Origin: Haloplasma contractile SSD-17B | Lineage (GTDB): Bacteria; Bacillota_I; Bacilli_A; Haloplasmatales; Haloplasmataceae | Assembly (NCBI RefSeq): GCF_000215935.2 | Contig: NZ_AFNU02000002.1 | Location: forward strand, 372,001-436,000 | DNA length: 64,000 nt | Direction of reading: 5' to 3' | Shown: positions 1 through 64,000 of the stretch, piece after piece | How the letters are laid out: every line of letters starts with the position of its first letter | Numbering within the stretch: the stretch's first letter is position 1 | Position numbers and translations under genes: made by a program | The notes under the pieces: generated by a model | What the model was told of the DNA's origin: nothing | Seen by the model: only the letters and a program-made list of their open reading frames with translations | Databases searched by the model: none

Positions 1-1083
1 GCCCCTAATCCGTGCGACATAAACACTTTAAATCTTAAGTGGATTAATCGTGAAACACAATACGATCATATCGATACCGTTGAAGAATGGATCTATCAAG
101 TTGATAGTAAGCCACTTAAACGACGAACCTTACTTAATTTAAGACGACCCTTTATGAATCATAATGGGGTCAACAGTTTAAACTTTTCACCAGAAACAGG
201 TAAGTTAGTTTTATCAACTGGAGATGGTGGTTCTGGTTATGATCCTTTTAATTTAGCTCAGGTTGATATGGAAATCCCAGGTAAAATAATTGAGATTGAT
301 GTCGATCAGCAAGTAAATGTCACTGACCCTCCGGTAGTCACTCGGTTTAACGAACTGCCACTACCTATTCAGTATACACTAACGATAATTGTTAAAGGTG
401 GACGAAATTATAACGGTATTTCCTATTTGAGACATAATAATCAATTCATCAAATATGTAGGAAATGTTGGGCAACACCTAGTAGAGTCAATTTATTCTTT
501 TATTGACTATAAACCGGTACCTGTCACATTTCTTGTTCAAAAAAATGTGATGAATTCTAAACGGAATGAAGAAGATCTTATTAACCTCGGATGGAGAGGA
601 TGGGAAGGTAGTTTACCAACACTGCTTATTAAAGACTGTCCTGAAATTAAGTCTATAGATAAAAAAATAACTGCCTTTTATGATGAAATGATTGACTATT
701 CGACTGAGCGGCTAAGACCATTAACTTGTTATTATCATCAGGAGCCACGAGTAGGTAAGTTTAGTGGATCAGCACTGACAGGTGTAAAGCCATATATGGG
801 CACTCAAATTCCAAATTTAACAAATTGTATTGTATTTACGGACTGGTCCACAAGAGATAACTCACATAAAGGGAAAGGCGTTTTAGCTTATACCCCATTT
901 AGAAATAATGGCCAACTTAATGATTATGGCATGATTGAAATAGAAAGTGATTCTTTATCATCCCCGGCATATTATGTCAGTTTGGGAACGAACTCAGAAC
1001 AAACCAAACTATATTTAGGCGTTTATGGTTCAACAAATGTTACGGATTATAACCAAGGTACAGTTTTTGAAATTGTTCAGTAA
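1..1083 (+). CDS. PQQ-dependent sugar dehydrogenase-like protein (GSDH family), 3' part
   Basis: The reading frame is open from the first base of the window, so the gene is cut at its 5' end; the first internal ATG (154) is not the true start. The visible 360 codons contain a beta-propeller-like section (HNGVNSLNF, then LVLSTGDGG) typical of the glucose/sorbosone dehydrogenase family, which oxidises sugars using PQQ in a six-bladed propeller, usually outside the cytoplasm. The export signal would lie upstream and cannot be seen. The end (GVYGSTNVTDYNQGTVFEIVQ region) fits the last blade. Family assignment is good; the substrate cannot be told. It is the only + strand gene before 7 kb. Confidence 0.72.
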   Translation, partial: APNPCDINTLNLKWINRETQYDHIDTVEEWIYQVDSKPLKRRTLLNLRRPFMNHNGVNSLNFSPETGKLVLSTGDGGSGYDPFNLAQVDMEIPGKIIEIDVDQQVNVTDPPVVTRFNELPLPIQYTLTIIVKGGRNYNGISYLRHNNQFIKYVGNVGQHLVESIYSFIDYKPVPVTFLVQKNVMNSKRNEEDLINLGWRGWEGSLPTLLIKDCPEIKSIDKKITAFYDEMIDYSTERLRPLTCYYHQEPRVGKFSGSALTGVKPYMGTQIPNLTNCIVFTDWSTRDNSHKGKGVLAYTPFRNNGQLNDYGMIEIESDSLSSPAYYVSLGTNSEQTKLYLGVYGSTNVTDYNQGTVFEIVQ

Positions 1084-1781
1084 TTTTATTGGTTAGATTT
1101 ATAATTCACTTCACTTAAGAGGGAACTGTAATGTTCTCTCTTTTAACTTAAGGAGGAAATCAAAGGAAACATAATAAATCTAGTAGATGTATTAGTTTAG
1201 AAAGTGTTTTAATTTCCTTAGTATTTCCAGCAACGAATGGATTGATTGTAAGTCGAAGTATTTAAAGGAAAGAGGATATAACATTATATCAATTATGTCT
1301 CTCTATAAAAAAAGTTAGAATGACGTATCCTTTTGAAAATGTATTTCACCTTGGTTCTATAGATAAGAATTATGATAAATCAAATTTAAAGAGAAAATCA
1401 AAACTATCCATTATGTGTTAGAACTAGAGACTATTCTATTCTTAAGTGGTAGGTAGACACGAAATAAACTTAATAACTCTTGTAGTTTTATTATAAACCA
1501 CAAGAGTTATCAAATTTATATTTACATTATTTAGTTAATAATGTGGACATGACTGGAGAAGGAGTTTACCTACTATAATGATATCATTTTCAATAGTGAA
1601 TTATAGAACCATCTACATATATAGACAATTTTAAAACTAATAATGTCTATCTAGGTAGAGTAAATGATAGTAAAAGCATTTTTTATTTCTTCTCTTATTA
1701 ATCTAAATAGATATTTTTATCTTCCTACTAACTCACAGATCTGAGGTTTACAGTCCTTAATGATCAAATTATATAAACTAA
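1084..1781. other. Intergenic region with a hairpin and a possible decayed gene
   Basis: 698 bases without an intact gene. A hairpin lies at 1473-1510 (arms ATAACTCTTGT / ACAAGAGTTAT). Between about 1230 and 1420 the + strand gives short broken frames including DITLYQLCLSIKKV and TYPFENVFHLGSID, which resemble the N-terminal part of arylamine N-acetyltransferases (L..L......PFEN). The frame is interrupted by stops and shifts, so at most this is a remnant. Nothing else is recognisable. Confidence 0.3.
1473..1510. terminator. Hairpin, possible terminator of the dehydrogenase-like gene
   Basis: Inverted repeat with 11-bp arms (ATAACTCTTGT / ACAAGAGTTAT) and an AT-rich loop, about 390 nt after the + strand gene. 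There is no strong T-run after it on either strand, so the terminator role is only likely. Confidence 0.4.
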
Positions 1782-2708
1782 TTAAAGATTATTTGCTTCA
1801 ATTGTTTTTTTATAATAACTTGTATGTGTGTATATTTCTTCTTTTAATGGGTTCTTTTTATATTTTGTGATTGTTGACATCATATAAACAAATACTCCTA
1901 TATTAAATACTAAAGAAATAATACTAATCATATACAACACATGTTCACTGTATGTAGGTATTACCTGAAAATATTCGCTTTTTTGATAGTCAATGGACAG
2001 AGAGAACAAAGCATAAAGCGTTAATATTTGAGCTCTATGTTGCAGCCATGCCCCTCTTTTAAATACATACTCAGCAATTAATGCAGCTGTTAGTATTCCA
2101 AATCCAGCATACATCGACCTTGTTGATATGCAATTATAAACATATGTAAAATTCCATAATGTATAGCCAATTATATACATCCATGTCATATCAGGCCATA
2201 TCATATCTCTAGATTTATCTCTTGATACTGTTATACCAACGAATCCTGTTAAAGTAACAATCGTTAAAATCCCTGCAACACCGTTCATTATATTCCATAA
2301 CCCACCTAGTACTACAACACCTGATGGGTCTGTTTCCATAACTTTGAAGCTTGCATACACTTCAAACTCTCTATATACAGCTTCTGCAATATTTAACGAG
2401 AGAATTGTTACCGGAAACAATGAAGCAAATTTTTTATTCCCTAAACGTGTAAATCTAATTAACATAAAGCCATAAACACCTATTAAGGCAGATATAACTT
2501 TTACCCATCCAAACCATGTTTTTCCCGTTGGAGATCCTAATACATCTGTAAAAATTAGAATAGATAGTACGACCGGCAACACACAAAATGATAAGATTGA
2601 AATTAATTTAGATCGTCTTGTGACCTCGTTTATCCCTAAGAATACAGAAATAAATAATATAAGTACCACTAAACTCCCGAATGTTAAATTTTCATATAAA
2701 AATCCCAC
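1782..2708 (-). CDS. Multi-span membrane protein (DUF5692-like), last gene of the hypAB operon
   Basis: 308 residues with about eight predicted hydrophobic segments (around residues 10-30, 38-55, 65-85, 98-115, 140-165, 180-200, 225-245, 255-280) and a short basic tail. It starts with GTG after an AAGGAGG site 9 nt upstream. It lies 18 nt downstream of hypA in the same direction, so it is probably the last gene of the hypB-flavoprotein-hypA operon. I recall similar proteins filed as DUF5692, but no catalytic motif is visible. Its place beside nickel-insertion genes suggests a link to nickel or redox, without proof. The stop is followed by AT-rich DNA with no clear terminator. Confidence 0.6.
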   Translation of the reverse strand: MGFLYENLTFGSLVVLILFISVFLGINEVTRRSKLISILSFCVLPVVLSILIFTDVLGSPTGKTWFGWVKVISALIGVYGFMLIRFTRLGNKKFASLFPVTILSLNIAEAVYREFEVYASFKVMETDPSGVVVLGGLWNIMNGVAGILTIVTLTGFVGITVSRDKSRDMIWPDMTWMYIIGYTLWNFTYVYNCISTRSMYAGFGILTAALIAEYVFKRGAWLQHRAQILTLYALFSLSIDYQKSEYFQVIPTYSEHVLYMISIISLVFNIGVFVYMMSTITKYKKNPLKEEIYTHTSYYKKTIEANNL

Positions 2709-2726
2709 TTTTATTTCCTCCTTATT

Positions 2727-3068
2727 TTAACAAGCAATGACTTCCTTTATATTAAATTCTTGTCCTGATATCAAATCATAGTATTCTTTATTACATTTAG
2801 GGCATTTTTTTCTATGCTCTATAATGTTATATACTTCATTACAAACGTTACACTTTGCATTAGCTGGAAGTACTAAAATTTCTAGTTTAGTGTCGCTGTA
2901 AGGAGTTTCTTCTACAGCAGCTGGATAACACTCTTCAATAAACCTCGGTATTGCTTGTGATAACTGTCCAATTTCAAGTACAATTTTATCAACTTTTTTA
3001 AGTCTATTCTCTTTTGCAAATTGATCCACTATTTTTATTACCTCGTAAACAATTCCTAACTCATGCAT
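2727..3068 (-). CDS. hypA: Hydrogenase/urease nickel incorporation protein HypA
   Basis: 113 residues, the normal length for HypA. It begins MHELGIV; the His after Met is the conserved nickel ligand. Two Cys pairs in the second half (KCNVC near residue 73 and KCPKC near residue 90) form the structural zinc site. HypA works with HypB to deliver nickel to NiFe hydrogenase, or in some bacteria to urease. It sits 39 nt after the flavoprotein gene and 18 nt before the membrane protein gene. No hydrogenase large or small subunit gene lies in this window, so the nickel client is unknown. Confidence 0.93.
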   Translation of the reverse strand: MHELGIVYEVIKIVDQFAKENRLKKVDKIVLEIGQLSQAIPRFIEECYPAAVEETPYSDTKLEILVLPANAKCNVCNEVYNIIEHRKKCPKCNKEYYDLISGQEFNIKEVIAC

Positions 3069-3106
3069 AGTACTATACCTCTATTCTTATACCTATTTAC
3101 CCATAC

Positions 3107-5881
3107 CTATCTCGTTTTGTTAAATGGATTAATTTTATTTGCTGTAATTTTTACCTTTCGACTGATTGCCTTTTTAATAACTGCTTTAGGTAGGTGCTCA
3201 ATTTCATACCCTTCAACGTCGTGAACTTTCTTAAGTTTGATCGCGTCAAACTTACATTTTAGGGTACATGCTCCACACCCCACACATAAATATTCATCAG
3301 TTTTAGTTGCACCACATCCTAGGCATCGTGATGTTTCGTTCTTGATCTGTTCTTCAGTTAATATGCCCCTTAAATCTTTGAATGTTTCCTTAGACTTCTT
3401 ACCATCGACATGTTCAATTTTTTGCCTTTGTGTATTGTCATATCCTTTTATATCTACTAGATTGTTTTTATCTAAAACGGTATATGAATGCGTATCTCTA
3501 CCAAACACTAAAGATTGCCCTCTATGTACATATCTATGAATTGATATTGCTGCTTCTTTCCCTGCTGCAATTGCATCAATTGCAAATCTCGGACCACTAG
3601 CAACATCGCCACCTGCAAATATATCTGATTTTGAAGTTTGTAAAGTAACACTGTCAATTTCAATTGTATTTCGATTAGTTAATTTTACATCTTCACCATC
3701 TAGAAGCGTTCCATAATTAAATGTTTGACCTACTGATAATAACACGTAATCACATTCTATTTCCTTTTTTTCTGTTCCATCAAACTGTGGATTAAATCTT
3801 CCATTTTCATCATGCGTTGAGATACAACGTTTAAATTCAACTCCCTTAACCTGCCCATTTTCAGCAATAATTCGTGTAGGTCCCCAAGCATTATTAATTT
3901 TAATATCCTCATCTAATGCGTCTTTAATCTCCTCAGCATGAGCCGGCATGTTCTTTTTAGATTCTAAGCAGAAGATATCTGTATCCGTTACACCATCAAG
4001 CCTCACTGCAGATCTAGCAACATCAATAGCAACATTACCACCGCCGATTACAATCACTTTGCCTTTTACAGTTGACTCTTCTCCTAGATTAATATCTCGT
4101 AAGAAGTTTACCCCACTTATTACTCCGGTTGATTGTTCTCCTTCTAATCCGAGTTTTCTTCCTGACTGAGCACCTATGGCTATGTAGAAAGCATTGAAGT
4201 CTTTTTCTCTCAGATCCTGGATTGTTAGATCTGTCCCGACTTCTACGCCTGTTTGAAATTTCGCACCCATTTCCTTTAGCACGGCAATCTCAGCTTCTAT
4301 AACGTCTTTTTCTAGTCTATATGATGGTATTCCTAGTGTTAACATACCACCTAACTTAGTTTGTTTTTCAAATACTGTTACATCATATCCATCTAATAAT
4401 AAATCATATGCACAAGCTAGTCCTGATGGACCTCCACCAATAATTGCTATTTTTTTATCACTGTAATCATGCCTTTTACTAGGAATAAATCGAACATCTT
4501 TATTTAAATCTTTCTCAGCAATAAACTTCTTAATATCATCAATTGCTACTGCCTCATCGATATCGCCGCGTGTACAATCCTCTTCACATAATCGTGGACA
4601 AATTCGTCCACATACGGCTGGAAATGGATTGTGCTTTTTAATTAATTCTAATGCATCCGTATATTTACCCTGTGAAGCAAGTTTGATATACCCTTGTACA
4701 GGGATGTGTGCAGGGCATTTTGTAATACATGGGGCTGTTCCTGAATCTAACGTATTTTTTCTATTCACTCTATAATCACTATTCCACTTATCTTCTTTCC
4801 ATTCTGTATTTCTTGGAGTGACTTTCGTGATTGTTTCATCGATTGATTTTACAGAACATAATTTTTGTCCTAATCTCAATGCGTTTGTTGGACAAACATC
4901 TACACATTCACCACATGCTACACACTTACTTTCATCTACCTCAGATGTATAGTTTGACCTGACAATATCATTATTAATATATTCATTTGCTAGTCTCATT
5001 GCATAACATCCACATCCACAACAGTTGCAGATTGCATGCGTATGACCTAGTCCATCTAAGTTAGGAATAGAGTGCATTAAACCGTTGTCTTCTGCTCTTT
5101 TAATGATTTCAAAAGCCTCTTCTCTAGTAATGGCACGTCCACGCTTTGTTTTAATGTAGTACTCAGCAGCATGACCTAATTGTACACACATTTCTTCTTT
5201 TAGGTGCCCACATCCTTCTCCCATTTCTTCACGAGATGTTCTGCAAGAACAATCAGATACAGAAAAAACATCCGTTTCATTTAAGTATTTTGAAAGTTCT
5301 TCAAAAGACGCTCTTCTTGAATTACCATCGATCGACCTTTCAATAGGTAATACTCGCATTGGCCCTCCGCCCACTGGCATAATCCCTGCTGCCATCGGTC
5401 CTTTTTTACTTCCGAAATAATAAAATGCTTCTGCTATTACTGGGTATTTTGCCACCAGTTCTTTATTATTATTAATCATTTCTAAATGACCTGGAACGAA
5501 AATATCCTGCCAATACAGATCGACTCCATCAACTGTGTTAACAAATGCAACTCCAGCCCATGCGATATAATCTAATGCTTCTTTTACTTTTTCATATGGT
5601 TCTTCTGATGCTTTCGCAACTTCTTCTGCACTCACTTTTTCACGGAATTTTAAATACATGGCAATGTTTGCTTGATACTCGCTAAGTATAGGAGCAAGAG
5701 CATAATATTCTGGTCCAAATGGGACTGCCTCACGTGATGTCCCTGCTTTTGTTCTTCCAATTTTATTCGCAAGATCTAAAATTTCTTGCCTATACTCTCT
5801 ACCCTCTACATCTGCCCATGTTAGCGCAAAATTAAATCGTTCAGACTTATTAAAATTTGTTTTTTGTTGTTTATCTGACAT
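3107..5881 (-). CDS. Multi-domain iron-sulfur flavoprotein with GltD-like oxidoreductase core
   Basis: 924 residues. Residues 1-300 form a Cys-rich domain (SDCSCR, GCGH and a CNCCGCGC cluster near 286-293). A 4Fe-4S ferredoxin motif CVACGECVDVCP follows near 321. Residues about 385-830 match the glutamate synthase small-subunit type flavoprotein, with CPAHIPVQGY and an ICPRLCEEDC FeS motif, an FAD-binding GGGPSGLACA, and an NAD(P)-binding GGGNVAIDVA. A final ferredoxin-type cluster (CVGCGACTLKC) lies near 870-880. Such proteins pass electrons between NAD(P)H and ferredoxin-like carriers or a partner enzyme. The gene lies 5 nt after hypB and 39 nt before hypA, so it belongs to the nickel maturation operon, which is unusual. 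The exact reaction is not known from sequence. Confidence 0.85.
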   Translation of the reverse strand: MSDKQQKTNFNKSERFNFALTWADVEGREYRQEILDLANKIGRTKAGTSREAVPFGPEYYALAPILSEYQANIAMYLKFREKVSAEEVAKASEEPYEKVKEALDYIAWAGVAFVNTVDGVDLYWQDIFVPGHLEMINNNKELVAKYPVIAEAFYYFGSKKGPMAAGIMPVGGGPMRVLPIERSIDGNSRRASFEELSKYLNETDVFSVSDCSCRTSREEMGEGCGHLKEEMCVQLGHAAEYYIKTKRGRAITREEAFEIIKRAEDNGLMHSIPNLDGLGHTHAICNCCGCGCYAMRLANEYINNDIVRSNYTSEVDESKCVACGECVDVCPTNALRLGQKLCSVKSIDETITKVTPRNTEWKEDKWNSDYRVNRKNTLDSGTAPCITKCPAHIPVQGYIKLASQGKYTDALELIKKHNPFPAVCGRICPRLCEEDCTRGDIDEAVAIDDIKKFIAEKDLNKDVRFIPSKRHDYSDKKIAIIGGGPSGLACAYDLLLDGYDVTVFEKQTKLGGMLTLGIPSYRLEKDVIEAEIAVLKEMGAKFQTGVEVGTDLTIQDLREKDFNAFYIAIGAQSGRKLGLEGEQSTGVISGVNFLRDINLGEESTVKGKVIVIGGGNVAIDVARSAVRLDGVTDTDIFCLESKKNMPAHAEEIKDALDEDIKINNAWGPTRIIAENGQVKGVEFKRCISTHDENGRFNPQFDGTEKKEIECDYVLLSVGQTFNYGTLLDGEDVKLTNRNTIEIDSVTLQTSKSDIFAGGDVASGPRFAIDAIAAGKEAAISIHRYVHRGQSLVFGRDTHSYTVLDKNNLVDIKGYDNTQRQKIEHVDGKKSKETFKDLRGILTEEQIKNETSRCLGCGATKTDEYLCVGCGACTLKCKFDAIKLKKVHDVEGYEIEHLPKAVIKKAISRKVKITANKINPFNKTR

Positions 5882-5886
5882 AGAAC

Positions 5887-6552
5887 TTACCCCTCTTTCT
5901 TTATTTCATTTCTAATCCACTTTACCCAATCATTTACACCTTCACCAGTTTTAGCTGAAATTGGGAATATTAAAATATCCTTATTTAACTTTTTTACTCT
6001 CTTTTCAAGTAAATCAATGCTAAAATCAAAATGTTCCATAGCATCAATTTTATTAACAATTAATACATCTACTTTACCGAATATCTTAGGATATTTTAAA
6101 GGCTTGTCGTCTCCTTCAGGAACACTTAGTATAGCTACATTTTTCATTGCTCCCGTATCATATCCTGCAGGGCATATTAGATTACCAATGTTCTCTAAAA
6201 AGACTAGGTCTAATTCATTCACTCCTAATTCATCTATTCCTTGTTTTGTCATTGTAGCATCCAAATGACACATGCCACCCGTGTGTAATTGGATTGCTTT
6301 TGCTCCTGCGTCTTGAACAGTTTTGGCGTCTACCTCAGAATCAACATCCGCCTCCATGACACCAATCTTAATGTCATTCTTAAGTGCCTTAATAGTACTC
6401 ACCAGTGTTGTCGTTTTCCCACTACCAGGAGATGACATAATATTGATCAAATAAACCCCATGTTTTTTTAGTTTAGATCTGGTCGTTTCAGCTACTTTAT
6501 CATTATCCTCATGAATATTTTTCTTTATTGTAAAGACTTTAAACTCGTTCAT
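5887..6552 (-). CDS. hypB: Hydrogenase nickel incorporation GTPase HypB
   Basis: 221 residues. It has a Walker A motif (SSPGSGKTTT near residue 40), the metal-binding MCHLD segment at the GTPase dimer interface, ENIGNLICPA, and a guanine-specificity motif NKID. HypB uses GTP hydrolysis to release nickel to the target enzyme together with HypA. It lacks an extended N-terminal His-rich stretch, so it is the short form. It starts at an ATG behind a good AAGGAGAAG site and is the first gene of the operon; the flavoprotein gene begins 5 nt after its stop. Confidence 0.94.
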   Translation of the reverse strand: MNEFKVFTIKKNIHEDNDKVAETTRSKLKKHGVYLINIMSSPGSGKTTTLVSTIKALKNDIKIGVMEADVDSEVDAKTVQDAGAKAIQLHTGGMCHLDATMTKQGIDELGVNELDLVFLENIGNLICPAGYDTGAMKNVAILSVPEGDDKPLKYPKIFGKVDVLIVNKIDAMEHFDFSIDLLEKRVKKLNKDILIFPISAKTGEGVNDWVKWIRNEIKKEG

Positions 6553-7163
6553 ACCTACTTCTCCTTATCTCAATATACCTTGATTATATCAATATAAGTT
6601 TGGCTCAACAACGTAAATTTCCACTGTAAAATTATAAGCAATTACTTTAGCATTGTGTTAACAGGTGAAAAAATACACAAATGCCTTATCTTATAAATTA
6701 TTTAATTCATTTTACAAGAATAATATGTATACACATTGCTAAAGTAAACTTTTTATATTAAACCTATACCTTTTCAAAGGAAGGATAAAACATGTTTGTG
6801 ATTATGAACTATGTTTTATATTATATTAAAGTCATTCTTTGTGACAGATTTAAATGCTATAGCATAAAACAAAACTAGATCATATACAAATAAAAACCTA
6901 AGCAATTAAATAGCTTAGGTTTAGTTATTTCTTTTTTTCCACAGGTTTGATTAACGATCTTATATTATACGCATTTGATCAGTTAATCACAATTTAGGCT
7001 ATATTATTCCATAATTTGTATACCGCTAATCGATTTTATGATAAACTTAGTTATAACAGGTCTAATTTTAAATAACTGTACGTATATAGTCAATGCATAG
7101 TTCTTATCGGACAAATATCAATGTTAATAAAAAATTATATTACCAAAATATGATTTAATATAG
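6553..7163. other. Intergenic region between divergent operons, with an isolated hairpin
   Basis: About 610 bases separating hypB (-) from the + strand integrase-like gene, so both promoters should lie here. A perfect hairpin at 6894-6922 (see separate entry) does not end any visible gene. No ORF of note was found; the rest is AT-rich with no recognisable element. Confidence 0.5.
6894..6938 (+). terminator. Isolated intrinsic-terminator-like hairpin
   Basis: Arms AAACCTAAGC (6894-6903) and GCTTAGGTTT (6913-6922), a 9-nt loop, then a T-rich stretch ending in seven T. It has the shape of a strong terminator on the + strand, yet no + strand gene ends upstream of it within 5.8 kb. It may end a small RNA or be left from a lost gene. 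Confidence 0.55.
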
Positions 7164-7172
7164 GTGATTATA

Positions 7173-8159
7173 ATGAATAATGAACTTCGATTTAAAATAA
7201 TTACAGAAGGTTTAAAAAATGGAATCAGTGTTACGTGTAGAAGACACGACATTTCTAGAACTATTTTTTATCGCTGGTTAAAAAGATATAAAGCAATGGG
7301 AATTGAGGGTTTAAATGATACTAAGAAGACATTTGTGCCTAAAAATAAGACAAATGAGGAGATAGAACGTGTGATCCTAAACCTCATTAGGAAATATCCC
7401 CATTACGGACCGAGAGCTATAAACTATCTCTTAGAAGATCTGGGATATAATATTAGCGAATCAGCGGTTTTCAATGTAATGAAAAGGAATAATCTAACTA
7501 ATAGGAAAAATAGGATTCAATTCCTAAAAGATAATGAAAAGGAAATTAACAATTCGCTTCCTTCTCTGACAGAACTTAAGAGCGGAGAATGTTGGATATT
7601 TTGGATTACGGACTATGGCTACTTTAAAAACATAGGCACTCTTTATGAATATACCCTATTTGATTTAAAGAGTAGAATAGCATGCACAAGATTATATAAT
7701 GATGTATCATTTGATAACTTCGAAGATCTCTTAACTGCTATCGCAATGCCTGTAGCTTCAACCATAAATTTTAAACCAAATTACTTATGCTTTTATAAAC
7801 AAGTTAATCTATTAAAAAAATCGATTAACCATTTTAAATCAAAGATAGGAAAAATTATTCAAGATAATGGATTGCATGTTAAACTTCATATTCTTAATTC
7901 AAATGATGAATTAGTGAAAATTAATGATCTAAAAAAACAATATACAAAAGGTTGCTTATCGTTTCTAATGCCTTTACTAAATAAAGATACTTCATTTTCT
8001 GAATTAAAATTAAAGTTTCAAGATTATGTACGAAATTATAATATCAACTATAAAGTACATTATGATCAAGAATTATATTCTCCTGTTGAATACCATAACA
8101 AATTAACTAATACTAATCTAATTTTACCGATCTGTGTATACATAGATCGAAAATATTAA
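7173..8159 (+). CDS. HTH plus integrase-fold protein resembling an IS481-type transposase, probably domesticated
   Basis: 328 residues from the ATG at 7173 (AGGTGA site upstream; an in-frame GTG at 7164 is less likely). Residues about 5-55 form the two-helix HTH seen in IS481/IS3 transposases (ISRTIFYRWLKRYKAMGIEGL); residues 60-115 form a second HTH. The rest follows the rve core: WITDYGY holds the first acid, IIQDNG the second, and the tail RNYNINYKVHYDQ...SPVEYHN matches the usual YN..R.H...TP.EY end. The third catalytic Glu is not where expected. No terminal inverted repeats were found. The stop codon overlaps the ribosome binding site of the flavoprotein gene, so the pair is translated together; that suggests a host function such as DNA-binding regulation. 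Confidence 0.65.
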   Translation: MNNELRFKIITEGLKNGISVTCRRHDISRTIFYRWLKRYKAMGIEGLNDTKKTFVPKNKTNEEIERVILNLIRKYPHYGPRAINYLLEDLGYNISESAVFNVMKRNNLTNRKNRIQFLKDNEKEINNSLPSLTELKSGECWIFWITDYGYFKNIGTLYEYTLFDLKSRIACTRLYNDVSFDNFEDLLTAIAMPVASTINFKPNYLCFYKQVNLLKKSINHFKSKIGKIIQDNGLHVKLHILNSNDELVKINDLKKQYTKGCLSFLMPLLNKDTSFSELKLKFQDYVRNYNINYKVHYDQELYSPVEYHNKLTNTNLILPICVYIDRKY

Positions 8160-8170
8160 GGGTGGTATAT

Positions 8171-9391
8171 ATGAGAGTAGCTGTAATTGGAGCAGGTTTT
8201 AGTGGAATGCTCGCTGGATACTTGCTTGAAAAAGAAGGGATAGACGTTACCATATATGAAAAACAAGATAATATAGGGGGACATTGCAAGACTATTGTAA
8301 GTAAGGATGTTTACACAGAACTTGGGACAGTCGTATCTTTTACTAGAAAAATTAAAGAGTTATTGATTGATTTGAAAGTTCAGTACACGGAACGTAATGT
8401 CTACAGAAATTTTGTGGATGAAAATTACAATCGTGTTGAACACATGTCACACGAAGATGTTACAAAACTATTAAAAGAATTAGCTACCCTCAAAATAATA
8501 CTTAAAAAATATTCTAATACACTAAATGATGTTAATTTTGGATATATCCATGAAGATTTAATGGTTCCTTTTAATAGATTCTTAGATAAACATAATTTAA
8601 AATATGTAAGTGAAGTTATTACTCCTCACCTATCCTCTTTCGGCTTTGGTAGTTTACATAGTATTCAAGCTTACTATGTATTTAAAATATTTAATATCGA
8701 TACGATCTACTCTTTTATAAAGGCTGATAAGGTATTATTTATTAATAAAGGAACACTTGAACTTATAAAAAAGTTAAGTGAAAACATCTCTGATATAAGG
8801 TATTCTCTAGAAGTAATAAATGTTGAATTAGTAAGTAATCAAGTTAAGGTAGAAACCTCTTATAGTTCAGATTACTACGATAAGGTTCTCATTACTACAA
8901 AACTGCCCGAAGATGTTATTAAGGATCAATTATATAATCAATTAATGAAAAAAATAGACACTAATCCATATATCACTTGCGCCTATGAAGTAACAAACAG
9001 AGATCTTGTAACTACATATTATAAAGCTAATCTAGGTAAGAAAGGCAAAATACAATTTTTTTATACCTCTAGGCAAAACAATAGAACTACACTCGTTGCA
9101 TATGCATATGGTTATATTAAAAAAGAGGTAATAGATGATATTACAAAGGATATTAGGAATATAGGTGTTAATATAAAACAATTAACAACAGTAAAACAGT
9201 GGTATATCTTTCCACACTTAAAATCTCATAACTTAACACAAGACTTCTATAAAAATATTAATGAGAGACAAAAAATAAGTAACATATGCTTAATTGGTTC
9301 ATTAGTGTCCAAACCATCGATCGATAATTTATATTTTTCGGTTAAATCTACTGTAAAAGAAATAATTGACAATTATAAAAAGGGATTATAA
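8171..9391 (+). CDS. FAD-dependent oxidoreductase (amine oxidase/protoporphyrinogen oxidase-like)
   Basis: 406 residues from the ATG at 8171, preceded by AAGGGTGG that spans the stop of the upstream gene; a GTG at 8162 is in frame but too close to that site. The N terminus has the dinucleotide-binding fold (VIGAGFSGMLAGYLL), then an acidic strand end (VTIYEKQ) and IGGHCKT, as in flavin amine oxidases and related carotenoid or porphyrinogen oxidases. The C-terminal part closes with a second FAD-contact strand (ICLIGSL near residue 375). The substrate is unknown. Cotranscription with the integrase-like protein is almost certain. A terminator hairpin follows at 9455. Confidence 0.7.
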   Translation: MRVAVIGAGFSGMLAGYLLEKEGIDVTIYEKQDNIGGHCKTIVSKDVYTELGTVVSFTRKIKELLIDLKVQYTERNVYRNFVDENYNRVEHMSHEDVTKLLKELATLKIILKKYSNTLNDVNFGYIHEDLMVPFNRFLDKHNLKYVSEVITPHLSSFGFGSLHSIQAYYVFKIFNIDTIYSFIKADKVLFINKGTLELIKKLSENISDIRYSLEVINVELVSNQVKVETSYSSDYYDKVLITTKLPEDVIKDQLYNQLMKKIDTNPYITCAYEVTNRDLVTTYYKANLGKKGKIQFFYTSRQNNRTTLVAYAYGYIKKEVIDDITKDIRNIGVNIKQLTTVKQWYIFPHLKSHNLTQDFYKNINERQKISNICLIGSLVSKPSIDNLYFSVKSTVKEIIDNYKKGL

Positions 9392-9454
9392 GCATTTTTT
9401 AAAATAACCCTATGTCAAATAAACAATAACAAAAAGTGAAATAATATTAAGACA

Positions 9455-9490
9455 AAATGATTTCTGCATCTAGCAGGAGTCATTTTTTAT
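9455..9490 (+). terminator. Intrinsic terminator of the integrase-like/flavoprotein operon
   Basis: Hairpin with arms AAATGA..TCTGC and GCAG..TCATTT, followed by a run of six T, 63 nt after the flavoprotein stop codon. Confidence 0.75.
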
Positions 9491-9608
9491 AATTCTATTG
9501 ATTTCTATATTTTTTAAGTTATTATTGTACTCTATTTATGCCTTGTGACTATTTATCTTTTCTAAAATCATATGATGTTTAAAAACTGTGTTCATATATG
9601 ATATTTAG

Positions 9609-9871
9609 AAGTTTCAGTCATTAAACGTTGAACTAATATGTCTTTGTATGCTGATATTCCTAAAGGACTTTCCCTTTTGTTCCCTACTTTATCAATGTGA
9701 GCACGTCGTACTGGAACGAGTTTAAAGGCTTGTCCCTTTATTCCTGATCGAGATTAGAGTTTACTAGATGGGATTCGCACCCACCATATGACAAAAGGTC
9801 ATAAATTATTGAATTGATCCTAGGGTGAAACAAGAGACTCTTAGGTCTCTTGTTTACATGACGAACGAACC
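9609..9871 (-). mobile_element. Decayed, internally deleted group II intron remnant
   Basis: Two blocks match the intron at 44847-46851. Bases 9609-9755 correspond to the reverse transcriptase region near 45897-46030 (including the equivalent of the ACACGTCGTACCGGAACGGG stretch, with changes). Bases 9758-9871 correspond to the intron 5' end near 46737-46851 (GATGGGATTCGCACCCACC and the TTGTTTACATGACG end). About 700 nt between them are missing. It is flanked at 9872-9886 by GGAGATAGCGAGAG, a degenerate version of the ssrA 3'-end sequence found at the same place beside the intact intron. It cannot splice or move. Confidence 0.8.
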
Positions 9872-10021
9872 GGAGATAGCGAGAGATATGTTTTATGCAG
9901 CACAATAAACATTACTGTTTTATTAGTCAATTATCGTAAAATATAATATTATTGATCCCACTTTGTATTGCTATGTTATTCACTCAATACTCTTATAGTT
10001 CTATTAAATGATAGATTATTG

Positions 10022-10918
10022 CTAAACATGGAATTTTTTCTTTACATAGTCTAACACACGCTTTTGGTTATTTAAGATAAACATCAAGCTTGCTATCGGA
10101 ATTAAAATGAACAATACATAAAAAGCAAAGTCTAACCTACCTTCTTCAATAATAAACCAATTGAGTAAGGTTTGTAACCCTTGAAGAAAGATACTAAAAG
10201 AAATACATAGTGTTGCAATAATCATGTATTTATTGTAAATATACGTTTTAATGAATGCATACGTGATAAACCCTACGATGAACACAAAGGAGTTTAAAAC
10301 TAAAAGAAAATAATTGTGCATCGCGTCGCCATATGGCCCGATAAAAAGCAATCGTATATAAAGCATCGTAGCGACGAGAATCAGGAAAGCTCTAATAAAT
10401 ACAGAATGGAATAGATTGATGGTTTGAATAAAAATATAAATCAAGCCTAGTGTAATGATAATGTAATAAGACCATGTTATATTCCAACTTAACACATAAT
10501 TAATACTAAGAACATATGCCATCAAGATAAACAAGATGGTACTGGCGATAAAGACAAACGTTTTCTTTTCATTTAGCAAAGTTAAATTTAAAATACTATC
10601 AAATACGATGATCGAAATGATAGGAATCAAACTCCATGTCACAGTTTGAGTCATCGCGTAGTTTATGATCAATAAGGTTATTATTGCGATTAAGAACACA
10701 AGAAACAAAATCAGTGCTGAAATGCCTAATTTATTATATATCATATGACGTCCTTCTTCTTGAATAGTTTCTAGCACAGATTTTTGTCTCTCCTTGACGC
10801 CTTCTCTAGTTAGTTGGTCAAGTAAATCATCAGAAAGAATAATGGTTTCACACAATGGACAAAAGGCATGTCTAGCTTCATCGACTTTAACTCCACATTT
10901 ACTACAATATTTCATCAT
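10022..10918 (-). CDS. Zinc-ribbon multi-span membrane protein (DUF6320-like)
   Basis: 298 residues. The N terminus has a zinc ribbon (CSKCG near residue 5 and CPLCE near residue 20), then an amphipathic linker and about eight transmembrane segments from residue 60 to the end. The ATG overlaps the stop of the upstream acyltransferase-like gene (GGAGGAAGATGATG), and its ribosome binding site lies inside that gene, so the two are translationally coupled. I recall this pair as an acyltransferase/condensation-like protein with a DUF6320 protein in Bacillota. A role in making or moving a membrane lipid or ester product is inference only. Confidence 0.65.
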   Translation of the reverse strand: MMKYCSKCGVKVDEARHAFCPLCETIILSDDLLDQLTREGVKERQKSVLETIQEEGRHMIYNKLGISALILFLVFLIAIITLLIINYAMTQTVTWSLIPIISIIVFDSILNLTLLNEKKTFVFIASTILFILMAYVLSINYVLSWNITWSYYIIITLGLIYIFIQTINLFHSVFIRAFLILVATMLYIRLLFIGPYGDAMHNYFLLVLNSFVFIVGFITYAFIKTYIYNKYMIIATLCISFSIFLQGLQTLLNWFIIEEGRLDFAFYVLFILIPIASLMFILNNQKRVLDYVKKKFHV

Positions 10919-12192
10919 CTTCCTCCTTGTTTAACGGTCACATCTATGCCCATTTCAACCAGTTTTCTTAAAAACTTGCGCTCTACCTTTGCGTCTTTAA
11001 TGACCCTACCAAAGTTAAGTGTGAGTGTATCTTGATAACCTGTTACAGCGAGATTGCTTTTACTAATTGGGCAAGGTCCTAGAACAAAATGTACTTCTTT
11101 CACCAATTCAGTTAAACCCTTCGGTAAATCTACATTTCCTATATTAGATAAAGCGCCACTAAATAAATCCACACCAATTGCTTTATAGAATATCGGCATC
11201 GTCAGATCCTTTAAAATTCGAGGTAATATCCTTAAAAAAGGTGAAGATTCAGTTTTATAATTTTGAACGATCATTTCAATTAAATGGTCTTGCTTAGTTC
11301 GTTTTCGTATATAAGTTCTAACTTCTTCAATGATGCTTTTTAAGTCCCGATTAGTGGTCGGTTTAACGCCCGGTGTAATATACAGAGTAAAATTCCTTAA
11401 TGATTCACTTGGTAATCGACGGCGTAAATTAATTGGAAGTTGTAGTGCCACCGGCTTGTGTCTTCTCTTTACTTTCACTTGTTCATCTTGAATTTCAAGA
11501 AAAGTTTGTAAATAAAGTGCCGCAAGAAACTCTGTTACTTTGGTATCATATGATTTTGCTAGTTGGTACAAATCCGCAAGCGGTAGTGTGGCGGTTGTAA
11601 CAAAGTACCGATCACTAGATACAATATGCCCTTTAATATGGAACACACGTTGTTCTTTTTCAATTTTAGGTTTGACATGGGGATGATGTTTAGCGATTTG
11701 TCTATAACTATCAACCGCTTCCGCTTCATTAACTGGTTGATGGTAATCTCGATTCATCTCATTAAAATCAACCGGTATCCCTAAAAGTTCCGCATATTTC
11801 GTAACCAAAGTATTAAGAAATGTTAAACAACCTGTCCCATCTGATAATAGATGGTGAAATTCACAAGAAATCGTGTTCTCTGTATACAGCACACGAAATA
11901 AGTAACCATTAGTATCATTGCTGATGATTCGTCTACAGGGTGGGCCTTCATCCTTAAATAGTTTGAGCGGCGCATCCTGATCCTCAAGGTAATACCAAAA
12001 CAATCCCTTCTTTAATTTAACTTTGAAGTAATAAAAGTAATCCATTACTTCATCAAGCGCTCGTTTTAAAACCTCAGGATCAATCGTTTGATTCAAGACA
12101 TGGCTCATCCGAAAAACAGTAGTGATATAATCTGAATCGACATGTGAAAAGATCTTAGCTGCATTATCGAGTTTAAACCATGATTTTCGCAT
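10915..12192 (-). CDS. Condensation-domain-like acyltransferase (alcohol acetyltransferase family)
   Basis: 425 residues. The condensation-superfamily catalytic motif HHxxxDG is present as HHLLSDGTG near residue 115, followed by the structural features of this CoA/thioester-dependent acyltransferase fold (LPINLRRRLP near residue 245, and the GALSNIGNVDLP bridge region near 340). No carrier protein or adenylation domain is present, so this is a stand-alone enzyme, as in alcohol O-acetyltransferases or WS/DGAT relatives, rather than a peptide synthetase. The substrate is unknown. It forms a coupled pair with the zinc-ribbon membrane protein that overlaps its 3' end by 4 nt. Confidence 0.72.
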   Translation of the reverse strand: MRKSWFKLDNAAKIFSHVDSDYITTVFRMSHVLNQTIDPEVLKRALDEVMDYFYYFKVKLKKGLFWYYLEDQDAPLKLFKDEGPPCRRIISNDTNGYLFRVLYTENTISCEFHHLLSDGTGCLTFLNTLVTKYAELLGIPVDFNEMNRDYHQPVNEAEAVDSYRQIAKHHPHVKPKIEKEQRVFHIKGHIVSSDRYFVTTATLPLADLYQLAKSYDTKVTEFLAALYLQTFLEIQDEQVKVKRRHKPVALQLPINLRRRLPSESLRNFTLYITPGVKPTTNRDLKSIIEEVRTYIRKRTKQDHLIEMIVQNYKTESSPFLRILPRILKDLTMPIFYKAIGVDLFSGALSNIGNVDLPKGLTELVKEVHFVLGPCPISKSNLAVTGYQDTLTLNFGRVIKDAKVERKFLRKLVEMGIDVTVKQGGR

Positions 12193-12922
12193 TTAACCAC
12201 CTCATTTTACTTGCATTTATTATATTATACTAATAAACGATTTTCAACATGCATCATCATAAAGCACCTTACACTCTTCACTTATCCTTATTCGTTAAAA
12301 AAGGATGAATAATTATACTCATAACTAGTATAGTAATTAATATTTGTCTTTTTAAAACCTCTACCTCGTATTTGAATCAATGACTTTTCTTTACAAGATT
12401 TCAATCACTTTTCATATTTATAATACATTTTTTATGTGATGCTTACTTTATATGTAGGTAGTGGAATATTCTGAAATTTAAAATAATTGGATTAAGCATA
12501 TTATGTATTAAATCTCTTGATTATTATTCAATTATTCATGGAAATGGTTAGTATCCTAGTATCTGTAATATCGTTGACTGCTTTTTAGTAGGCGTTGTTA
12601 AAGAAATTTATAATAAAAAAATGAACCTATTAATTTATAATAAAAATAAACAGCGGTATAAGTCAATGGCGCTGTTTATTTTTTAATCTCAATTATTTAT
12701 TATCACTTTGAATCTTTCCATATCTGATATCAAATTATGATTATATATTAAATTCTTATAAAGTTTGTTTTATATTGTCTTTTATATTAAGAACAACATT
12801 TATTATTAATACCGCAAGTTCCTAATCTTTTGTATTAAAGAATTCCTTTATAAGCATCTGAAATAAATAGTTATAAAGTTAAGTTTTATAAACTACCACA
12901 CTATAAATTTAAAAATAATGCT
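12193..12922. other. Intergenic region, AT-rich, with one terminator
   Basis: 730 bases between the acyltransferase-like gene and the end of the GTPase-NYN gene. Apart from the hairpin at 12644-12681, no ORF, RNA gene or repeat was recognised. Confidence 0.5.
12644..12685 (-). terminator. Bidirectional terminator hairpin
   Basis: Perfect 12-bp stem (AAATAAACAGCG / CGCTGTTTATTT) with a 14-nt loop and T-runs on both sides. On the minus strand it is the first terminator after the GTPase-NYN gene, 240 nt downstream of its stop. Confidence 0.7.
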
Positions 12923-15574
12923 TTAATCATTTTTCTCTTGCTCATTAATAAATTCGTATAGTTTCTCTTTTGAGGTAGTCGATATTGATTTGCTCATAGA
13001 ATTTCGATTATTTTTCTGTAATTCCTGCCTAACTCTCTCGTTGACTCTCTCGATGTCGCCCTTCAGTTCCCTAGCAGATAACAAACGGCATCCTCTCCCA
13101 CGAACGATTAGTTGTTCTAATCCATCCGATGTTGCAACTGTAATGTTATATTTTTCATTATGGTCAGATGCAAATTTTTCGATATACTGATCTGCTGTTT
13201 GTGCCTCTTTGGTATATACTAAATGAATATTATTGTAAGTGATGATCTCTTCTCGATTACCCTGAACACGGTAAGCATCAAACACAACAATAATTTTGTA
13301 CTTTCTCATGCCTTGATAATTACTTAGAATGTCTAATAATTTCATTCTAGCAGCTTCCATATTATGTTCCACCAGCTCGTCTAACTCTGGCCAAGCATAA
13401 ATAATATTATATCCATCCACAAGAAGATAATCTTTTTTCGCTACATGTTTACTACTTGTATTTACCTTATTGTAACTTTTATAATGATTTCTGACTGTAT
13501 TTTGTTTTTTCCATTTAGTATCCTTCCCTTGATTTGAATAGAAGGTTTTTTGAAAAATTTTATTAACCTCTTCATCACTAATAAAATGATCTCCTGTAGA
13601 CTTCGATTGATGACGGTATGATTCTTGAGTTTTATTACTTTTTTCTTTAAGAACACTTTCTAAATGCATATAATTCTTTACTTCATCCCATTCAACAATA
13701 AAACCTGAACCCTGTGTGCAAAAAACTGAACTAGAGGTATTTCCAATGTCACTTGTCGGATCATATCCAATTTCTTCAATTATTTGATCACTATTATGAC
13801 ACGGTTCATATCCTTTCATGTTGTAAAACAATCTGCCGTAACCTTTGGTATAAGCCATTACCTCTTTTTGATAATTTCTCATATTCCTTACAGGGGCACT
13901 CCCCTCAACAACTACTCGATCACAATCTGTTTCTGCAATCTCACAAGCACCACCCATTTGACTTATATCAGTCATAGCTCTTCCTACCATATTTTCGGGT
14001 ATTTCTAAACTGAATGAATAGTAGGGTTCTAGTAAAACTGATTTGGCCTCCATCAAGCCTTGTCTTACGGCACGCCAAGTAGCCTCTCTGAAGTCACCAC
14101 CTTCTGTATGCTTATTGTGTGCCTTTCCAGAGACTAATGTAATTCGCATATCAGTAATCCCTGAACCCGTTAAAACACCTTTATGTACTTTTTCTTCAAG
14201 ATGTTGCAAGACAAGCCTTTGAAAGTTACCACTGAGTATATCCTCACTACATTTATTACCAAAGACTAATCCACTTCCAGGTTCGCCTGGCTCAAGCAAA
14301 AGGTGGACCTCCGCATAATGTCTTAATGGTTCAAAATGCCCCACTCCCTCAACTATGCTTGCAATTGTTTCTTTATAGATAATCCCACCATCATCAAACT
14401 CTACAAAAACACCAAATCGACTTTGAATCATACTTTGCAGAATTTCAAGCTGAATTTCTCCCATGATTCGCACCTGTATCTCTTGTAGTTTTTCATCCCA
14501 TACAATACGAAGTTCTGGCTCCTCTTCTTCGATTTCACGTAGTTTCTTTATCATAACCCTATAGTCACAACCCTCTGGAAGGATCATCCTGTAAGAAAGT
14601 ACTGGTTCAAGTACTGGTTCATAAGATGATTTCTCAATTCCAAAACCTTCTCCCGGCATAGCCATGCTAAGTCCAGTCACAGCACATACAGAACCTGCTT
14701 CACACTCACTGACTACTTCAAATTTTTCTCCTGAATAGATCCTAATCTGATTGACTTTTTCTTCCCAGTCGTCAGATTTCAAGATATCCTTTACATTTAG
14801 CTTGCCACCGGTGATTTTAATGTGAGTCAAACGATTTCCATTTTCATCTCTTGTTATTTTAAATACTTTTGCTCCGAAATCATCAGAATAAGTTGGCGGT
14901 ATGATATAGTCAGACATCCCCTGCATCATGTTCTCAACACCGTCTAACTTTAAAGCAGAACCGAAAAAACAAGGAAATACCTTTCTCTCTTTAACTAACT
15001 TTTTAATATCATTTTCTTCAATTTGTCCTGTATCAATAAACGATTCCATTATACGTTCATCACACACAGCGATTTCTTCATTAAAGACTTCCGTTTTATC
15101 CTGTCCAAATTCAATACATCCATCACTTAGTTGATCTTTCAGTTCATTGATTAAACTTTTTTTATCGGTTCCAACTTGATCCATCTTGTTTATAAAAATA
15201 AAAACAGGAACTTTATACATTTTTAAGAGCATCCATAAAGTCTTCGTGTGCCCCTGAATACCATCTGCCCCACTAATAACAAGGATTGCATAATCTAAGA
15301 CTCGCATTGTTCTTTCCATTTCAGCAGAAAAATCCACATGCCCTGGTGTATCCAGTAAAGTCATTTGAATCGCGCCTATATCAACTATAGCCTGTTTAGA
15401 GAATATAGTTATGCCTCTTTCCTTTTCTAACTCATAGGTATCTAAGTAAGCATCCATTTTATCTACGCGTCCAAGTTTTCTAATTTTACCACTCATATAC
15501 AGTAATGCCTCTGATAAGGTGGTTTTGCCAGCATCCACATGAGCCAATATTCCAATAACTACTTTTTTCATCAT
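12923..15574 (-). CDS. Tet(M)-like ribosomal GTPase fused to a Rae1/YacP-type NYN ribonuclease domain
   Basis: 883 residues, about 240 longer than Tet(M). Residues 1-650 follow the ribosomal protection GTPase plan: G1 AHVDAGKTT, switch region RGITIFSKQ, G3 DTPGH, G4 NKMD, then EF-G domains II-V with LLEPYYSFSLEIP in domain IV. A charged linker covers 650-710. Residues 713-855 form a NYN domain (YLLVDGYNIIYAWPEL, VVFDAYRVQGN, TADQYIE, VATSDG), the family of YacP/Rae1, which cuts mRNA in the ribosomal A site in Bacillus. Both halves act at the same ribosomal site, so a machine that docks on stalled ribosomes and cleaves mRNA is a fair inference. Drug resistance is not shown. The gene stands alone. 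Confidence 0.85.
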   Translation of the reverse strand: MMKKVVIGILAHVDAGKTTLSEALLYMSGKIRKLGRVDKMDAYLDTYELEKERGITIFSKQAIVDIGAIQMTLLDTPGHVDFSAEMERTMRVLDYAILVISGADGIQGHTKTLWMLLKMYKVPVFIFINKMDQVGTDKKSLINELKDQLSDGCIEFGQDKTEVFNEEIAVCDERIMESFIDTGQIEENDIKKLVKERKVFPCFFGSALKLDGVENMMQGMSDYIIPPTYSDDFGAKVFKITRDENGNRLTHIKITGGKLNVKDILKSDDWEEKVNQIRIYSGEKFEVVSECEAGSVCAVTGLSMAMPGEGFGIEKSSYEPVLEPVLSYRMILPEGCDYRVMIKKLREIEEEEPELRIVWDEKLQEIQVRIMGEIQLEILQSMIQSRFGVFVEFDDGGIIYKETIASIVEGVGHFEPLRHYAEVHLLLEPGEPGSGLVFGNKCSEDILSGNFQRLVLQHLEEKVHKGVLTGSGITDMRITLVSGKAHNKHTEGGDFREATWRAVRQGLMEAKSVLLEPYYSFSLEIPENMVGRAMTDISQMGGACEIAETDCDRVVVEGSAPVRNMRNYQKEVMAYTKGYGRLFYNMKGYEPCHNSDQIIEEIGYDPTSDIGNTSSSVFCTQGSGFIVEWDEVKNYMHLESVLKEKSNKTQESYRHQSKSTGDHFISDEEVNKIFQKTFYSNQGKDTKWKKQNTVRNHYKSYNKVNTSSKHVAKKDYLLVDGYNIIYAWPELDELVEHNMEAARMKLLDILSNYQGMRKYKIIVVFDAYRVQGNREEIITYNNIHLVYTKEAQTADQYIEKFASDHNEKYNITVATSDGLEQLIVRGRGCRLLSARELKGDIERVNERVRQELQKNNRNSMSKSISTTSKEKLYEFINEQEKND

Positions 15575-16000
15575 GATATCAATCCTTTTCTAATGCCTTA
15601 CATATTTATGATTTATATAATCGATTGATCTATTATTCCATATAGCATTTTATATTTATTCTTACCATTTAATGCTTTACACTATTTTTAAATCTTTTTT
15701 AATTATAACATATTTCAATTAAAAGATACCAATAAGTAAATACAACTGTTACTTTATACTCTTGTTACCATTTATTATTTTTAACTGAATACTAGCATGG
15801 TTGAGTTGAGACCCTCGAACTAGCCCCCTGATGAATTAACCTGATTTAGACACTTACGTATATACTATTGTACTTACATTATAAATAATAACTCTTATTC
15901 TCTTAAGGTTTTTAGGATAATTTATTTATTTCATTCTAAAAATAAAAACCTCCTACGATTTTTACAATAATCATAGGAGTTATGTTTATTTATTCTTTAT
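15575..16000. other. Intergenic region, no gene seen
   Basis: About 425 bases. The segment 15790-15850 is more GC-rich than its surroundings (a CTAGCCCCCTGATG stretch) and could be a scrap of a mobile element, but I could not match it to anything. The terminator at 15950 belongs to the Fic fragment gene. Confidence 0.4.
15944..15979 (-). terminator. Terminator after the Fic fragment
   Basis: Stem CTCCTATGATT / AATCGTAGGAG when read on the minus strand, followed by GTTTTTATTTTT, about 22 nt after the stop codon at 16001. Confidence 0.75.
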
Positions 16001-16219
16001 TTAGCCTTCATAATAGAATAACCTTTGATCTTTTGTAATTATAATGCGAACCAGTCCATCTTTCATCAAAGAAATTTTAAGTAGAATTCTTGCTGTTCTC
16101 CCATCTCCATCTACAAAGGGATGAATCTTAACAAATTCCCCATGAAGTAAAGTTGCTTTTACAATTTGGTGTAAATCTTTACATTTATTAGCCACTTCTT
16201 TTAGACTCTTATAATCCAT
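16001..16219 (-). CDS. Fic-domain fragment
   Basis: 72 residues carrying a Fic core motif, HPFVDGDGRTAR near residues 33-44. Fic enzymes transfer AMP or other groups to hydroxyl side chains, with the His as base. Complete Fic proteins are 200 residues or more; here most of the N-terminal helices are absent and the upstream DNA is not coding in this frame. The usual DGNGR reads DGDGR, which changes the Asn of the anion-binding loop. It is most likely a truncated leftover. It still has a good terminator. Confidence 0.6.
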   Translation of the reverse strand: MDYKSLKEVANKCKDLHQIVKATLLHGEFVKIHPFVDGDGRTARILLKISLMKDGLVRIIITKDQRLFYYEG

Positions 16220-16482
16220 ATTATCAACTTATACATTTATTATATACCGTTATAGGAATAATAATAAGGCGTTGTAATCAAGACTATATGTATTAGCGAC
16301 CTATATTTAGTAGATAAAACTTTCTATATTACCTCCTTACCTTCAAATTCTATGGTGTGTTTTCAGATAAACTAAATTATATGTAATTCCCATCATTCAG
16401 TTCAGTTAAAGAATAAACTTAGGTTTCAAGCAGTCTGCAAAATTAGAATAATTAACCCGTGCTTAAATTTTATTAAGGACAA

Positions 16483-19400
16483 TTATGGCTTAATCTGATT
16501 TAAAATTGAAGGATCTTTAATTTTATGGTCATTTGCTAATAATAGGACTTTCGATAAGATTTCCGATGTTTTTGGATCATCATCCATGTAAGGCAGGAAT
16601 AGTTGTCCTCGATGGCTTGAATGTACAGGCAAGATATGAATTGCAGCTTTGGCTTGTCTATGGACAATTGCACTCCCTAAATGAACGGTATATTCACCTA
16701 ATTCACCTTTAACATGCGCATGGGATCCAGTTATTTCGACATTATTTACTTTAAATAATCGAAGTGATTCTCTAATAATTGCTTTACGCATTTCAATCGT
16801 TGATAATGTTGCTTCAGGATCAACTCCGCCTACATGAGCGACACTCACGACTAAATCAAGATCTCGCATGACTTCAGAAAAGATCACTTTTGAAATTTCT
16901 GTTAGCTTAATTGGTTGAGTCGTTTTACGATCGACAAACTCAATCTCTTCTATTGTAGGGGCTTCTATATCAGCAGGTGAAAACCAATCCGCGTAGGCAT
17001 AAAGGTTTACGCGTATATTTTCATTATAAAATACTTTTTGAAGTCCTTCTTGGTGATTTGCCGTCCATAATCGATTTTTAAGTAATGCTAATGCTTTATT
17101 CGGTTGAACTTGGTGACCTGCATATCGTCTGGACACTGTTTGTTCTTCAAGTTCATCCTCTGTTAACGTATAAAGTTCTCTAAAAATTTGTTTAAATGGT
17201 TGTACAATTTTTGCTTCATATAAATAACTTTGGAATTTCTCCCACTCCCCACTTTCAAATAAATCTACCGGATGGGCAATCACGAATTCATTATCTTTAC
17301 TTGTCTTAACCTTTGTTCCTAAACAATCTAGTGATGTATCCTTTTGATAAAAGCCTAAATACCCGTTTACTTTAAACACGAGGTTTTTAATTAATGGAAA
17401 GAGAACTGGATTGCGTGATAAATTCAGTAACTCTTGACCACTAAATTTTATTTGGTTCTCCATAGATGTTTCAAGTGTATGCTTCGCACGGTTGAACTGA
17501 TCCTTCAAGGACTTTTGTATAGTTTTTAGCGCTTTTACTTCATCATTTTTATTCAGTTTACGAGGAACAGATTTTAGAGTTTTACCTGATTTCTCAATAT
17601 GAATGGTTGCCATACCAGTACCATCAACATCCAATTGCAATGTATAATCATCGATTGTCATTGGATTAAAGTATTTTTTTAGATCATCAAACTTCTCGGT
17701 TTCCATATTCCATATTAGACGATTGACATCATTGTACCCTGCATTACGCGCTAAGTTTTGAAGCGCAATATTCACAACTTTTGCTTCGCTCTCTCGCCTT
17801 TGTGCTCCGAACTGTTTACTTTCTTTTAAAAACTCCTGTAGAAATTCATAACGTTTAAGTGTATCGCCTTGTAATGGAATTAGACCATAACATAGTACAT
17901 GATCTTTATTACGTTTTTGCTTAATGGAGGTTTCTATTGTTTTCAAATCGAGTTTTCCTAATACTGCATCTGCAAATAGTTGAGAACGTCTATGATTTGC
18001 ACCACCTGATATATACTTAGCACATTTATAGACCGAATTAAAACGACTCTCACCTAATTCTCGATAAGCCTCATTAAACCAATTAATATCAAATGCACCA
18101 TCATTGAAATCTTTCGGTGAAATATCCGAGTATCGTGCAACCATTGTTTCTTTTTCATCAGAAAAGTCTTCATTTATATGCGCATGAAAGTACCAAACAG
18201 CCGTATTTAAGCCTTCCCACCCTATATAAGACTCAATTACATTAACCCATTGAGGTGCATACATTGCAGCTTCAAGGAGACGTGTATGACTAATCTTTTT
18301 ATTTTTAATTAAGTCTTTTAGTTTTTCAGCATTATCTTCTTTACCAGGGAAACACTGTTTTAATAAATAACTAAATAAATCTTTTTTAGAAGCATCCATG
18401 CTTGTATAAAGGTAACCTCTAGTGAATTTTTCCTTTCCGATCCCCACTAAGATGGCTATAAAATATTCTAGACCTCTAATTGTTGTTAAATTCGTTGCAA
18501 GTGGTGTTACTTTTGTCGGTAAATCCCCACGCTTTAACTCAATATCTAAAATACGCTTCTTAACCTCTTCTTCAATCTGATGCATTACAGGGTATTGATG
18601 AATTGCTCTATAATCTATGTGCCTCTCCGTAAAAAGCGCATATATTGACTTTTGTCGATGCGGTCTATCCATTAGTTCCTTATAGATTTCATCTTTTGGT
18701 ATTGCTCCCAATTCATAAGCTCTAGCAAAATCAACTAATGCTAATTCAAACTCAGCAAATTGAATTCTTTTATAATAGTGATAACAAATGAAAAAGTAAT
18801 CTTTGAACGATGAATCATCATATATACTTGTTTTCATGCTTTGAATCCAGTAGGTAATGTCTGAAACAAAGAGGTTACTAGCTCTGTTAAGATACCCATA
18901 ATATGATTGAACTTCTTCAAGCGCAATTAAGTTGTCTTTAATACTTTTTTGTATATAAAGTGAAGCCTCTCTGCTTAGACTAAATACTTCTTCCTTTGGG
19001 TATTCCTTTAGTAATGCTTCTAATACCGTTCGAATATGCTCTTTATACTCAATGTCCTTGACGAAGTTTTGCATATGTTCGAGACGCTTTGCCGGGTAGA
19101 TTTTATCTAACCACTTTTTAAATTCAGGATCATATCCATTGTATGGCAGATGACGGTAGTAAAATAACATCTCTAATAATGTCTTAACAGGAATTATATT
19201 TGTTTCAAAATAAGACTTGAAAACATCATTAAGTGGTAGATCACCTAAAACAATCTCCTGATGATGTTTATAATTGATTGGTTCTATTCTATTACTTGAA
19301 CCTAAAATAACTTTGTGTTTAGATCCATCAAAGTATTCTGTTGTATATTCGTAGTTACGGTTTTGATCAATGATATCATAAAGTTCTAGAAATAATCTTT

Positions 19401-21348
19401 TAATTTCATCTAGATCCGTATTAAAAATGTCATCAAAATTAAACATCTCTCGGTCTTCAAAGCGTGGAATCTCAACTTTAGCATTTGGGTCATACAGTCC
19501 AAACCCATTTTCACTACTGTATTCAATCACTTCTTGATCGATTAAATTATTGATTAAAACCTTCTCTTTTTCAGTTGGTTGTTCTATTTTTTCAATATAA
19601 TTCTGATGGTTAAAATCAGGTTGATATTTTTTAGCTTTTAGAATCATATCAAGAGCTGCCAAACGTTTATTTTCATTCTTGCTTACTACTAGCCGTGAAA
19701 GCGTAGCGTTTAGGTTCTTTTGGGATTGTTTTGATAACACACGAATAAGCAACGTACGTATTTCTGGTGATTTAAGTGATAAGAGCCCCTCTAACGATTG
19801 AACCTCATCTTCCTTTAATGATAACGTGGTTACTAAATCTAATGCTTTTTTTCGAACTGTAACGCTTCGATCTTTCAAAAAGTTAAATAAAAACTGGCGT
19901 TGACAATCATTTTTCGGTTTTTCTAAAAAATAATCGACATAAATTTCACGTGTTTCAGGGCTCACTTTATTCATGTATAGATATAAGTCATCGACTAATC
20001 TTTCATGTAATTGGTACCCTGCTAAAAACATCATTCTTAACACAATTTTATTCACTGATAATTTAGAATTGATCCATTTAAATCCACTATCTGTGAACTT
20101 CAATTCTTTTTCAGGTAAGGTTTCAATTCGTTCTTTTAATTGATTATAGAGTTGATGACGCTCTGCTTGCTCTTTTGGTATAATACCAAGTCTTTTGTAA
20201 ATTGGAAAAGAATGAATTAGTTGATAAGCCGTTTCGACTGGGTAAATATTCTCGATTACCCAATTAAATACTTCAAGGTTTTCATCTTTTAAAAACTTTA
20301 TAGCTTGTTGGTATTGAAATGCTACATGGCCGGTTTGTGATAAAAAATATAATAGTACTTTTTTCTTATACTGTTTAGAACCGTTCATAAATTCAGTTAT
20401 GTGTTGTGAAGTTAAACTCAGATTTCTAACACCAATAGACCATAGAGCAATATAGATATTCATTTTGTTAGAACCTTCTAACTGTAGGTTAATGCACTCT
20501 GTATTTTCTAAACTGTCTAAACACATTTCAAACGTCGTTTTTATTACTTTAGGCCTTTCTACCTCTAATCCTAGACCAGTCCAAACACTCAATGCACGTA
20601 CAACTGAACTATACCGGTATAAATTGTTATTTACAATCACCTTTAACATATAGATAAATCCTTCTATAGTTGCCTCATCAATACTCTCAACAATACTCTG
20701 TCGAAGTCCCTCTTGTAATCTAGCCGCTAGCAATAAATCACCAACTTTTTTATAATTCGCTTTTTGATGGCTTCTTAAAAGACCTTTAATAACCACGGAT
20801 GACAATAGGACATGATTGTTCTCTGAATAAATCATTTCATCAATCGTATTAATAATTGATTGATTATTTTGATCAAGTTCAAAAGCAATTAAGTCAGGTA
20901 TGACACGATTAATGCTGAAGTGTTCTTTATTTTCTTGTAAATACGTTTCAAGTGTATACCCCTCTTTAACAAACTCTAGTAAACTGAGTAACTTTCTTAA
21001 ATTCGGCTCTAGATAACACTCAGTTTGTTCTTTCATTCGAAAAGAACGTCGATTATATCCGGTTGAATACGGATAATTTGTCGATTGGTCCCATATAACT
21101 TTAAACTTCTCAGCTAAATTAGAACCTAGCAATTTTACCAATACTTTATAATCTTTACCCGAAAACACATCTGTGATATCAAACTGAGACGAATAATCCC
21201 ATAGATAATCCTTTAATGTTTGTAATGTTTTTTGTTGTTCATGGTACGTTACAGTCGCATAGTCTAATATTAAAAGCATTAGTTTCTTTGTTCTTCCAAT
21301 CGATACATTTGCTTTTGTATATAATTGATCATAAAATGTATTAGGCAT
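16483..21348 (-). CDS. Giant DUF4132-type protein
   Basis: About 1620 residues from the ATG at 21348; the frame opens at 21369, but a G9 run there acts as the ribosome binding site, 7 nt before the ATG. The protein is soluble and helical. Residues 400-620 look like HEAT-type repeats (LLSLKSPEIRTLLIRVLSKQ). The last 500 residues match the DUF4132 family (ALQNLARNAGYNDVNRLIW, LQLDVDGTGMATI, LPVHSSHRGQLFLPYMDDD). In Gram-negatives such proteins were linked to molybdate (MolR) or WGR proteins, but the function is unproven. It is preceded by a small partner gene (21363-21782) whose stop lies 12 nt before this start, so the two form an operon. Confidence 0.75.
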   Translation of the reverse strand: MPNTFYDQLYTKANVSIGRTKKLMLLILDYATVTYHEQQKTLQTLKDYLWDYSSQFDITDVFSGKDYKVLVKLLGSNLAEKFKVIWDQSTNYPYSTGYNRRSFRMKEQTECYLEPNLRKLLSLLEFVKEGYTLETYLQENKEHFSINRVIPDLIAFELDQNNQSIINTIDEMIYSENNHVLLSSVVIKGLLRSHQKANYKKVGDLLLAARLQEGLRQSIVESIDEATIEGFIYMLKVIVNNNLYRYSSVVRALSVWTGLGLEVERPKVIKTTFEMCLDSLENTECINLQLEGSNKMNIYIALWSIGVRNLSLTSQHITEFMNGSKQYKKKVLLYFLSQTGHVAFQYQQAIKFLKDENLEVFNWVIENIYPVETAYQLIHSFPIYKRLGIIPKEQAERHQLYNQLKERIETLPEKELKFTDSGFKWINSKLSVNKIVLRMMFLAGYQLHERLVDDLYLYMNKVSPETREIYVDYFLEKPKNDCQRQFLFNFLKDRSVTVRKKALDLVTTLSLKEDEVQSLEGLLSLKSPEIRTLLIRVLSKQSQKNLNATLSRLVVSKNENKRLAALDMILKAKKYQPDFNHQNYIEKIEQPTEKEKVLINNLIDQEVIEYSSENGFGLYDPNAKVEIPRFEDREMFNFDDIFNTDLDEIKRLFLELYDIIDQNRNYEYTTEYFDGSKHKVILGSSNRIEPINYKHHQEIVLGDLPLNDVFKSYFETNIIPVKTLLEMLFYYRHLPYNGYDPEFKKWLDKIYPAKRLEHMQNFVKDIEYKEHIRTVLEALLKEYPKEEVFSLSREASLYIQKSIKDNLIALEEVQSYYGYLNRASNLFVSDITYWIQSMKTSIYDDSSFKDYFFICYHYYKRIQFAEFELALVDFARAYELGAIPKDEIYKELMDRPHRQKSIYALFTERHIDYRAIHQYPVMHQIEEEVKKRILDIELKRGDLPTKVTPLATNLTTIRGLEYFIAILVGIGKEKFTRGYLYTSMDASKKDLFSYLLKQCFPGKEDNAEKLKDLIKNKKISHTRLLEAAMYAPQWVNVIESYIGWEGLNTAVWYFHAHINEDFSDEKETMVARYSDISPKDFNDGAFDINWFNEAYRELGESRFNSVYKCAKYISGGANHRRSQLFADAVLGKLDLKTIETSIKQKRNKDHVLCYGLIPLQGDTLKRYEFLQEFLKESKQFGAQRRESEAKVVNIALQNLARNAGYNDVNRLIWNMETEKFDDLKKYFNPMTIDDYTLQLDVDGTGMATIHIEKSGKTLKSVPRKLNKNDEVKALKTIQKSLKDQFNRAKHTLETSMENQIKFSGQELLNLSRNPVLFPLIKNLVFKVNGYLGFYQKDTSLDCLGTKVKTSKDNEFVIAHPVDLFESGEWEKFQSYLYEAKIVQPFKQIFRELYTLTEDELEEQTVSRRYAGHQVQPNKALALLKNRLWTANHQEGLQKVFYNENIRVNLYAYADWFSPADIEAPTIEEIEFVDRKTTQPIKLTEISKVIFSEVMRDLDLVVSVAHVGGVDPEATLSTIEMRKAIIRESLRLFKVNNVEITGSHAHVKGELGEYTVHLGSAIVHRQAKAAIHILPVHSSHRGQLFLPYMDDDPKTSEILSKVLLLANDHKIKDPSILNQIKP

Positions 21349-21362
21349 TATAATCCCCCCCC

Positions 21363-21782
21363 TTACCACATACGCCCAGCGAGCATGGTCAATTTTACAA
21401 ACGTTAATGTGACTCCTTCAGTTAAAGAAATTGGAGCTTCTAATGATTCAATTTCCTCATCTTCTATAAAGACACGGTATAGACCATCCTCAAATGATTG
21501 TAGTGCTTCTTTTATCGTTTTATTTGTGGAAACTTCTTTATTGGTATACTTCGTTCCAAATCCAACTTTACCTACCTGAGCACGTTCATCAATCTCCTCA
21601 CTAGTTAAGTATTGAACACTACTACTGTCTTGCTTTTGTTCATTATAAGTTAGAATATTGGTTGTAATCATTTCACTTAATAACTCTTTCAATGTATCTA
21701 CATCATCACTTATTGTGATCGCTTTTTTAGTTAAAGTACTTTTTTTCTTACCTAATTGTTTAACCGTTACATATACCTTCAT
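21363..21782 (-). CDS. Small partner protein encoded before the DUF4132-type gene
   Basis: 139 residues from the ATG at 21782, chosen because AGGGAGGGG sits just upstream; a start at 21827 is possible but has no such site. The sequence starts with a beta strand-like VYVTVKQLGKK and ends with ISLTEGVTLTFVKLTMLAGRMW. No catalytic motif is seen. It precedes the giant gene by 12 nt and is clearly cotranscribed with it, so a structural or regulatory partner is likely. Not recognised as a named family. Confidence 0.6.
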   Translation of the reverse strand: MKVYVTVKQLGKKKSTLTKKAITISDDVDTLKELLSEMITTNILTYNEQKQDSSSVQYLTSEEIDERAQVGKVGFGTKYTNKEVSTNKTIKEALQSFEDGLYRVFIEDEEIESLEAPISLTEGVTLTFVKLTMLAGRMW

Positions 21783-21898
21783 ATAACCCCTCCCTTTGAA
21801 ATTACTTTTTATTTTATTAGACTCCATTTACTGATATGTTTTTTTCACTATACGTACTATTATGCAGTTTAAATTTAATCAACTTTTCTTTACTCCCA

Positions 21899-22434
21899 TC
21901 ATTTACTTGCTTTTTTCATACCATGTTGTTCTGGGATAAAGTTATCTGGAAATATAGTGTCCCCGTTATAAATTGCACCATTAAATTTAGTTTTTTCTAT
22001 TTCCTTACAAAGCAACTTTATGCCCTTTAAATTAGCATAAGTGAAATCAGCACCATATAACCTTGAACCTGTTAAATCAGCATTTTCTAAATTAGCTCTT
22101 ATTAGCTGGTCACCAATCAGCGCATCACATAATAGAGCATTTTTAAGTATAGCGTCATCCATCCAAGCATTCATTAGGTTTGCTTTCGTCATATTACAAT
22201 TACTTAAATTAGCTCTTTCTAGTTCTGCTGAACGCAAATTTGTTTTTATAAGACTAGCAGACTCTAGATTCTCACCAGATAATAATGCTCTTTGTAGATC
22301 TAATCCATCTAAATTTGCCCCTTGTAAATTTTTACAATCGCTTATTTCAAGGGATGCACTAGAAATAGAGCAATAATAGATAATAAAAATAATATATTTG
22401 CAATTACTTTGTACTGTTTATTCTTTTTATTCAT
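21899..22434 (-). pseudogene. Membrane-anchored pentapeptide-repeat protein, frameshifted
   Basis: A strong GGAGGAG site precedes the ATG at 22434, which begins MNKKNKQYKVIANILFLLS, a basic N terminus and signal anchor. That frame stops after about 30 codons. One base out of frame, the reading continues SSASLEISDCKNLQGANLDG and then a run of A(N/D)L-type pentapeptide repeats (RANLENADLTGSRLYGADF) to 21899. A single one-base slip near 22360-22370 would join the two into one protein of about 178 residues. It may be a true pseudogene or a base-calling error. Pentapeptide repeats form a right-handed beta-helix, often for protein binding. Confidence 0.7.
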
Positions 22435-22660
22435 TTATAACTCCTCCACTTATTTAACTTTAGAATAGATGTTTAAATAAATAATCTCATCTCATTACTT
22501 TTTAGTTATTCCATCTCTTAAAACTTACATTCAATGTTGCAAAACTCTCATTTTATATGAATTTCTTCTAACTTTTATATTGACTTTCTCGACATCAATA
22601 TCAGCCATTCAACGTGTGTTACCATTTACTGTATATTTATTAACTAAATTCATAACGATC

Positions 22661-23125
22661 CTCCACGATGAACACCCTTATTATAATGATCTCTAACATC
22701 TTCTGTTACATCATCTTGATAGAGTTTAGACCCACAGTTCCCACAAGTATTGCCCCCCTAAATTAAAGATTAATTTATACATTACCCATATTTAATTATA
22801 GCATATTTTTCCATGTGTGTAGGTTGAAATTCAATCAAGTAAAAAAGCACAAAACCATAATCACCTATGATTTTGTGCCTTTTATTATGTTTTATTGACT
22901 ACATACTCATTTTTAAAGTTCTCAACATAAGTTTGATATTTTGCATAAAGATCTTTAAAATTCAATTTCTTCTTCGTTATCGGATTAAAAGTATCGATTG
23001 CTTATTAATCGCTTCAATGGCCTCTTCTTTTTATATAATTGATTTAATATAGTTTGATCCTTTTGTTTTTAAATATTGATATTTTCTGTCTAAATCCATC
23101 TAATAACTTCATTTTACTCATCCAC
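22661..23125 (-). pseudogene. Decayed duplicate of the DUF4259/RCK-channel locus
   Basis: Three blocks match, in the same order, the locus at 33.5-35.9 kb. Bases 22661-22745 match the start of the DUF4259 gene (ATGATCTCTAACATCTTCTG, then CATCATCTTGATAGAGTTTA). Bases 22850-22890 hold the same terminator type as 33689-33728. Bases 23040-23125 encode MKLLDGFRQKISIFKNKRIK then a stop, the first 20 residues of the channel at 33878-35776. The upstream flank to about 23230 also matches. Nearly all of both genes is deleted, leaving a scar. Confidence 0.75.
22853..22886. terminator. Terminator hairpin within the scar
   Basis: Arms GCACAAAACCATA / TATGATTTTGTGC with T-rich flanks on both strands; the counterpart of the hairpin after the intact channel gene at 33689-33728. 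Confidence 0.65.
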
Positions 23126-23339
23126 CTAACTATAAGTTTTCACTAGTTAATCATATATTAAAATTAGTATTAATAAGATGAATCAGACAAAGTAAACCTA
23201 ATTTTTTAATGATTTTTTTATTGATATGATTGGACATATTTTTCTTAGTGTTCTTTGTGTAAGAATTGGTTTACTTCACGCATTTCTGATTCTTGTCTGC
23301 GAGTTGCTTAGAAAAAAGCCACAACTCAAACTGTACTTC

Positions 23340-23785
23340 TTCCCGTTAAGTGAACAGTGTAAAAAATAAAATATTTTAGCTTACTAAGGCTTGAATCCGA
23401 TATTCGATTGGTATCGAGTCTTTTAATTTCTCTTTAAATCTATCATTGTTATAAAGTTGCTACTATATAAGCCATAGAGCCTAATCCATGTAAGTAATCC
23501 TTGATTGAGTCAAACTTTAATTCTTATGTATATAATTTACTTCTAACCTAATATCAAAGGCTTTGTCACCAAAAGTTTGTAAATTTATAAACCATCTTCT
23601 AATTACTGATTTACTGTATACTAGTTCGTTACCCAATTAAAAGTTTTTGAACATTATCATATTCATTAACTGCTTTTAAATTAACTTCTTTTCAAACTCT
23701 TTTCATTAAAAAAGATCCTCTTTCCGTAGTGAGTACAATTTATTTTTGTACTGTTTACTTTAAGGGGATCTTACCATCAAACAGG
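23340..23785 (-). mobile_element. IS3-family (IS150-like) insertion sequence remnant
   Basis: On the minus strand broken frames include VIRRWFINLQTFGDKAFDIR (the HTH part of an OrfA) and NNDRFKEKLKDSIPIEYRIQ just before a stop, the standard end of IS150-type OrfB (YN.R...KLK...P.EYR.QAL). The 23690-23780 edge has a partial inverted structure (AAGATCC...GGGGATCTT; GAGTACAA...TTGTACT), consistent with an IS end. Most of the transposase is deleted and frames are shifted. Confidence 0.65.
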
Positions 23786-23807
23786 AGACATCTTTTTTAT
23801 ACTTTGA

Positions 23808-24896
23808 TTACTTCTTTTTTAATTTCAGTTTATATAACATAGATACATATATGAAAATAGGTAAGATAATTTGAAATGGTATCGCATAATAAGGATATAC
23901 AGTGATCCACTCCACCATTTCATTTGCACTTTCATAAATAATACAAGATAGGGTTAACAATAATAATGCAACAGGAGTTACTATGTCTTTAATTTCCTTG
24001 AAATTAAATAATTTTGATACACCTTTACTTGCCACTAATAAGCAGATACTTAGTTTAATTAACCCTGAAAGTAAGAACACCATTGATATACTAATTTCTA
24101 CTCTTTCTAATATATCACCAATATTAATTATTTTATTTGCAGTAAAGGATGGAAAAAAAAGTACTTCAGTTGTATGTGAACCTAAAATTAATAAGTTTCT
24201 TAAAGTAGCTAATAAAATAGTAACTCCTCCGATTAAAGCACTAATAAAGAATACCTTACCATAAGAAGTATTTTGTTTTAGTTTTAAGGAAGATAAAACA
24301 GCAGTAAATAAAACAGTCTCGGCAAAGGGAAATGAAAATACACTGAAGCTTGGTTTTATCAATGGTTTAAAACCATCATAGAGAACTGGCTTTAAATTTA
24401 ACCAATTCATATCTTTTATTAATAAACCGATATTTATATAAATAATGATAAGTATAAATGGAAGCATAAAAGAAGCCCATCTTCCCATGACCTCAACTCC
24501 ACTTTTAACCATATAAATGCTGATTAACCCCATAAACGCAGCTATTACATATTGAGGTGTGCTTGTTAAGGATACAATATGAATGAACTCTGTGAAGTTT
24601 CTAACCACTAAAGCTCCTAAATGAATAGCATACCAACTAAACAATAAAATGATTAATTTACCGAACGAAAGTCCAAACACTTCAATTATTACTTCAAATA
24701 AATCCTTACCAGGAAATGTTTCTAGTATTTTTCCATATAGCCATATAAATGGAAGTGAAAAAAAGAAACCAAGGATAATTGCAATCCAAGCGTCCTGTTT
24801 AGCATCCCCTCCACTACCAACAACTACAGTACTTCCGAAAAGAAAAAGGATCATAATGGAAATACCCTGTTTACTCGTTATTAGTTCTTTTTGCAT
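23808..24896 (-). CDS. Spore germinant receptor subunit B (GerAB family permease)
   Basis: 362 residues with ten predicted membrane spans, of the APC-superfamily type found in B subunits of germinant receptors (starts SKQGISIMILFLFGSTVVVGSGG; central YMVKSGVEVMGRWASFMLPF). B subunits bind the germinant in the spore inner membrane. It is the last gene of the operon, 4 nt after the small D-type gene. Which germinant it senses cannot be told. Confidence 0.88.
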   Translation of the reverse strand: MQKELITSKQGISIMILFLFGSTVVVGSGGDAKQDAWIAIILGFFFSLPFIWLYGKILETFPGKDLFEVIIEVFGLSFGKLIILLFSWYAIHLGALVVRNFTEFIHIVSLTSTPQYVIAAFMGLISIYMVKSGVEVMGRWASFMLPFILIIIYINIGLLIKDMNWLNLKPVLYDGFKPLIKPSFSVFSFPFAETVLFTAVLSSLKLKQNTSYGKVFFISALIGGVTILLATLRNLLILGSHTTEVLFFPSFTANKIINIGDILERVEISISMVFLLSGLIKLSICLLVASKGVSKLFNFKEIKDIVTPVALLLLTLSCIIYESANEMVEWITVYPYYAIPFQIILPIFIYVSMLYKLKLKKK

Positions 24897-24900
24897 ATCA

Positions 24901-25122
24901 TCAACTCCAGATATTCATAATGGATTCGACCATCATTTTAATTGGTTCTGCGGGACTAGGTATTGTAACGCCTAATGAGTATAATATGTGTATAATGAAT
25001 GTCCCTAAAAGAATAAAAGAATAAAACCACACCTCTGCCACTTTCTTTTCTTTATGTATGGGAATTACATCTACAATAATTAGAAAAGTATATATAATAA
25101 AACATAGTATAATCATATCCAT
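24901..25122 (-). CDS. Small two-TM germinant receptor D-type subunit
   Basis: 73 residues with two hydrophobic segments (about 2-18 and 32-50). It lies between the C and B subunit genes, its start overlapping the end of the C gene by one base. Small two-TM proteins of this kind encoded in ger operons are known as D subunits and modulate receptor activity in Bacillus and relatives. Identification rests mostly on size, topology and position. Confidence 0.65.
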   Translation of the reverse strand: MDMIILCFIIYTFLIIVDVIPIHKEKKVAEVWFYSFILLGTFIIHILYSLGVTIPSPAEPIKMMVESIMNIWS

Positions 25123-26282
25123 TATTTATTACTCTCCAGTTTGTCTTTCATCATTGCACTATCAGATATTATTATCTCTGAATTAATTTCTACTTCTAAC
25201 TCTTTAAATATTGTATTCCATTCTTTACCATGCTTTCTCCAATAATCTGGACTTTCAGATTTAACTAACTTGCCAAATCCAAGTATATCAATGCCAAAGT
25301 TTGTTTGAATAGATTTGATATGATCTGTTAATTGTTTTTCCAATTGTTTTTCTGCTATTGATTTTAACTTCTCACGACCTTCTTTTGTCAAGAAGTTTTC
25401 GTTTGCATTATATTCAGCAATTGAAACATTCGTTGTCGTATTAATTTTTATTATTATTTTATTATTCTGATATATTGGTTTAAGTTTTGTATTGCTTTTA
25501 TAAATGTCTAAACTCTCATAATAAATTGTTTCTCCGTTTTCTATTTTAACGATATATAATCCTTGTTTAATATCATTTGTGAGAAATCGATAAGGAATCG
25601 TTTCTTCATTATCTAAAAAACTTATTAATTTATCTTGTTTAAACGCTGCTAGTCCAGATAGTTTAATCGTTTCTTTTCCGTCATTTTGAACTAGTTTCAT
25701 TGTTGGTAAAACACCATCTACACCTTCATTTAAGTAATCATTTATAAATTGATATAACGGAGTTTTAAATACTTTCAATTGATTTTTATCTTCTCTTAAC
25801 ATAGAATCGATACTAAAACTTAATATATCATACAGGACCCCTTCTTGCTGGAGTATTTTTTTAGCTGTCTCTTCTTTTGATATAATTACAGAAATAGTAA
25901 TTCTTAACTCATGATCACGCATAAAGAAATCCATGACGGGTAATATACCTTCTTTTGCTACATCTTCACTTATAATGATTACTTTTGCATGACTCCAATA
26001 AAGTTTTTTACCAGTCAATAAAATCATATTTCGTACAGCTTCAAATAAGGTTTTGCCACTAGCTTCAACTAATTGAGATTCAAGTTTGATATCTTTACCT
26101 TGTGATACTTTAATAATCTCTGAAGTTAGTTCATATTCGTCTGTTTCTGAATTTTTATCAATAGCTACTCCTGATACGATTGAAAGTTCATTAGTGTCAC
26201 GATAATTCCAACAACCATATAGAAAAAATAAACATAAACACATTATAAATAAAGTTAATATTTTTTTAATCACTAGATTCAC
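25122..26282 (-). CDS. Spore germinant receptor subunit C (GerAC-type lipoprotein)
   Basis: 386 residues. The N terminus is a lipoprotein signal with lipobox LYGC (Cys near residue 24), followed directly by WNYRDTNELSIVSGVAID, the hallmark start of mature GerAC proteins. The rest follows the three-domain GerAC plan. It would be anchored to the outer face of the spore inner membrane and needs prelipoprotein diacylglyceryl transferase. It starts 2 nt after the A subunit stop. Confidence 0.9.
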   Translation of the reverse strand: MNLVIKKILTLFIMCLCLFFLYGCWNYRDTNELSIVSGVAIDKNSETDEYELTSEIIKVSQGKDIKLESQLVEASGKTLFEAVRNMILLTGKKLYWSHAKVIIISEDVAKEGILPVMDFFMRDHELRITISVIISKEETAKKILQQEGVLYDILSFSIDSMLREDKNQLKVFKTPLYQFINDYLNEGVDGVLPTMKLVQNDGKETIKLSGLAAFKQDKLISFLDNEETIPYRFLTNDIKQGLYIVKIENGETIYYESLDIYKSNTKLKPIYQNNKIIIKINTTTNVSIAEYNANENFLTKEGREKLKSIAEKQLEKQLTDHIKSIQTNFGIDILGFGKLVKSESPDYWRKHGKEWNTIFKELEVEINSEIIISDSAMMKDKLESNK

Positions 26283-26283
26283 C

Positions 26284-27759
26284 TTATTTCGTATTTTTCA
26301 AGTAATTTTTGTGTTTTTTCTGCATATACCACCAAGGTGCTCTTATGGCTGTATCCTGCAGATCAGATAGGTTATTAGGAGTTATTTTATCCATATAAGG
26401 TACACCAAACGTTCGTATCTTAAATAAATGAATTAATAGTGCTGAAACACCAAAGAAGTAACCATATAAGCCCATTAATGAAGTTAGAAATATTAAAAAT
26501 GTTCTAATTGTGATAGATGCACCAGTTAGTTTCGGGATCATCAAACTTGTAATTCCAGAAAAACCAACCACTATAACCATTGGAGCACTCACAAATCGTG
26601 CCTCAACTGCGGCTTGTCCTAAAACTAAAGCTCCTACTATACTAAGAGCTTGTCCAATATGAGTTGGCATCCTAGTACCTGCTTCTCGTAATATTTCAAA
26701 AACAAATAATAAAGCAAGTAATTCTATAACCGTAGGAAAAGGAATTGCTTGTCTAGCAGCAAAAATACTAACGATTAATTCTGTTGGAATAACTTCTTGA
26801 TGATAGGAAATCAGAGCTAAATAGATTGCAGGTATACTAATAGTCGTAAAAAAACCGACTATTCGAAGAATTCTCCCAATAGTTGAAAAATAATAGTTAA
26901 TATAATAATCTTCATTCGATTGCATATTTTCTATGAATAAATGAGGAACTGTCATTGCAACTGGTGTTCCATTAACTAAAAGTGCTATTCTACCTTCCAA
27001 TAGTTTAGCTGCGACTATATCGGGTCGTTCTGTAGATCCAGTCGTCTTAAACGGACTATAAGGTGCATCTTTTATTACTTCACTGATATAATTAGTTTCT
27101 ATTAAGTTATATAATTCTAATGAGTCAAGACGTTTATTTAATTCATCTAATATTTTATTATTGGCAATACCCTCGATATAACAGATACAAATCTTTGTTT
27201 GGGTATTCTTGCCTAACGTTCTAAATTTATATCTTAGACTGGTAGTTTGTATTCTTTTACGAATGAGTGACAAATTGGTGGTTAATGACTCAGTAAAACC
27301 TTCTCTTGGACCACTAATAATTTTCTCAGATACAGGTTCTTCAATTGCTCTTGTTTGTAAGTATTTGGTGTTAATAATTAACGCTTCTTTATGACCATCT
27401 GCAAATAAAACTGTGTCACCACTCATAATGCTTTGTAAAACCATATCTTTATTTTCATTAATTTCAACCTGATTAGACAATATAACTTGATTCTTTAGAG
27501 TATCTAATAAACTATAGTGTTGATCTAGATATTCATTATGAATTAATGGTTTAATGATATTTTCATTAATTATTTCATTACTAATCAATCCATCAATAAA
27601 TAAAATACAAAACTTCATATTATTATTGTTTTGATTATTAAAATAACGGGTAATTAAAGTATCATCATCTAACAATATTTTTTTAACTAAATTCACATTA
27701 TCTACTAGATTTAATCCTAACTTGTTAGTTTTATAGGTTTTATTTTTCTTTCTAGACAT
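26284..27759 (-). CDS. Spore germinant receptor subunit A (GerAA family)
   Basis: 491 residues: a soluble N-terminal region to about 290, then five or six membrane spans, and a soluble tail. Family signatures are SGDTVLFADGHKEALI, the VSEKIISGPREGFTESL segment, RIALLVNGTP and the FAARQAIPFPTVIELL helix. GerA A subunits assemble into ion channels that release monovalent cations when germinant is sensed. First gene of the four-gene receptor operon (A, C, D, B), each separated by 4 nt or less or overlapping. Expression in the forespore is expected but no promoter was confirmed. Confidence 0.92.
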   Translation of the reverse strand: MSRKKNKTYKTNKLGLNLVDNVNLVKKILLDDDTLITRYFNNQNNNNMKFCILFIDGLISNEIINENIIKPLIHNEYLDQHYSLLDTLKNQVILSNQVEINENKDMVLQSIMSGDTVLFADGHKEALIINTKYLQTRAIEEPVSEKIISGPREGFTESLTTNLSLIRKRIQTTSLRYKFRTLGKNTQTKICICYIEGIANNKILDELNKRLDSLELYNLIETNYISEVIKDAPYSPFKTTGSTERPDIVAAKLLEGRIALLVNGTPVAMTVPHLFIENMQSNEDYYINYYFSTIGRILRIVGFFTTISIPAIYLALISYHQEVIPTELIVSIFAARQAIPFPTVIELLALLFVFEILREAGTRMPTHIGQALSIVGALVLGQAAVEARFVSAPMVIVVGFSGITSLMIPKLTGASITIRTFLIFLTSLMGLYGYFFGVSALLIHLFKIRTFGVPYMDKITPNNLSDLQDTAIRAPWWYMQKKHKNYLKNTK

Positions 27760-28213
27760 ATAATCACCTTGATATTTTGATTACTTTTAGTATTTACTGA
27801 AAAGTGATTACTATTCTATGAGGTAACACCTACATGAACATTGCAATTTTCTCCCATTAATATAAATCCAACACCTGACTGATTTCATTTTAAGTTTTGT
27901 ATCGATGTATGAAAGGCATATTTACATAAAAAAGACGACTCGAAGGTAAACCTTACAAAGTCGTCTTGTACGCGTATATGGACAAACTACTCAGCATTAT
28001 ATTTTCCCTATATATAAAGAATGCGTTATTTATTCAAACTTGGAAATTAGATCAGAGTTACATTATAAATAACGTGAAATAAGTTTCGTTTCACATGCCT
28101 TTTTGTTTTGTCAATTTAGGTATTTACATTTCAACAATCAACATATCGACTAATGATGTATTCATTATAAAATTACTCACATTGATATTAATTAGTATGT
28201 GATTCTTTCTCAT
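27760..28213. other. Intergenic region with a strong terminator
   Basis: 454 bases upstream of the germinant receptor operon. It must hold that operon's promoter. The only clear element is the terminator at 27926-27967. Confidence 0.5.
27926..27967 (-). terminator. Terminator after the TPR-like gene
   Basis: Stem AAGACGACT / AGTCGTCTT with an inner AGGT/ACCT pair, followed on the minus strand by TTTTTTATG. It lies about 250 nt after the stop at 28214 and separates that gene from the ger operon. Confidence 0.8.
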
Positions 28214-28825
28214 TTATTCTGATTGTAACATAGTTAGAAATTCTTTATCACTAACTAATTCTTTAAGTTCTATTACCCTCTTCCAGTAATAGGGATCTTT
28301 CTCATATAACCTTTTTTGTTCCTTTATTTTATCAACGAGTAGTTTTTTGTCTTTTGTTATTTTCCATAGTGAACCTAGGTATATGCCACCACTGTAAGGA
28401 TTTAGATGTGTTTTTAACTCTATAGACTCATTGAAATATTTTAATGCTAACTCATATTTTTTACTGTTACATAACATACAAGCAAGATTATGATTTATAG
28501 TACTAAATGCTAAATAGGGATCTCTATCTTCATTTACTTCTTCAAATGAGTATAGACAGATTTTATCTTTTGTTTTTTTATTATAAATTGTTTTTAACTT
28601 ATATAAATTTTCCTTCCACTCTTTTATTAATTGAATCAAATTATCAATGGACTGATTAACCTCATTTTCCCCACTCAACTGATAGAATAAACTAAGCCTT
28701 CTATTTAAATATTCGCCCTTTTGAAAATAATAATTTATATCTTCTTGATCTTCCTCTACTATAGCTTCTAATACACTCAGCTCCTGTATACATTGTTTTT
28801 TTACATTATTCTTGATCATCATCAC
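28214..28825 (-). CDS. Hypothetical TPR-like protein
   Basis: 203 residues, soluble, helical. A segment near residues 110-150 (NHNLACMLCNSKKYELALKY, then FNESIELKTH) looks like one or two tetratricopeptide repeats. No enzymatic motif. It stands alone, upstream of a terminator. Function unknown; a protein-binding role is the most that can be said. Confidence 0.5.
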   Translation of the reverse strand: MMMIKNNVKKQCIQELSVLEAIVEEDQEDINYYFQKGEYLNRRLSLFYQLSGENEVNQSIDNLIQLIKEWKENLYKLKTIYNKKTKDKICLYSFEEVNEDRDPYLAFSTINHNLACMLCNSKKYELALKYFNESIELKTHLNPYSGGIYLGSLWKITKDKKLLVDKIKEQKRLYEKDPYYWKRVIELKELVSDKEFLTMLQSE

Positions 28826-28886
28826 TAAATGTTGATAAATCTATACTTAACTAATTGATTACCATATTTTCCTAATTATAGGAGCT

Positions 28887-29060
28887 ACCAACCCGCGTCT
28901 AAAATAAACTGTATTTTAATTTTTTTACGATACTTTTAACATTTGTTTATAAAAGAAAAGACAAAAAAGTTCTTTGATTCAAATGCTAAAACCATAGGAT
29001 TGCTTTAGCTTACTCCATTATGTTATTAAATCATCCTTTAGGACGTAAATATTATACTGG
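28887..29060. repeat. Structured repeat R1 (degenerate)
   Basis: Oldest-looking copy of the ~165-nt repeat. The left end ACCAACCCGCGTCT resembles the ssrA T-arm piece, the right end GGACGTAAATATTATACTGG resembles GGACGTGGATAATATGG of the others, and the middle keeps an imperfect TTCTTTGATTC...ACCATAGGATTG hairpin. The next better copies are at 36558, 40379, 44681 and 62592. Confidence 0.6.
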
Positions 29061-29086
29061 ACTTACCTTGCAAGGACCTAAAACTA

Positions 29087-29118
29087 AAAAAGCAGCTCTT
29101 ATATTATTACTAAGAGCT
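29087..29118 (-). terminator. Terminator after the XRE membrane regulator
   Basis: Stem TAGCTCTTA / TAAGAGCT with a short AT loop, followed on the minus strand by GCTTTTTTAG, about 100 nt after the stop at 29220. Confidence 0.75.
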
Positions 29119-29219
29119 ACATCCATATCTTTAAAATTATATTATATTTATTTCCATATACAGGTTACTACTTTATCTATAACTTTTCCAGCATGAGCGA
29201 TTGATATAAAATATAGAGT

Positions 29220-30629
29220 TTATTTTATACGCTTTCTTAAGGTGTATATTAAATAAGGTATAATTAAGATTGCAGGAATAAATAATAGCTTCCCACTTAT
29301 AGTTGTCGTATACATAGTAGATAACACATAATGATTAAACAGAGTAAGTGTAAAATAGGCAAGCCATAAAATCCATAGGCTATCAAATATATTGGTTAAC
29401 TTATTAAGTTTAGCAAATCTTACAAATAGCGCTAAAAGTGGTAAGAATAAATTGAGATGAACCAAGTCACGTAATACTACTAGATGAACGATTCCAAAAG
29501 AACTCTCACTTGTATAGAACAAGATTGATTGACTTATATAGGAATATAAGTATATAGTTAAAGCAGCTATCTGTATATATATAAATCTCGTACCAAATAG
29601 TAGGTTAGAGCTTATAAACTTAGGCATAATAATATTTAGTCGATTTTGTTGATAACTAGCTATGACTAAGAACACAACATATATAAATTGAACTAAGCTT
29701 CCATAAAAGTGTAAAAATATAAGACTCACAATTATTATGATGATCGAAAGAAAGATATAGAAACTTGAAGCGAGTTTGTTAATACCATTTACAGCTTCAT
29801 GAACGATCACAAAAGGTGCTAATAACATAAAAAACAAGATGATATAATAGGGTCTAATCATATAAAAGACTTCGTAATATAAAGATGGTAAGAATATCGC
29901 TAATATCAACATAACACTGGCAGCAATACATTCTCTTTGATGTTTAAAAAATAATTGATAGATGTCTAATTTAAACGTTGAAATAGTAATAATTAAAGAT
30001 AATACAATAAATAGTATATAAATAATATGAAGCATTAAACCGAGTTCAGCCGCTATGAAACCTGGCGTAGACATCACAGATAGGGTATACATTAGTAATA
30101 GTAGCATTGCAAGTACATGGAACCATAATAAGAACTTTTTACGCTTATCAAGTACTTGTAAGGTAGCTAGTAGTACGGGAAAGAAAATCGTCAAAATGAA
30201 TACTAACCAACTCTCGAGTGGCATGGGTACTTTAGTAAACACTTGAATGTCTTCTATAATACTTTCAAACCGATCGATTCCAAAGTCTAAAATACGGGAA
30301 TCAATGATTAGGTAATCTACAAAATAGACTGTAATAGCAATCGCAAATAACAATCCATATATGATATAAGACATTATACTCTTAGCATCCAATTTGATTT
30401 GTTCTATTTGACTAGTCTCTTTTAACTGACAATTGATGATCTCATCCACTGTCACATTGTACACTTGACTCAACGACTGTAACATATCAATACTAGGTAA
30501 ACTCGTTCCCAGTTCCCATTTGGATATGGTTTGTGGTGTGACGATTAAAATTTCTGCCACTTCTTTTTGTGTTAATTTATTTTCAAATCTGAGTTCTTTA
30601 AGAAACTCTCCTACCTTAACTGTATCCAT
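29220..30629 (-). CDS. XRE-family HTH regulator with a polytopic membrane domain
   Basis: 469 residues from the ATG at 30629, preceded by AAAGGAGGAG; an in-frame start 45 nt upstream lacks such a site. Residues 1-65 are an HTH_3 domain (LRFENKLTQKEVAEILIVTP, then QTISKWELG). The remaining 380 residues contain about eleven hydrophobic segments. Membrane-tethered XRE proteins usually sense an envelope signal, but no ligand-binding motif is seen. No obvious target gene lies beside it. Confidence 0.72.
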   Translation of the reverse strand: MDTVKVGEFLKELRFENKLTQKEVAEILIVTPQTISKWELGTSLPSIDMLQSLSQVYNVTVDEIINCQLKETSQIEQIKLDAKSIMSYIIYGLLFAIAITVYFVDYLIIDSRILDFGIDRFESIIEDIQVFTKVPMPLESWLVFILTIFFPVLLATLQVLDKRKKFLLWFHVLAMLLLLMYTLSVMSTPGFIAAELGLMLHIIYILFIVLSLIITISTFKLDIYQLFFKHQRECIAASVMLILAIFLPSLYYEVFYMIRPYYIILFFMLLAPFVIVHEAVNGINKLASSFYIFLSIIIIIVSLIFLHFYGSLVQFIYVVFLVIASYQQNRLNIIMPKFISSNLLFGTRFIYIQIAALTIYLYSYISQSILFYTSESSFGIVHLVVLRDLVHLNLFLPLLALFVRFAKLNKLTNIFDSLWILWLAYFTLTLFNHYVLSTMYTTTISGKLLFIPAILIIPYLIYTLRKRIK

Positions 30630-30895
30630 AATACTCCTCCTTTGTGCTACTAATATTATATTATAAATGGTCATTTAATCAATAACTATCTCATTGAATC
30701 ACTCAACAACCAGTTGATTTCTTATCAATTCTATAAAAAAAACTCTTCCACATAGTTGTGACAGAGTTCGTGTGTCTTTAGTTTCTTTTTTATCAGCAAA
30801 TCATATTAGTTTTGATTCATTTTATTTAATCCTTTATAACATCATAATAACTACTTTTACTTTATTTATTAATATCCCACTCTAATTATGGATCA

Positions 30896-30987
30896 GTTCA
30901 TCGTTTCATAATAGAATATTGTAATGCTTTTGAAATGATACGTTATTCCATAATAACGATAATGACCACCTAACCTAAGATTTATTA
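30896..30987 (-). mobile_element. Group II intron remnant (reverse transcriptase 3' part)
   Basis: About 90 bases match the C-terminal reverse transcriptase coding region of the introns at 40540 and 44847, for example ATTCCATAATAACGATAATG and ACCACCTAACCTAAGATTTA. Both ends run into unrelated AT-rich DNA. It is a fragment left by an older insertion. Confidence 0.8.
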
Positions 30988-31004
30988 ATATTAAATCACA
31001 TAGG

Positions 31005-31034
31005 ATCATCTTAATTAATCAGATGATTTTTTAT
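31005..31034. terminator. Terminator hairpin
   Basis: Arms ATCATCT / AGATGAT, then TTTTTTATTTTT on the + strand and an A/T-rich tail on the other. It directly follows the broken small gene at 31051-31318 on the minus strand. Confidence 0.6.
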
Positions 31035-31050
31035 TTTTATTAGCATGTTT

Positions 31051-31318
31051 TTAGTTTATTTCTTTGTAAAATATAATTCTAGGAGGTGATCCAACTTCTT
31101 GCTCTCCCTCATAATACAATAGTTTATCCGGTATACATGAGATTATAGAGGAGCATCCTCTTCCTACTATTGACTTTAATACATAATCTAAATCAAGATA
31201 TATTCCGTCTAATTGATCGTACAAAGATATTACATAACAATTCATCAGTGGCACCATATTCTTTTAATAATCTTTTTATATAAAGAGGGTCTGAATTTTG
31301 CTTATCTATTTCGATCAT
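31051..31318 (-). pseudogene. Small hypothetical gene, frameshifted (possible old immunity gene)
   Basis: An ATG at 31318 begins MIEIDKQNSDPLYIKRLLKE and then YGATDELL; one base out of frame the reading continues ISLYDQLDGIYLDLDYVLKS and ends PPRIIFYKEIN at 31051. A single slip near 31235 would join them into a protein of about 88 residues. An 11-base T-run on the + strand lies just upstream (31325-31336). Small acidic proteins of this type beside toxin remnants are often immunity proteins, but that is a guess from context. Confidence 0.45.
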
Positions 31319-31425
31319 GCATTTCTTTTTTTTTTTGGATTAGATAACTCGTAAAATATTCTGTTTTGTTTATTTTAAAAAAAGTTTTAATAATAACCTT
31401 CTTAATATTTTTATCCATCAAACCC

Positions 31426-31716
31426 CTACAAATTATACATTTTACATAGACTATCATACACTAGAGCCAGTCCATAAATAACTAATATAATTCCAGTTAT
31501 AGTACATATAAGTTTATATTTTTTACTGATGACTAGTTGATGTACCTCATTAATAAACACACTATAAATACCGTAGCAAACAAATGAAATGCCCACTAGT
31601 AAATTAGTGTGTTGAAATTCATTTTCAAATTCTAATATATTTTTTTTAATGAGGAAAGCAATAATTAATAATATTGCACCAATATAACTAAAAATAGCAA
31701 ATAAAATTCTTTTCAA
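31426..31716 (-). CDS. Small three-span membrane protein
   Basis: 96 residues with three hydrophobic segments (about 5-24, 38-56, 68-88) and little else. No family recognised. The upstream region has GGAGGTGTAATTGTAATTG near the start. It could be a membrane immunity protein or an unrelated small protein. Confidence 0.45.
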   Translation of the reverse strand: MKRILFAIFSYIGAILLIIAFLIKKNILEFENEFQHTNLLVGISFVCYGIYSVFINEVHQLVISKKYKLICTITGIILVIYGLALVYDSLCKMYNL

Positions 31717-32054
31717 TTACAATTACACCTCCCTAATATACTATCTCCTGTAATCCTTCTCTACCCTAATTCTCTCCTATTTACCTCTCTAAAGTTGATC
31801 TTTATAATGATTTCTTACTTTCATTTTCTGATATTCTCTATTTACTTTTTTCCATTACATATAATTTAATATAGTATTAATAATATTAGGGTTATTAATA
31901 GCACATAGCTATGAATATATAATTCAGATCATCATCGTGATCTATTCCTAATTTTCATATTTCCGAAATAACATAAACATTCTCCCATTATTAAATATTG
32001 CGCGCTCAAGAGATAGTCAATTAATGTCTTTTCTTGTAAACCATATTTTATTAT
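31717..32054. other. Intergenic region, nothing recognised
   Basis: 338 AT-rich bases between two small membrane protein genes; no hairpin, ORF or repeat of note. Confidence 0.4.
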
Positions 32055-32531
32055 TCAATAATTATATATTGTATCTATGTAATCAACAAAAGAATGATCT
32101 ACTATAGACTCTTTACTATGTGATCTAATTTGTTTATAGATTTCTAAGTATAGAGATCGATAATTAACTATATTATTTTGAAAATATAATTTTGTACCAT
32201 TAGCATCAGAAAGTATAATTCGTTTATTTAACCACCATTCATATTTTAATTTTTTTATATCATCCCACATAATTTTAACAGTTCCAAAATCTGAACACAT
32301 TTTGATTTCTTGATGATTAATTTCTATTTGATGATTATATCTTTTCGAAATAAAAATTGCAATTACTAAAAAGAAAATATGAAAAATATTATTTATTGAG
32401 TTATATTTAAATTCACTTTCAGTTGTAATAATTAATATTAAATTCAATAAGATAGGTATAATTATACCTACAAAGATAAATTCAATAATTTTAAATGACT
32501 TATGTTTCTGTTTCAGTCTATATATCTTCAT
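32055..32531 (-). CDS. Two-span membrane protein with a PH-like C-terminal domain
   Basis: 158 residues from the ATG at 32531 (GAGGAG site upstream). Two transmembrane helices (about 16-36 and 46-64) precede a domain that reads like bacterial PH domains (YNHQIEINHQEIKMCSDFG then IMWDDIKKLKYEWW and KRIILSDANGTKLYF). Function unknown; such proteins are common small membrane proteins in Bacillota. Confidence 0.5.
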   Translation of the reverse strand: MKIYRLKQKHKSFKIIEFIFVGIIIPILLNLILIITTESEFKYNSINNIFHIFFLVIAIFISKRYNHQIEINHQEIKMCSDFGTVKIMWDDIKKLKYEWWLNKRIILSDANGTKLYFQNNIVNYRSLYLEIYKQIRSHSKESIVDHSFVDYIDTIYNY

Positions 32532-32564
32532 ATTTATTCTCCTCAATATTAATCAATTTCCAAT

Positions 32565-32655
32565 TTTCATATAGATACTTGGAACCATAATACTACCTTT
32601 GTACCACCAGTAATGTTTCCATTATGATCATGAGTGTTTGGATGTCCCCTTTAAT
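32565..32655 (-). pseudogene. C-terminal scrap of a polymorphic toxin
   Basis: On the minus strand a frame after a TAA reads RGHPNTHDHNGNITGGTKVV and ends LWFQVSI before TGA. The GHPN.H.HNGNI.GGTKV pattern resembles the last residues of secreted toxin tips of RHS/contact-dependent systems. Only 27 codons remain. It lies beside a half copy of the hairpin found next to the intron at 42476. Confidence 0.4.
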
Positions 32656-32700
32656 AACTACTCTAGTTATTAGTTTTAGGTTTTCATTTTCTGTCACAAT

Positions 32701-32735
32701 AGACGTCACCCATCCACGCCCACGGGCCATCTCCA
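32701..32735. repeat. Half copy of the 42476-42517 hairpin
   Basis: GACGTCACCCATCCACGCCC followed by ACGGGCCATCTCC resembles the right half (TATCCACGTCCACGGGCCATCT) of the long hairpin beside intron copy 1. The left arm is gone. It lies between the DUF4259 gene and a toxin scrap. Confidence 0.6.
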
Positions 32736-32753
32736 TAAGGAATAATATAATCT

Positions 32754-33593
32754 TTATAAGAGATTGATCCCATCATCATTTTTTTGTAATAATTTTAATC
32801 TTTTTATAATCCCCCTCTCGAATACTTTCCAGGAAAATTGGCTTTTAGATAAATCCCCTACTATTCTTTCTTCCTTTGGATATTTGGCTGTTGTTATGTT
32901 ATCAAGAAAAGTCAAATATTTATGAGGTATTTTACTTTTAGATTTTGTTTCTATCTTTAGTTCATATTTTCTTGGTGTTCCATGAAAGGTCATAGGTATG
33001 CAATCCAAGTCTGATATCATGCTTGCTTCTGGTATATCTTCACCAATCCATCTGTAAACGTGTACGACAGGACATATATGACCAGGCCACACTTCTCCCT
33101 CTGTTGTTTTCCTAAATAATAGATACTTTCCGTATAAATTATATTCTTTACTTTCTTCAGAGTGGAACTGGTATGCATATACATCTCCATTTTTCCAATC
33201 CGTTTGATATAATCTATATTGTCTTATTTTCTTTTTTTCTGGCATTGGTGTATTTAATTGTTCTGCTAGTTCATATAGAACTGCCTTTCTCTTCTCATAG
33301 TCCTTTTTACTGCCTTCTATTTGCCATCTTTCTAAGTTACTACCTATTTTCAAATGTTCTAGTGCCTTTTTCTTTACTTCAGGTAATAGTCGACCTAGTT
33401 TCCACTGAGTGTCTGCTAAAGCAAACCAAAATAATGGTTCGTCATCAGGATCGCTTATATAATCATCAAATTCAATTAGCATTTCCTTTACGATTTCCTC
33501 ATTTGATTTCCCTCTCTTAAGCTGATCTTTATAGTGATCTCTCACATCTTCTGTTACATCATCTTGATAGAGTTTAGTGCCCCATGCTCCCAT
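32754..33593 (-). CDS. DUF4259-domain protein
   Basis: 279 residues. The start MGAWGTKLYQDDVTEDVRDH is the signature of DUF4259 proteins (MGAWG...F..D...D). The C-terminal half has no recognised domain. Proteins of this type often sit in clusters with immunity-like genes; their function is not known. A decayed copy of its N terminus lies at 22661-22745. It stands downstream of the channel gene, separated by a terminator. Confidence 0.7.
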   Translation of the reverse strand: MGAWGTKLYQDDVTEDVRDHYKDQLKRGKSNEEIVKEMLIEFDDYISDPDDEPLFWFALADTQWKLGRLLPEVKKKALEHLKIGSNLERWQIEGSKKDYEKRKAVLYELAEQLNTPMPEKKKIRQYRLYQTDWKNGDVYAYQFHSEESKEYNLYGKYLLFRKTTEGEVWPGHICPVVHVYRWIGEDIPEASMISDLDCIPMTFHGTPRKYELKIETKSKSKIPHKYLTFLDNITTAKYPKEERIVGDLSKSQFSWKVFERGIIKRLKLLQKNDDGINLL

Positions 33594-33688
33594 AACTACT
33601 AGCCCCCTCTTTATAAATTAATTTATATATTATCTAATTATAATTATAGCATATATTTCCTAAAGTGTACCGTGTCAATAAAACAGAA

Positions 33689-33728
33689 AGGTACAAAACC
33701 ATACTTACCTATGACTTTGTACCTTTTA
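33689..33728 (-). terminator. Terminator after the RCK channel gene
   Basis: Arms GGTACAAAA.CATA / TATGACTTTGTACC with T-rich flanks, 150 nt after the stop at 33878. Confidence 0.7.
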
Positions 33729-33877
33729 TAATTTTTAACCTAGAGACTTATAAGGTTGTTATTTATCACCATTTCATAGAATACTATGAATACAATCGGA
33801 ATATAAAACACTATGTGAGATGTCATTCGTTTCTTTCCTCTTTATAGCACTTTGATTTCTTTGCATACCTAGTTTTT

Positions 33878-35776
33878 CTAACTATTGTCGTTCGGGTTCA
33901 GGTCAAATACTTCTACACCTTTAGTGTATAATATTAGTTTTGAATTGGATGTTAATTCAATTTTTTTATCAAGTTTGCCTTTGAAAAGAGGGAGCATTGT
34001 ATGATTGTCATCAATAACACCTAATACTATAGAATCTAGCTTTTCTTTCACATTATAAATTAAATTCGAACTTATTGTTTTTAATGGCAGATCTTCAAGT
34101 ATATCAGAACAACTGAGGATATAGATTTCATTTCCAAATTTCTCATTAAGGTTTTGATCTTGATAATAAAATACATCTTGGAAAAAGTTAAATGTAGTTT
34201 GTTTATTACTTAATTGAGCAAGTAATTTAGCGATATACTTATTACTAATGATGACTACACTATTTTCATTATAGCGACGGGCAATGGGGTCGTGTTTTGA
34301 ATTTAATAATTCAATTATTACAGACGTCTTATTTAACCAATCTTCATCCATTAAATATACCATATGAAGTAGATAAAGTAAGGCGTTTGTATCAGTTGAA
34401 TACTCATCAGAGGTTTCTTCAGATAGTATTAAAATCGTATCATACATTTCATCAATCTTAATTTCACCTTTTAGTTGCTGGTAGATATCCGATGTGTTAT
34501 AAATGTTTTTTGAAAAATCAATCTGTTCATACTGGTTTTTATTATCAATATGTTTTTCGACCCCATGACTATGCGTGACATTAAAGACATTCTCGTCCAT
34601 TTTTCTAGAATAGGCATTCATTGTATCAAATATATGGCCTAATTTATTGCTATCACCAAAAATAAGTATATTCTTTTTATTCAACTCAGGATGATACTGT
34701 TTAAATGATATCTCCTGTTTTTTAAATCGTCTTCTTGTGGAAAAAACATCCTTCATACTTTCAGCTAACCAATAAATTTGCCCATCTTTAATATCAATCG
34801 GTACAGCTTTGTCATGTTTTTCAATTAAACTTAAAATATTATAGTTCATCTTTTTATGAATAGTAGGGACTGTATAAATTTCAGCACCATTATAAGTTAA
34901 CAGTTCATTATAAACCAAACTTAAATTAGGATGAATAACAATTTGACCGATTAATTTTCCAAGGATTTTTTCGATCGGTATCCCAATAATGGTATTATTT
35001 TGATCATGACTCTTAATCTTTTCAACGAGACGTTCAAAATGTTGGTTCTTAGTTTCTACTACAATTGTTTTATTCATAACTTCTTTCGATAAGAGCATCA
35101 GTGTCTTAATTGCATTCAAGCCTTTAGAGTCATTCTGATCATCAGTTAGAATAAGAATTGCTTTCGATTCTTTATAGTAAATCTTATCTAAATCACTAAG
35201 GGAGGTGACATCCCCCTCTCTAACAAACCAGTTCAGCCTTCCTTTAATACGGTTATATTTTTCTTCATATATTTTTCCATCAATTTCGTTTTCAATTTCA
35301 TCTGGGTTTTGATCAGTTAAGATAAGTACGTGATCCTCATGGTCATTAAGAAAATACTCAGTTAAAATATCTAGAGCATGTTTATTCCAGTTTAGTACAA
35401 TAATGTGATTTCTTAAAAAAAGTTTACCTTTGTTATTTTCAGTTTTCTCAATAATAGAGTCTATTTTATTTGTAATATAACCAATTGTTCCTCCTGTAAA
35501 AACAATCATCCCAATAACAATCATAAATGCTGATAGATAACGAACACCATCATTTACATTCTCAGCTAAAAAACCTGGTTCTATAATATATTTAAAACTA
35601 TCCCAAACTGCTTCAAAGATATTATTATAGTAACCATCTGATAGAAAATATCCTGCTGTACCGCCTAAGAGTAAAATAATAATATTTGCTAAAATAATAT
35701 ACATCAATAAAAAGAGGTTGATCCTTTTATCTTTAAATATTGATATTCTCTGTCTAAATCCATCCAATAATTTCAT
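33878..35776 (-). CDS. CASTOR/POLLUX-like RCK ion channel protein
   Basis: 632 residues. Two N-terminal membrane spans (about 22-45 and 82-106) enclose a pore-like segment (AVWDSFKYIIEPGF), followed by two Rossmann-type regulatory domains: HIIVLNWNKHALDILTEYF near 128 and ILIFGDSNKLGHIFDTM near 375. This layout is that of bacterial relatives of plant CASTOR/POLLUX/SYM8 channels. The selectivity filter is not GYG, as expected for that family. It probably forms a cation channel gated by a ligand bound to the RCK-like domains. A decayed 5' end of the same gene lies at 23040-23125. Confidence 0.78.
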   Translation of the reverse strand: MKLLDGFRQRISIFKDKRINLFLLMYIILANIIILLLGGTAGYFLSDGYYNNIFEAVWDSFKYIIEPGFLAENVNDGVRYLSAFMIVIGMIVFTGGTIGYITNKIDSIIEKTENNKGKLFLRNHIIVLNWNKHALDILTEYFLNDHEDHVLILTDQNPDEIENEIDGKIYEEKYNRIKGRLNWFVREGDVTSLSDLDKIYYKESKAILILTDDQNDSKGLNAIKTLMLLSKEVMNKTIVVETKNQHFERLVEKIKSHDQNNTIIGIPIEKILGKLIGQIVIHPNLSLVYNELLTYNGAEIYTVPTIHKKMNYNILSLIEKHDKAVPIDIKDGQIYWLAESMKDVFSTRRRFKKQEISFKQYHPELNKKNILIFGDSNKLGHIFDTMNAYSRKMDENVFNVTHSHGVEKHIDNKNQYEQIDFSKNIYNTSDIYQQLKGEIKIDEMYDTILILSEETSDEYSTDTNALLYLLHMVYLMDEDWLNKTSVIIELLNSKHDPIARRYNENSVVIISNKYIAKLLAQLSNKQTTFNFFQDVFYYQDQNLNEKFGNEIYILSCSDILEDLPLKTISSNLIYNVKEKLDSIVLGVIDDNHTMLPLFKGKLDKKIELTSNSKLILYTKGVEVFDLNPNDNS

Positions 35777-36557
35777 CTTTTATCATTCACCTAACTCTAT
35801 GTTGTCACTAGTTAATCATACTTTTGAAATAGGATTATTATGATGAATAAGACAAAGAGTATCTAAGTTTTTAATGATTGTTTTGTTACTGTCATCGGAC
35901 AGAATATAATGATTTGTCAAAATGATGTTAAGGGTAAGTCATTGAACGCATTTATATTAGAAAACACAAAAATCCTATGGTAGATTAATACCACAGGATT
36001 TTAAAAATATTTATTATTATATTATCTATAGAGATGTAAGTAACTTTTTTCTAACTTTAAATTGACCAGGCTAATAATTATAAGAATCAAGAAATTACTA
36101 CTTGCAACCATAGTATCAGTCATTTGTAAATTCTCTTTTATAGTAAACTATTGAAATATATTTATAGAAATTGGAACAAACACAATCTGCAAAGCAGTGT
36201 AAACCATATATGAGATATCGTAAAATAAAGCGTATATAGTTAGTGTCACTGATTATGTAAAAGATGAATATAAATGCACTGATTATATAAAATGATATTG
36301 GATGATAATTAATGACACTATAGTAACTTTTTCTCCTAATCTATTCATAGATCTAACAATCCCAAAGCAATATAAAATTATAAACCTGATTTTTGTTATA
36401 TAAAATAATAATATTGTAATACTGCGCTAATGATGTATATCTTTTTTTCGCTCATTAATGTACCTCCCTTTAATTACGAGTTACTCTTCAATAACCCCCC
36501 AACCTGTATATGATTATATCTTTAAATTTAAAAAAAACCATATAAAAGAGGTGTCAC
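35777..36557. other. Intergenic region with a repeat fragment
   Basis: 781 bases without a gene. 35945-36005 is a fragment of the R repeat; the rest is AT-rich and unrecognised. Confidence 0.5.
35945..36005. repeat. Fragment of the R repeat (terminator part only)
   Basis: TTTATATTAGAAAACACAAA and the hairpin AATCCTATGGTA...TACCACAGGATT match the middle of R copies (compare 44730-44790). The R ends are absent. Confidence 0.55.
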
Positions 36558-36724
36558 CTACCCACGTCCAAAACAGGTGCTTTTTCCTATTATTTATCCA
36601 ATTGTGTTAGTAATTATAATAAAAAATACAAAAAAATCCTATGATTTTAAGTATCAAAATCATAGGATTGCTTTATTTCACTCTATTTTGTAATTAAATC
36701 GCCCAAAAAGACGTGGATAATATG
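36558..36724. repeat. Structured repeat R2
   Basis: Left end CCCACGTCCAAAA, central hairpin AATCCTATGATTTT / AAAATCATAGGATT at 36635-36669, right end CGCCCAAAAAGACGTGGATA. The ends can pair with each other (CCACGTCC with GACGTGG), giving a closed structure around an internal terminator. No intron is present in this copy. Confidence 0.75.
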
Positions 36725-37189
36725 TGTTGTCATACCCAATTTGATACCATTTTTTATCCTACATATCCAAGTTGCTACAAAATTAGTATTGTTTTTCCTT
36801 GTTCAACACATGATACCTTAATTGTATTGACATATCCATATTGATTTAAACTCTTTTATAAGTTAATACCATTAAAAATATAATAAGTATTGTATATTTC
36901 CACAATCAAGATATGTTTAAGTTTAGAAAGCATACACATAATAAAAGTTCTGCGAAAAGGCTAGCCCTCCTTTTAAGGAGGCGTTTTTTAATTAACAAAT
37001 AAACTTTCATGCAATTAATATGGTTTCTGTATAAATTTTATAACCAATATAGTTATTTTGACTTCATCATTATAAATTGAATAAAGACATAGAATGTTAT
37101 AAAATTAGTAATCTAAAAGGCAAAAATTATTATAAGTTGCCTAGATACATTACTATATATAAAAGTTTATTTCATTAAGGTTTTAATTC
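36725..37189. other. Intergenic region with a terminator
   Basis: 465 bases between R2 and the lipoprotein gene. Only the hairpin at 36965-36982 was recognised. Confidence 0.45.
36965..36989. terminator. Terminator after the LRR lipoprotein
   Basis: GCCTCC / GGAGGC-type stem (CCCTCCTTTTAAGGAGGC) followed by six T on the + strand; on the minus strand it is the first hairpin after the lipoprotein stop, 200 nt downstream. Confidence 0.6.
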
Positions 37190-39802
37190 CTACGGAAAAC
37201 CAATTGATATCCAATTATTCTTAAATCTTGTGCTATCACCTTCTATTGTTACACTTGATAGTGTTGGATTGGCTAAAAATGCTTTAGCTTCTATTGTTGT
37301 TACACTATTTGGGATTGTTACACTTGTCAATGAATTATAAGCAAATGCATATTCTTCTATTGTTGTTACACTGTTTGGGATTGTTACACTTGTCAATGAA
37401 TTATATGCAAATACATATTCTTCTATTGTTATTACACTGTGTGGGATTGTTACACTTGTTAAAGAATTACTATGGAATGCACTAGCTCCTATTGTTGTTA
37501 CACTATCCGGGATTACTAAACTTGTTAAACGATTTTTTGCAAATGCACGAGTTCCTATTGCGGTTACACTATTCGGTATTATTACGCTTGTTATATTATT
37601 ATCATAAAATGCATCAGCTCCTATTGATGTCACACTATGTGGGATTATTATTATTGTTAAACGATTTCCTTCAAATGCACTAGCTCCTATTGTTGTTACA
37701 CTGTCTGGGATTGTTACGCTTTTTAAATTATTATAATGAAATGCTTCATCACCAATTGTTATTACACTGTTTGGGATTGTTACACTTGTTAATGAATTAT
37801 TAGAAAATGCTCCATCTCCTATTGATGTCACACTGTCTGGGATTGTTACACTTATTAAATCATTGCTTGCAAATGCACGAACTCCTATTGTTGTTACACT
37901 GTTTGGGATTGTTATACTTGTTAATGAATTTTGAGCAAATACACTACGTCCTATTATTGTTACACTGTTTGGGATTGTTACACTTGTTAATGAATTTCCT
38001 ACAAATGCACCACGTCCTATTGTTGTTACACTGTCTGGGATTGTTACACTTGTCAATGAATTATAAGCAAATGCATCAGTTCCTATTGTTATTACACTGT
38101 TTGGCATTGTTACACTTGTTAATGAATTATCATAAAATGCATCAGCTCCTATTGTTGTTACACTATCCGGGATTGTTACAGATATTAAATCATTCCTACT
38201 AAAAGCTTCTTCACCTATTGTTGTTATTAGTTTACCATCTATATATGTTGGTATTACTACATCCAGTCCACCACTAATGTCATAATCAATAATTGTATCT
38301 CCACTTGAATTAACAGTAAAGAATCTTTCGTCAGTTGGTTCTACTATTGAAATTGTAATTGTTATTGTAGTTGATTTTCCTAAAGAATCAGTTACATTAA
38401 ATATTACATCAAATGATCCAACTGTGTTCATATCCACATTTGTGGTATTTATATTTGACTGTGTTAATGATATAGTACCATCTTCTGCATCTGTTACTTC
38501 TACAGCATCTAACCAATTTGGTTCACTTGATCCAACTTCATATTCTGTTAAAAATGAATTTTTGATTGTTATAACAGGTGCTGTAGGTTTTAATTCAATC
38601 GGAAAACCAATTGATGACCAACTACTATTAAATCTTGTGCTATTTTTTCCTTCTATTGTTACACTTGTTAAATCATTGCTTGCAAATGCATTAGTTCCTA
38701 TTATTGTTACACTATTTGAGATTGTTACAATTATTAATGAATTGTGAGCAAATGCATATTCTTCTATTGTTGTTACACTGTCTGGGATTATTATACTTGT
38801 TAAACGATTTCCTTCAAATGCACTAGCTCCTATTGTTGTTACACTGTTTGGGATTGTTACACTTGTCAATGAATTATAAGCAAATGCACAAGTTCCTATT
38901 GTTGTTACACTGTCTGGGATTGTTACATTTGTCAATGGATTATATTCAAAAGCACGAACTCCTATTGATGTCACACTGTCTGGGATTAATATACTTTTTA
39001 AACTATTTCCTACAAATGCACGAACTCCTATTGATGTTACACTATCTGGTATTATTACGCTTGTTAAATATTTATAATCAAATGCACCAGCTCCTATTTT
39101 TGTTATTAGTTTACCATTTATATATTTTGGTATTACTACATCCCGTCCACCACTAATGTCATAATCAATAATTGTATCTCCATTTGTATTAACAGTAAAA
39201 AATCTTTCTTCAGTTGAGATTGAAATTGTTATTGTCATTGTAGTTGATTTTCCTAAAGAATCAGTTACATTAAATATCACATCAAATGAGCCAACTGTAT
39301 TCATATCCACATTTGTGGTATTTATATTTGACTGAGTTAATGATATAGTACCATCTTCTGCATCTGTTACTTCTACAGCATCTAACCAGTTTGGTTCACT
39401 TGATCCAACTTCATATTCTGTTAAAAATGAATTTTTAATTGTTATAACAGGTGCTGTATTCTCTATAATTGTAATAGTTATTTTTTTAGAAGCAGCTATT
39501 CCACCAGAATCAATTACATTAAATATCACATCAAATGAGCCAACTGTGTTCATATCTACATTTGTTGTATTTACATTTGACTGTGTTAATGATATAGTAC
39601 CATCTTCTGCATGTGTTACTTCTACAGCATCTAACCAGTTTGGTTCACTTGATCCAACTTCATATTCTGTTAAAAATGATTTTTTAATTGTTATAACAGG
39701 TGCTGTGTTTTCTTTATCATCAGTAGTATTATTGGTAAATGAATCAGTTATACCACACCCCGTTAATAGTAAAAATAGGATAAAAACCAATATTCTTTTC
39801 AT
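37190..39802 (-). CDS. Surface lipoprotein with Ig-like and BspA-type leucine-rich repeats
   Basis: 870 residues. A lipoprotein signal (lipobox LTGC, Cys 16) is followed by two Ig-like modules (about 35-112 and 116-196; TEYEVGSSEPNWLDAVEVT, then AEDGTISLTQSN), a block of BspA-type LRR_5 repeats (205-395), a third Ig-like module (410-490) and a second LRR block (495-860). The LRR unit is about 23 residues (SLTSVTIPNSVTTIG..AF) and the DNA repeats are nearly identical at 69-nt spacing. It begins after a strong AAAGGGGG site. It would be displayed on the cell surface; BspA-like proteins bind host or matrix proteins. The repeat DNA invites copy-number change. Confidence 0.88.
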   Translation of the reverse strand: MKRILVFILFLLLTGCGITDSFTNNTTDDKENTAPVITIKKSFLTEYEVGSSEPNWLDAVEVTHAEDGTISLTQSNVNTTNVDMNTVGSFDVIFNVIDSGGIAASKKITITIIENTAPVITIKNSFLTEYEVGSSEPNWLDAVEVTDAEDGTISLTQSNINTTNVDMNTVGSFDVIFNVTDSLGKSTTMTITISISTEERFFTVNTNGDTIIDYDISGGRDVVIPKYINGKLITKIGAGAFDYKYLTSVIIPDSVTSIGVRAFVGNSLKSILIPDSVTSIGVRAFEYNPLTNVTIPDSVTTIGTCAFAYNSLTSVTIPNSVTTIGASAFEGNRLTSIIIPDSVTTIEEYAFAHNSLIIVTISNSVTIIGTNAFASNDLTSVTIEGKNSTRFNSSWSSIGFPIELKPTAPVITIKNSFLTEYEVGSSEPNWLDAVEVTDAEDGTISLTQSNINTTNVDMNTVGSFDVIFNVTDSLGKSTTITITISIVEPTDERFFTVNSSGDTIIDYDISGGLDVVIPTYIDGKLITTIGEEAFSRNDLISVTIPDSVTTIGADAFYDNSLTSVTMPNSVITIGTDAFAYNSLTSVTIPDSVTTIGRGAFVGNSLTSVTIPNSVTIIGRSVFAQNSLTSITIPNSVTTIGVRAFASNDLISVTIPDSVTSIGDGAFSNNSLTSVTIPNSVITIGDEAFHYNNLKSVTIPDSVTTIGASAFEGNRLTIIIIPHSVTSIGADAFYDNNITSVIIPNSVTAIGTRAFAKNRLTSLVIPDSVTTIGASAFHSNSLTSVTIPHSVITIEEYVFAYNSLTSVTIPNSVTTIEEYAFAYNSLTSVTIPNSVTTIEAKAFLANPTLSSVTIEGDSTRFKNNWISIGFP

Positions 39803-40098
39803 GATAAACCCCCTTTAAACTTATTATACTTCCTATATTTACATATGTAAACCTGGATTGGAAATAAATGTAAACAAGCTCTCTATGTAATTTATTAGTT
39901 AATCACTAAAAAGATTTTGACCCTCTGAGACAAAGGTTAAAAATTTACACGTATAGATCAATTATTCTATAAATAAAAGAAGAAATTTATAATAGAGCAT
40001 ATCACACTCTTTTAATACGATTTTAAAATTAGTATAATCCTTGTTATTTTTTTTGCTAAATATTCTTTTTGTATTATTAGTATATTATCATTATTTTA
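39803..40098. other. Upstream region of the lipoprotein gene
   Basis: About 296 bases holding the lipoprotein promoter; nothing else recognised. Confidence 0.4.
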
Positions 40099-40330
40099 TC
40101 ATCCAATCTCAATAATTTCACCATCATGAAACATATAAAAAATATCTATTAAATCATACTTCATTTGCAACAATATTAATTTTTTTTACATTTATTTGTT
40201 CATATTTCCCTCTATGATCAATCGGATTATGGCCATAGCTTCGGCTTCTATGAATAATTTTTAATTTTTGCAACTTCTTATCTGTTTCGCTTTCTCTACT
40301 AGTTCTCCCCCCATACTTCACATCTTCATC
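40099..40330 (-). pseudogene. Toxin C-terminus and truncated immunity gene
   Basis: On the minus strand a frame from about 40330 reads KYGGRTSRESETDKKLQKLK and then IIHRSRSYGHNPIDHRGKY, EQINVKKINIVANEV, and stops at TGA. That stop overlaps an ATG (40164) which starts MKYDLIDIFYMFHDGEIIEI and ends after 21 codons. The ATGA overlap is the usual toxin-immunity gene junction. The toxin core upstream and the rest of the immunity gene are gone. It sits right beside repeat R3. I cannot name the toxin family. Confidence 0.5.
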
Positions 40331-40378
40331 TGTTTTTTATGTATTAGGAATTCATTTAGTCAAATAGAACTCTAATCA

Positions 40379-40539
40379 TACCCGAATTCAACACAGGTGC
40401 CTATCCTTATGTTCTGTACTATTTTTGCAAGTTAGTAGTAAATACAAAAAATTCTATGATTCAAGTATCAGAATCATAGGATTGCTTTATTTTATTCTAG
40501 TTTGTATTTCAATCGACCGAACGGACGTGGATAATATGG
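40379..40539. repeat. Structured repeat R3, interrupted by intron copy 1
   Basis: Contains ATTCTATGATTC...GAATCATAGGATTG and the right end GGACGTGGATAATATGG at 40523-40539, where the group II intron begins. The left end (CCCGAATTCAACACAGGTGC) is degenerate compared with R5. Same orientation as the other copies. Confidence 0.75.
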
Positions 40540-42472
40540 GTCGAGTAGAAACAGCCATCACTGACTGAGGCCCTCACAGAACCGTGCAACATTATTCTTC
40601 TCAGTATTTTCTAATTGAATGTTTGGCTCATGTCCCAAGTGAAACTCCTCTTTTGACTTCTTCGATTAAGTGCTTTAAATAGTCCTTTTAACGTTTCATA
40701 ATAGAACGTTGTAATACTCTTGAAATTATCCGTTATTCCATAATAACGATAATGACCACCTAATCTAAGATTTATCCGTTTAATGAGGTCTTTCAAATTC
40801 ATATGCATGTTTTCTTTAATCCACTTTTTGATTCTCTTTACTTTAACAGTCAATTTCTTCAAGTAAGTTTTCAATTTCACTCTGAACTTGCCGTTTACAC
40901 TTTTACTACAATAGAACGTAAAGCCTAAGAAGTTAAATGTCTCTGGTCTTCTCATTCCTTTTGCTTTTCTATTTGTCTCAGCATATCGACCAAATTCAAT
41001 AATCTTTGTTTTCTCTTCCGCTATCTCAAGGTTGAATTTATTTAACCTTGAGATTAGATTATCGTAAAATCTCATAGCATCATCTTTATATTGGAAGCAA
41101 CACACAAAATCATCTGCATACCGAACAATATATGCTTCACCTCGACTATACTTCTTAACAACTTTTTCAAACCATAAGTCTAATACAAAGTGTAAATATA
41201 TGTTTGAAAGTACCGGCGAAATGAGGCCCCCTTGAGGCTGACCGAAGGGTGTAGTATGAAATTTTCCTTGTTCCATCACTCCTGTTTTTAGAAATTTATT
41301 AATCAAACTAATAAATTGTTTATCGGCAATACGATGTTTGACAAACTCCAGTATCCAGTCATGCTCTACATTGTCAAAGAAACTTTTAATATCAGCATCA
41401 ACCACATAGTTTACTCGCTTTGTTTGAATTGTGTTTCTCAATGCTTTTACTGCCTTGTGACAATTTAAATCTTTTCTAAATCCATATGAAGTTGTGAGAA
41501 ACATCGGTTCATATATAACGTTTAATATTTCAGTCATTACACGTTGAACTAATTTATCTTCATATGCTGGTATATCTAAAGGTCTTTTCTTCTTGGTTCC
41601 TACTTTATAAATGTAAACACGTCGTACCGGAAGGGGTTTTGTCTTTTCATTCTTGACAATAGATTATTTATATTTTCATTTAGTGATGATTGATAATCAA
41701 CTTTACCTACCTTATCGATACCACTTGCTTTAGTTGCATCCATAGAGTGATGACTTGAAGTTAATGTTTCTTTGTTAATATAATGCGTAACATTTTGTAT
41801 TTTATTATGTGGATTACGTTTAACTAGTTCTCTTATTTTAGATAGTTCGTTCATAATGTTGTTCACCTCTTGTGTGCAGTAATCTGAATCAATCTAAAAC
41901 TACAATGTGCTGCCCCCTTCCCTCCGCATGCTTTCACATACATCTACGGTAATATGAGACAGTCAGACTTCCTAAACAATGTTTGCTTGACTCGTTGCTA
42001 TCCTTGTCTTTGCATACAAACATTTATTGTTGTTCCTTTTCTAGAGAGAATACTCTTATACCAATTCACGACTGGTTGCCGTAAGAAATGTTTGATTGTT
42101 TAGGATCTCTCATGTTCCATTATCATAACGGTATCAAACTCGCCAGGTCTTACAACCCCGGGAAAGTTGATTACATCTCACCTTTACGATGTAATCAATG
42201 TTGTCTTCTGATTCTCCAAAACCATCGACCTTTCCAAACTCTGCCTTTCGAGGCTAATAACTTCAGTATACACTTCCGGCTTGAATGTTCCTTTGATTAC
42301 GCTTAAACCTTACATTACTGCTTCGGCGTAGGATCTAAGTGCTAGTTGTTGGTTAGACTTTACTAAGTGGGATTCACACCCACTATATGATAACAGCTTA
42401 CAAATTTAGAGTAATGTTACTCTAAAAGTGAACGAAGAAGCCTAATATGACTTCTTCGTTTACATGACGCAC
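40540..42472 (-). mobile_element. Group II intron copy 1 (defective)
   Basis: Minus-strand intron starting GTGCG at 42472 and ending CGAC at 40540, about 85-90% identical by eye to copy 2. It is broken in two ways: the reverse transcriptase frame is interrupted near 41630 by a small deletion, and domain V is lost (GAACCGTGC at 40594 runs into unrelated sequence instead of the second strand of the stem). It could splice only if helped, and probably not at all because domain V is essential. Confidence 0.85.
40611..41866 (-). pseudogene. Broken group II intron reverse transcriptase
   Basis: Two pieces: 41600-41866 (N-terminal 88 codons, ending in the wrong frame after NNLLSRMKRQ) and 40611-41537 (308 codons with the polymerase motif RYADDFV). 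Compared with the intact gene at 44936-46243, a deletion near 41630 (GGAAGGGGTTTTGTC against GGAACGGGTTTATAGGCTTG) breaks the frame. The C terminus also differs, ending DMSQTFN instead of continuing into the maturase end. Confidence 0.88.
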
Positions 42473-42475
42473 TGG

Positions 42476-42517
42476 AGATGGCCCGTGACGTATGGTATCC
42501 ACGTCCACGGGCCATCT
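42476..42517. repeat. Long hairpin at the 5' exon border of intron copy 1
   Basis: Outer arms AGATGGCCCGT / ACGGGCCATCT (11 bp, perfect) and an inner GACGT/ACGTC stem. The inner part GGACGTGGATA resembles the right end of repeat R. The intron starts 3 nt from the hairpin (TCCA then GTGCG). Group IIC introns insert next to such stem-loops, so this is the likely target structure. Confidence 0.75.
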
Positions 42518-42598
42518 GAAATAATACATTGTATCTCTCTCTATTATGTTGTAAATTTATTACTTTCAAAAAACGATTATAAGTATAATGAAATTAGA

Positions 42599-43105
42599 TT
42601 ATATGAATCTTCTTTTCAAATACAATACTTCAATGAATCCTTCGCATTCAGCTATCGAAAACTTAAAATCATCTCCATATATTTCTTTAAAAATTGAATA
42701 AGTTATTTCGCTAGTTAGTACATTATTTTGCATATTAACTAGAAAAGAATTTATGACTTCTGTGTAATTTATCACACTATAATTAAGGTTTGAAAAACCA
42801 ATCGGATCCCATAATTTAATCATTTTTTCAAGAATAGTATATACCTTGCAACCATCTTCTTGAATACAAAGATAAATTTGAGCTAAGTAATAACACTTTT
42901 TTTTACAGTGCTTAAACATTGTACCCCAGTGTTTAGAAAACACAGAATAAATAATTTCAGCAATTTCATCAGGATTATTGCTGCTTATTTTTTTTACAAT
43001 AAAATCAATATATGTGTCATACTCATCTTCTGGACACCCTGTATATAAGAGCTGTATGGGATCCCACAAATTTATTAGGGCTTTCATTGTTTTTATCTCA
43101 TTCAT
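42599..43105 (-). CDS. Probable immunity protein, two DUF1871-like domains
   Basis: 168 residues from the ATG at 43105. The start lies 1 nt after the toxin stop codon, and its GGAGG site is inside the last toxin codons, so translation is coupled. Two copies of the same motif are visible: INLWDPIQLLYTGCPEDEYD near residue 10 and IKLWDPIGFSNLNYSVINY near residue 105, each followed by a ...IYSVF..H(W/Y)G.. helix. The WDP...PEDEYD pattern is that of DUF1871. It most likely neutralises the toxin domain of the preceding RHS tip. Confidence 0.75.
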   Translation of the reverse strand: MNEIKTMKALINLWDPIQLLYTGCPEDEYDTYIDFIVKKISSNNPDEIAEIIYSVFSKHWGTMFKHCKKKCYYLAQIYLCIQEDGCKVYTILEKMIKLWDPIGFSNLNYSVINYTEVINSFLVNMQNNVLTSEITYSIFKEIYGDDFKFSIAECEGFIEVLYLKRRFI

Positions 43106-43106
43106 A

Positions 43107-44501
43107 CTAACCTCCAAATAAAACTCTTACTATTTCTTGTAGTCCTTCTCTATAATCTTGCCTTCCCATTACAGTAACTACCTGACCACCTTTATCTATT
43201 ATAACAGTAGCTCTAGGAGAAATATAAGCATATCTTTCTCCACCCCATTGTGAGAATGCATGGCCATTTTTAATAGTAGTATAAACCTCTTTTGTAGAAA
43301 CATTCCTTTGAGCCATTCTTTGTCCAGCATGAAGCCTTGATGAGAGCCAGCTAGCAGCTCTCTGCCCTACATAAGTAAATTTACCATTTGCAAATTTATC
43401 ACCTACTTGAATTGCGGTCTTAACCTCATTGGTCGCGTCTCCATCTGCTGTAACTGCACCACCGATAGTTGTTGATGTCCCTCCAGCACCTGCAGTAGTA
43501 GATGCAATTGCAGTTTGAGCGAGATAACCCGCTCCTGCTCCAACTAATGCACCAGCAACAGCACCTCCAGCTACATACCTCCAATCTACTTCTCCGGTAG
43601 TATAATATGAAACGGCCGCACCGGCTATTCCTCCAACAACACCTCCAATGATAGCCCCAGGAATTGCCCAAGCGATATATCCAGTAGGATCATACATCAT
43701 CACTGGATTATTAGAGGCATAAGCATACATATTGTACCCAAGTGGGTCACCTTCTCTACCGATTAATCCATCTGCACTTATAAACCTTCTTATCTCAGGA
43801 TTGTAATATCTGCTTTGTAAATAGTAATATCCAGTTTCCTCATCATATCGGTACCCTCGATATCGATATGAATTTTTTTCTGCAAGATTGACACCTGATG
43901 TATCTTCAACTTTAGTTATATTCCCCCATGCATCATACTCATATGATACCACTTCATTTCCACTAGAATCAAGTAAGTGAGTTATATCTCCTAATATATT
44001 AGTCACATAGAAGTATTCTACGTCATTTAATGTAATACTTATAAGTTTTCCATCAGTATCGTACGTATAGTAAATCGTATCTGTACCATTAGTTTCTGCA
44101 ATCACTTTGTCGCCATCTAAAGTGTATGTAGTTTTTGATCCTCCACCACATGTACTAACATTTTTTTCTGTTCTAATACCTTGATTGTTATATTTATAAG
44201 CAAAGGAATGACAGTAGCCGCTTATATTTGTTAGTTGTCTACCATCCCGAGTATAATTATCTGTATAATAAGATATTCTTGTATCTTCTATTTTTGTTAC
44301 ATTACCATTTGTACCGTAATAATATCTTTCAGTGTAATCAGTTGTTCCGTTTATTCTATATACAATGCTAGAAACTTGATCCTTCCATGTATATCCATAA
44401 TTAAATACCTTTTCTTCATTAGGTGTTGTAGGAAGATTAGAGGTTCTTATATTTTTTATATTTCCATTATGATCATATAAATACGTTTTTGTATAGTTTA
44501 T
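43107..44501 (-). CDS. Orphan RHS tip with a DUF4258-like toxin domain
   Basis: About 465 codons open from a stop at 44502; no full RHS gene lies upstream, so this is a displaced 3' end. It starts inside YD repeats (YTKTYLYDHNGNIKNIRTSN; YYTDNYTRDGRQLTN), passes through the RHS core end (RYRGYRYDEETGYYYLQSRY, RFISADGLIG, and the DPTGY cleavage-type motif near 142 residues from the GTG at 44105), then a Gly/Ala-rich linker and a C-terminal toxin of about 75 residues. The toxin has HAGQRMAQRNVSTKEVYTTI and TVIIDKGGQVVTVMGR, a DUF4258-like pattern related to BECR-fold RNases. Without an N-terminal export part it can act only after recombination with a complete RHS gene, or if read through. Confidence 0.8.
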   Translation of the reverse strand: MNYTKTYLYDHNGNIKNIRTSNLPTTPNEEKVFNYGYTWKDQVSSIVYRINGTTDYTERYYYGTNGNVTKIEDTRISYYTDNYTRDGRQLTNISGYCHSFAYKYNNQGIRTEKNVSTCGGGSKTTYTLDGDKVIAETNGTDTIYYTYDTDGKLISITLNDVEYFYVTNILGDITHLLDSSGNEVVSYEYDAWGNITKVEDTSGVNLAEKNSYRYRGYRYDEETGYYYLQSRYYNPEIRRFISADGLIGREGDPLGYNMYAYASNNPVMMYDPTGYIAWAIPGAIIGGVVGGIAGAAVSYYTTGEVDWRYVAGGAVAGALVGAGAGYLAQTAIASTTAGAGGTSTTIGGAVTADGDATNEVKTAIQVGDKFANGKFTYVGQRAASWLSSRLHAGQRMAQRNVSTKEVYTTIKNGHAFSQWGGERYAYISPRATVIIDKGGQVVTVMGRQDYREGLQEIVRVLFGG

Positions 44502-44550
44502 TTATAATTATGACATATAACTTAATTTAAATAATATAAATCAGTCGCCA

Positions 44551-44625
44551 CCAACCCGCGTCCAAAATCTGTACTTTATCCTATATTTTATCCAATTCTG
44601 TTAGCATTTTTAATAGCAAATACAA
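44551..44625. repeat. Partial structured repeat R4
   Basis: Left end CCAACCCGCGTCCAAAATC and about 60 nt of R interior (TTTATCCAATTCTGTTAGC...AATAGCAAATACAA), then abrupt change into the sequence that precedes R5. It begins 50 nt upstream of the RHS tip, placing an R end right at the tip's edge. Confidence 0.65.
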
Positions 44626-44680
44626 TTATCATAGGTTCTTATAAGTGTTATAATTTAAAATTATATGAAACAGGCGTAAC

Positions 44681-44846
44681 GAACCCGCGTCCAAAACGAG
44701 CTTTTTTTTAATGTTTCAACCAATTTTTAAAGTATTTTTAATAGAAAACACAAAAAAATCATATGATTCGATGAACAGAATCATATGATTGTCTTATTTT
44801 ACTCTATTTTGTATCTAAATCGCCCAAACGGACGTGGATAATATGG
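44681..44846. repeat. Structured repeat R5, interrupted by intron copy 2
   Basis: Left end CGAACCCGCGTCC (44680-44692) is identical over 13 nt to the ssrA T-arm at 63066-63078. Centre: AATCATATGATTC / GAATCATATGATT hairpin with a T-run. Right end GGACGTGG (44830-44837) can pair with CCGCGTCC (44685-44692), then ATAATATGG runs into the group II intron. Confidence 0.8.
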
Positions 44847-44885
44847 GTCGAGTAGAAACAGCCATCACTGACTGAGACCCCCACA

Positions 44886-44918
44886 GAACCGTGCATGCGC
44901 TACTAACGCACACGGCTC
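44886..44918 (-). ncRNA. Group II intron domain V
   Basis: Read on the minus strand: GAGCCGTGTGCG, a TTAG tetraloop, then TAGCGCATGCACGGTTC, forming the conserved 33-nt hairpin with two-base bulge. This is the catalytic core and confirms the element as a group II intron, not a free-standing reverse transcriptase. Confidence 0.9.
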
Positions 44919-44935
44919 TTCACATTGTATTCAAG

Positions 44936-46243
44936 TTAGTTAAAAACACTTACATGTATCTTGGGTTTTAATAGCTTGTATTCAAAATACTTTATAAACT
45001 TGTCCCAAGTGAAACTCCTCTTTTGACTTCTTCGGTTAAGTGCTTTATATAGTCCTTTTAACGTTTCATAGTAAAACGTTGTAATGCTTTTGAAATTATC
45101 CGTTATTCCATAATATCGATAATGACCACCTAACCTAAGATTTATTCTTTTAATGAGGTCTTTCACGTTCATATGCATGTTTTCTTTAATCCACTTTTTA
45201 ATTATCTTTACTTTAACAGTCAATTTCTTCAAGTAGGTTTTCAATTTAACTCTAAACTTGCCATTTACACTTTTACTACAATAGAACGTAAACCCTAGAA
45301 AGTTAAATGTCTCTGGTCTTTTCATTCCTTTTGCTTTTCTACTTGTTTCAGCATATCGACCAAATTCAATAATCTTTGTTTTCTCTTCCGCTATCTCAAG
45401 GTTGAATTTATTTAACCTTGGGATTAGATTATCGTAAAATCTCATAGCATCATCTTTATATTGGAAGCAACACACAAAATCATCCGCATACCGAACAATA
45501 TATGCTTCACCTCGGCTATTCTTTTTAACAACTTTTTCAAACCATAAGTCTAATACAAAGTGTAAATATATGTTTGAAAGTAACGGCGAAATGAGGCCCC
45601 CTTGAGGCTGACCGAAGGGTGTAGTATGAAATTTTCCTTGTTCCATCACTCCTGCTTTTAGAAACTTATCAATCAAATTAATAAATCGTTTATCAGCAAT
45701 ACGATATTTGACAAACTCTAGTATCCAGTTATGGTCTACATTGTCAAAGAAACCTTTAATATCCGCATCAACCACATAGTTTACTCGCTTTGTTTGAATA
45801 GTGTTTCTCAATGCTTTTACTGCCTTGTGACAATTCAAATCTTTCCTAAAACCATATGATGTGGATAAAAACATCGGTTCATATATAATGTTCAGCATTT
45901 CAGTCATTACACGTTGAACTAATTTATCTTCGTATGCTGGTATACCTAAAGGTCTTTTCTTCTTGGTTCCTACTTTATCAATGTAAACACGTCGTACCGG
46001 AACGGGTTTATAGGCTTGTCTTTTCATTCTTGACAATAGATTATTTATATTATCTTTTAGTGATGATTGATATTCATCTTTACCTACATTATCGATACCA
46101 CTTGCTTTAGTTGCATCCATAGAATGATGACTTGAAGTTAATGTTTCTCTGTTAATATAATGCGTAACATTTTGTATTTTATTATGTGGATTACGTTTAA
46201 CTAGTTCTCTTATTTTAGATAGTTCGTTCATAATGTTGTTCAC
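44936..46243 (-). CDS. ltrA: Group II intron reverse transcriptase/maturase
   Basis: 435 residues. RT0-RT7 blocks are in order: KKRPLGIPAYEDKLVQR, YGFRKDLNCHKAV, DADIKGFFDNV, QGGLISPLLSN, and the active site RYADDFVCCFQ. A maturase/thumb domain follows (NFLGFTFYCSKSV; RINLRLGGHYRYYGITDNF). No HNH endonuclease domain is present, as in class C introns; such proteins prime on the replication fork. The start ATG is preceded by AGAGGTGAACAAC. The gene lies in intron domain IV. Confidence 0.93.
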   Translation of the reverse strand: MNNIMNELSKIRELVKRNPHNKIQNVTHYINRETLTSSHHSMDATKASGIDNVGKDEYQSSLKDNINNLLSRMKRQAYKPVPVRRVYIDKVGTKKKRPLGIPAYEDKLVQRVMTEMLNIIYEPMFLSTSYGFRKDLNCHKAVKALRNTIQTKRVNYVVDADIKGFFDNVDHNWILEFVKYRIADKRFINLIDKFLKAGVMEQGKFHTTPFGQPQGGLISPLLSNIYLHFVLDLWFEKVVKKNSRGEAYIVRYADDFVCCFQYKDDAMRFYDNLIPRLNKFNLEIAEEKTKIIEFGRYAETSRKAKGMKRPETFNFLGFTFYCSKSVNGKFRVKLKTYLKKLTVKVKIIKKWIKENMHMNVKDLIKRINLRLGGHYRYYGITDNFKSITTFYYETLKGLYKALNRRSQKRSFTWDKFIKYFEYKLLKPKIHVSVFN

Positions 46244-46851
46244 CTCTTGTGTGCAGTAATCTGAATCAATCTAAAACTACAATGTGCTGCCCCCTTCCCT
46301 CCATATGCTTTCACATACATCTACGGTAATATGAGACAGTCCGACTTCCTAAACAATGTTTGCTAGACTCGTTGCTATCCTTGCCTTTGCATACAAACAT
46401 TTATTGTTGTTCCTTTTCTAGAGAGGATACTCTTATACCAATTCACGACTGGTTGCCGTAAGAAATGTTTGATTGTTTAGGATCTCTCATGTTCCATTAT
46501 CATAACGGTATCAAACTCGCCAGGTCTTACAACCCCGGGAAAGTTGATTACATCTCACCTTTACGATGTAATCAATGTTGTCTTCTGATTCTCCAAAACC
46601 ATCGACCTTTCCAATTTTCGGCCTTTCGAGGCTAACAACTTCAGTATACACTTCCGGCTTGAATGTTCCTTTGATTACGCTTAAACCTAACATTACTGCT
46701 TCGGCTCCAAATCTAAGTACTAGTTGTTGGTTAGACTTTACTAGGTGGGATTCACACCCACTATATGATAACAGCTTACAAATTTAGAGTAATATTACTC
46801 TAAAAGTGAAACGAAGAAGCCTAGTATGACTTCTTCGTTTACATGACGCAC

Positions 46852-46866
46852 TGGAGATGGCGGGAG
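46852..46866 (-). other. Copy of the ssrA 3' end (putative attachment site)
   Basis: Fifteen nt (TGGAGATGGCGGGAG on the + strand) identical to 63050-63064 in ssrA. Joined with the other exon of the intron (CCAT at 44843-44846) the site before intron insertion reads CTCCCGCCATCTCCACCAT, the exact ssrA 3' end plus one base. It is in the same orientation as ssrA, as expected for an att duplication bordering an integrated island (46.87-63.05 kb). Confidence 0.7.
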
Positions 46867-47291
46867 AATGGTTCTATGCACAATAAAATGCACAATTTCA
46901 TTATCTAATTATAGGAACATGTAGATAAATTATTAAGTGACATAAATAAAACCTCTACTTCAGTTTGCTATATATCTTATATGAAACAAATGAACTAACT
47001 ATCTTACCAATTCTTTCTTTAACAGGATTGATCAAAAAATTATTTTTTAACTAAAGTCTATGTGATGTTTCATTATTAATATTACAATATACTCTAACTT
47101 GATATTAACCATTTTCTTTGGCAGTTTTAATTACTCGCTCTATTAGTCTACTTCCTAAACTCTGTTTAAGAAGTTCAAAAAACTCAATTGTATTCTATTT
47201 TAAAAATGTATATTTCGTTTCTTTAGTTATCATTATTAATGAGGAAAGGCCGATAACTGTTTTTAAGTTTTTTCACGTTTGCTGGGATTAA
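46867..47291. other. Intergenic region at the left edge of the defence island
   Basis: About 425 AT-rich bases. The first 40 (GAATGGTTCTATGCACAATAAA) resemble the flank of the old intron remnant at 9887-9910. No integrase gene or recognisable ORF is present. Confidence 0.5.
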
Positions 47292-50200
47292 TTAACTTTT
47301 TATCATCATCTGATATATATTAAATAGTCTCTTTAATTGCCATTGGCTCAATGAATTTTCTTTAAATGCTTTTTCAACAAATTCTATTATTATTTGCTTT
47401 TGTATTTTACACATTTTAAATTTTTCATACAGGTTGTCAGAATAATTTAACAACCATTTTAACTCAAAAGTATCTACCTTAAACTCTGAAGGACATAATA
47501 AGAAATCATATTCCTTACAAATGCCACGATACTTTTCCGTAATAGAAGAGGGAAAATTGCGCATATACATATAAGCTGCAACTTTTCCGATATGATCTTC
47601 TGTACTTGGAATTGAATATTTTTCTATTCCACGTTCTTTGTTATCTTGTTTTTCTTTAACCTGTTCTTCCAAATATGTTTCAACTAATTGAAATTCATCA
47701 CAGGTCTTTGGCAGATTTCCAGAATAACCTAATGGCATTAACTGAAAAACATTATCTACTGAATACATAGGATTTATAATCTGTTTAGCCTCGTCATTCA
47801 CTAAAGGATAAATATATTTCAAACAGGACTCAACGCAAGCTAAATTGTCCTTGTTATCAATAATAAGTTCAGAAATTGCATCCTTGCTAAATTTATCTAC
47901 TTTGTCTATATCCAATAAAAATTGAGCAATCATTGAAATATCTGAGATTGCATTGTCATTTGCTTTTGAAGGGATTTGATTTTTTAACACAGGTATGATT
48001 TTTTTAAGTAACCATTCTTCAATAATTAGAGAGGATCTCTCTACCTTTGCTGTTTGTATCCATTTATTTATTATTCTTATCCTATTAGAAATATCAAAAT
48101 ATCCATCTTCAATATTTATAATAAATTGAACAGCATCTAATTTACATTCATTACTAATTACAAAGTAAGGAGCAATAGAAAGAAGTATTTTAATTTCTTC
48201 ACTATATGATTTCCAAAGAAATATCTCTCCTCCTTTTAAAGTTTCTCCAAACGTACTTTTATAGGTTTCGAGTTGTAACATTATATAAATTTCCAACTCA
48301 TAACTTTCATCAAATGGTAGAATTCTTAAATCGATTTTATTTTCAAGATAATTAATATCATCTTTTTTAAAATTCTTAGAAATCAGAATTATATCTGTAA
48401 GAGTAAACTTACTACGAGAATTTGATATTATTCCAAATTCTTCACGATTAATTTTAGATACTTCTTTATAATATGCTTCCAACCACGATATCATTGCAGT
48501 TTTTATGTAGAGTTTATTCTCATTAAACCCTGCAAATAAAATCATGTTATCATAGATAAATTTTGTTGTTTCTAACATAGTTAGTTTAACCTTATCAAAC
48601 TTAGATACTCCAAAATACATCGTATTTTTTTGAAGTGACTTTGCTACTTCATACTTTTCTTTTGTAAGTTCATAGTATTTATCTATAAAGCAGTTACGTT
48701 TAGAAAAATGACTTAAGGTTGTGTATTGAGCTTTAAAAGCATATGGTAGTTCAGAAAACTGCGTTTTTAATTGGTGATTTCCCATTTCGTAATTTAAATG
48801 TTCAATAAAAACATCATCAAATATTTTTAACTCTTTTCCGAAATTAGATACCCCTTTAATCCCTGTAGATTGGTATATCCTTTGTTTAATAATTGAGAAC
48901 AGATAATGTCTGTTAATCTGTGAAAAGTAATATATATCCCACTCTCCTGCTTCTTTTGTTTCCTTAAGAATATTAGTATACAAACTATAACTTTCTTTAT
49001 AATTTCCTAAATGTGCTAAATAATATGCTTTTTTATAGTTGTCTTTTGTAGTAAAGTATTCAACATTACAAAATTCTCTCATATATTCATGATGCGATGA
49101 AAAAGCAGGATTTTCTATGTTAATATCAGGCCAGATAAAACTATCCTTACTTTCTATTCCTTTGACTTCAGCTTTATCAAGGAACTTCTTTACAGTAATA
49201 TATCTATCCTCATCGATAAATTTATATTCTTCTTCGCGTTCCCAAAAATCTTCAAAAAAATCTAATCGTACATTGTAAACTGTTCTTAGTTGATTGTTTT
49301 CATCAAATACTGTCTCATGAGTTTTTGTCTTGTTAATAATTTTCCATTGATTATTTAATTCGTACTCTCCTCTGAATAGACTATTAAAATCCTCACGTCT
49401 AATATAATCCAAATTCTTCAGACCGACTGTTTTTTCATACATATATTCTAATTTGTGCATTCTATCTGCTAAATCAGCGTCATTATTATATGTAAGTATG
49501 GTTTGCAATACGGAGCGATACTTGACCAGATAATCTGTATCACTTGTGTAATCATTACAGTCAAGAACTCTTAATCCACGACCTTCTTGATATGAAAGTT
49601 CAATATCACTTAACCTTTCTCCAGTATGTATAAAAATTGGCATTACAAAGGAATCCGACTGTACATTTTTGACCCAATTTAAGATCAACTTAATATTGTA
49701 ATCATTCAAGGCATAACCAACGAATAAAACAAGATTAGTTGCAAATATCGTTTTGACCAAGTTATCAATTAGTAAATACTTATTTTCATAGTCTAAGTAA
49801 TCTTGCTCTTTCAACACAAATTCATCAGAAAAATCACCATGCACTTTTAATATATAATTTGAAGTTTCAGCCCCAGCAACTACTTTATTTGAATTTAAAA
49901 CACTAAAATTCCGCCCAAATTTAATAGCAGTCTCTTCAAGCAATGTATCATAATTGGTAGTCAGCATATGATTTGGATGTAATGACAATATTAAGTCATG
50001 TATCTCATTTGGGGTACAGTTATTTTTGAAACTATTATCAACTTTTTTTCTATAAATATCCTCCCCTTTATTAAGATAATACATCTGCGGAATCTTTAAT
50101 AATTCATCTGGCGAAAAATCCGCATCTTCATTATAATCTTTCTTATATAAGTATCCTATTTCATCTGCCATATCCTGCACTAATCCGCGCCAAGAAGGAA

Positions 50201-50297
50201 AACCTGATAATCTTGAAATACCAGCTCCAACGAATACAGATAATTTTCCTAATCCTGAATAACGTTTAATATCTTCGAGTATGTCTATGTTTTTCAT
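47292..50297 (-). CDS. DSR2-type defence-associated sirtuin
   Basis: 1001 residues, the same length as Bacillus DSR2. Residues 15-290 are a SIR2-like NADase (KLSVFVGAGISRLSGFPSW; TTNYD with Asn115; KVHGDF with His153; LFVGYALNDYNIKLILNW). The rest is a long helical repeat region, including FSQINRHYLFSIIKQRIYQS near 470, a stretch that also looks alike in DSR2. DSR2 binds phage tail tube protein and then destroys NAD+, halting growth. Both catalytic residues are present, so activity is expected. Phage-encoded DSAD-type inhibitors were not seen. Single-gene system at the left part of the island. Confidence 0.88.
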   Translation of the reverse strand: MKNIDILEDIKRYSGLGKLSVFVGAGISRLSGFPSWRGLVQDMADEIGYLYKKDYNEDADFSPDELLKIPQMYYLNKGEDIYRKKVDNSFKNNCTPNEIHDLILSLHPNHMLTTNYDTLLEETAIKFGRNFSVLNSNKVVAGAETSNYILKVHGDFSDEFVLKEQDYLDYENKYLLIDNLVKTIFATNLVLFVGYALNDYNIKLILNWVKNVQSDSFVMPIFIHTGERLSDIELSYQEGRGLRVLDCNDYTSDTDYLVKYRSVLQTILTYNNDADLADRMHKLEYMYEKTVGLKNLDYIRREDFNSLFRGEYELNNQWKIINKTKTHETVFDENNQLRTVYNVRLDFFEDFWEREEEYKFIDEDRYITVKKFLDKAEVKGIESKDSFIWPDINIENPAFSSHHEYMREFCNVEYFTTKDNYKKAYYLAHLGNYKESYSLYTNILKETKEAGEWDIYYFSQINRHYLFSIIKQRIYQSTGIKGVSNFGKELKIFDDVFIEHLNYEMGNHQLKTQFSELPYAFKAQYTTLSHFSKRNCFIDKYYELTKEKYEVAKSLQKNTMYFGVSKFDKVKLTMLETTKFIYDNMILFAGFNENKLYIKTAMISWLEAYYKEVSKINREEFGIISNSRSKFTLTDIILISKNFKKDDINYLENKIDLRILPFDESYELEIYIMLQLETYKSTFGETLKGGEIFLWKSYSEEIKILLSIAPYFVISNECKLDAVQFIINIEDGYFDISNRIRIINKWIQTAKVERSSLIIEEWLLKKIIPVLKNQIPSKANDNAISDISMIAQFLLDIDKVDKFSKDAISELIIDNKDNLACVESCLKYIYPLVNDEAKQIINPMYSVDNVFQLMPLGYSGNLPKTCDEFQLVETYLEEQVKEKQDNKERGIEKYSIPSTEDHIGKVAAYMYMRNFPSSITEKYRGICKEYDFLLCPSEFKVDTFELKWLLNYSDNLYEKFKMCKIQKQIIIEFVEKAFKENSLSQWQLKRLFNIYQMMIKS

Positions 50298-50691
50298 ATT
50301 GACCTCCCATGCTTATAATATAAGCCTAAACTAATTTTATATATCACAGAATACAAATAGCATCGGTTAGAATGTGGTCTTGTAAGTAATTGTCAAATCA
50401 AATCTGCATCCCCCAACAGACACTTCAGCATAAAGCCAGTATTCCATAAAAAGCCTGTGCATGATTATTAAAATAACTATTAATCACTCGTCTGAAGCTT
50501 TTTATTTGTAATCAATATTTTTATTTTTTTCTAAGTTCAAGTTCTGTATTAGATTTTAATCACAACATTATAATCTTAACTATAAATGTTTATGACCTTG
50601 AATGTTATATTATATACTGAATCATTTTTATCTGCCATATATATATACAGATATACCAACATTTAATAAAGTATTATTCATTCTAAGTATA
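50298..50691. other. Intergenic region, nothing recognised
   Basis: 394 AT-rich bases upstream of the DSR2-type gene; it must contain its promoter. No repeat or ORF was identified. Confidence 0.4.
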
Positions 50692-53061
50692 TTATAATGT
50701 CTCTTTAACTTCTATACATAAACCATTAAAATCATCTGATAGAGTAAATTCAAATCTTTCTAGTATTTTTATAATCACCTTCTGATTAATATATTGTGAC
50801 TGTGCTTCCTTATCTCCTTTATCGAGTAACCACTTAGGAGAATTACTTAGTATTTCTTTTTCTTTTTCAGAACCTTTATAAATTTCTTCTATATTTACAT
50901 ACAAATACCCTAGTAACAGATCAAGTCTATTAGATGTCAATTGGGTATATTGAATAATACTTCCTAATTTTGATGTATCTATTACTAATAAATTAGCTTC
51001 TTTTTCATTAGTTAAAACTTCATAAACTGGAATTTTATGCTTATTTATTTTATATACACCTACTAATTCTTTTGAATATCTTCGTTTTAATTCTTTTGGA
51101 AAATCTTTATGCCATTCTGGTAGATAATGATTAAAATCAAAATCATCTTCTATAGTAAAAGGTATTGCATGATTTACACCTATGATAATAATATTTGTTA
51201 AATCATCTAGTGATTCAAGATATGAGTTTAACTGTATTAGGTCTATTTTATAACTATTTTTTATTAAACTATTCACTATGACATTATTTTCACCTAATAC
51301 TAAATTAAGTCCAAAATCAAAACTGTTCTCTAACCCAGAGTAATGAACATGAGGTTCTACTTCATCATTTAAAAATGGCCCTTTATCAAAAAAAGTATTA
51401 ATACCAAATTTATTATCTAAGTCGCTAGAGCTATCTTTAAACAATATTAGTTTGTAATTATCTAAAATACTTCGCATTCCTTTTGCATTTTTAATATTTG
51501 TTTTTAAATTCTCCTTAAATAGTTGTATCTTTAGTTCTGATACCCTAGCACTTTCCCTTATTTGAAGTTCATAATTCTCCTGTCTATCTTTGGCTGCTTT
51601 TAGTAATTTTGAAAGTATTTCTACCTTATCACAAGCATTTTCAGATAAAATATCGTTCCAATCCTCTTTTTTGTCTTTTATTGACTTAACAACATTCATC
51701 ATATCTCGGGAACCATTTACCAATGACGCTAACTCTGATGAGTGAGGGATTTCAAGCTTTTGAATATAATTATTCGATTTACCTTCTAAGATTCTAAGTA
51801 ATTGAACTATATATAATGCTTCTAACTTCTCAAGAGTGTTAATATTATGAAAACCATCTGAATAATCTTGTTTTTCTATTAAGTCCCATTCATCCCATCC
51901 CCAATCTCTTGTTACATTATGAGTATGATTATTTATAAAATTATTCGTTAAAGTATCTACTCTTTCCGGCAGTCTATTAAGTACATTGTTTAAAAATTCT
52001 ATATTATGACTATCTTTGCTCACTCTAAATTTATATAGAATCCAACTTCCTAAACCAAATATAACCTGCATCCTAAACTTTTCAATTTGTTCATATAGAC
52101 TTTCTTTGTCAGATACACTATTTCTTATGCTATTGAAAATTTCAAACATTTTATTTAAAAATAAATTAAAGTTTTCAATATCCTTCCCATCATAACTGTG
52201 TTTTAATAAATTTTGAAATAATTTAAAAATATAATAAGCGTAATCTTCTATTTCTGACTTAGGAATAGTCTCACGTTCATACTTCGGTATTAATATAAAA
52301 TTTGCTAATTCGTACATATACCTCCAACTTCTATCTATTAAAAACACCTTTATATCATTTCGTTCTTCATTTAACTCAAGACTTTTTTTATACAAATATT
52401 CTGGATATAAGATAAACGATTGAAATATTAGATGATCTCTATTTTCTATCGATAGTCTTAATAAATCAATTGGAATATAGGCTACTTCTTTAATAATGTA
52501 TTTATTATTAGAGTTTAATGCCGTAGTAAATATATAGTAATAATCTTTCTCAATCCACTCTAGAGGTTTAAAACTATGAGATAATAATATTGACGATTTT
52601 TCATTTTCTGCAGCTTTTTTCGAGAATCCACCTCCATGCTCATTTAAATATAAATATAGTTCTTTAACTAAACCAAAATATAATTCCAAAGTTTGGTTTA
52701 ATTGGTCTAAACTTTCACCTTTAATTTGTTTTATACATCTTTCCTTTAACTTAGATATCTCAAAACGCGCCTCATCTTCATACTTACCTAAGTCGTCAAT
52801 AATAAAAATATTTTTAATCCGTCGCTCTATTTTAATTTTACTTAAAAAATTTGGGTTATCCTCTAATATATCTTTTCGAATCTTAATTAATGCTGTATTA
52901 CTTGTTGCTTGTGTAAAAGGTAAGATTGGTATAAAGATAATTGGGGTACTATTATTTTCAATGTGAGCATTAGTGATTGTTGTTTTAGAATTATTTTGAT
53001 ATTTTGAAATGTCAGTATTTTGAAGAGATAAAATCAGATAAAAGTGGTATTGTAGCAGATA
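50692..53061 (-). pseudogene. 3' part of a broken ~1030-codon membrane-anchored protein gene
   Basis: The annotated-looking start at 52689 is only an internal TTG: the frame stays open upstream to 53061 with coding-like sequence (NNSTPIIFIPILPFTQATSN; RRIKNIFIIDDLGKYEDEAR) and no ATG or GTG. About 790 codons, soluble, helical, ending VEVKETL-like (CIEVKETL). No family was recognised. It most likely continues the 53092-53798 piece; see that entry and the disrupted joint between them. Confidence 0.6.
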
Positions 53062-53105
53062 TTAACATTTTACAATTAGAAAAGCTTATTAACCAACAAC
53101 GTATC
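52989..53105 (+). other. Reverse-oriented coding-like segment inside a minus-strand gene
   Basis: Between the two halves of the broken gene, the minus frame is full of stops, but the + strand reads smoothly: YFEEIKSDKSGIVADINILQ then LEKLINQQRI. The pattern sGxVxxIDxxxLexL is what one expects at this place in DUF2254-like membrane proteins. This suggests a ~110-nt local inversion within the gene. Confidence 0.4.
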
Positions 53106-53798
53106 TGTTACTTGAAAAAGGACTTATTGATAAAATATTATCATACTTGTTATTTAAGGTCCTCTCTACTTGTATAAGACTATTCGTCATAATTCTTTTT
53201 CTTACTTCTCTATCTATAATTTTATGTAATTTGATTTAAGAATAACAAAAAAAACATTTAACTTTTCTTTTTCCAAAGCACTTGAGCGGATTAAAATCTC
53301 TATAACATGTCCAATAGAATAAATAGTTGCCAGGCCAAGAAGAATGATTTCTAATATTATTATAACGTTAAGATATTTAAACAATAACCCAACCATTAAT
53401 ATAATAAATATTGCAATCTGACTAGTTAATAATAAAGAAAATTTACTTTTATACAAAAGAACCTTGCCTCGTTCAGGATCATCCTTATCCATCAAACTCT
53501 GTGCAACAAAGAATGCTAACCCAATTGAAACAGCTCCCAGTCCAGCAGTTACTGCTATTAGGTTTTGGTAAACCGTTGATTTTCCCTTTATTATAGGTAA
53601 TTTGATATTTGGAATATAATAATTAGTATTAGCAACGTTTACTTGTGGTATTTCTTTTACTAATGATACAGCGCATATTATTACAAAAAATAAAATTAGC
53701 TTTATCAGCGTACTATTTGAAGGTATCCATAATTGATTCCGCTTCTTTTTAAGTCTGTTTATATACTTTTTTCCTTTTATTATTTCGTTTTTTTGCAA
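53092..53798 (-). pseudogene. 5' part of the broken membrane protein gene
   Basis: Starts with TTG at 53798 and encodes a basic N terminus, a TM near 28-45, and two or three TMs between 80 and 170 (LIAVTAGLGAVSIGLAFFVA; KSKFSLLLTSQIAIFIILMV). The frame hits TAG at 53214, but one base out of frame the sequence continues IIDREVRKRIMTNSLIQVER, then TLNNKYDNILSISPF, until 53092. That second frame is also the frame of the 3' part. So one frameshift near 53216 plus the disrupted segment at 52989-53105 separate the halves. The layout (few TMs, then a long cytoplasmic part) resembles DUF2254-type proteins, weakly. Confidence 0.6.
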
Positions 53799-54225
53799 CT
53801 TTACTTAAAGTTGTTTTTTTATTATATATAAAATGTACTTTTCTAATATATTTAAACATTATAAGTTTCTCCTCTCTGGAACTTAGTTCAGTGCTCTTTT
53901 AATAAAAAAAGCACTATCTTCCGATAATACTTTTTACGCTACTTTAACATTTACCTATCACCTGTGCGTTACGTAATGAGGGTACTATCTTCATTACATC
54001 ATCTCTTTGAATGCAATGTTTTTTATTCTGTCTTTAATTTAGTGCTTATTTTATATGCTTACATGCAAATTCACTAATATTCTCATGTAGTAAAATGAAC
54101 CTTAGCTCCATATTTCTTAAGTATAATACATATTTATGGAAAAATGTTTCTTCAGTTGGTATTAATAGAGGACCACTGCTATACCTGATAATTTAAGCTA
54201 ACATGTTAAATAGTAGTATTAATAG
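53799..54225. other. Intergenic region with a hairpin
   Basis: 427 bases. A hairpin at about 53889-53925 (AGTGCTCTTTT / AAAAAAGCACT) may terminate the CoiA-like gene on the minus strand or regulate the gene after it. No other element seen. Confidence 0.4.
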
Positions 54226-55164
54226 TTAATTATCCAATCCATAAAAGTATGAAGTTTCACTAGTTGGCCTTCTATATCCCAACCCTGCCTTTTTATTCAT
54301 TTGTTTATATGTTATAAAACCATCAATGTAATCTTTAAATAATATTCTTAAATCATCTGACAACTTTATGCTATAATTACCATTCCTATTATCTTCCTTT
54401 ATCCATGCTGTAAGTTTTTTTACATCTAATACCCTCTGGTATTTTTTACTATAACCATTAAGAATTCCATGCGACTTAATCCCGTTCAGATTTTTATCAT
54501 ATATAGCTAAATGCGATAGGAATTCTTCTATAGTATAAGCCTTTCCAATTAAATTTCTAAATCCCCATGAATCTTCACACTCTACAATTTTAATAACATA
54601 CTTATCATTAATATGAAGAAATAATTCTATATTTTCAACGCCTATTAGATTCTTTAATACTCTTTTAGAACGATACCAGTAGAATTTTTTAATAGTTTCT
54701 GTATCAATTTCAGTGTGAGCTCGAATTTGATTATCAAGAAGTCCAAAACTTTGACTTGGCATATAAATATCTTTTCCATAACAATCAAAAACCCAAATAA
54801 TTTTTCGTGAGCAACGTAAATAAAATTGATTTCTTTTTGATAATTCTTTTGCAGTTATGGAACTATGCTGAAATTCAATTACTGTATCATTAATTCCAAC
54901 ATCAGCAATATGTTTTGATTCTTTTGATATTTTTATTACTTCTCTGTTATCAATAGGGAAAATTGATTGCCAGTTTTTATGCCATTCAGATTTTTCCTTA
55001 TACCACGGATCACAAGTAGTCTTAATATGTGAAAAATGGTGGGCATTAACTGTTCCCAACCTTCTTTTAAGTTTAGAACCACATGATGGACAAAAATAGT
55101 CTTCTTTTTCGGTTGAATTCCATATTTCTACTTTTTTATTATTTTTATTGATTGCATGGTAAAT
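54226..55164 (-). CDS. CoiA-like nuclease-family protein
   Basis: About 313 residues if started at the ATT at 55164; the first normal start (TTG, 55059) would cut off a conserved zinc-finger. In frame upstream of it are HAINKNNKKVEIW and FCPSCGSKLKRRLGTV, then NAHHFSHI, SEWHKNWQ, HIADVGINDTVIEFQHSSI and IIWVFDC. This is the CoiA family pattern: N-terminal Cys2 zinc site followed by a restriction-like nuclease fold with D..(E)xQ residues. CoiA acts in competence; relatives also occur in defence islands. An A8G7 tract lies directly before the ATT and may serve as the ribosome binding site or as a slippery tract. It sits between the CBASS operon and a broken gene. Confidence 0.65.
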   Translation of the reverse strand: MYHAINKNNKKVEIWNSTEKEDYFCPSCGSKLKRRLGTVNAHHFSHIKTTCDPWYKEKSEWHKNWQSIFPIDNREVIKISKESKHIADVGINDTVIEFQHSSITAKELSKRNQFYLRCSRKIIWVFDCYGKDIYMPSQSFGLLDNQIRAHTEIDTETIKKFYWYRSKRVLKNLIGVENIELFLHINDKYVIKIVECEDSWGFRNLIGKAYTIEEFLSHLAIYDKNLNGIKSHGILNGYSKKYQRVLDVKKLTAWIKEDNRNGNYSIKLSDDLRILFKDYIDGFITYKQMNKKAGLGYRRPTSETSYFYGLDN

Positions 55165-55332
55165 ACTAACCCCCCCCTTTTTTTTGATGCTCTTTTATAA
55201 ACTATTATCACGATAGAGCCGCAGTATCTGAAATAGTTCTGTCTTCATTATGATTCAATTTCACCTTAAATAATTGTAGTTGTATCAGTTAATCTATGAC
55301 CCATTTTTATCATGATAATTAAATTAGTTTTA
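55165..55332. other. Gap between CoiA-like gene and CBASS effector, with A8G7 tract
   Basis: The tract of seven C then eight T on the + strand (55171-55185) reads AAAAAAAAGGGGGGG on the coding strand. With one base more, a GTG frame further upstream (IIVYKRASKKR) would run into the CoiA-like frame. No terminator is obvious. Confidence 0.5.
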
Positions 55333-56970
55333 TTATTCTTTCTTTTGATCATTATCACTTGCATTGTTCATTATATAACTACTTAATATTCCTAATAGTA
55401 AAGCAAAGTAAATGAACCCCTGTAGTGACAAAATCATAGACCATATTTTGCCCATGAAAGTATTTAAAGTGACATCTCCATAACCCACTGTAGTAATTGT
55501 AATTACAGTGTAATAAAAGTAATCAATTGTACTTATTTCGCTATTTACAGTACTTAATGCTGAAGCATCAAACTTATGTAAAATATAGGTAACATATGTT
55601 GCATAAAATATAATGTAAATAAACATAAATAAAAAATATTTAATAATACTAATTTGTTTATTCTTATTCCGGTATAGAAAAATATTTATATCCTTAAAAA
55701 GAAAGATAATATTGCCCAAAAATAATATTATAAAACCGATCACTAATGAGTATAGCATAAGATCATAATATGTGTTATCTGGATTTTTAATGATTGAAAA
55801 AGAAGATAGCAGTATAAGTAATAATGAAATTACTATAGGTATGGCACCTCTACTGCCTAATTTATTTTCCAGTTTGTTTGGAAGTACGAATACAAACCAT
55901 GATAAAGTCACTAAAAATGTATTTATTATTAACAAACCAAGCATTATACTACTATATACAAATGGTAGACTATTCTCTGAATTTAAATTGTTAAAAGCGA
56001 CATATATAAACAATCCATTAAAGCTTAAGATTCCAATTATATATGCAATTGTATACAGTCCTATAGCATAATTTTTTATAGTGCTTATGCTATTATTCTG
56101 TTTAGTAAATTTTTCTTTAATATTATTTGATAATAATGACAATGTTTCCTTAAATATAGTCTTAATCATCTTTAAAGGTGAAAGGTTAACAATGATAGTA
56201 CTAAAGGTTATACTTAATAACCCTTCAAATATTAATGGGATGACATCACAATTATTATAAAAATAATTGATTATTGAGAAAATTAATAGAAACCAAGTTA
56301 CAAATGAGAAAATTTTCTTTACGTTTAATTCTTCATTAACATTAAAATTTTTATTAAATGTTTTCTCTTCAAATGGCCTTATTTTTTCTATATATCCAAA
56401 TGATTTTCTATTTTTAATGTCATTAAAGTAATTCCCAAACCCTATTATACTATTATCCTCTGGTTCGAAATCTACAATACAATATCCTTTATGGTCATTC
56501 ATTGTTTCTGTAGAATTTCCATTTGCCTGATTTTCATATTCATAAGATAGCTGAAAGCTATCCACTTTCGTTATATCTAAAAATCCATTTACATTACATG
56601 ACATGGATGTATCAGTTTGTAATTTTATTTTTATTTTAGTAAACGTCTGTTTAATTGTTATAGTACACTCTTTCTCAGTTTTAGTACTCTGATCTGAATA
56701 TGAGGAAATTATTTTACCCTTCCACTTTCCATTAAGGTTCGGTATGTTAAATATTTTTAACTTCCATAATAAACTGTTAAAGAGGTTAAATATTAACCAG
56801 TATAATAAACTAAGTGAAATAATATAAAATAATAATTTAACATTTTGATCCTGGCTATCTTTTAAAATTATTTCAAAGTAAACATAGACTATAAGTGCTA
56901 TACCTGCAATTCCTACAAATACCTTACTCCTATCAAACCCTTTTATTTCATATTTCTCCATATTAATCAT
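55333..56970 (-). CDS. CBASS effector: Cap15-like sensor fused to a potassium-channel pore
   Basis: 545 residues. Two TM helices (about 15-36 and 45-68) precede a beta-rich domain at 79-198 (IPNLNGKWKGKIISS, ITIKQTFTKIKIKLQTDTS, IIGFGNYFNDIKNRKSFGYI) that matches the SMODS-associated 2TM beta-barrel of Cap15, which binds the cyclic nucleotide. Then come about six more TMs (219-430) and a two-TM pore module: TM 445-465, pore loop with TVGYGD at 494-499, TM 506-534. TVGYGD is the K+ selectivity filter. Cap15 by itself is only about 200 residues, so the C-terminal channel is an extra module. Inferred action: nucleotide binding opens a K+ channel and depolarises the infected cell. Last gene of the CBASS operon, 18 nt after cap3. 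Confidence 0.85.
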   Translation of the reverse strand: MINMEKYEIKGFDRSKVFVGIAGIALIVYVYFEIILKDSQDQNVKLLFYIISLSLLYWLIFNLFNSLLWKLKIFNIPNLNGKWKGKIISSYSDQSTKTEKECTITIKQTFTKIKIKLQTDTSMSCNVNGFLDITKVDSFQLSYEYENQANGNSTETMNDHKGYCIVDFEPEDNSIIGFGNYFNDIKNRKSFGYIEKIRPFEEKTFNKNFNVNEELNVKKIFSFVTWFLLIFSIINYFYNNCDVIPLIFEGLLSITFSTIIVNLSPLKMIKTIFKETLSLLSNNIKEKFTKQNNSISTIKNYAIGLYTIAYIIGILSFNGLFIYVAFNNLNSENSLPFVYSSIMLGLLIINTFLVTLSWFVFVLPNKLENKLGSRGAIPIVISLLLILLSSFSIIKNPDNTYYDLMLYSLVIGFIILFLGNIIFLFKDINIFLYRNKNKQISIIKYFLFMFIYIIFYATYVTYILHKFDASALSTVNSEISTIDYFYYTVITITTVGYGDVTLNTFMGKIWSMILSLQGFIYFALLLGILSSYIMNNASDNDQKKE

Positions 56971-56988
56971 TTTCCTTTATAAGTTTTA

Positions 56989-57480
56989 TTAGTTTTTCAT
57001 TTTTTCAAATTCAATAATTTTTTTATTAGAAGTAAAAAACGATAGATGAATACTTGAATCTACTCCAAGAATAAGAGCAAATACACCATTAATTTCAGTT
57101 TCATTTTTTTTAGCCAGAATCTTATGTGATTTTATGTCTTCTGAAGATAGGAAAGCTGAACAAGGGTGCGTATGCCATTCACCTAAATATGTTATTTCTT
57201 CATCCTCTACTTTTCCATTATAAAAATTAAAATGCTCAATACTTCTAACAAATTTTGAATATTCCCTAATATCCGTTTCAATTGGGTACGTTACTTTTTC
57301 AAAATAAAATGATTTTTTGCTTTTTGTAATATAACCATAAATCATACCACCTGCTTCAAGAAATAAATTATCTTCGCATAAAAACTTAGAAATATCTTTT
57401 AGTATACGTTTTTTAATATATACAGTGTTATCAGATGTTGATTTAAATTTTAAATACTCATTCAAAGTCCACCACCTCAA
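56989..57480 (-). CDS. cap3: CBASS Cap3, JAB/JAMM-type peptidase
   Basis: 163 residues. JAMM metalloprotease residues are all present: Glu42 (LEAGG), His103 and His105 (GEWHTHP), Ser112 and Asp115 (SSED). Cap3 removes the Cap2-linked cyclase from its targets and so tunes the response. It overlaps cap2 by 23 nt and precedes the effector gene. A bacterial JAB protein next to an E1-E2 protein and a CD-NTase is diagnostic of type II CBASS. Confidence 0.92.
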   Translation of the reverse strand: MRWWTLNEYLKFKSTSDNTVYIKKRILKDISKFLCEDNLFLEAGGMIYGYITKSKKSFYFEKVTYPIETDIREYSKFVRSIEHFNFYNGKVEDEEITYLGEWHTHPCSAFLSSEDIKSHKILAKKNETEINGVFALILGVDSSIHLSFFTSNKKIIEFEKMKN

Positions 57481-59011
57481 CCGAATTAGATTTACTAAAG
57501 GTATAATATTTGCTTTTCAATCGTAAGGAATATTCTATACTATTTGATAAATCTCCTATATAAACTTTTACATTAGATCTAATATCTTGATTAATAAACT
57601 CCAATATGTCACTTGATGCTCCATACAAGAATTTTTTCACTTTCACTACTGAATATTGAACAAATCTACTAGAGCATCCAAATTCCCTTAAATATAAATC
57701 ATTATCCTTTTTTAATACTGAGAAGTTGTAATTTAAATTATCATCGAATATATCCTTATCAAAAGGATTTACACCTGAAGCATAAATTATATGACCGGCT
57801 ATCAAATAAGGTTCAACAAATACGATCATAAATTTTAATCTAGGATATTTTTCTTTTAAATACTGACATAGTGCATATTCAACATTTCTTTCTCCTGCAG
57901 TAATTATTAAAGTATCTGTATTATCCAATATTCTCGATATATCATCGATTTGTAAAATTGATTTAGAATAAGCGTTTATTTTTACATATGGGTATTTTTT
58001 TATTAATTCGTCTTTTATTGCGTTTGCTTTAAATTTACCAGTCGAATTATAATTACATATATGACGTTGTATATTTTGAAAACTTAATTTATCATGATCA
58101 ATAATATTAAAATTATAATACCCAGCTTCACATAACATATTAATTAAATTAGAGCCGACAGACCCACAACCTACTATGGTAATTCTTTTTTCCGAATCAC
58201 TCATTAATCCACTACTGCCCCTATAAAATACATTTTCAATCGACGTGTTATAAAAACAATATTTAACATAATTTTCTAATTTATAATCAATATGTTCAAT
58301 ACTAATAGTTTTTTGATTGCTGCTGATTTTTGTCTCCCCAACTTGATAGCCTATAAAGATATATTCACTTTCATGTTTCATTCCAAACACAAGGTATTTT
58401 ATTCCTTTACAGATATTCATTAAATTTGATGAGTATTTTCTAGATATAAATTCATTTATGCTATTTATATCTTTTACTAAAAGTTCTCTATAGTCAAAGT
58501 CTTTATTGACTTCTCCTAAATATAAGTATTTTCCTTCAGTTGAACCTACTTTTTCAATAACAATTTCATTTATAATAGCAAGATTATTATAATTTTTTTC
58601 ATAATTTTCAAGTAAAATACCCTTTTGATTTGCTCCAGACCAAAAGTCATATATTTCATCCAAAGTACTTTTAAGACTTTGTTCTTCTCCAACTATATAT
58701 TTTATTAATTTACGGAGAACTTCAACATAAACTTCTAGACCCATCCGCGGATTAATTGTAACTGTATTATCATAAAGACAAATCCTATTTCCATAGTTAA
58801 ATAATCCTGACTTATTTATAACTCTGGTATCAAAATAATAAATATCAGGAATTTTGTAAACTGATACAGGTTCTTTAAAATACACTCTATGGCTCTCTTT
58901 ATTTATACCTAATTCCACTATAACTTTTTTTTCATCTATATGCGAATCAAAACCCTCATTCTTTAGATATTCAGCTAATTTTTCCAAATCATAATTATTA
59001 AGCTGTTTCAT
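57458..59011 (-). CDS. cap2: CBASS Cap2, E2-E1 fusion ligase
   Basis: 517 residues. The N-terminal part is E2-like, with NRICLYDN giving a candidate catalytic Cys78. From about 275 it is an E1/ThiF adenylation domain: VGCGSVGSNL, then DHDKLSFQNIQRH for ATP/Mg contact, and a second catalytic Cys446 in LREFGCSSRF. Cap2 activates the C terminus of the cyclase and joins it to cellular targets, which primes nucleotide synthesis. It is slightly shorter than usual Cap2 (~600). Its start overlaps the cyclase gene by 14 nt. Confidence 0.9.
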   Translation of the reverse strand: MKQLNNYDLEKLAEYLKNEGFDSHIDEKKVIVELGINKESHRVYFKEPVSVYKIPDIYYFDTRVINKSGLFNYGNRICLYDNTVTINPRMGLEVYVEVLRKLIKYIVGEEQSLKSTLDEIYDFWSGANQKGILLENYEKNYNNLAIINEIVIEKVGSTEGKYLYLGEVNKDFDYRELLVKDINSINEFISRKYSSNLMNICKGIKYLVFGMKHESEYIFIGYQVGETKISSNQKTISIEHIDYKLENYVKYCFYNTSIENVFYRGSSGLMSDSEKRITIVGCGSVGSNLINMLCEAGYYNFNIIDHDKLSFQNIQRHICNYNSTGKFKANAIKDELIKKYPYVKINAYSKSILQIDDISRILDNTDTLIITAGERNVEYALCQYLKEKYPRLKFMIVFVEPYLIAGHIIYASGVNPFDKDIFDDNLNYNFSVLKKDNDLYLREFGCSSRFVQYSVVKVKKFLYGASSDILEFINQDIRSNVKVYIGDLSNSIEYSLRLKSKYYTFSKSNSVEVVDFE

Positions 59012-59930
59012 TTTTATTTTTTACAATAGCTCTTTTAGGATTAGTTATAATTTTACTACTATCTAATTTATTTACTTTAGGGAATCTATCGCCAAATAAT
59101 GATTGAAATTTACTATTTACAATGTCAACACTTTCGGTTTCTTCAATTTTACTTAATTTTAATATCAACGATTGTAATCTAGATGAGAAAACATCTCTTT
59201 GATTAGATGTAAGTTCTTCAATTACATCATTATATGGTTTATAGGGTTTTCTACAAATAAAATTAAAATTTAAAGTATCAAATAACCTCGTAGCAACATA
59301 TTGGAAACTAGAAAATATATCACCTTGATTAACATATAATTGTGAACATAAAATTGTTATTGCTAAGCCAGAAAACTTAATACTTTGTTTATCTTTCCAA
59401 GCTTTAAATAATTTTATTATTCTACGCAATTCTTCTCCTTTTTCTTTAACTTGTTCTCTAAACCAATCAGTATTTTCACTAGGATAACTTTCCATCCATT
59501 CATCATTGCCACGTGCTAGATAATTCACATTACCAATTTTTAAATATACAGGTAAATCAATATAATAATCTTTAGATGAATAATCTACTCTAACACAAGA
59601 TTTTTTTATCTTTGTTTTTGGACCTGTGTGCTCATCCACTACTTCTTTTAATTTATTTTTTACTGTTTGAGGAGAATAAAAATCATATGGATTTGAATTA
59701 TCTATTGTTATATATACACCCATATCAAGATCATATTTTTTCCCTCTTATTGGATTAATCAGTGTGCTCATATCATAAGAACCTTGTCCTTTAAAATCTA
59801 TTTTATAATCTTTGTAAAACTTACCTATTATTAACCCTTTTATTGCATCACGGCTTTTTCTTAGGTCAACACTTTTTAAGTTACCTATAGTTATTATATC
59901 AATAAAGCTATTAATTTCTTTTGTATACAC
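58998..59930 (-). CDS. cdnA: CBASS cyclic oligonucleotide synthase (CD-NTase)
   Basis: 310 residues from the GTG at 59930, chosen for the TGGAGGGG site 6 nt upstream; the frame opens at 59990 but the extra 20 residues lack a site. It has the nucleotidyltransferase core: KGQGSYDMSTLI (Gly50-Ser51), YDLDMGVYI (Asp67, Asp69) and a third acid in YYIDLPVY (Asp125). All three metal-binding acids are kept, so it should be active. The C terminus ends ...KNETA; an exposed small C-terminal residue fits its use as Cap2 substrate. First gene of the operon. The nucleotide product cannot be told from sequence. Gene symbol is generic. Confidence 0.9.
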   Translation of the reverse strand: MYTKEINSFIDIITIGNLKSVDLRKSRDAIKGLIIGKFYKDYKIDFKGQGSYDMSTLINPIRGKKYDLDMGVYITIDNSNPYDFYSPQTVKNKLKEVVDEHTGPKTKIKKSCVRVDYSSKDYYIDLPVYLKIGNVNYLARGNDEWMESYPSENTDWFREQVKEKGEELRRIIKLFKAWKDKQSIKFSGLAITILCSQLYVNQGDIFSSFQYVATRLFDTLNFNFICRKPYKPYNDVIEELTSNQRDVFSSRLQSLILKLSKIEETESVDIVNSKFQSLFGDRFPKVNKLDSSKIITNPKRAIVKNKNETA

Positions 59931-60052
59931 ATTACCCCTCCAAATTTTTACATATATTAACATTATAATACAAACTAAGTAAAAAAACAAAAATATATTA
60001 AAGGATACTATTGCACTTTAATTAAACAACAGTTTTTAAATTATAAATCCTG

Positions 60053-60394
60053 CTATACATTTAGTACTAATGCAACGACTGTTCCTATAACAGCATATCG
60101 AACCTTCCTAGCTATACTGCCTAACAATCCTCTTACTAGTAAATAACCTAATATAATACCTACTATACCAAAAGTAATAAAGCCACCAAACATTACAGTT
60201 AACATAGACTTATCTATTAAGTCAGTGGTTTGCTCGTTCATACTACTAATTAAAATCCGGGACATTTCTAAAGTGCCATTTAATAATCTTTTCCCTAAAT
60301 TCAAGGCAGCAATAAATCCATTTTTAATAAAAGTTACTACTAATAATAATGTAACAAAAGTAACTATACCCGATTCTTTTATATCCAACCTCAT
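60053..60394 (-). CDS. Small membrane protein upstream of the CBASS operon
   Basis: 113 residues with hydrophobic segments at about 8-30, 66-88 and 95-112. It begins at an ATG directly after AGGAGGG. It lies 120 nt upstream of the CBASS cyclase in the same direction and could belong to the operon or stand alone. It resembles no family known to me. Confidence 0.5.
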   Translation of the reverse strand: MRLDIKESGIVTFVTLLLVVTFIKNGFIAALNLGKRLLNGTLEMSRILISSMNEQTTDLIDKSMLTVMFGGFITFGIVGIILGYLLVRGLLGSIARKVRYAVIGTVVALVLNV

Positions 60395-60964
60395 CCCTCC
60401 TAATCATATATCTATTATTTTAGAGTGATTTGTTACGGTATATGGTTATCATAAGAGATAATATACTGTCGTTTAATGACTAATTATAATTGATTATTAG
60501 TACATATTAATTTTTTTGATGTGAGTTTTGATGTATTTTTCGAAAAACTGGATAACTCACTAATATCAGTGAATTTGACTTGTCAAATTACTTAAAAAAA
60601 GGAAAATAATCTATGAAATACTTTATATTCCTTATCTTGCTTCATATACAACTTTGTTAGAAATAAATGTATTACTATACTTATGTAATTCTAATTTAAA
60701 GCAAAAAAACATAAGAACGATTACGTTCCTATGTTTTTTCTATAGCCCATTCTATTTTTTATATTCTCCTTAATTTTATAAAATACTTCTTTCCAAATAA
60801 CGGCTTCTGCTTTTATCATTCATTCCATCAGGAAGCGTTCCTTCTTGCAATACTTTATCACCATAATCACCTTAATGCTACCATTTTTCTCATTTATGAA
60901 CTAACGTTATTAATCTCATAAATATGGTATGCTAAAAAAATAGGTAGCACTTATATTTTTATTT
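60395..60964. other. Intergenic region with a terminator
   Basis: 570 bases between the small membrane protein and the Spo0A-like gene. Apart from the terminator at 60708 no element was recognised. Confidence 0.45.
60701..60738. terminator. Bidirectional terminator
   Basis: AACATA.GAACG / CGTTC.TATGTT stem with A7 before and T6 after; on the minus strand it ends the Spo0A-like transcript, on the + strand no gene is upstream. Confidence 0.75.
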
Positions 60965-61744
60965 CTACTTCAAGTGATTAACAATCATTGAAATAAATTC
61001 TATATTTGTTGGTTTTGCTTTTGATAAGCTAACGCTATCATTAAATATTTGAGAAATGGCATCTATATTTCCTCTATTCCACGCAACTTCAATCGCATGT
61101 CGTATCGCTCGTTCAACCCTTGACACAGTTGTTCTATATGTTTTAGCTACATTGGGATATACAATATTAGTAATAGAATTTATTAAATCATTATTTTCAT
61201 AAACTAATAGAATAGATTCTTTTAAATATAAGAAGCCTTTGATATGAGCAGGCACTCCAATTTCATGTAATATATTCATAATTGGGCTATAAAGCTCATC
61301 TCTATTGTATTTTAGATTATAAGATTTTTGACAATCAAAAGTATTCTTATTTTTTAGCTTATTTGTACAATCTGTAATCTCGTTAATAACCTTAATAATA
61401 TAACTTGGTTGTGTTGGTTTTACTATAAAGAAGTCAACATCTAAACTAACTGCCTTTAATAATGCATATTCTGAATAAAAAGTAGAAATTAATATTATGT
61501 TTTTTGGTTTTTTATATTGTGAACTATCTCTTTGTAGTTCAGTTAAAAATTGATATCCATCTAGATTTGCCATCAATGGGTCCATAACTAAGACATCAAT
61601 CTCTGTGTGTTTTATGATTTCTAGTAATCTACTACTATCGTTAATATATTTTATTACTTCTAGATTCCCCTGTGCTTTTACATGCTTCATCAGTAAATCT
61701 CCATGTTGTCTATGATCACATAATAGAACTTTAATTTTTTTCAT
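60965..61744 (-). CDS. Spo0A-like response regulator (divergent paralogue)
   Basis: 259 residues from the ATG at 61744 (AAGGTGGAG site). Residues 1-118 are a receiver domain: phosphoacceptor Asp55 in [15 protein letters not shown], Ser/Thr switch in ILISTF, Lys109 in FIVKP. The usual acidic pair near residue 10 is reduced to one Asp (LLCDHRQ). The C-terminal half is the Spo0A DNA-binding domain: [48 protein letters not shown]. Spo0A is the master switch of sporulation. The weak acidic pocket and its place inside an ssrA-linked island suggest an extra copy, not the housekeeping one. Confidence 0.8.
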
Positions 61745-61871
61745 TGTTTTCTCCACCTTATTATCTTTTTTTTGTAAAATAGTAATTAAAGTAATTTTAT
61801 ATTAACTTTATCTATAAATAAACTTTAAATATTACTAATATTATTTACTATAAATTATTTATAAGAATAAT

Positions 61872-62560
61872 TTCACTTATAAATCTTCTTATCGGATTAT
61901 AATATCTACTTTGTAAATAGTAATATCCAGTTTCTTCATCATATCGATACCCTCGGTATCAATATCGATTTTTTTCTGCAAGATTGACACCTGATGTATC
62001 TTCAACTTCCCCATGCATCATACTCATATGATACCACTTCATTTCCACTAGAATCAAGTAAGTGAGTTATATCTCCTAATATATTAGTCACATAGAAGTA
62101 TTCTACATCGTTCATTGTAATACTTATAAGTTTTCCATCAGTATCGTAAGTATAGTAAACCGTATCTATACCATTAGTTTCTGCAATCACTTTATCGCCA
62201 TCTAAAGTGTATGTAGTTTTTGATCCTCCACCACATGTACTAACATTTTTTCTGTTATAATATACCTTGATCGGTATATTGATAAGTAAAGGATTGACAA
62301 TAGCCGTTTATATTTGTAAGTTGTCTACCGTCCCAAGTAAAATTATCTGTATTATAAGGGTGTCTTGTATCTTCTATCTTTGTTACATTACCTCTTGAGT
62401 CATAATGATAGGTTTCCGTGTAATCAGTTGTGCCGTTTGTTTTATGTTCAATGCTAGAAACTTGAACCTTCCATGCGTAATCGTATTTTAAAAGCTTTTC
62501 TTGATCACGTGTTGCTCGCAGAGTAGATAAAATCGTGTTATAGTAGGTTCTTATGAGTGT
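61872..62560 (-). pseudogene. Second orphan RHS tip, decayed
   Basis: Nearly identical to the RHS tip at 43780-44430 over long stretches (YTLDGDKVIAETNG, VTNILGDITHLLDSSGNEVV), but with a 10-nt deletion near 62008, frame breaks near 62250, and a cut after RRFIS at 61880, so the core end, linker and toxin are missing. Only a 62-codon frame (62002-62190) stays open. It starts right after repeat R6, the same arrangement as the other tip after R4/R5. Confidence 0.85.
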
Positions 62561-62591
62561 TGCAATTTAAAATTATATGAAACAAGCGTAA

Positions 62592-62758
62592 CGAAACCGC
62601 GTCCAAAATCGATACTTTTCCAATAAGTTAACTTATTTTATTAGTAATTATATAAGTAAGCACAAAATAATCCTATGATTCAAGTATCAGAATCCTAGGA
62701 TTACTTTATTTTAAATTAAATTTTAATCAATACGCCCAAACGGACGTGGATAATATGG
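62592..62758. repeat. Structured repeat R6 (no intron; unoccupied site)
   Basis: Left end CGAAACCGCGTCC, outer stem CCGCGTCC (62597-62604) with GGACGTGG (62742-62749), inner ATCCTATGATTC / GAATCCTAGGAT hairpin, right end ATAATATGG. Directly followed by TGGAGCC, giving the uninterrupted junction used to define the intron ends. Confidence 0.8.
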
Positions 62759-62840
62759 TGGAGCCTACGGAATAATTATAAATGTATTCCTATTAACATT
62801 TGTCCTAATTATAAAGTAAAACCCTAACATCTAAACTGGT

Positions 62841-62866
62841 CGCGCAACGCTGGGGCGCGCACTTTT
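62841..62866 (+). terminator. GC-rich hairpin with T-run (copy 1)
   Basis: CGCGC AACGCTGGG GCGCG, then CACTTTTTA. Terminator shape on the + strand with no upstream gene. A similar element is 140 nt further on. Confidence 0.5.
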
Positions 62867-62911
62867 TATATCTAGTAATATAAATTTAACATAACAAATA
62901 AATTAGCGTAT

Positions 62912-62948
62912 AAAAAAACAAGATATCAATACTAACTCTGACATCTTG
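62912..62948 (-). terminator. Terminator downstream of ssrA
   Basis: CAAGAT ... ATCTTG stem followed on the minus strand by seven T; 99 nt after the ssrA 3' end and in the right orientation to end its precursor. Confidence 0.7.
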
Positions 62949-62982
62949 TACTTCATTCGTTCTTTAGGTCAAATCTAACAGG

Positions 62983-63013
62983 GCGCGTATTGTTGGGACG
63001 CGCTTCCTTTTTT
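62983..63013 (+). terminator. GC-rich hairpin with T-run (copy 2)
   Basis: GCGCGT ATTGTTGGG ACGCGC, then TTCCTTTTTTT. Same plan as the one at 62841 and the same GTTGGG/CTGGG loop. Confidence 0.5.
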
Positions 63014-63046
63014 AGTGAGACCTAATTCATATTTCGAAATAATTAA

Positions 63047-63419
63047 TGGTGGAGATGGCGGGAGTCGAACCCGCGTCCGAAGATACCGATCACTCAAGTT
63101 TCTACAGGCTTAGTCTATCTATTAAAGTTTAACTAGTAAGTTGCCAACAGACAGGCGACCTAACTAGCGAGTTCGCGAAGTCTCTTCCTAATACCTCAAA
63201 CGGCAGTTTTAGGCGTATCCCACTAAGTCTGGGCTCCTAAACGGCTACATGGGCGATAGACGAATGGAGCGCTACGAATATATTACGCAGCTAGTGCTAG
63301 GTTGTTAAAACTAGCAGTTTTGTTTGTTTTTCCGGTTATTAAACCTCGACAGTTTAACGAGATGCAAGCTCGACCTGCTTCTTAAGCTCAAATAGCCCCG
63401 TCGAATCCGTAACATCCCC
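63047..63419 (-). ncRNA. ssrA: Transfer-messenger RNA
   Basis: About 373 nt. The 5' end GGGGATG pairs with CATCTCC before the encoded ACCA 3' end, forming the tRNA-like acceptor stem. The T-arm GGACGCGGGTTCGACTCCCG is present. The tag frame reads GKTNKTASFNNLALAA then TAA, with the classic LALAA degradation end. It works with SmpB to rescue stalled ribosomes. It lies 185 nt after smpB. The last 15-19 nt are duplicated at 46852-46866 and a T-arm piece recurs in the R repeats, so this 3' end looks like an integration site for mobile islands. Confidence 0.95.
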
Positions 63420-63463
63420 ATTTTGGGTTATACGAATAAGAGAGTCTTTGCTCTCAGAAACTT

Positions 63464-63492
63464 ATTGTAGCATAGTAATTCTCAATATTCAA
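63464..63492 (-). promoter_or_regulatory. Probable ssrA promoter
   Basis: On the minus strand TTGAAT (63492-63487), a 17-nt spacer, and TACAAT (63469-63464), a good sigma-A type promoter about 45 nt upstream of the mature 5' end. Confidence 0.65.
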
Positions 63493-63604
63493 GTTCTAAT
63501 TTATGTATATGTGATAGTGACGCATAGTATACATCAAACAACTATATTATTAGCGATTTTATTAGATAAAGGAGCACAAATGGATTTATGCTCCTTTAAT
63601 AGTG

Positions 63605-64000
63605 TTATTTATAACGATCTTTCATCGCGCGTTCGATTTGACGATTCGCATCTTTTCGTTTCAGTGTTTGCCTCTTATCATGTAATTTCTTACCTTTGGC
63701 TAGAGCAATTTGCACTTTGGCATATCCATTTTTCAGATATACCTTAGTTGGTACTAATGTGTACCCACCTTGTTGGATTTTACCAATTAATTTCTTGATT
63801 TCGTAATTATGAAGTAATAACTTACGCCTTCGAGTCGGATCATGATTTGATTTTGTTCCAAATTCATATTGTGAAATATGAAGATTACTTAGGTAGGCTT
63901 CGCCTTGATGGATACCTGCATAAGCATCATTCATACTTACTTTTCCTGATCGAATAGACTTGATTTCTGTCCCCTGCAGTACAAGCCCCGCTTCGTATTT
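63605..64000 (-). CDS. smpB: SsrA-binding protein SmpB, 3' part
   Basis: The frame is open to the window end; the internal ATG at 63934 is not the true start. Visible: [65 protein letters not shown] and the basic tail [20 protein letters not shown]. These are the OB-fold and C-terminal tail of SmpB, which binds tmRNA and enters the empty mRNA channel. About 20 residues are missing at the N terminus. It lies just upstream of ssrA in the same direction, a common pairing. Confidence 0.96.

Follow-up and report, generated by a model that had tools for sequence, protein, structure and literature searches.

A subfamily of EF-G-superfamily GTPases, distinct from the tetracycline-resistance proteins, has been joined, apparently once, to a Rae1-type NYN nuclease, and the fused gene has spread among Clostridia. 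On repeated occasions the fusion has replaced separate Rae1, and most of its carriers have no separate rae1/yacP gene. The member described here is encoded by Haloplasma contractile SSD-17B, in a 64,000-nucleotide stretch of DNA that was analysed as a whole (the window). We are somewhat inclined to regard it as the Rae1 of this cell, in which the nuclease has become the C-terminal domain of a translational GTPase (trGTPase) that would dock in the ribosome, and the evidence favours a part in ribosome quality control over one in drug resistance.

Gene and domain architecture

The minus strand of positions 12923..15574 of the window holds one unbroken open reading frame (ORF) of 883 amino acids, from an ATG at 15574 to a stop at 12923, and the plus strand of the same interval has many stops. 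The earlier note on this DNA, which gave no strand, had proposed a fusion of a ribosome GTPase with an NYN domain; the single frame and its Pfam domains bear this out. After the EF-G/Tet-type domains G-II-III-IV-V come a C-terminal extension of 45 residues and, beyond a flexible linker, an NYN domain of the YacP/Rae1 type; the parts are as follows.

12923..15574, minus strand: complete trGTPase-NYN fusion gene, 883 amino acids (ORF list, Pfam, AlphaFold2)
14903..15562, minus strand: G domain, residues 5-224 (Pfam GTP_EFTU, 4.5e-51; motifs AHVDAGKT, DTPGH, NKMD, SALK)
14666..14875, minus strand: domain II, residues 234-303 (Pfam EF-G_D2)
14396..14605, minus strand: domain III, residues 324-393 (Pfam EFG_III)
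14042..14383, minus strand: domain IV, residues 398-511 (Pfam EFG_IV; structural alignment with ribosome-bound TetM and EF-G)
14087..14128, minus strand: loop 3 at the tip of domain IV, residues 483-496, GKAHNKHTEGGDFR (alignments; the TetM equivalent is YYSPVSTPADF)
13790..14038, minus strand: domain V, residues 513-595 (Pfam EFG_C)
13655..13789, minus strand: C-terminal extension, residues 596-640, with its last helix at 629-635 (WDEVKNYMH) (alignment, secondary structure of the model)
13439..13654, minus strand: flexible linker, residues 641-712, with one helix at 667-681 (DEEVNKIFQKTF) (pLDDT)
12950..13426, minus strand: NYN_YacP (Rae1-type) nuclease domain, residues 717-875 (Pfam, 6.6e-53; profile match to PDB 5mq9/5mq8, 2.3e-40)
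13124..13417, minus strand: predicted catalytic acids D720, D766, D795 and D817 (invariant in the fused proteins; aligned with B. subtilis Rae1)

Membership of the EF-G/EF2 superfamily is evident from the G1-G5 motifs and domains II-V, by Pfam, motif conservation and fold. We assembled 103 full-length fused proteins, the H. contractile one and 102 others that were recovered, and the core GTPase residues K17, T18, D75-H79, N129, K130 and D132 are invariant in all of them. The AlphaFold2 model, built with 62 homologues, has a mean pLDDT of 86.3, which falls below 50 in the linker at residues 646-666 and 678-711, on either side of the helix. Across the 103 proteins the linker is 54-146 residues long (median 74), with a recurrent helix of the DEELxxIFxRTYG type. 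In comparison with an 82%-identical homologue, dN/dS is 0.136 for the GTPase, 0.142 for the NYN domain and 0.476 for the linker; judged from these ratios, the GTPase and NYN parts are under equal purifying selection. Since the same frame recurs in more than 100 genomes and is under purifying selection, the fused ORF is not a product of chance, and the question that the earlier note had raised, of how widespread the fusion is, can be answered: it defines a conserved family.

The NYN half is a variant of Rae1

The nuclease half scores 179.5 bits with the Pfam NYN_YacP model (gathering cut-off 24.6), is 44% identical to B. subtilis Rae1 over 129 amino acids, and has no matches in profile searches other than the crystal structures 5mq8 and 5mq9, both of YacP. 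The family given in the earlier note is thus correct, while its boundaries of 713-855 are not quite: the domain begins near residue 715, and its Pfam match extends to 875. Like B. subtilis Rae1, it has all four NYN/PIN acids and the VDGYN, VFDA, TAD and TSD motifs. The acids are kept in 103 of 103 fused proteins, and the loss in most homologues that the earlier note had named as fatal to its reading did not occur. By these criteria the NYN half is a genuine relative of Rae1.

There are also differences. B. subtilis Rae1 is a separate protein of 170 amino acids whose gene lies between rlmB and sigH and which has a conserved C-terminal tail (FEKWRRG), whereas the nuclease of the fusion is joined to a GTPase, encoded elsewhere and tailless. 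In all 14 separate Rae1 proteins compared, which come from Bacilli and Clostridia, the C-terminus reads [FL]E.[WI]R[RK]; the fused enzymes have lost this ending, with the loose pattern matched in 3 of 103. The substitution R166P, within the tail, inactivates B. subtilis Rae1 (PMC6613710). Because the tail is absent, the sequences identify the fusion as a Rae1 variant and not as standard Rae1. We read the tail as probably serving ribosome contact or targeting, and as having become dispensable once the GTPase took over this role.

Displacement of separate Rae1

In B. subtilis, Listeria, Staphylococcus and C. difficile, yacP/rae1 lies after rlmB and before sigH or another sigma gene. In H. contractile this locus is intact without yacP: the order is cysS-mrnC-rlmB-sigma-rpmG-secE-nusG-rplK, with rlmB and the sigma gene only about 30 bp apart, and the fusion gene is not located there. 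yacP is likewise missing after rlmB in 12 further carriers (three plus nine), in surroundings that are otherwise conserved (cysS-mrnC-rlmB-sigH-tuf or rpmG-nusG), and it is present after rlmB in four genomes with both forms (G530, G574, G640 and G504). One of these, G504, has a fused gene with a broken NYN frame (L228:2727-7301, minus strand) along with its YacP match at the ancestral place.

No second YacP above the cut-off was found in the H. contractile genome or in any of 17 named carriers. For H. contractile itself we rejected this absence as proof of replacement, as it is weak evidence in a class most of which lacks YacP. In a sample of 296 genomes drawn evenly from this class, and disregarding matches below the cut-off (G016, G029, G069), 28 have a YacP domain: 26 in frames of 823-1109 amino acids, one in a 615-residue variant and one in a split gene, with no ordinary separate YacP among these 28. 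In the class of Haloplasma, the fusion may therefore have been gained after an older loss of YacP.

Because separate YacP is missing almost everywhere in that class, we turned to the Clostridiales for the case for replacement. There, 134 of 137 non-carriers have a separate YacP; of the 10 carriers, 3 or 4 do (Fisher p 5e-8 to 1e-6, with kinship not accounted for), and those that lack it are found at no fewer than four positions in the tree.

Distribution and the unfused sister subfamily

A scan of named genomes yielded at least 594 encoded relatives; the 80 that were kept come from Lachnospiraceae, Clostridium punense, Desulfosporosinus, Fusibacter, Anaerovorax and others. In a set of 147 Clostridiales genomes, 74 have the GTPase family, fused in 10 and in 64 within frames that end past the C-terminal extension. 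Setting aside G534, which is outside the clade, and G600, which looks broken, about 62 unfused cases are left, and all of these genomes have a YacP match elsewhere. The GTPase subfamily is also found without NYN in two genomes that have no YacP at all.

These unfused proteins of Clostridium and relatives, named "translation factor GTPase family protein", share with the fusion the signatures GxGHxE..HYAEVH and KHTxGGDF and the extension GYDP..D..N..GSIFC..GAGF.V.WDEV..YMH, but stop after the extension, with no linker or NYN domain. As both forms have it, the extension belongs to the GTPase. The tree places the unfused Clostridium proteins as sister (support 96/93) to a single fused clade (100/100), a topology that suggests one fusion event.

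A few members depart from the standard form. A copy on a megaplasmid of Ligilactobacillus salivarius (L171:7986-9920, plus strand), adjoining rpsN, has no NYN domain; given its place inside the fused clade, the domain was probably lost. Also nested in the fused clade is a locus where the GTPase (684 amino acids) and NYN (146 amino acids) are two genes with a GTGA overlap (L153:4027-6518, plus strand, genome G249). A natural 594-residue variant (L067:9843-11627, minus strand) consists of G-II-III and NYN with domains IV-V gone and all motifs intact; it comes from a single metagenome-type assembly, in which an assembly fault is possible. Given the variant without domains IV-V and the split gene, the link seen in the fusion is not absolute.

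A model for action on stalled ribosomes

In EF-G and TetM, domain IV enters the ribosomal A site. Because Rae1 and domain IV of TetM and EF-G all use the A site, the most likely function of the fusion is to deliver Rae1 to ribosomes that have stalled or paused, and the GTP-driven delivery of a nuclease to stalled ribosomes put forward in the earlier note is plausible. A role in ribosome rescue, as suggested there, or in mRNA decay fits the conserved active sites, the kinship with Rae1, the usual status of the fusion as the only YacP in the genome and the lack of linkage to resistance or mobile genes.

We propose that, on a paused or stalled ribosome, the GTPase part occupies the factor/A site, where the tip of domain IV (KHTEGGDF) would target the decoding centre, or else tRNA and mRNA, and not tetracycline. 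The linker of about 70 residues begins just past the C-terminal helix, which in TetM ends near the decoding site, so that the nuclease would stay close to A-site mRNA. Since one A site has no room for both domain IV and NYN, the nuclease would most likely cut the mRNA after domain IV leaves upon GTP hydrolysis, or else in the mRNA entry path. The order we favour is docking, GTP-dependent clearing or resetting of the A site, withdrawal of domain IV, and cleavage by the tethered NYN domain. Cleavage would lead to decay of the message and leave a ribosome on truncated mRNA for rescue by tmRNA, for which A-site cleavage is described as opening the way (PMC12320835). Docking by the GTPase would stand in for the ribosome docking that the C-terminal tail probably provides in separate Rae1.

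In favour of a rebuilt Rae1 are the invariance of the acids and GTPase motifs in the fused proteins, the usual presence of a sole YacP, the missing rlmB-linked yacP, the equal selection on both parts, the lost tail and the fold. Against it, separate Rae1 works without a GTPase. The subfamily also exists without NYN in some 62 Clostridiales genomes and in the two YacP-less genomes, and so has some NYN-independent function; both forms are kept in three or four Clostridiales genomes; and there are the variants without domains IV-V (L067) and with two overlapping genes (L153).

The main alternative, possible although we think it the less probable, is that the GTPase and Rae1 do different work on the ribosome and that fusion couples only their dosage and location, the GTPase cycle not gating cleavage. 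The unfused sister clade, which lives beside separate Rae1 in Clostridiales and thereby suggests that the GTPase works without a tether, is in keeping with this, as are the split gene in G249, the apparent NYN loss in L. salivarius, the long and fast-evolving linker without sign of rigid coupling, and the competition for one A site that would arise between domain IV and NYN. However, splits and losses are very rare in the widely distributed fused clade, as if the covalent link mattered, and this clade has lost the Rae1 tail, as if docking had passed to the GTPase.

A broader idea is more tentative. The hitherto uncharacterised subfamily with the GxGHxE..HYAEVH and KHTxGGDF signatures may be a dedicated stalled-ribosome factor that prepares the A site for Rae1 by moving tRNA and mRNA rather than a drug. 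In Clostridium it would partner a separate Rae1; in Lachnospiraceae and other Clostridia the two would form one GTP-gated polypeptide. Such a system would be a bacterial counterpart, reached by a different route, of eukaryotic GTPase-coupled no-go decay. The fusion, and the unfused counterpart beside separate Rae1 in Clostridium, name a candidate partner factor for Rae1, and with a natural and widespread fusion the question of how Rae1 reaches and chooses ribosomes becomes directly testable.

Relationship to tetracycline-resistance proteins

The fused architecture, a Tet-like trGTPase with a C-terminal YacP-like NYN domain, matches that reported in one sentence of Atkinson 2015 (PMC4342817), which notes NYN on Tet proteins of ten Clostridiales species and suggests an RNase-based resistance mechanism. 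That sentence classes the clostridial "Tet-NYN" proteins as Tet, a resistance variant, and speaks of no Rae1 replacement, separate clade or unfused sister. Our literature search found no other report of the fusion, and the 2018 paper on Rae1 distribution (Condon) may mention it. Subject to the content of that paper, four points are, to our knowledge, new: the identity with the cell's Rae1, the displacement of the gene that adjoins rlmB, the existence of an unfused sister subfamily, and the tailless state of the fused Rae1.

That the protein is a ribosomal protection protein with an added RNase could be argued from the superfamily and domain layout that it has in common with TetM, from TetO and TetM being the closest solved structures to the GTPase half in a profile search, and from the NCBI label "TetM/TetW/TetO/TetS family" on an Agathobacter copy. 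We nevertheless consider this improbable. The best NCBIfam model, tet_protect, gives 420.8 bits, under its curated cut-off of 775, and tet_protect_M_W gives 290.2 bits against a cut-off of 1100. In two maximum-likelihood trees the Tet proteins form their own group (support 100/97 and 100/95), and the fused family with its unfused kin forms a second (100/100 and 100/99). Pro509, which in the TetM structure sits in the drug site and overlaps the drug (PMC7456112), is replaced: the alignments place Lys488-His489 of the fusion at TetM Pro509-Val510. The domain IV tip reads AHNKHTEGGDF as compared with YYSPVSTPADF in TetM, with His486 aligning with, and so retaining, the EF-G tip histidine, and loop 1 is likewise unlike that of TetM (GVGHFEPLRHYAEVHL). 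Furthermore, at least five of the genomes sampled encode true Tet-type proteins alongside the fusion, and no promoter-proximal terminator lies directly before the fusion gene. Together these data argue against the resistance reading of Atkinson 2015. The fusion is placed outside the Tet resistance clade by its sequence, and the description "Tet(M)-like" in the earlier note holds at the level of the superfamily but not in the sense of a drug-expelling protein. The resistance label carried by some fused proteins, which are common in gut Lachnospiraceae, is probably wrong, and this matters for resistome counts.

In structural alignments of the model, the fold of residues 1-630 agrees with ribosome-bound EF-G and TetM. 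Residues 1-608 align with EF-G (9rtu) with a VIA Z of 42.0 and an rmsd of 11.9 over 605 residues, and residues 2-631 with TetM (3j9y, chain residues 1-639) with a Z of 33.0 and an rmsd of 11.3, again over 605; we attribute the high rmsd values to probable interdomain movement. With TetM and TetO the fusion shares the five-domain trGTPase layout and a C-terminal helix past domain V. It differs from them in its clade, in loops 1 and 3 of domain IV, in the lack of Pro509, in a longer conserved C-terminal extension and in the nuclease. With EF-G it shares the fold of residues 1-608 and the tip histidine, but identity is only 25-30%, there is no G' insert of EF-G size, and domain IV has its own signature. 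A separate fusA is encoded in the same genome.

Least probable of the readings is that the GTPase carries an rRNA or tRNA maturation nuclease to assembling ribosomes: such maturation is what NYN domains of the YacP type were originally proposed to carry out (Anantharaman and Aravind 2006, cited in PMC4342817) and the ancestral yacP neighbours rlmB and mrnC act on rRNA, but B. subtilis Rae1 cuts translated mRNA in a ribosome-dependent manner (as cited in PMC10100781 and PMC12320835), and EF-G/Tet-type factors act on 70S ribosomes. Like resistance, it is less likely than separate jobs for the two halves.

Genomic neighbourhood

The earlier note had placed the gene near neither resistance nor mobile genes. 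This is mostly right, and no link was seen, although a transposase-like ORF (7164-8159) lies 4.8 kb away and two group II intron D1-D4 matches with one intron domain match (42145-46754, minus strand) lie at 42-47 kb of the window. A recent mobile-element origin was rejected, as no mobile gene adjoins the fusion; plasmid matches with NYN are mostly chromosome-like replicons with housekeeping genes. Anti-phage defence was also rejected, there being no PADLOC match, as were operon partners: around 103 fused or 12 unfused copies no neighbour recurs, close relatives aside.

Tet-type transcription attenuation was discounted as well. The sole terminator-like site lies at least 376 bp before the start codon, after a Fic-gene remnant, and such sites are no more frequent here than expected by chance for the region. 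This hairpin (15979-15950) and the Fic-domain remnant (16001-16219, minus strand, 72 amino acids) lie between the fusion gene and a large upstream ORF (16483-21369, minus strand), which encodes a 1628-residue protein with DUF5724, DUF4132 and DUF7737 domains. Downstream are two adjacent ORFs of 425 and 298 amino acids (10022-12192, minus strand) with no Pfam match, the first of which appears by eye to be acyltransferase/condensation-like. The window also contains a tmRNA gene (63047-63419, minus strand), 47 kb from the fusion.

Follow-up and report, generated by a model that had tools for sequence, protein, structure and literature searches.

Cap15 proteins (S-2TM-beta; PF18153; PDB 7N34/7N35) are CBASS effectors built from two N-terminal transmembrane (TM) helices and an eight-stranded beta-barrel. 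The available excerpts of the literature report that they oligomerise and that plain Cap15 is a membrane-disrupting effector. How effectors of this type harm the membrane is unsettled, and the ligand-induced conformational changes of their TM domains are, according to the excerpted text of a 2025 preprint, not known (PMC12642688). A Cap15-like 2TM-barrel receptor is also present in OptE (2TM-beta) of Panoptes, which, in the portions of the source at hand, differs in having mCpol as partner and in its inverted sign, OptE being kept inactive by its nucleotide; a channel domain is not mentioned in these portions.

In type III CRISPR immunity, a nucleotide second messenger acts on the membrane proteins Cam1, Cap1 and CorA, and the accessible parts of the sources describe depolarisation by Cam1 and Cap1 and consider it likely in the case of CorA. 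Their sensors are of other kinds (CARF, CARF-like and CorA-type), and a K+ filter is not mentioned in those parts. Nucleotide-driven membrane effectors are therefore already documented in immunity, and it is the pairing of Cap15 with a K+ filter that appears to be new. Outside immunity, SthK, MloK1 and HCN are K+-type channels with six TMs, and a soluble domain that binds nucleotides gates them. This sensor lies at the C-terminal end and responds to cyclic mononucleotides.

The effector described here, from Haloplasma contractile SSD-17B, shares with the Cap15s the two N-terminal TM helices, the eight-stranded barrel and the operon slot, and 13 columns are invariant between it and 18 other Cap15s. 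It differs in that it continues after the barrel with a 330-residue K+ channel, whereas the 42 intact Cap15s compared with it stop there. The fusion of a receptor for an infection signal to an apparently complete K+ channel is clear in the sequence; what the protein would do is deduced from its parts. A CBASS effector that has a K+ filter was not among the literature matches listed, which agrees with the first-pass annotation, to which no described CBASS effector with this exact combination was known. All coordinates given below refer to the window, i.e., the whole stretch of 64,000 nucleotides that was analysed.

A type II CBASS operon

The four overlapping or adjacent genes that had been read from the letters beforehand, namely those of the CD-NTase, of Cap2 and Cap3 and of the effector (545 codons), form an operon on the minus strand at 55333–59990, and Pfam and PADLOC are in line with the earlier names of all four. 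By these gene calls the operon is a type II CBASS, containing both the Cap2 (E2-E1) and the Cap3 (JAMM) that this type requires. By their coordinates, the Cap2 and CD-NTase genes share 14 bases and the Cap3 and Cap2 genes 23 bases, and the effector start follows Cap3 after a gap of 18 bases. A promoter scan yielded 72 matches versus 71.3 by chance and thus no surplus.

The CD-NTase (58998–59990, minus strand) is DncV-like, as indicated by the profiles Pfam DncV-like_NTFase (8.8e-21), SMODS (2e-11) and PADLOC Cyclase (4.5e-68); against the NCBIfam cGAMP synthase model it scores 148.2 bits, slightly below the cut-off of 150. Its GS...DxD active site is present (GSYDMSTLINPIRGKKYDLD at residue 70) with the motif GSYDMST...DLD intact, and in the alignment with the CD-NTase of PDB 7ljo (1.4e-19) the acidic residues correspond, including the third one in YYIDLPVY; the first-pass annotation had called the enzyme active-looking. 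Its likely start is the in-frame GTG at 59930, which was also the start given in the first-pass annotation and which is plausible because homology to the enzyme of a sister operon likewise begins at residue 21. In this sister operon, from the same bacterial class, the genes stand in the same order and a plain Cap15 of 198 aa fills the effector slot; the two CD-NTases are 49% identical over 310 residues. Identity with Panoptes was considered and dropped, the partner gene being a DncV-like CD-NTase and not mCpol.

Cap2 (57458–59011, minus strand) is recognised as an E2-E1 fusion by PADLOC E1-E2 (2e-58, residues 205–512) and by ThiF (1.6e-18). It has GCGSVG at 281, and Cys446, the candidate E1 cysteine, is invariant, together with the loop glycines, across three Cap2 rows. 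E2 models did not match Cap2; the putative E2 part is assigned by its position and by motif and cysteine, the candidate Cys78 being the sole cysteine within the first 130 residues. Cap3 (56989–57480, minus strand) is a JAMM/JAB protease by PADLOC JAB (1e-23), with EAGG at 42 and HTHPCSAFLSSED at 103, and scores 23.7 bits with Pfam Prok-JAB, slightly below the cut-off of 25. Its spacing HxHx6SxxD is common to locus L203, and the distance from HxH to SxxD is one residue less than in locus L023.

The two halves of the effector

The effector gene (55333–56970, minus strand) is a single uninterrupted reading frame of 545 codons; with its base composition, so long a run free of stops would occur by chance with a probability of about 10^-23. 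Translation may in truth begin at the second ATG (Met4, 56961), which is favoured because a ribosome-binding-like GGA ends just 2 bases 5' of the first ATG and because the relatives at loci L011 and L026 carry M-x-x-Y-x-I there. In-frame ATG, GTG and TTG codons are absent between codons 157 and 268. The complete channel half therefore lacks an internal start, and its separate translation was dropped from consideration.

Residues 14–199 make up a complete Cap15. The two TM helices (residues 14–69; 56764–56931, minus strand) are indicated by hydropathy and lie at 14–36 and 40–66 in the structure model, and the PADLOC 2TM effector model covers residues 4–199 (6.6e-36). The barrel that follows (residues 74–199; 56374–56751, minus strand), a predicted cyclic dinucleotide receptor, matches Pfam Cap15_CD_rec over residues 74–195 (3.8e-24). 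Its conserved positions include S124, Y145 and the region of H160. In the first structure model, for which only Cap15 relatives were aligned, it has eight strands between 81 and 199 with block pLDDT values of 74–95, and its best structural match is the solved Cap15 7N34 (Foldseek 3.6e-6; Z 15.0, rmsd 2.5, 108 residues aligned). It should be noted, however, that unrelated barrels come next in the structural ranking, at Z 13 and below, so that the sequence matches carry the weight of the identification: the barrel aligns with 18 Cap15s by hhalign at 6.3e-21 and with the solved Cap15 by sequence at 4.4e-8. Structure prediction and profile search thus both bear out the earlier reading of residues 79–198 as a Cap15 barrel. 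In length the protein departs from the family, its chain of 545 codons running on past the barrel after which the 42 intact comparison Cap15s end (160–251 aa).

The channel half (residues 215–534) consists of six TM segments (residues 215–433; 55672–56328, minus strand), seen in the hydropathy and aligning with stand-alone channels, followed by S5, a pore loop and S6 (residues 439–534; 55369–55656, minus strand); hydropathy, with overlapping windows merged by hand, gives eight TM segments after the barrel in all. The pore module matches Pfam Ion_trans_2 over residues 460–534 (1.3e-10) and a PDB Kv4.2 chain (5.2e-8), and its K+ selectivity filter TVGYGD at residues 494–499 (55474–55491, minus strand) is without sign of decay. 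With S5, pore loop and S6 around a T-V-G-Y-G filter, a tetramer conducting K+ is predicted from the sequence. The first-pass annotation, which had placed a K+ channel pore module at 440–535 behind about six TMs, is thereby upheld and refined to six hydrophobic segments plus S5-P-S6; its general claim of a Cap15 layout joined to such a pore is strongly supported, both halves being recognisable and apparently complete. PADLOC models matched neither the channel half nor two stand-alone relatives of it.

In the first structure model the channel half is predicted with low confidence, and the second, for which Kv-type channels were aligned, has a mean pLDDT of 66 there with no residue over 90, the helices of S5, pore and S6 being present. 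Its likeness to the known folds of Kv, HCN and SthK (Foldseek best 2.0e-4; best Z 12.6) is partly built in by the Kv-type alignment, and for helical proteins a Z of this size can be chance; for this reason the channel call rests on the sequence. The effector differs from SthK, MloK1 and HCN, which are among these structural matches leaning on the Kv-type alignment, in that its sensor is an N-terminal Cap15 barrel. Kv channels have regularly spaced arginines in S4. The effector segment 400–433, which is aligned to the Arg-rich S4 of the Kv rows, contains one lysine and no arginine, and voltage gating was therefore dropped. The ratio of basic to acidic residues is 6:2 and 3:0 in the loops expected inside and 1:4 in the filter loop, which is compatible with the barrel lying inside and the filter outside; the two terminal tails, each at 2:3, and the barrel region at 20:20 are uninformative on topology.

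Predicted action of the effector

The best explanation, which we hold to be fairly probable, is that this type II CBASS effector combines in one chain a complete Cap15 sensor and a K+ channel whose pore would be opened by the ligand. Upon infection the CD-NTase would make a cyclic dinucleotide, cGAMP-like judged by the enzyme family, which would bind to the cytosolic Cap15 barrel. The Cap15 parts would then come together, in an assembly that would have to suit a tetrameric pore, and force open the channel fused to them. An outflow of K+ along its gradient would hold the membrane potential close to the equilibrium value for K+ and deplete the cell of K+, so that both the phage's multiplication and the cell itself would be stopped with no large hole being made. 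The gating of the K+ pore by the barrel that had been proposed before fits the anatomy. It counts against this mechanism, however, that a cell may survive the opening of a pore selective for K+ only, the effect being expected to be mainly a voltage clamp unless other ions move. The single occurrence of the fusion, which gives no sign of selection for it, counts against it as well.

Because both N-terminal Cap15 helices are retained, two options are live, and K+ loss in place of rupture is one of them. With these helices kept, and the PADLOC 2TM model spanning the whole of the Cap15 half, ligand-driven 2TM-barrel oligomers might still disrupt the membrane and kill, as the excerpts report for plain Cap15 elsewhere, leaving to the channel the role of an anchor or a minor leak. 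We regard this as rather unlikely because a full eight-TM channel would be a costly anchor and its filter shows no decay. The coupling could also be inverted, the channel conducting at rest or without ligand and the nucleotide closing or restraining it: the sign is not readable from the sequence, and the sources, as excerpted, describe such a sign for OptE, a Cap15 relative. This appears improbable to us in an ordinary type II CBASS operon with a CD-NTase and no mCpol, the same slot being occupied by plain Cap15 in the sister operon.

If opening by the ligand is true, a selective ion leak is one way in which CBASS can act, and infected cells would differ in phenotype, with a change in potential and K+ loss while dye is excluded. 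Phages would have to counter it by different means, and a new modular channel gated by a nucleotide would become available as a tool. With a pore of known chemistry on a Cap15 sensor, a defined ligand-driven channel transition becomes testable. The wider claim could as easily fail as hold: that this is the first known immune effector to be a ligand-gated K+-selective channel, in which a Cap15 barrel replaces the usual cyclic-nucleotide-binding domain, opens a 6TM-type K+ pore in response to the CBASS cyclic dinucleotide and defends by clamping the voltage and losing K+ instead of by rupture, Cap15 being a portable gating module.

Occurrence of the fusion and relatives of its channel

Recurrence of the fusion beside CD-NTases, on which the first-pass annotation had partly staked its reading, did not materialise: a second fusion was found in none of 44 other distinct Cap15 loci, of which 42 are plain and two not classifiable, L008 running off its contig and L023 being broken up by a UPF0236 gene that probably codes for a transposase. 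The count of 44 leaves out the duplicates L026 (= L007), L043 (= L014) and L050 (= L027) as well as L040, which is below the cut-off and false by eye. For 41 of the 44 (L007 being scored through its duplicate on the same contig), the examined stretch contains a gene like that of a CD-NTase, Cap2 or Cap3, a count that is circular for the five loci contained in the profiles (L004, L005, L006 and L023 for CD-NTase; L010 and L023 for Cap2/Cap3); none was seen within the stretches examined around L009, L019 and L039. An unfused pair was not seen either: no open reading frame of at least 90 residues in the stretches L004–L051 carries a K+-filter motif, many of these 48 stretches being short (about 1.5 kb on each side).

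Species-wide contig scans gave 36 pattern matches and no relatives with the effector as query, and 53 matches at 26 loci, none fused, with a three-row Cap15 alignment. The Cap15 Pfam model was found in 8/395 genomes of the class, including the source genome, in 5/392 of the phylum, all already in the class search, and in 1/8 of the order, the source genome itself; in two other phyla it was found in 8/296 and 3/299 genomes, one in each already known. Of the 26 loci 15 were taken further, L016 dropping out, and 13 of the 14 genomes behind them were positive, the exception being that of the interrupted L023, in whose class 4/391 genomes matched (3 above the cut-off, the fourth match being L040).

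Viral contigs contained no relatives of the effector or of the CD-NTase, and three alignments retrieved from them 0, 0 and 2 relatives, the two being Kv-type channels (L081, L082). The pattern TTVGYGD occurs in at least 120 stretches, and of the 106 frames with the filter in 120 of them none matched a Cap15 profile, the best scoring E 0.038 (6 bits, filters off) versus 3.3e-33 for the effector. The effector found no match in phages and one weak match in plasmids (E 2e-4, Cap15 part), where neither the channel half nor the operon DNA was matched. Matches to the CD-NTase comprise 175 plasmid records and 2/50 genomes of the class, one being the source genome.

Occurring once beside 44 other Cap15 loci, L008 and L023 being unclassifiable, the fusion might be a recent accident or an assembly chimera in one strain, a linkage without selected function. 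This is very improbable in our view: the frame is open over 545 codons with both domains recognisable along their length and the filter intact, the G+C content of the effector resembles that of the rest of the operon, and the source contig measures 472 kb. Moreover, the best full-length stand-alone relative found shares only about 25% identity with the channel half, and the second channel of the source genome 35% over 60 residues, so that this half is not a fresh copy of any channel seen in the analysis.

Stand-alone eight-TM channels (6TM + S5-P-S6) do exist in the same class (L053, L055, L059 and L063–L065; L002 of the source genome is more distant). They share with the effector the GFI-LL/FL--N and INIF stretches before S5 and the GYGD filter, but are without a Cap15 part, and no CBASS genes were seen by eye beside L053, L062 and L002. 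The 366-aa L053 aligns with effector residues 220–545 (25% identity; 1.4e-16 in a small database), and by hhalign the channel half matches five stand-alone channels over residues 317–538 at 8.6e-15. The existence of such genes suggests that the channel half is a self-contained unit.

The operon and its sister

Four genes lie head to tail on the minus strand at 55333–59990 and code for a CD-NTase, Cap2, Cap3 and an effector of 545 codons (55333–56970). The CD-NTase and Cap2 genes overlap by 14 bases and the Cap2 and Cap3 genes by 23, and a gap of 18 bases separates Cap3 from the effector. All four are named by Pfam and PADLOC (Cap3 with a Pfam score slightly below the curated cut-off and a PADLOC match of 1e-23), which bears out the gene content proposed in the first-pass annotation. 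Judged by sequence, the system belongs to type II CBASS, and its effector derives from Cap15. In such systems Cap2 attaches the CD-NTase to targets and Cap3 removes it from them.

The CD-NTase is of the DncV-like type, its active-site acids align with those of a solved CD-NTase, and it scores 148.2 bits against the NCBIfam model "CBASS cGAMP synthase" (cut-off 150). A plasmid search with this enzyme matched 175 records, two of which were inspected; one is a Gloeocapsa plasmid, on which a related CD-NTase with 33% identity has an annotated cGAMP-activated phospholipase gene as its neighbour. This neighbour is a lead that hints at a cGAMP-like signal. Cap2 has the nucleotide loop, with Cys446 and Cys78 as candidate E1 and E2 cysteines. 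In the JAMM motif of Cap3 (56989–57480, minus strand) HxH and SxxD lie one residue closer together than in the textbook spacing and than in a Clostridium MAG CBASS locus (L023); the same holds for Cap3 (L203:4070–4552) of a sister operon, which comes from a different genome of the class.

This sister operon, L203, has the gene order CD-NTase, Cap2, Cap3, Cap15, as in the window; its CD-NTase is 49%, its Cap2 35% and its Cap3 45% identical to the counterpart there. Its Cap15, 30% identical to the Cap15 part of the effector over 84 residues, stops at 198 aa and is followed by an Mrr-type nuclease gene. L203 is the clearest sign that the effector is an ordinary Cap15 plus a channel. The effector departs from Cap15 as known in one feature: it does not end after the barrel. 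An assembly error is formally possible as the origin of the fusion; the frame is open over all 545 codons (chance about 10^-23) in a contig of 472 kb, and the two halves and the remaining three operon genes share a G+C content of 0.24–0.26. Between codons 157 and 268 there is no in-frame start codon that would allow separate production of the complete channel.

The two halves of the effector

Residues 14–69 form two hydrophobic helices and residues 74–199 an eight-stranded barrel, which AlphaFold2 models at good confidence. The effector matches Pfam Cap15_CD_rec (3.8e-24), the PADLOC 2TM effector model (residues 4–199, 6.6e-36), the solved Yersinia Cap15 in a sequence search (4.4e-8) and, by profile comparison, 18 Cap15s (6.3e-21), with which it shares 13 invariant columns. 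The best PDB match of the model is solved Cap15, both with Foldseek (3.6e-6) and with VIA-align (Z 15.0, rmsd 2.5, 108 residues). Since unrelated barrels come next in the structural ranking at Z ≤13, the sequence matches to Cap15 weigh more than the structure. The earlier assignment of a beta-barrel at 79–198 to Cap15 is upheld by profile and structure, and that of a C-terminal two-TM pore module by the profile Ion_trans_2 (1.3e-10).

In the channel half, six hydrophobic segments lie within residues 215–433, and residues 439–534 comprise S5, pore loop and S6 with a filter that is exactly TVGYGD. A Kv4.2 chain in the PDB matches residues 443–532 (5.2e-8); where Kv channels have S4, the aligned segment contains a single Lys and no Arg. 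Counted from a cytosolic barrel, the loops 270–301 and 434–438 and the C-terminus are inside and the filter loop is outside. The ratios of basic to acidic residues are 6:2, 3:0 and 1:4 for the two inner loops and the filter loop, respectively; those of the tails (2:3 each) and the barrel region (20:20) are neutral on topology.

Of 149 genomes of the class, 27 (the one with the effector included) gave matches to the channel half at E ≤1e-3, and 26 of the 32 match rows start at position 203 or later of 335, approximately at the pore. The stand-alone channel L053 (366 aa) aligns with residues 220–545 (25%, 1.4e-16 in a small database), and a profile of five such proteins matches residues 317–538 (8.6e-15). 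The channel half is therefore the counterpart of a whole stand-alone channel. The second channel of the genome, L002, is a distant relative (35% over 60 residues). Five stand-alone relatives (L055, L059, L063, L064, L065) have about 100 additional residues, presumably extracellular, that separate S5 from the pore loop and contain VYD..G-like repeats; the fused channel lacks this insert.

Proposed action of the fused channel

Given the anatomy, the operon type and the filter as found, we infer that infection would activate the CD-NTase, which Cap2 would couple to targets and Cap3 release from them, that its product would bind the barrel, that the Cap15 parts would then assemble and the fused channel open, and that K+ flux would clamp the potential and lower cell K+. 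The novel step is the opening of the channel; if it occurs, the effector would work like a nucleotide-gated channel. Opening a pore for K+ alone would not necessarily kill immediately; it would fix the voltage, so that its effect is predicted to depend on external K+.

Published studies describe activated Cap15 as oligomerising and disrupting the inner membrane (PMC12657218, PMC12657230, PMC10419184, PMC10686824), in one cited source as oligomeric also without ligand, and OptE as having the inverted sign of nucleotide coupling. They also describe Cam1, Cap1 and CorA as nucleotide-driven membrane effectors of type III CRISPR (PMC12642688, PMC11229360), and for CARF-TM proteins ion-channel formation was proposed in a review (PMC9704534). 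Sensor, channel and operon type are each already known; their combination, a Cap15 sensor with a K+ channel, was absent among the matches listed from the literature searched.

Frequency of the fusion and surroundings of the operon

The first-pass annotation had called for a survey of whether the fusion recurs beside CD-NTases; no second case appeared in 44 other Cap15 loci, which had been collected by Pfam searches and by a single species-wide scan. In 42 of these the protein stops after the barrel (160–251 aa) and two could not be judged. A CD-NTase-, Cap2- or Cap3-like gene is near 41 of the 44, which is circular for five loci inside the search profiles. Among the matches listed, none of 106 viral-contig frames with TTVGYGD has a Cap15 part. 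In these scans, which are samples, the fusion is thus rare, and perhaps it is unique to this lineage.

Other arrangements were seen among these loci. In L023, whose CBASS operon otherwise resembles that of the window, a UPF0236 gene that probably encodes a transposase interrupts a Cap15 N-terminus (L023:9696–11538) with 49% identity to the effector across 51 residues. In Pseudomonas viridiflava tandem Cap15 genes (L036:9758–11429; 251 and 208 aa) lie beside one CD-NTase. Two viral contigs encode an identical 268-aa Kv-type channel (L081:5530–6336, L082:5530–6336), from its sequence context a prophage-borne K+ channel; in L081, according to Pfam, it lies between genes of the HTH and IrrE-like kinds and one for a phage integrase.

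In the window, the G+C content is 0.25–0.28 over about 48–62 kb and nearly as low at 28–38 kb. The fourth gene downstream of the effector codes for a SIR2 protein of 1001 aa (47292–50297, minus strand; PADLOC ThsA models, 7.3e-28) and is likely a second defence gene. A reverse transcriptase of 435 aa (44936–46243, minus strand; RVT_1, 1.7e-34), in which no maturase domain was found at E 1e-3, could be a defence or a group II intron enzyme; a second one (40611–41537) has a weak maturase match. An RHS/DUF4258 gene followed by a DUF1871 gene (42599–44105, minus strand; RHS and DUF4258 both below Pfam cut-offs) may represent the tail of a polymorphic toxin and the immunity gene that goes with it. 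Upstream of the operon, on the minus strand, lie genes for a Spo0A-like response regulator (60965–61756) and tmRNA (63047–63419); the island may adjoin the tmRNA gene.
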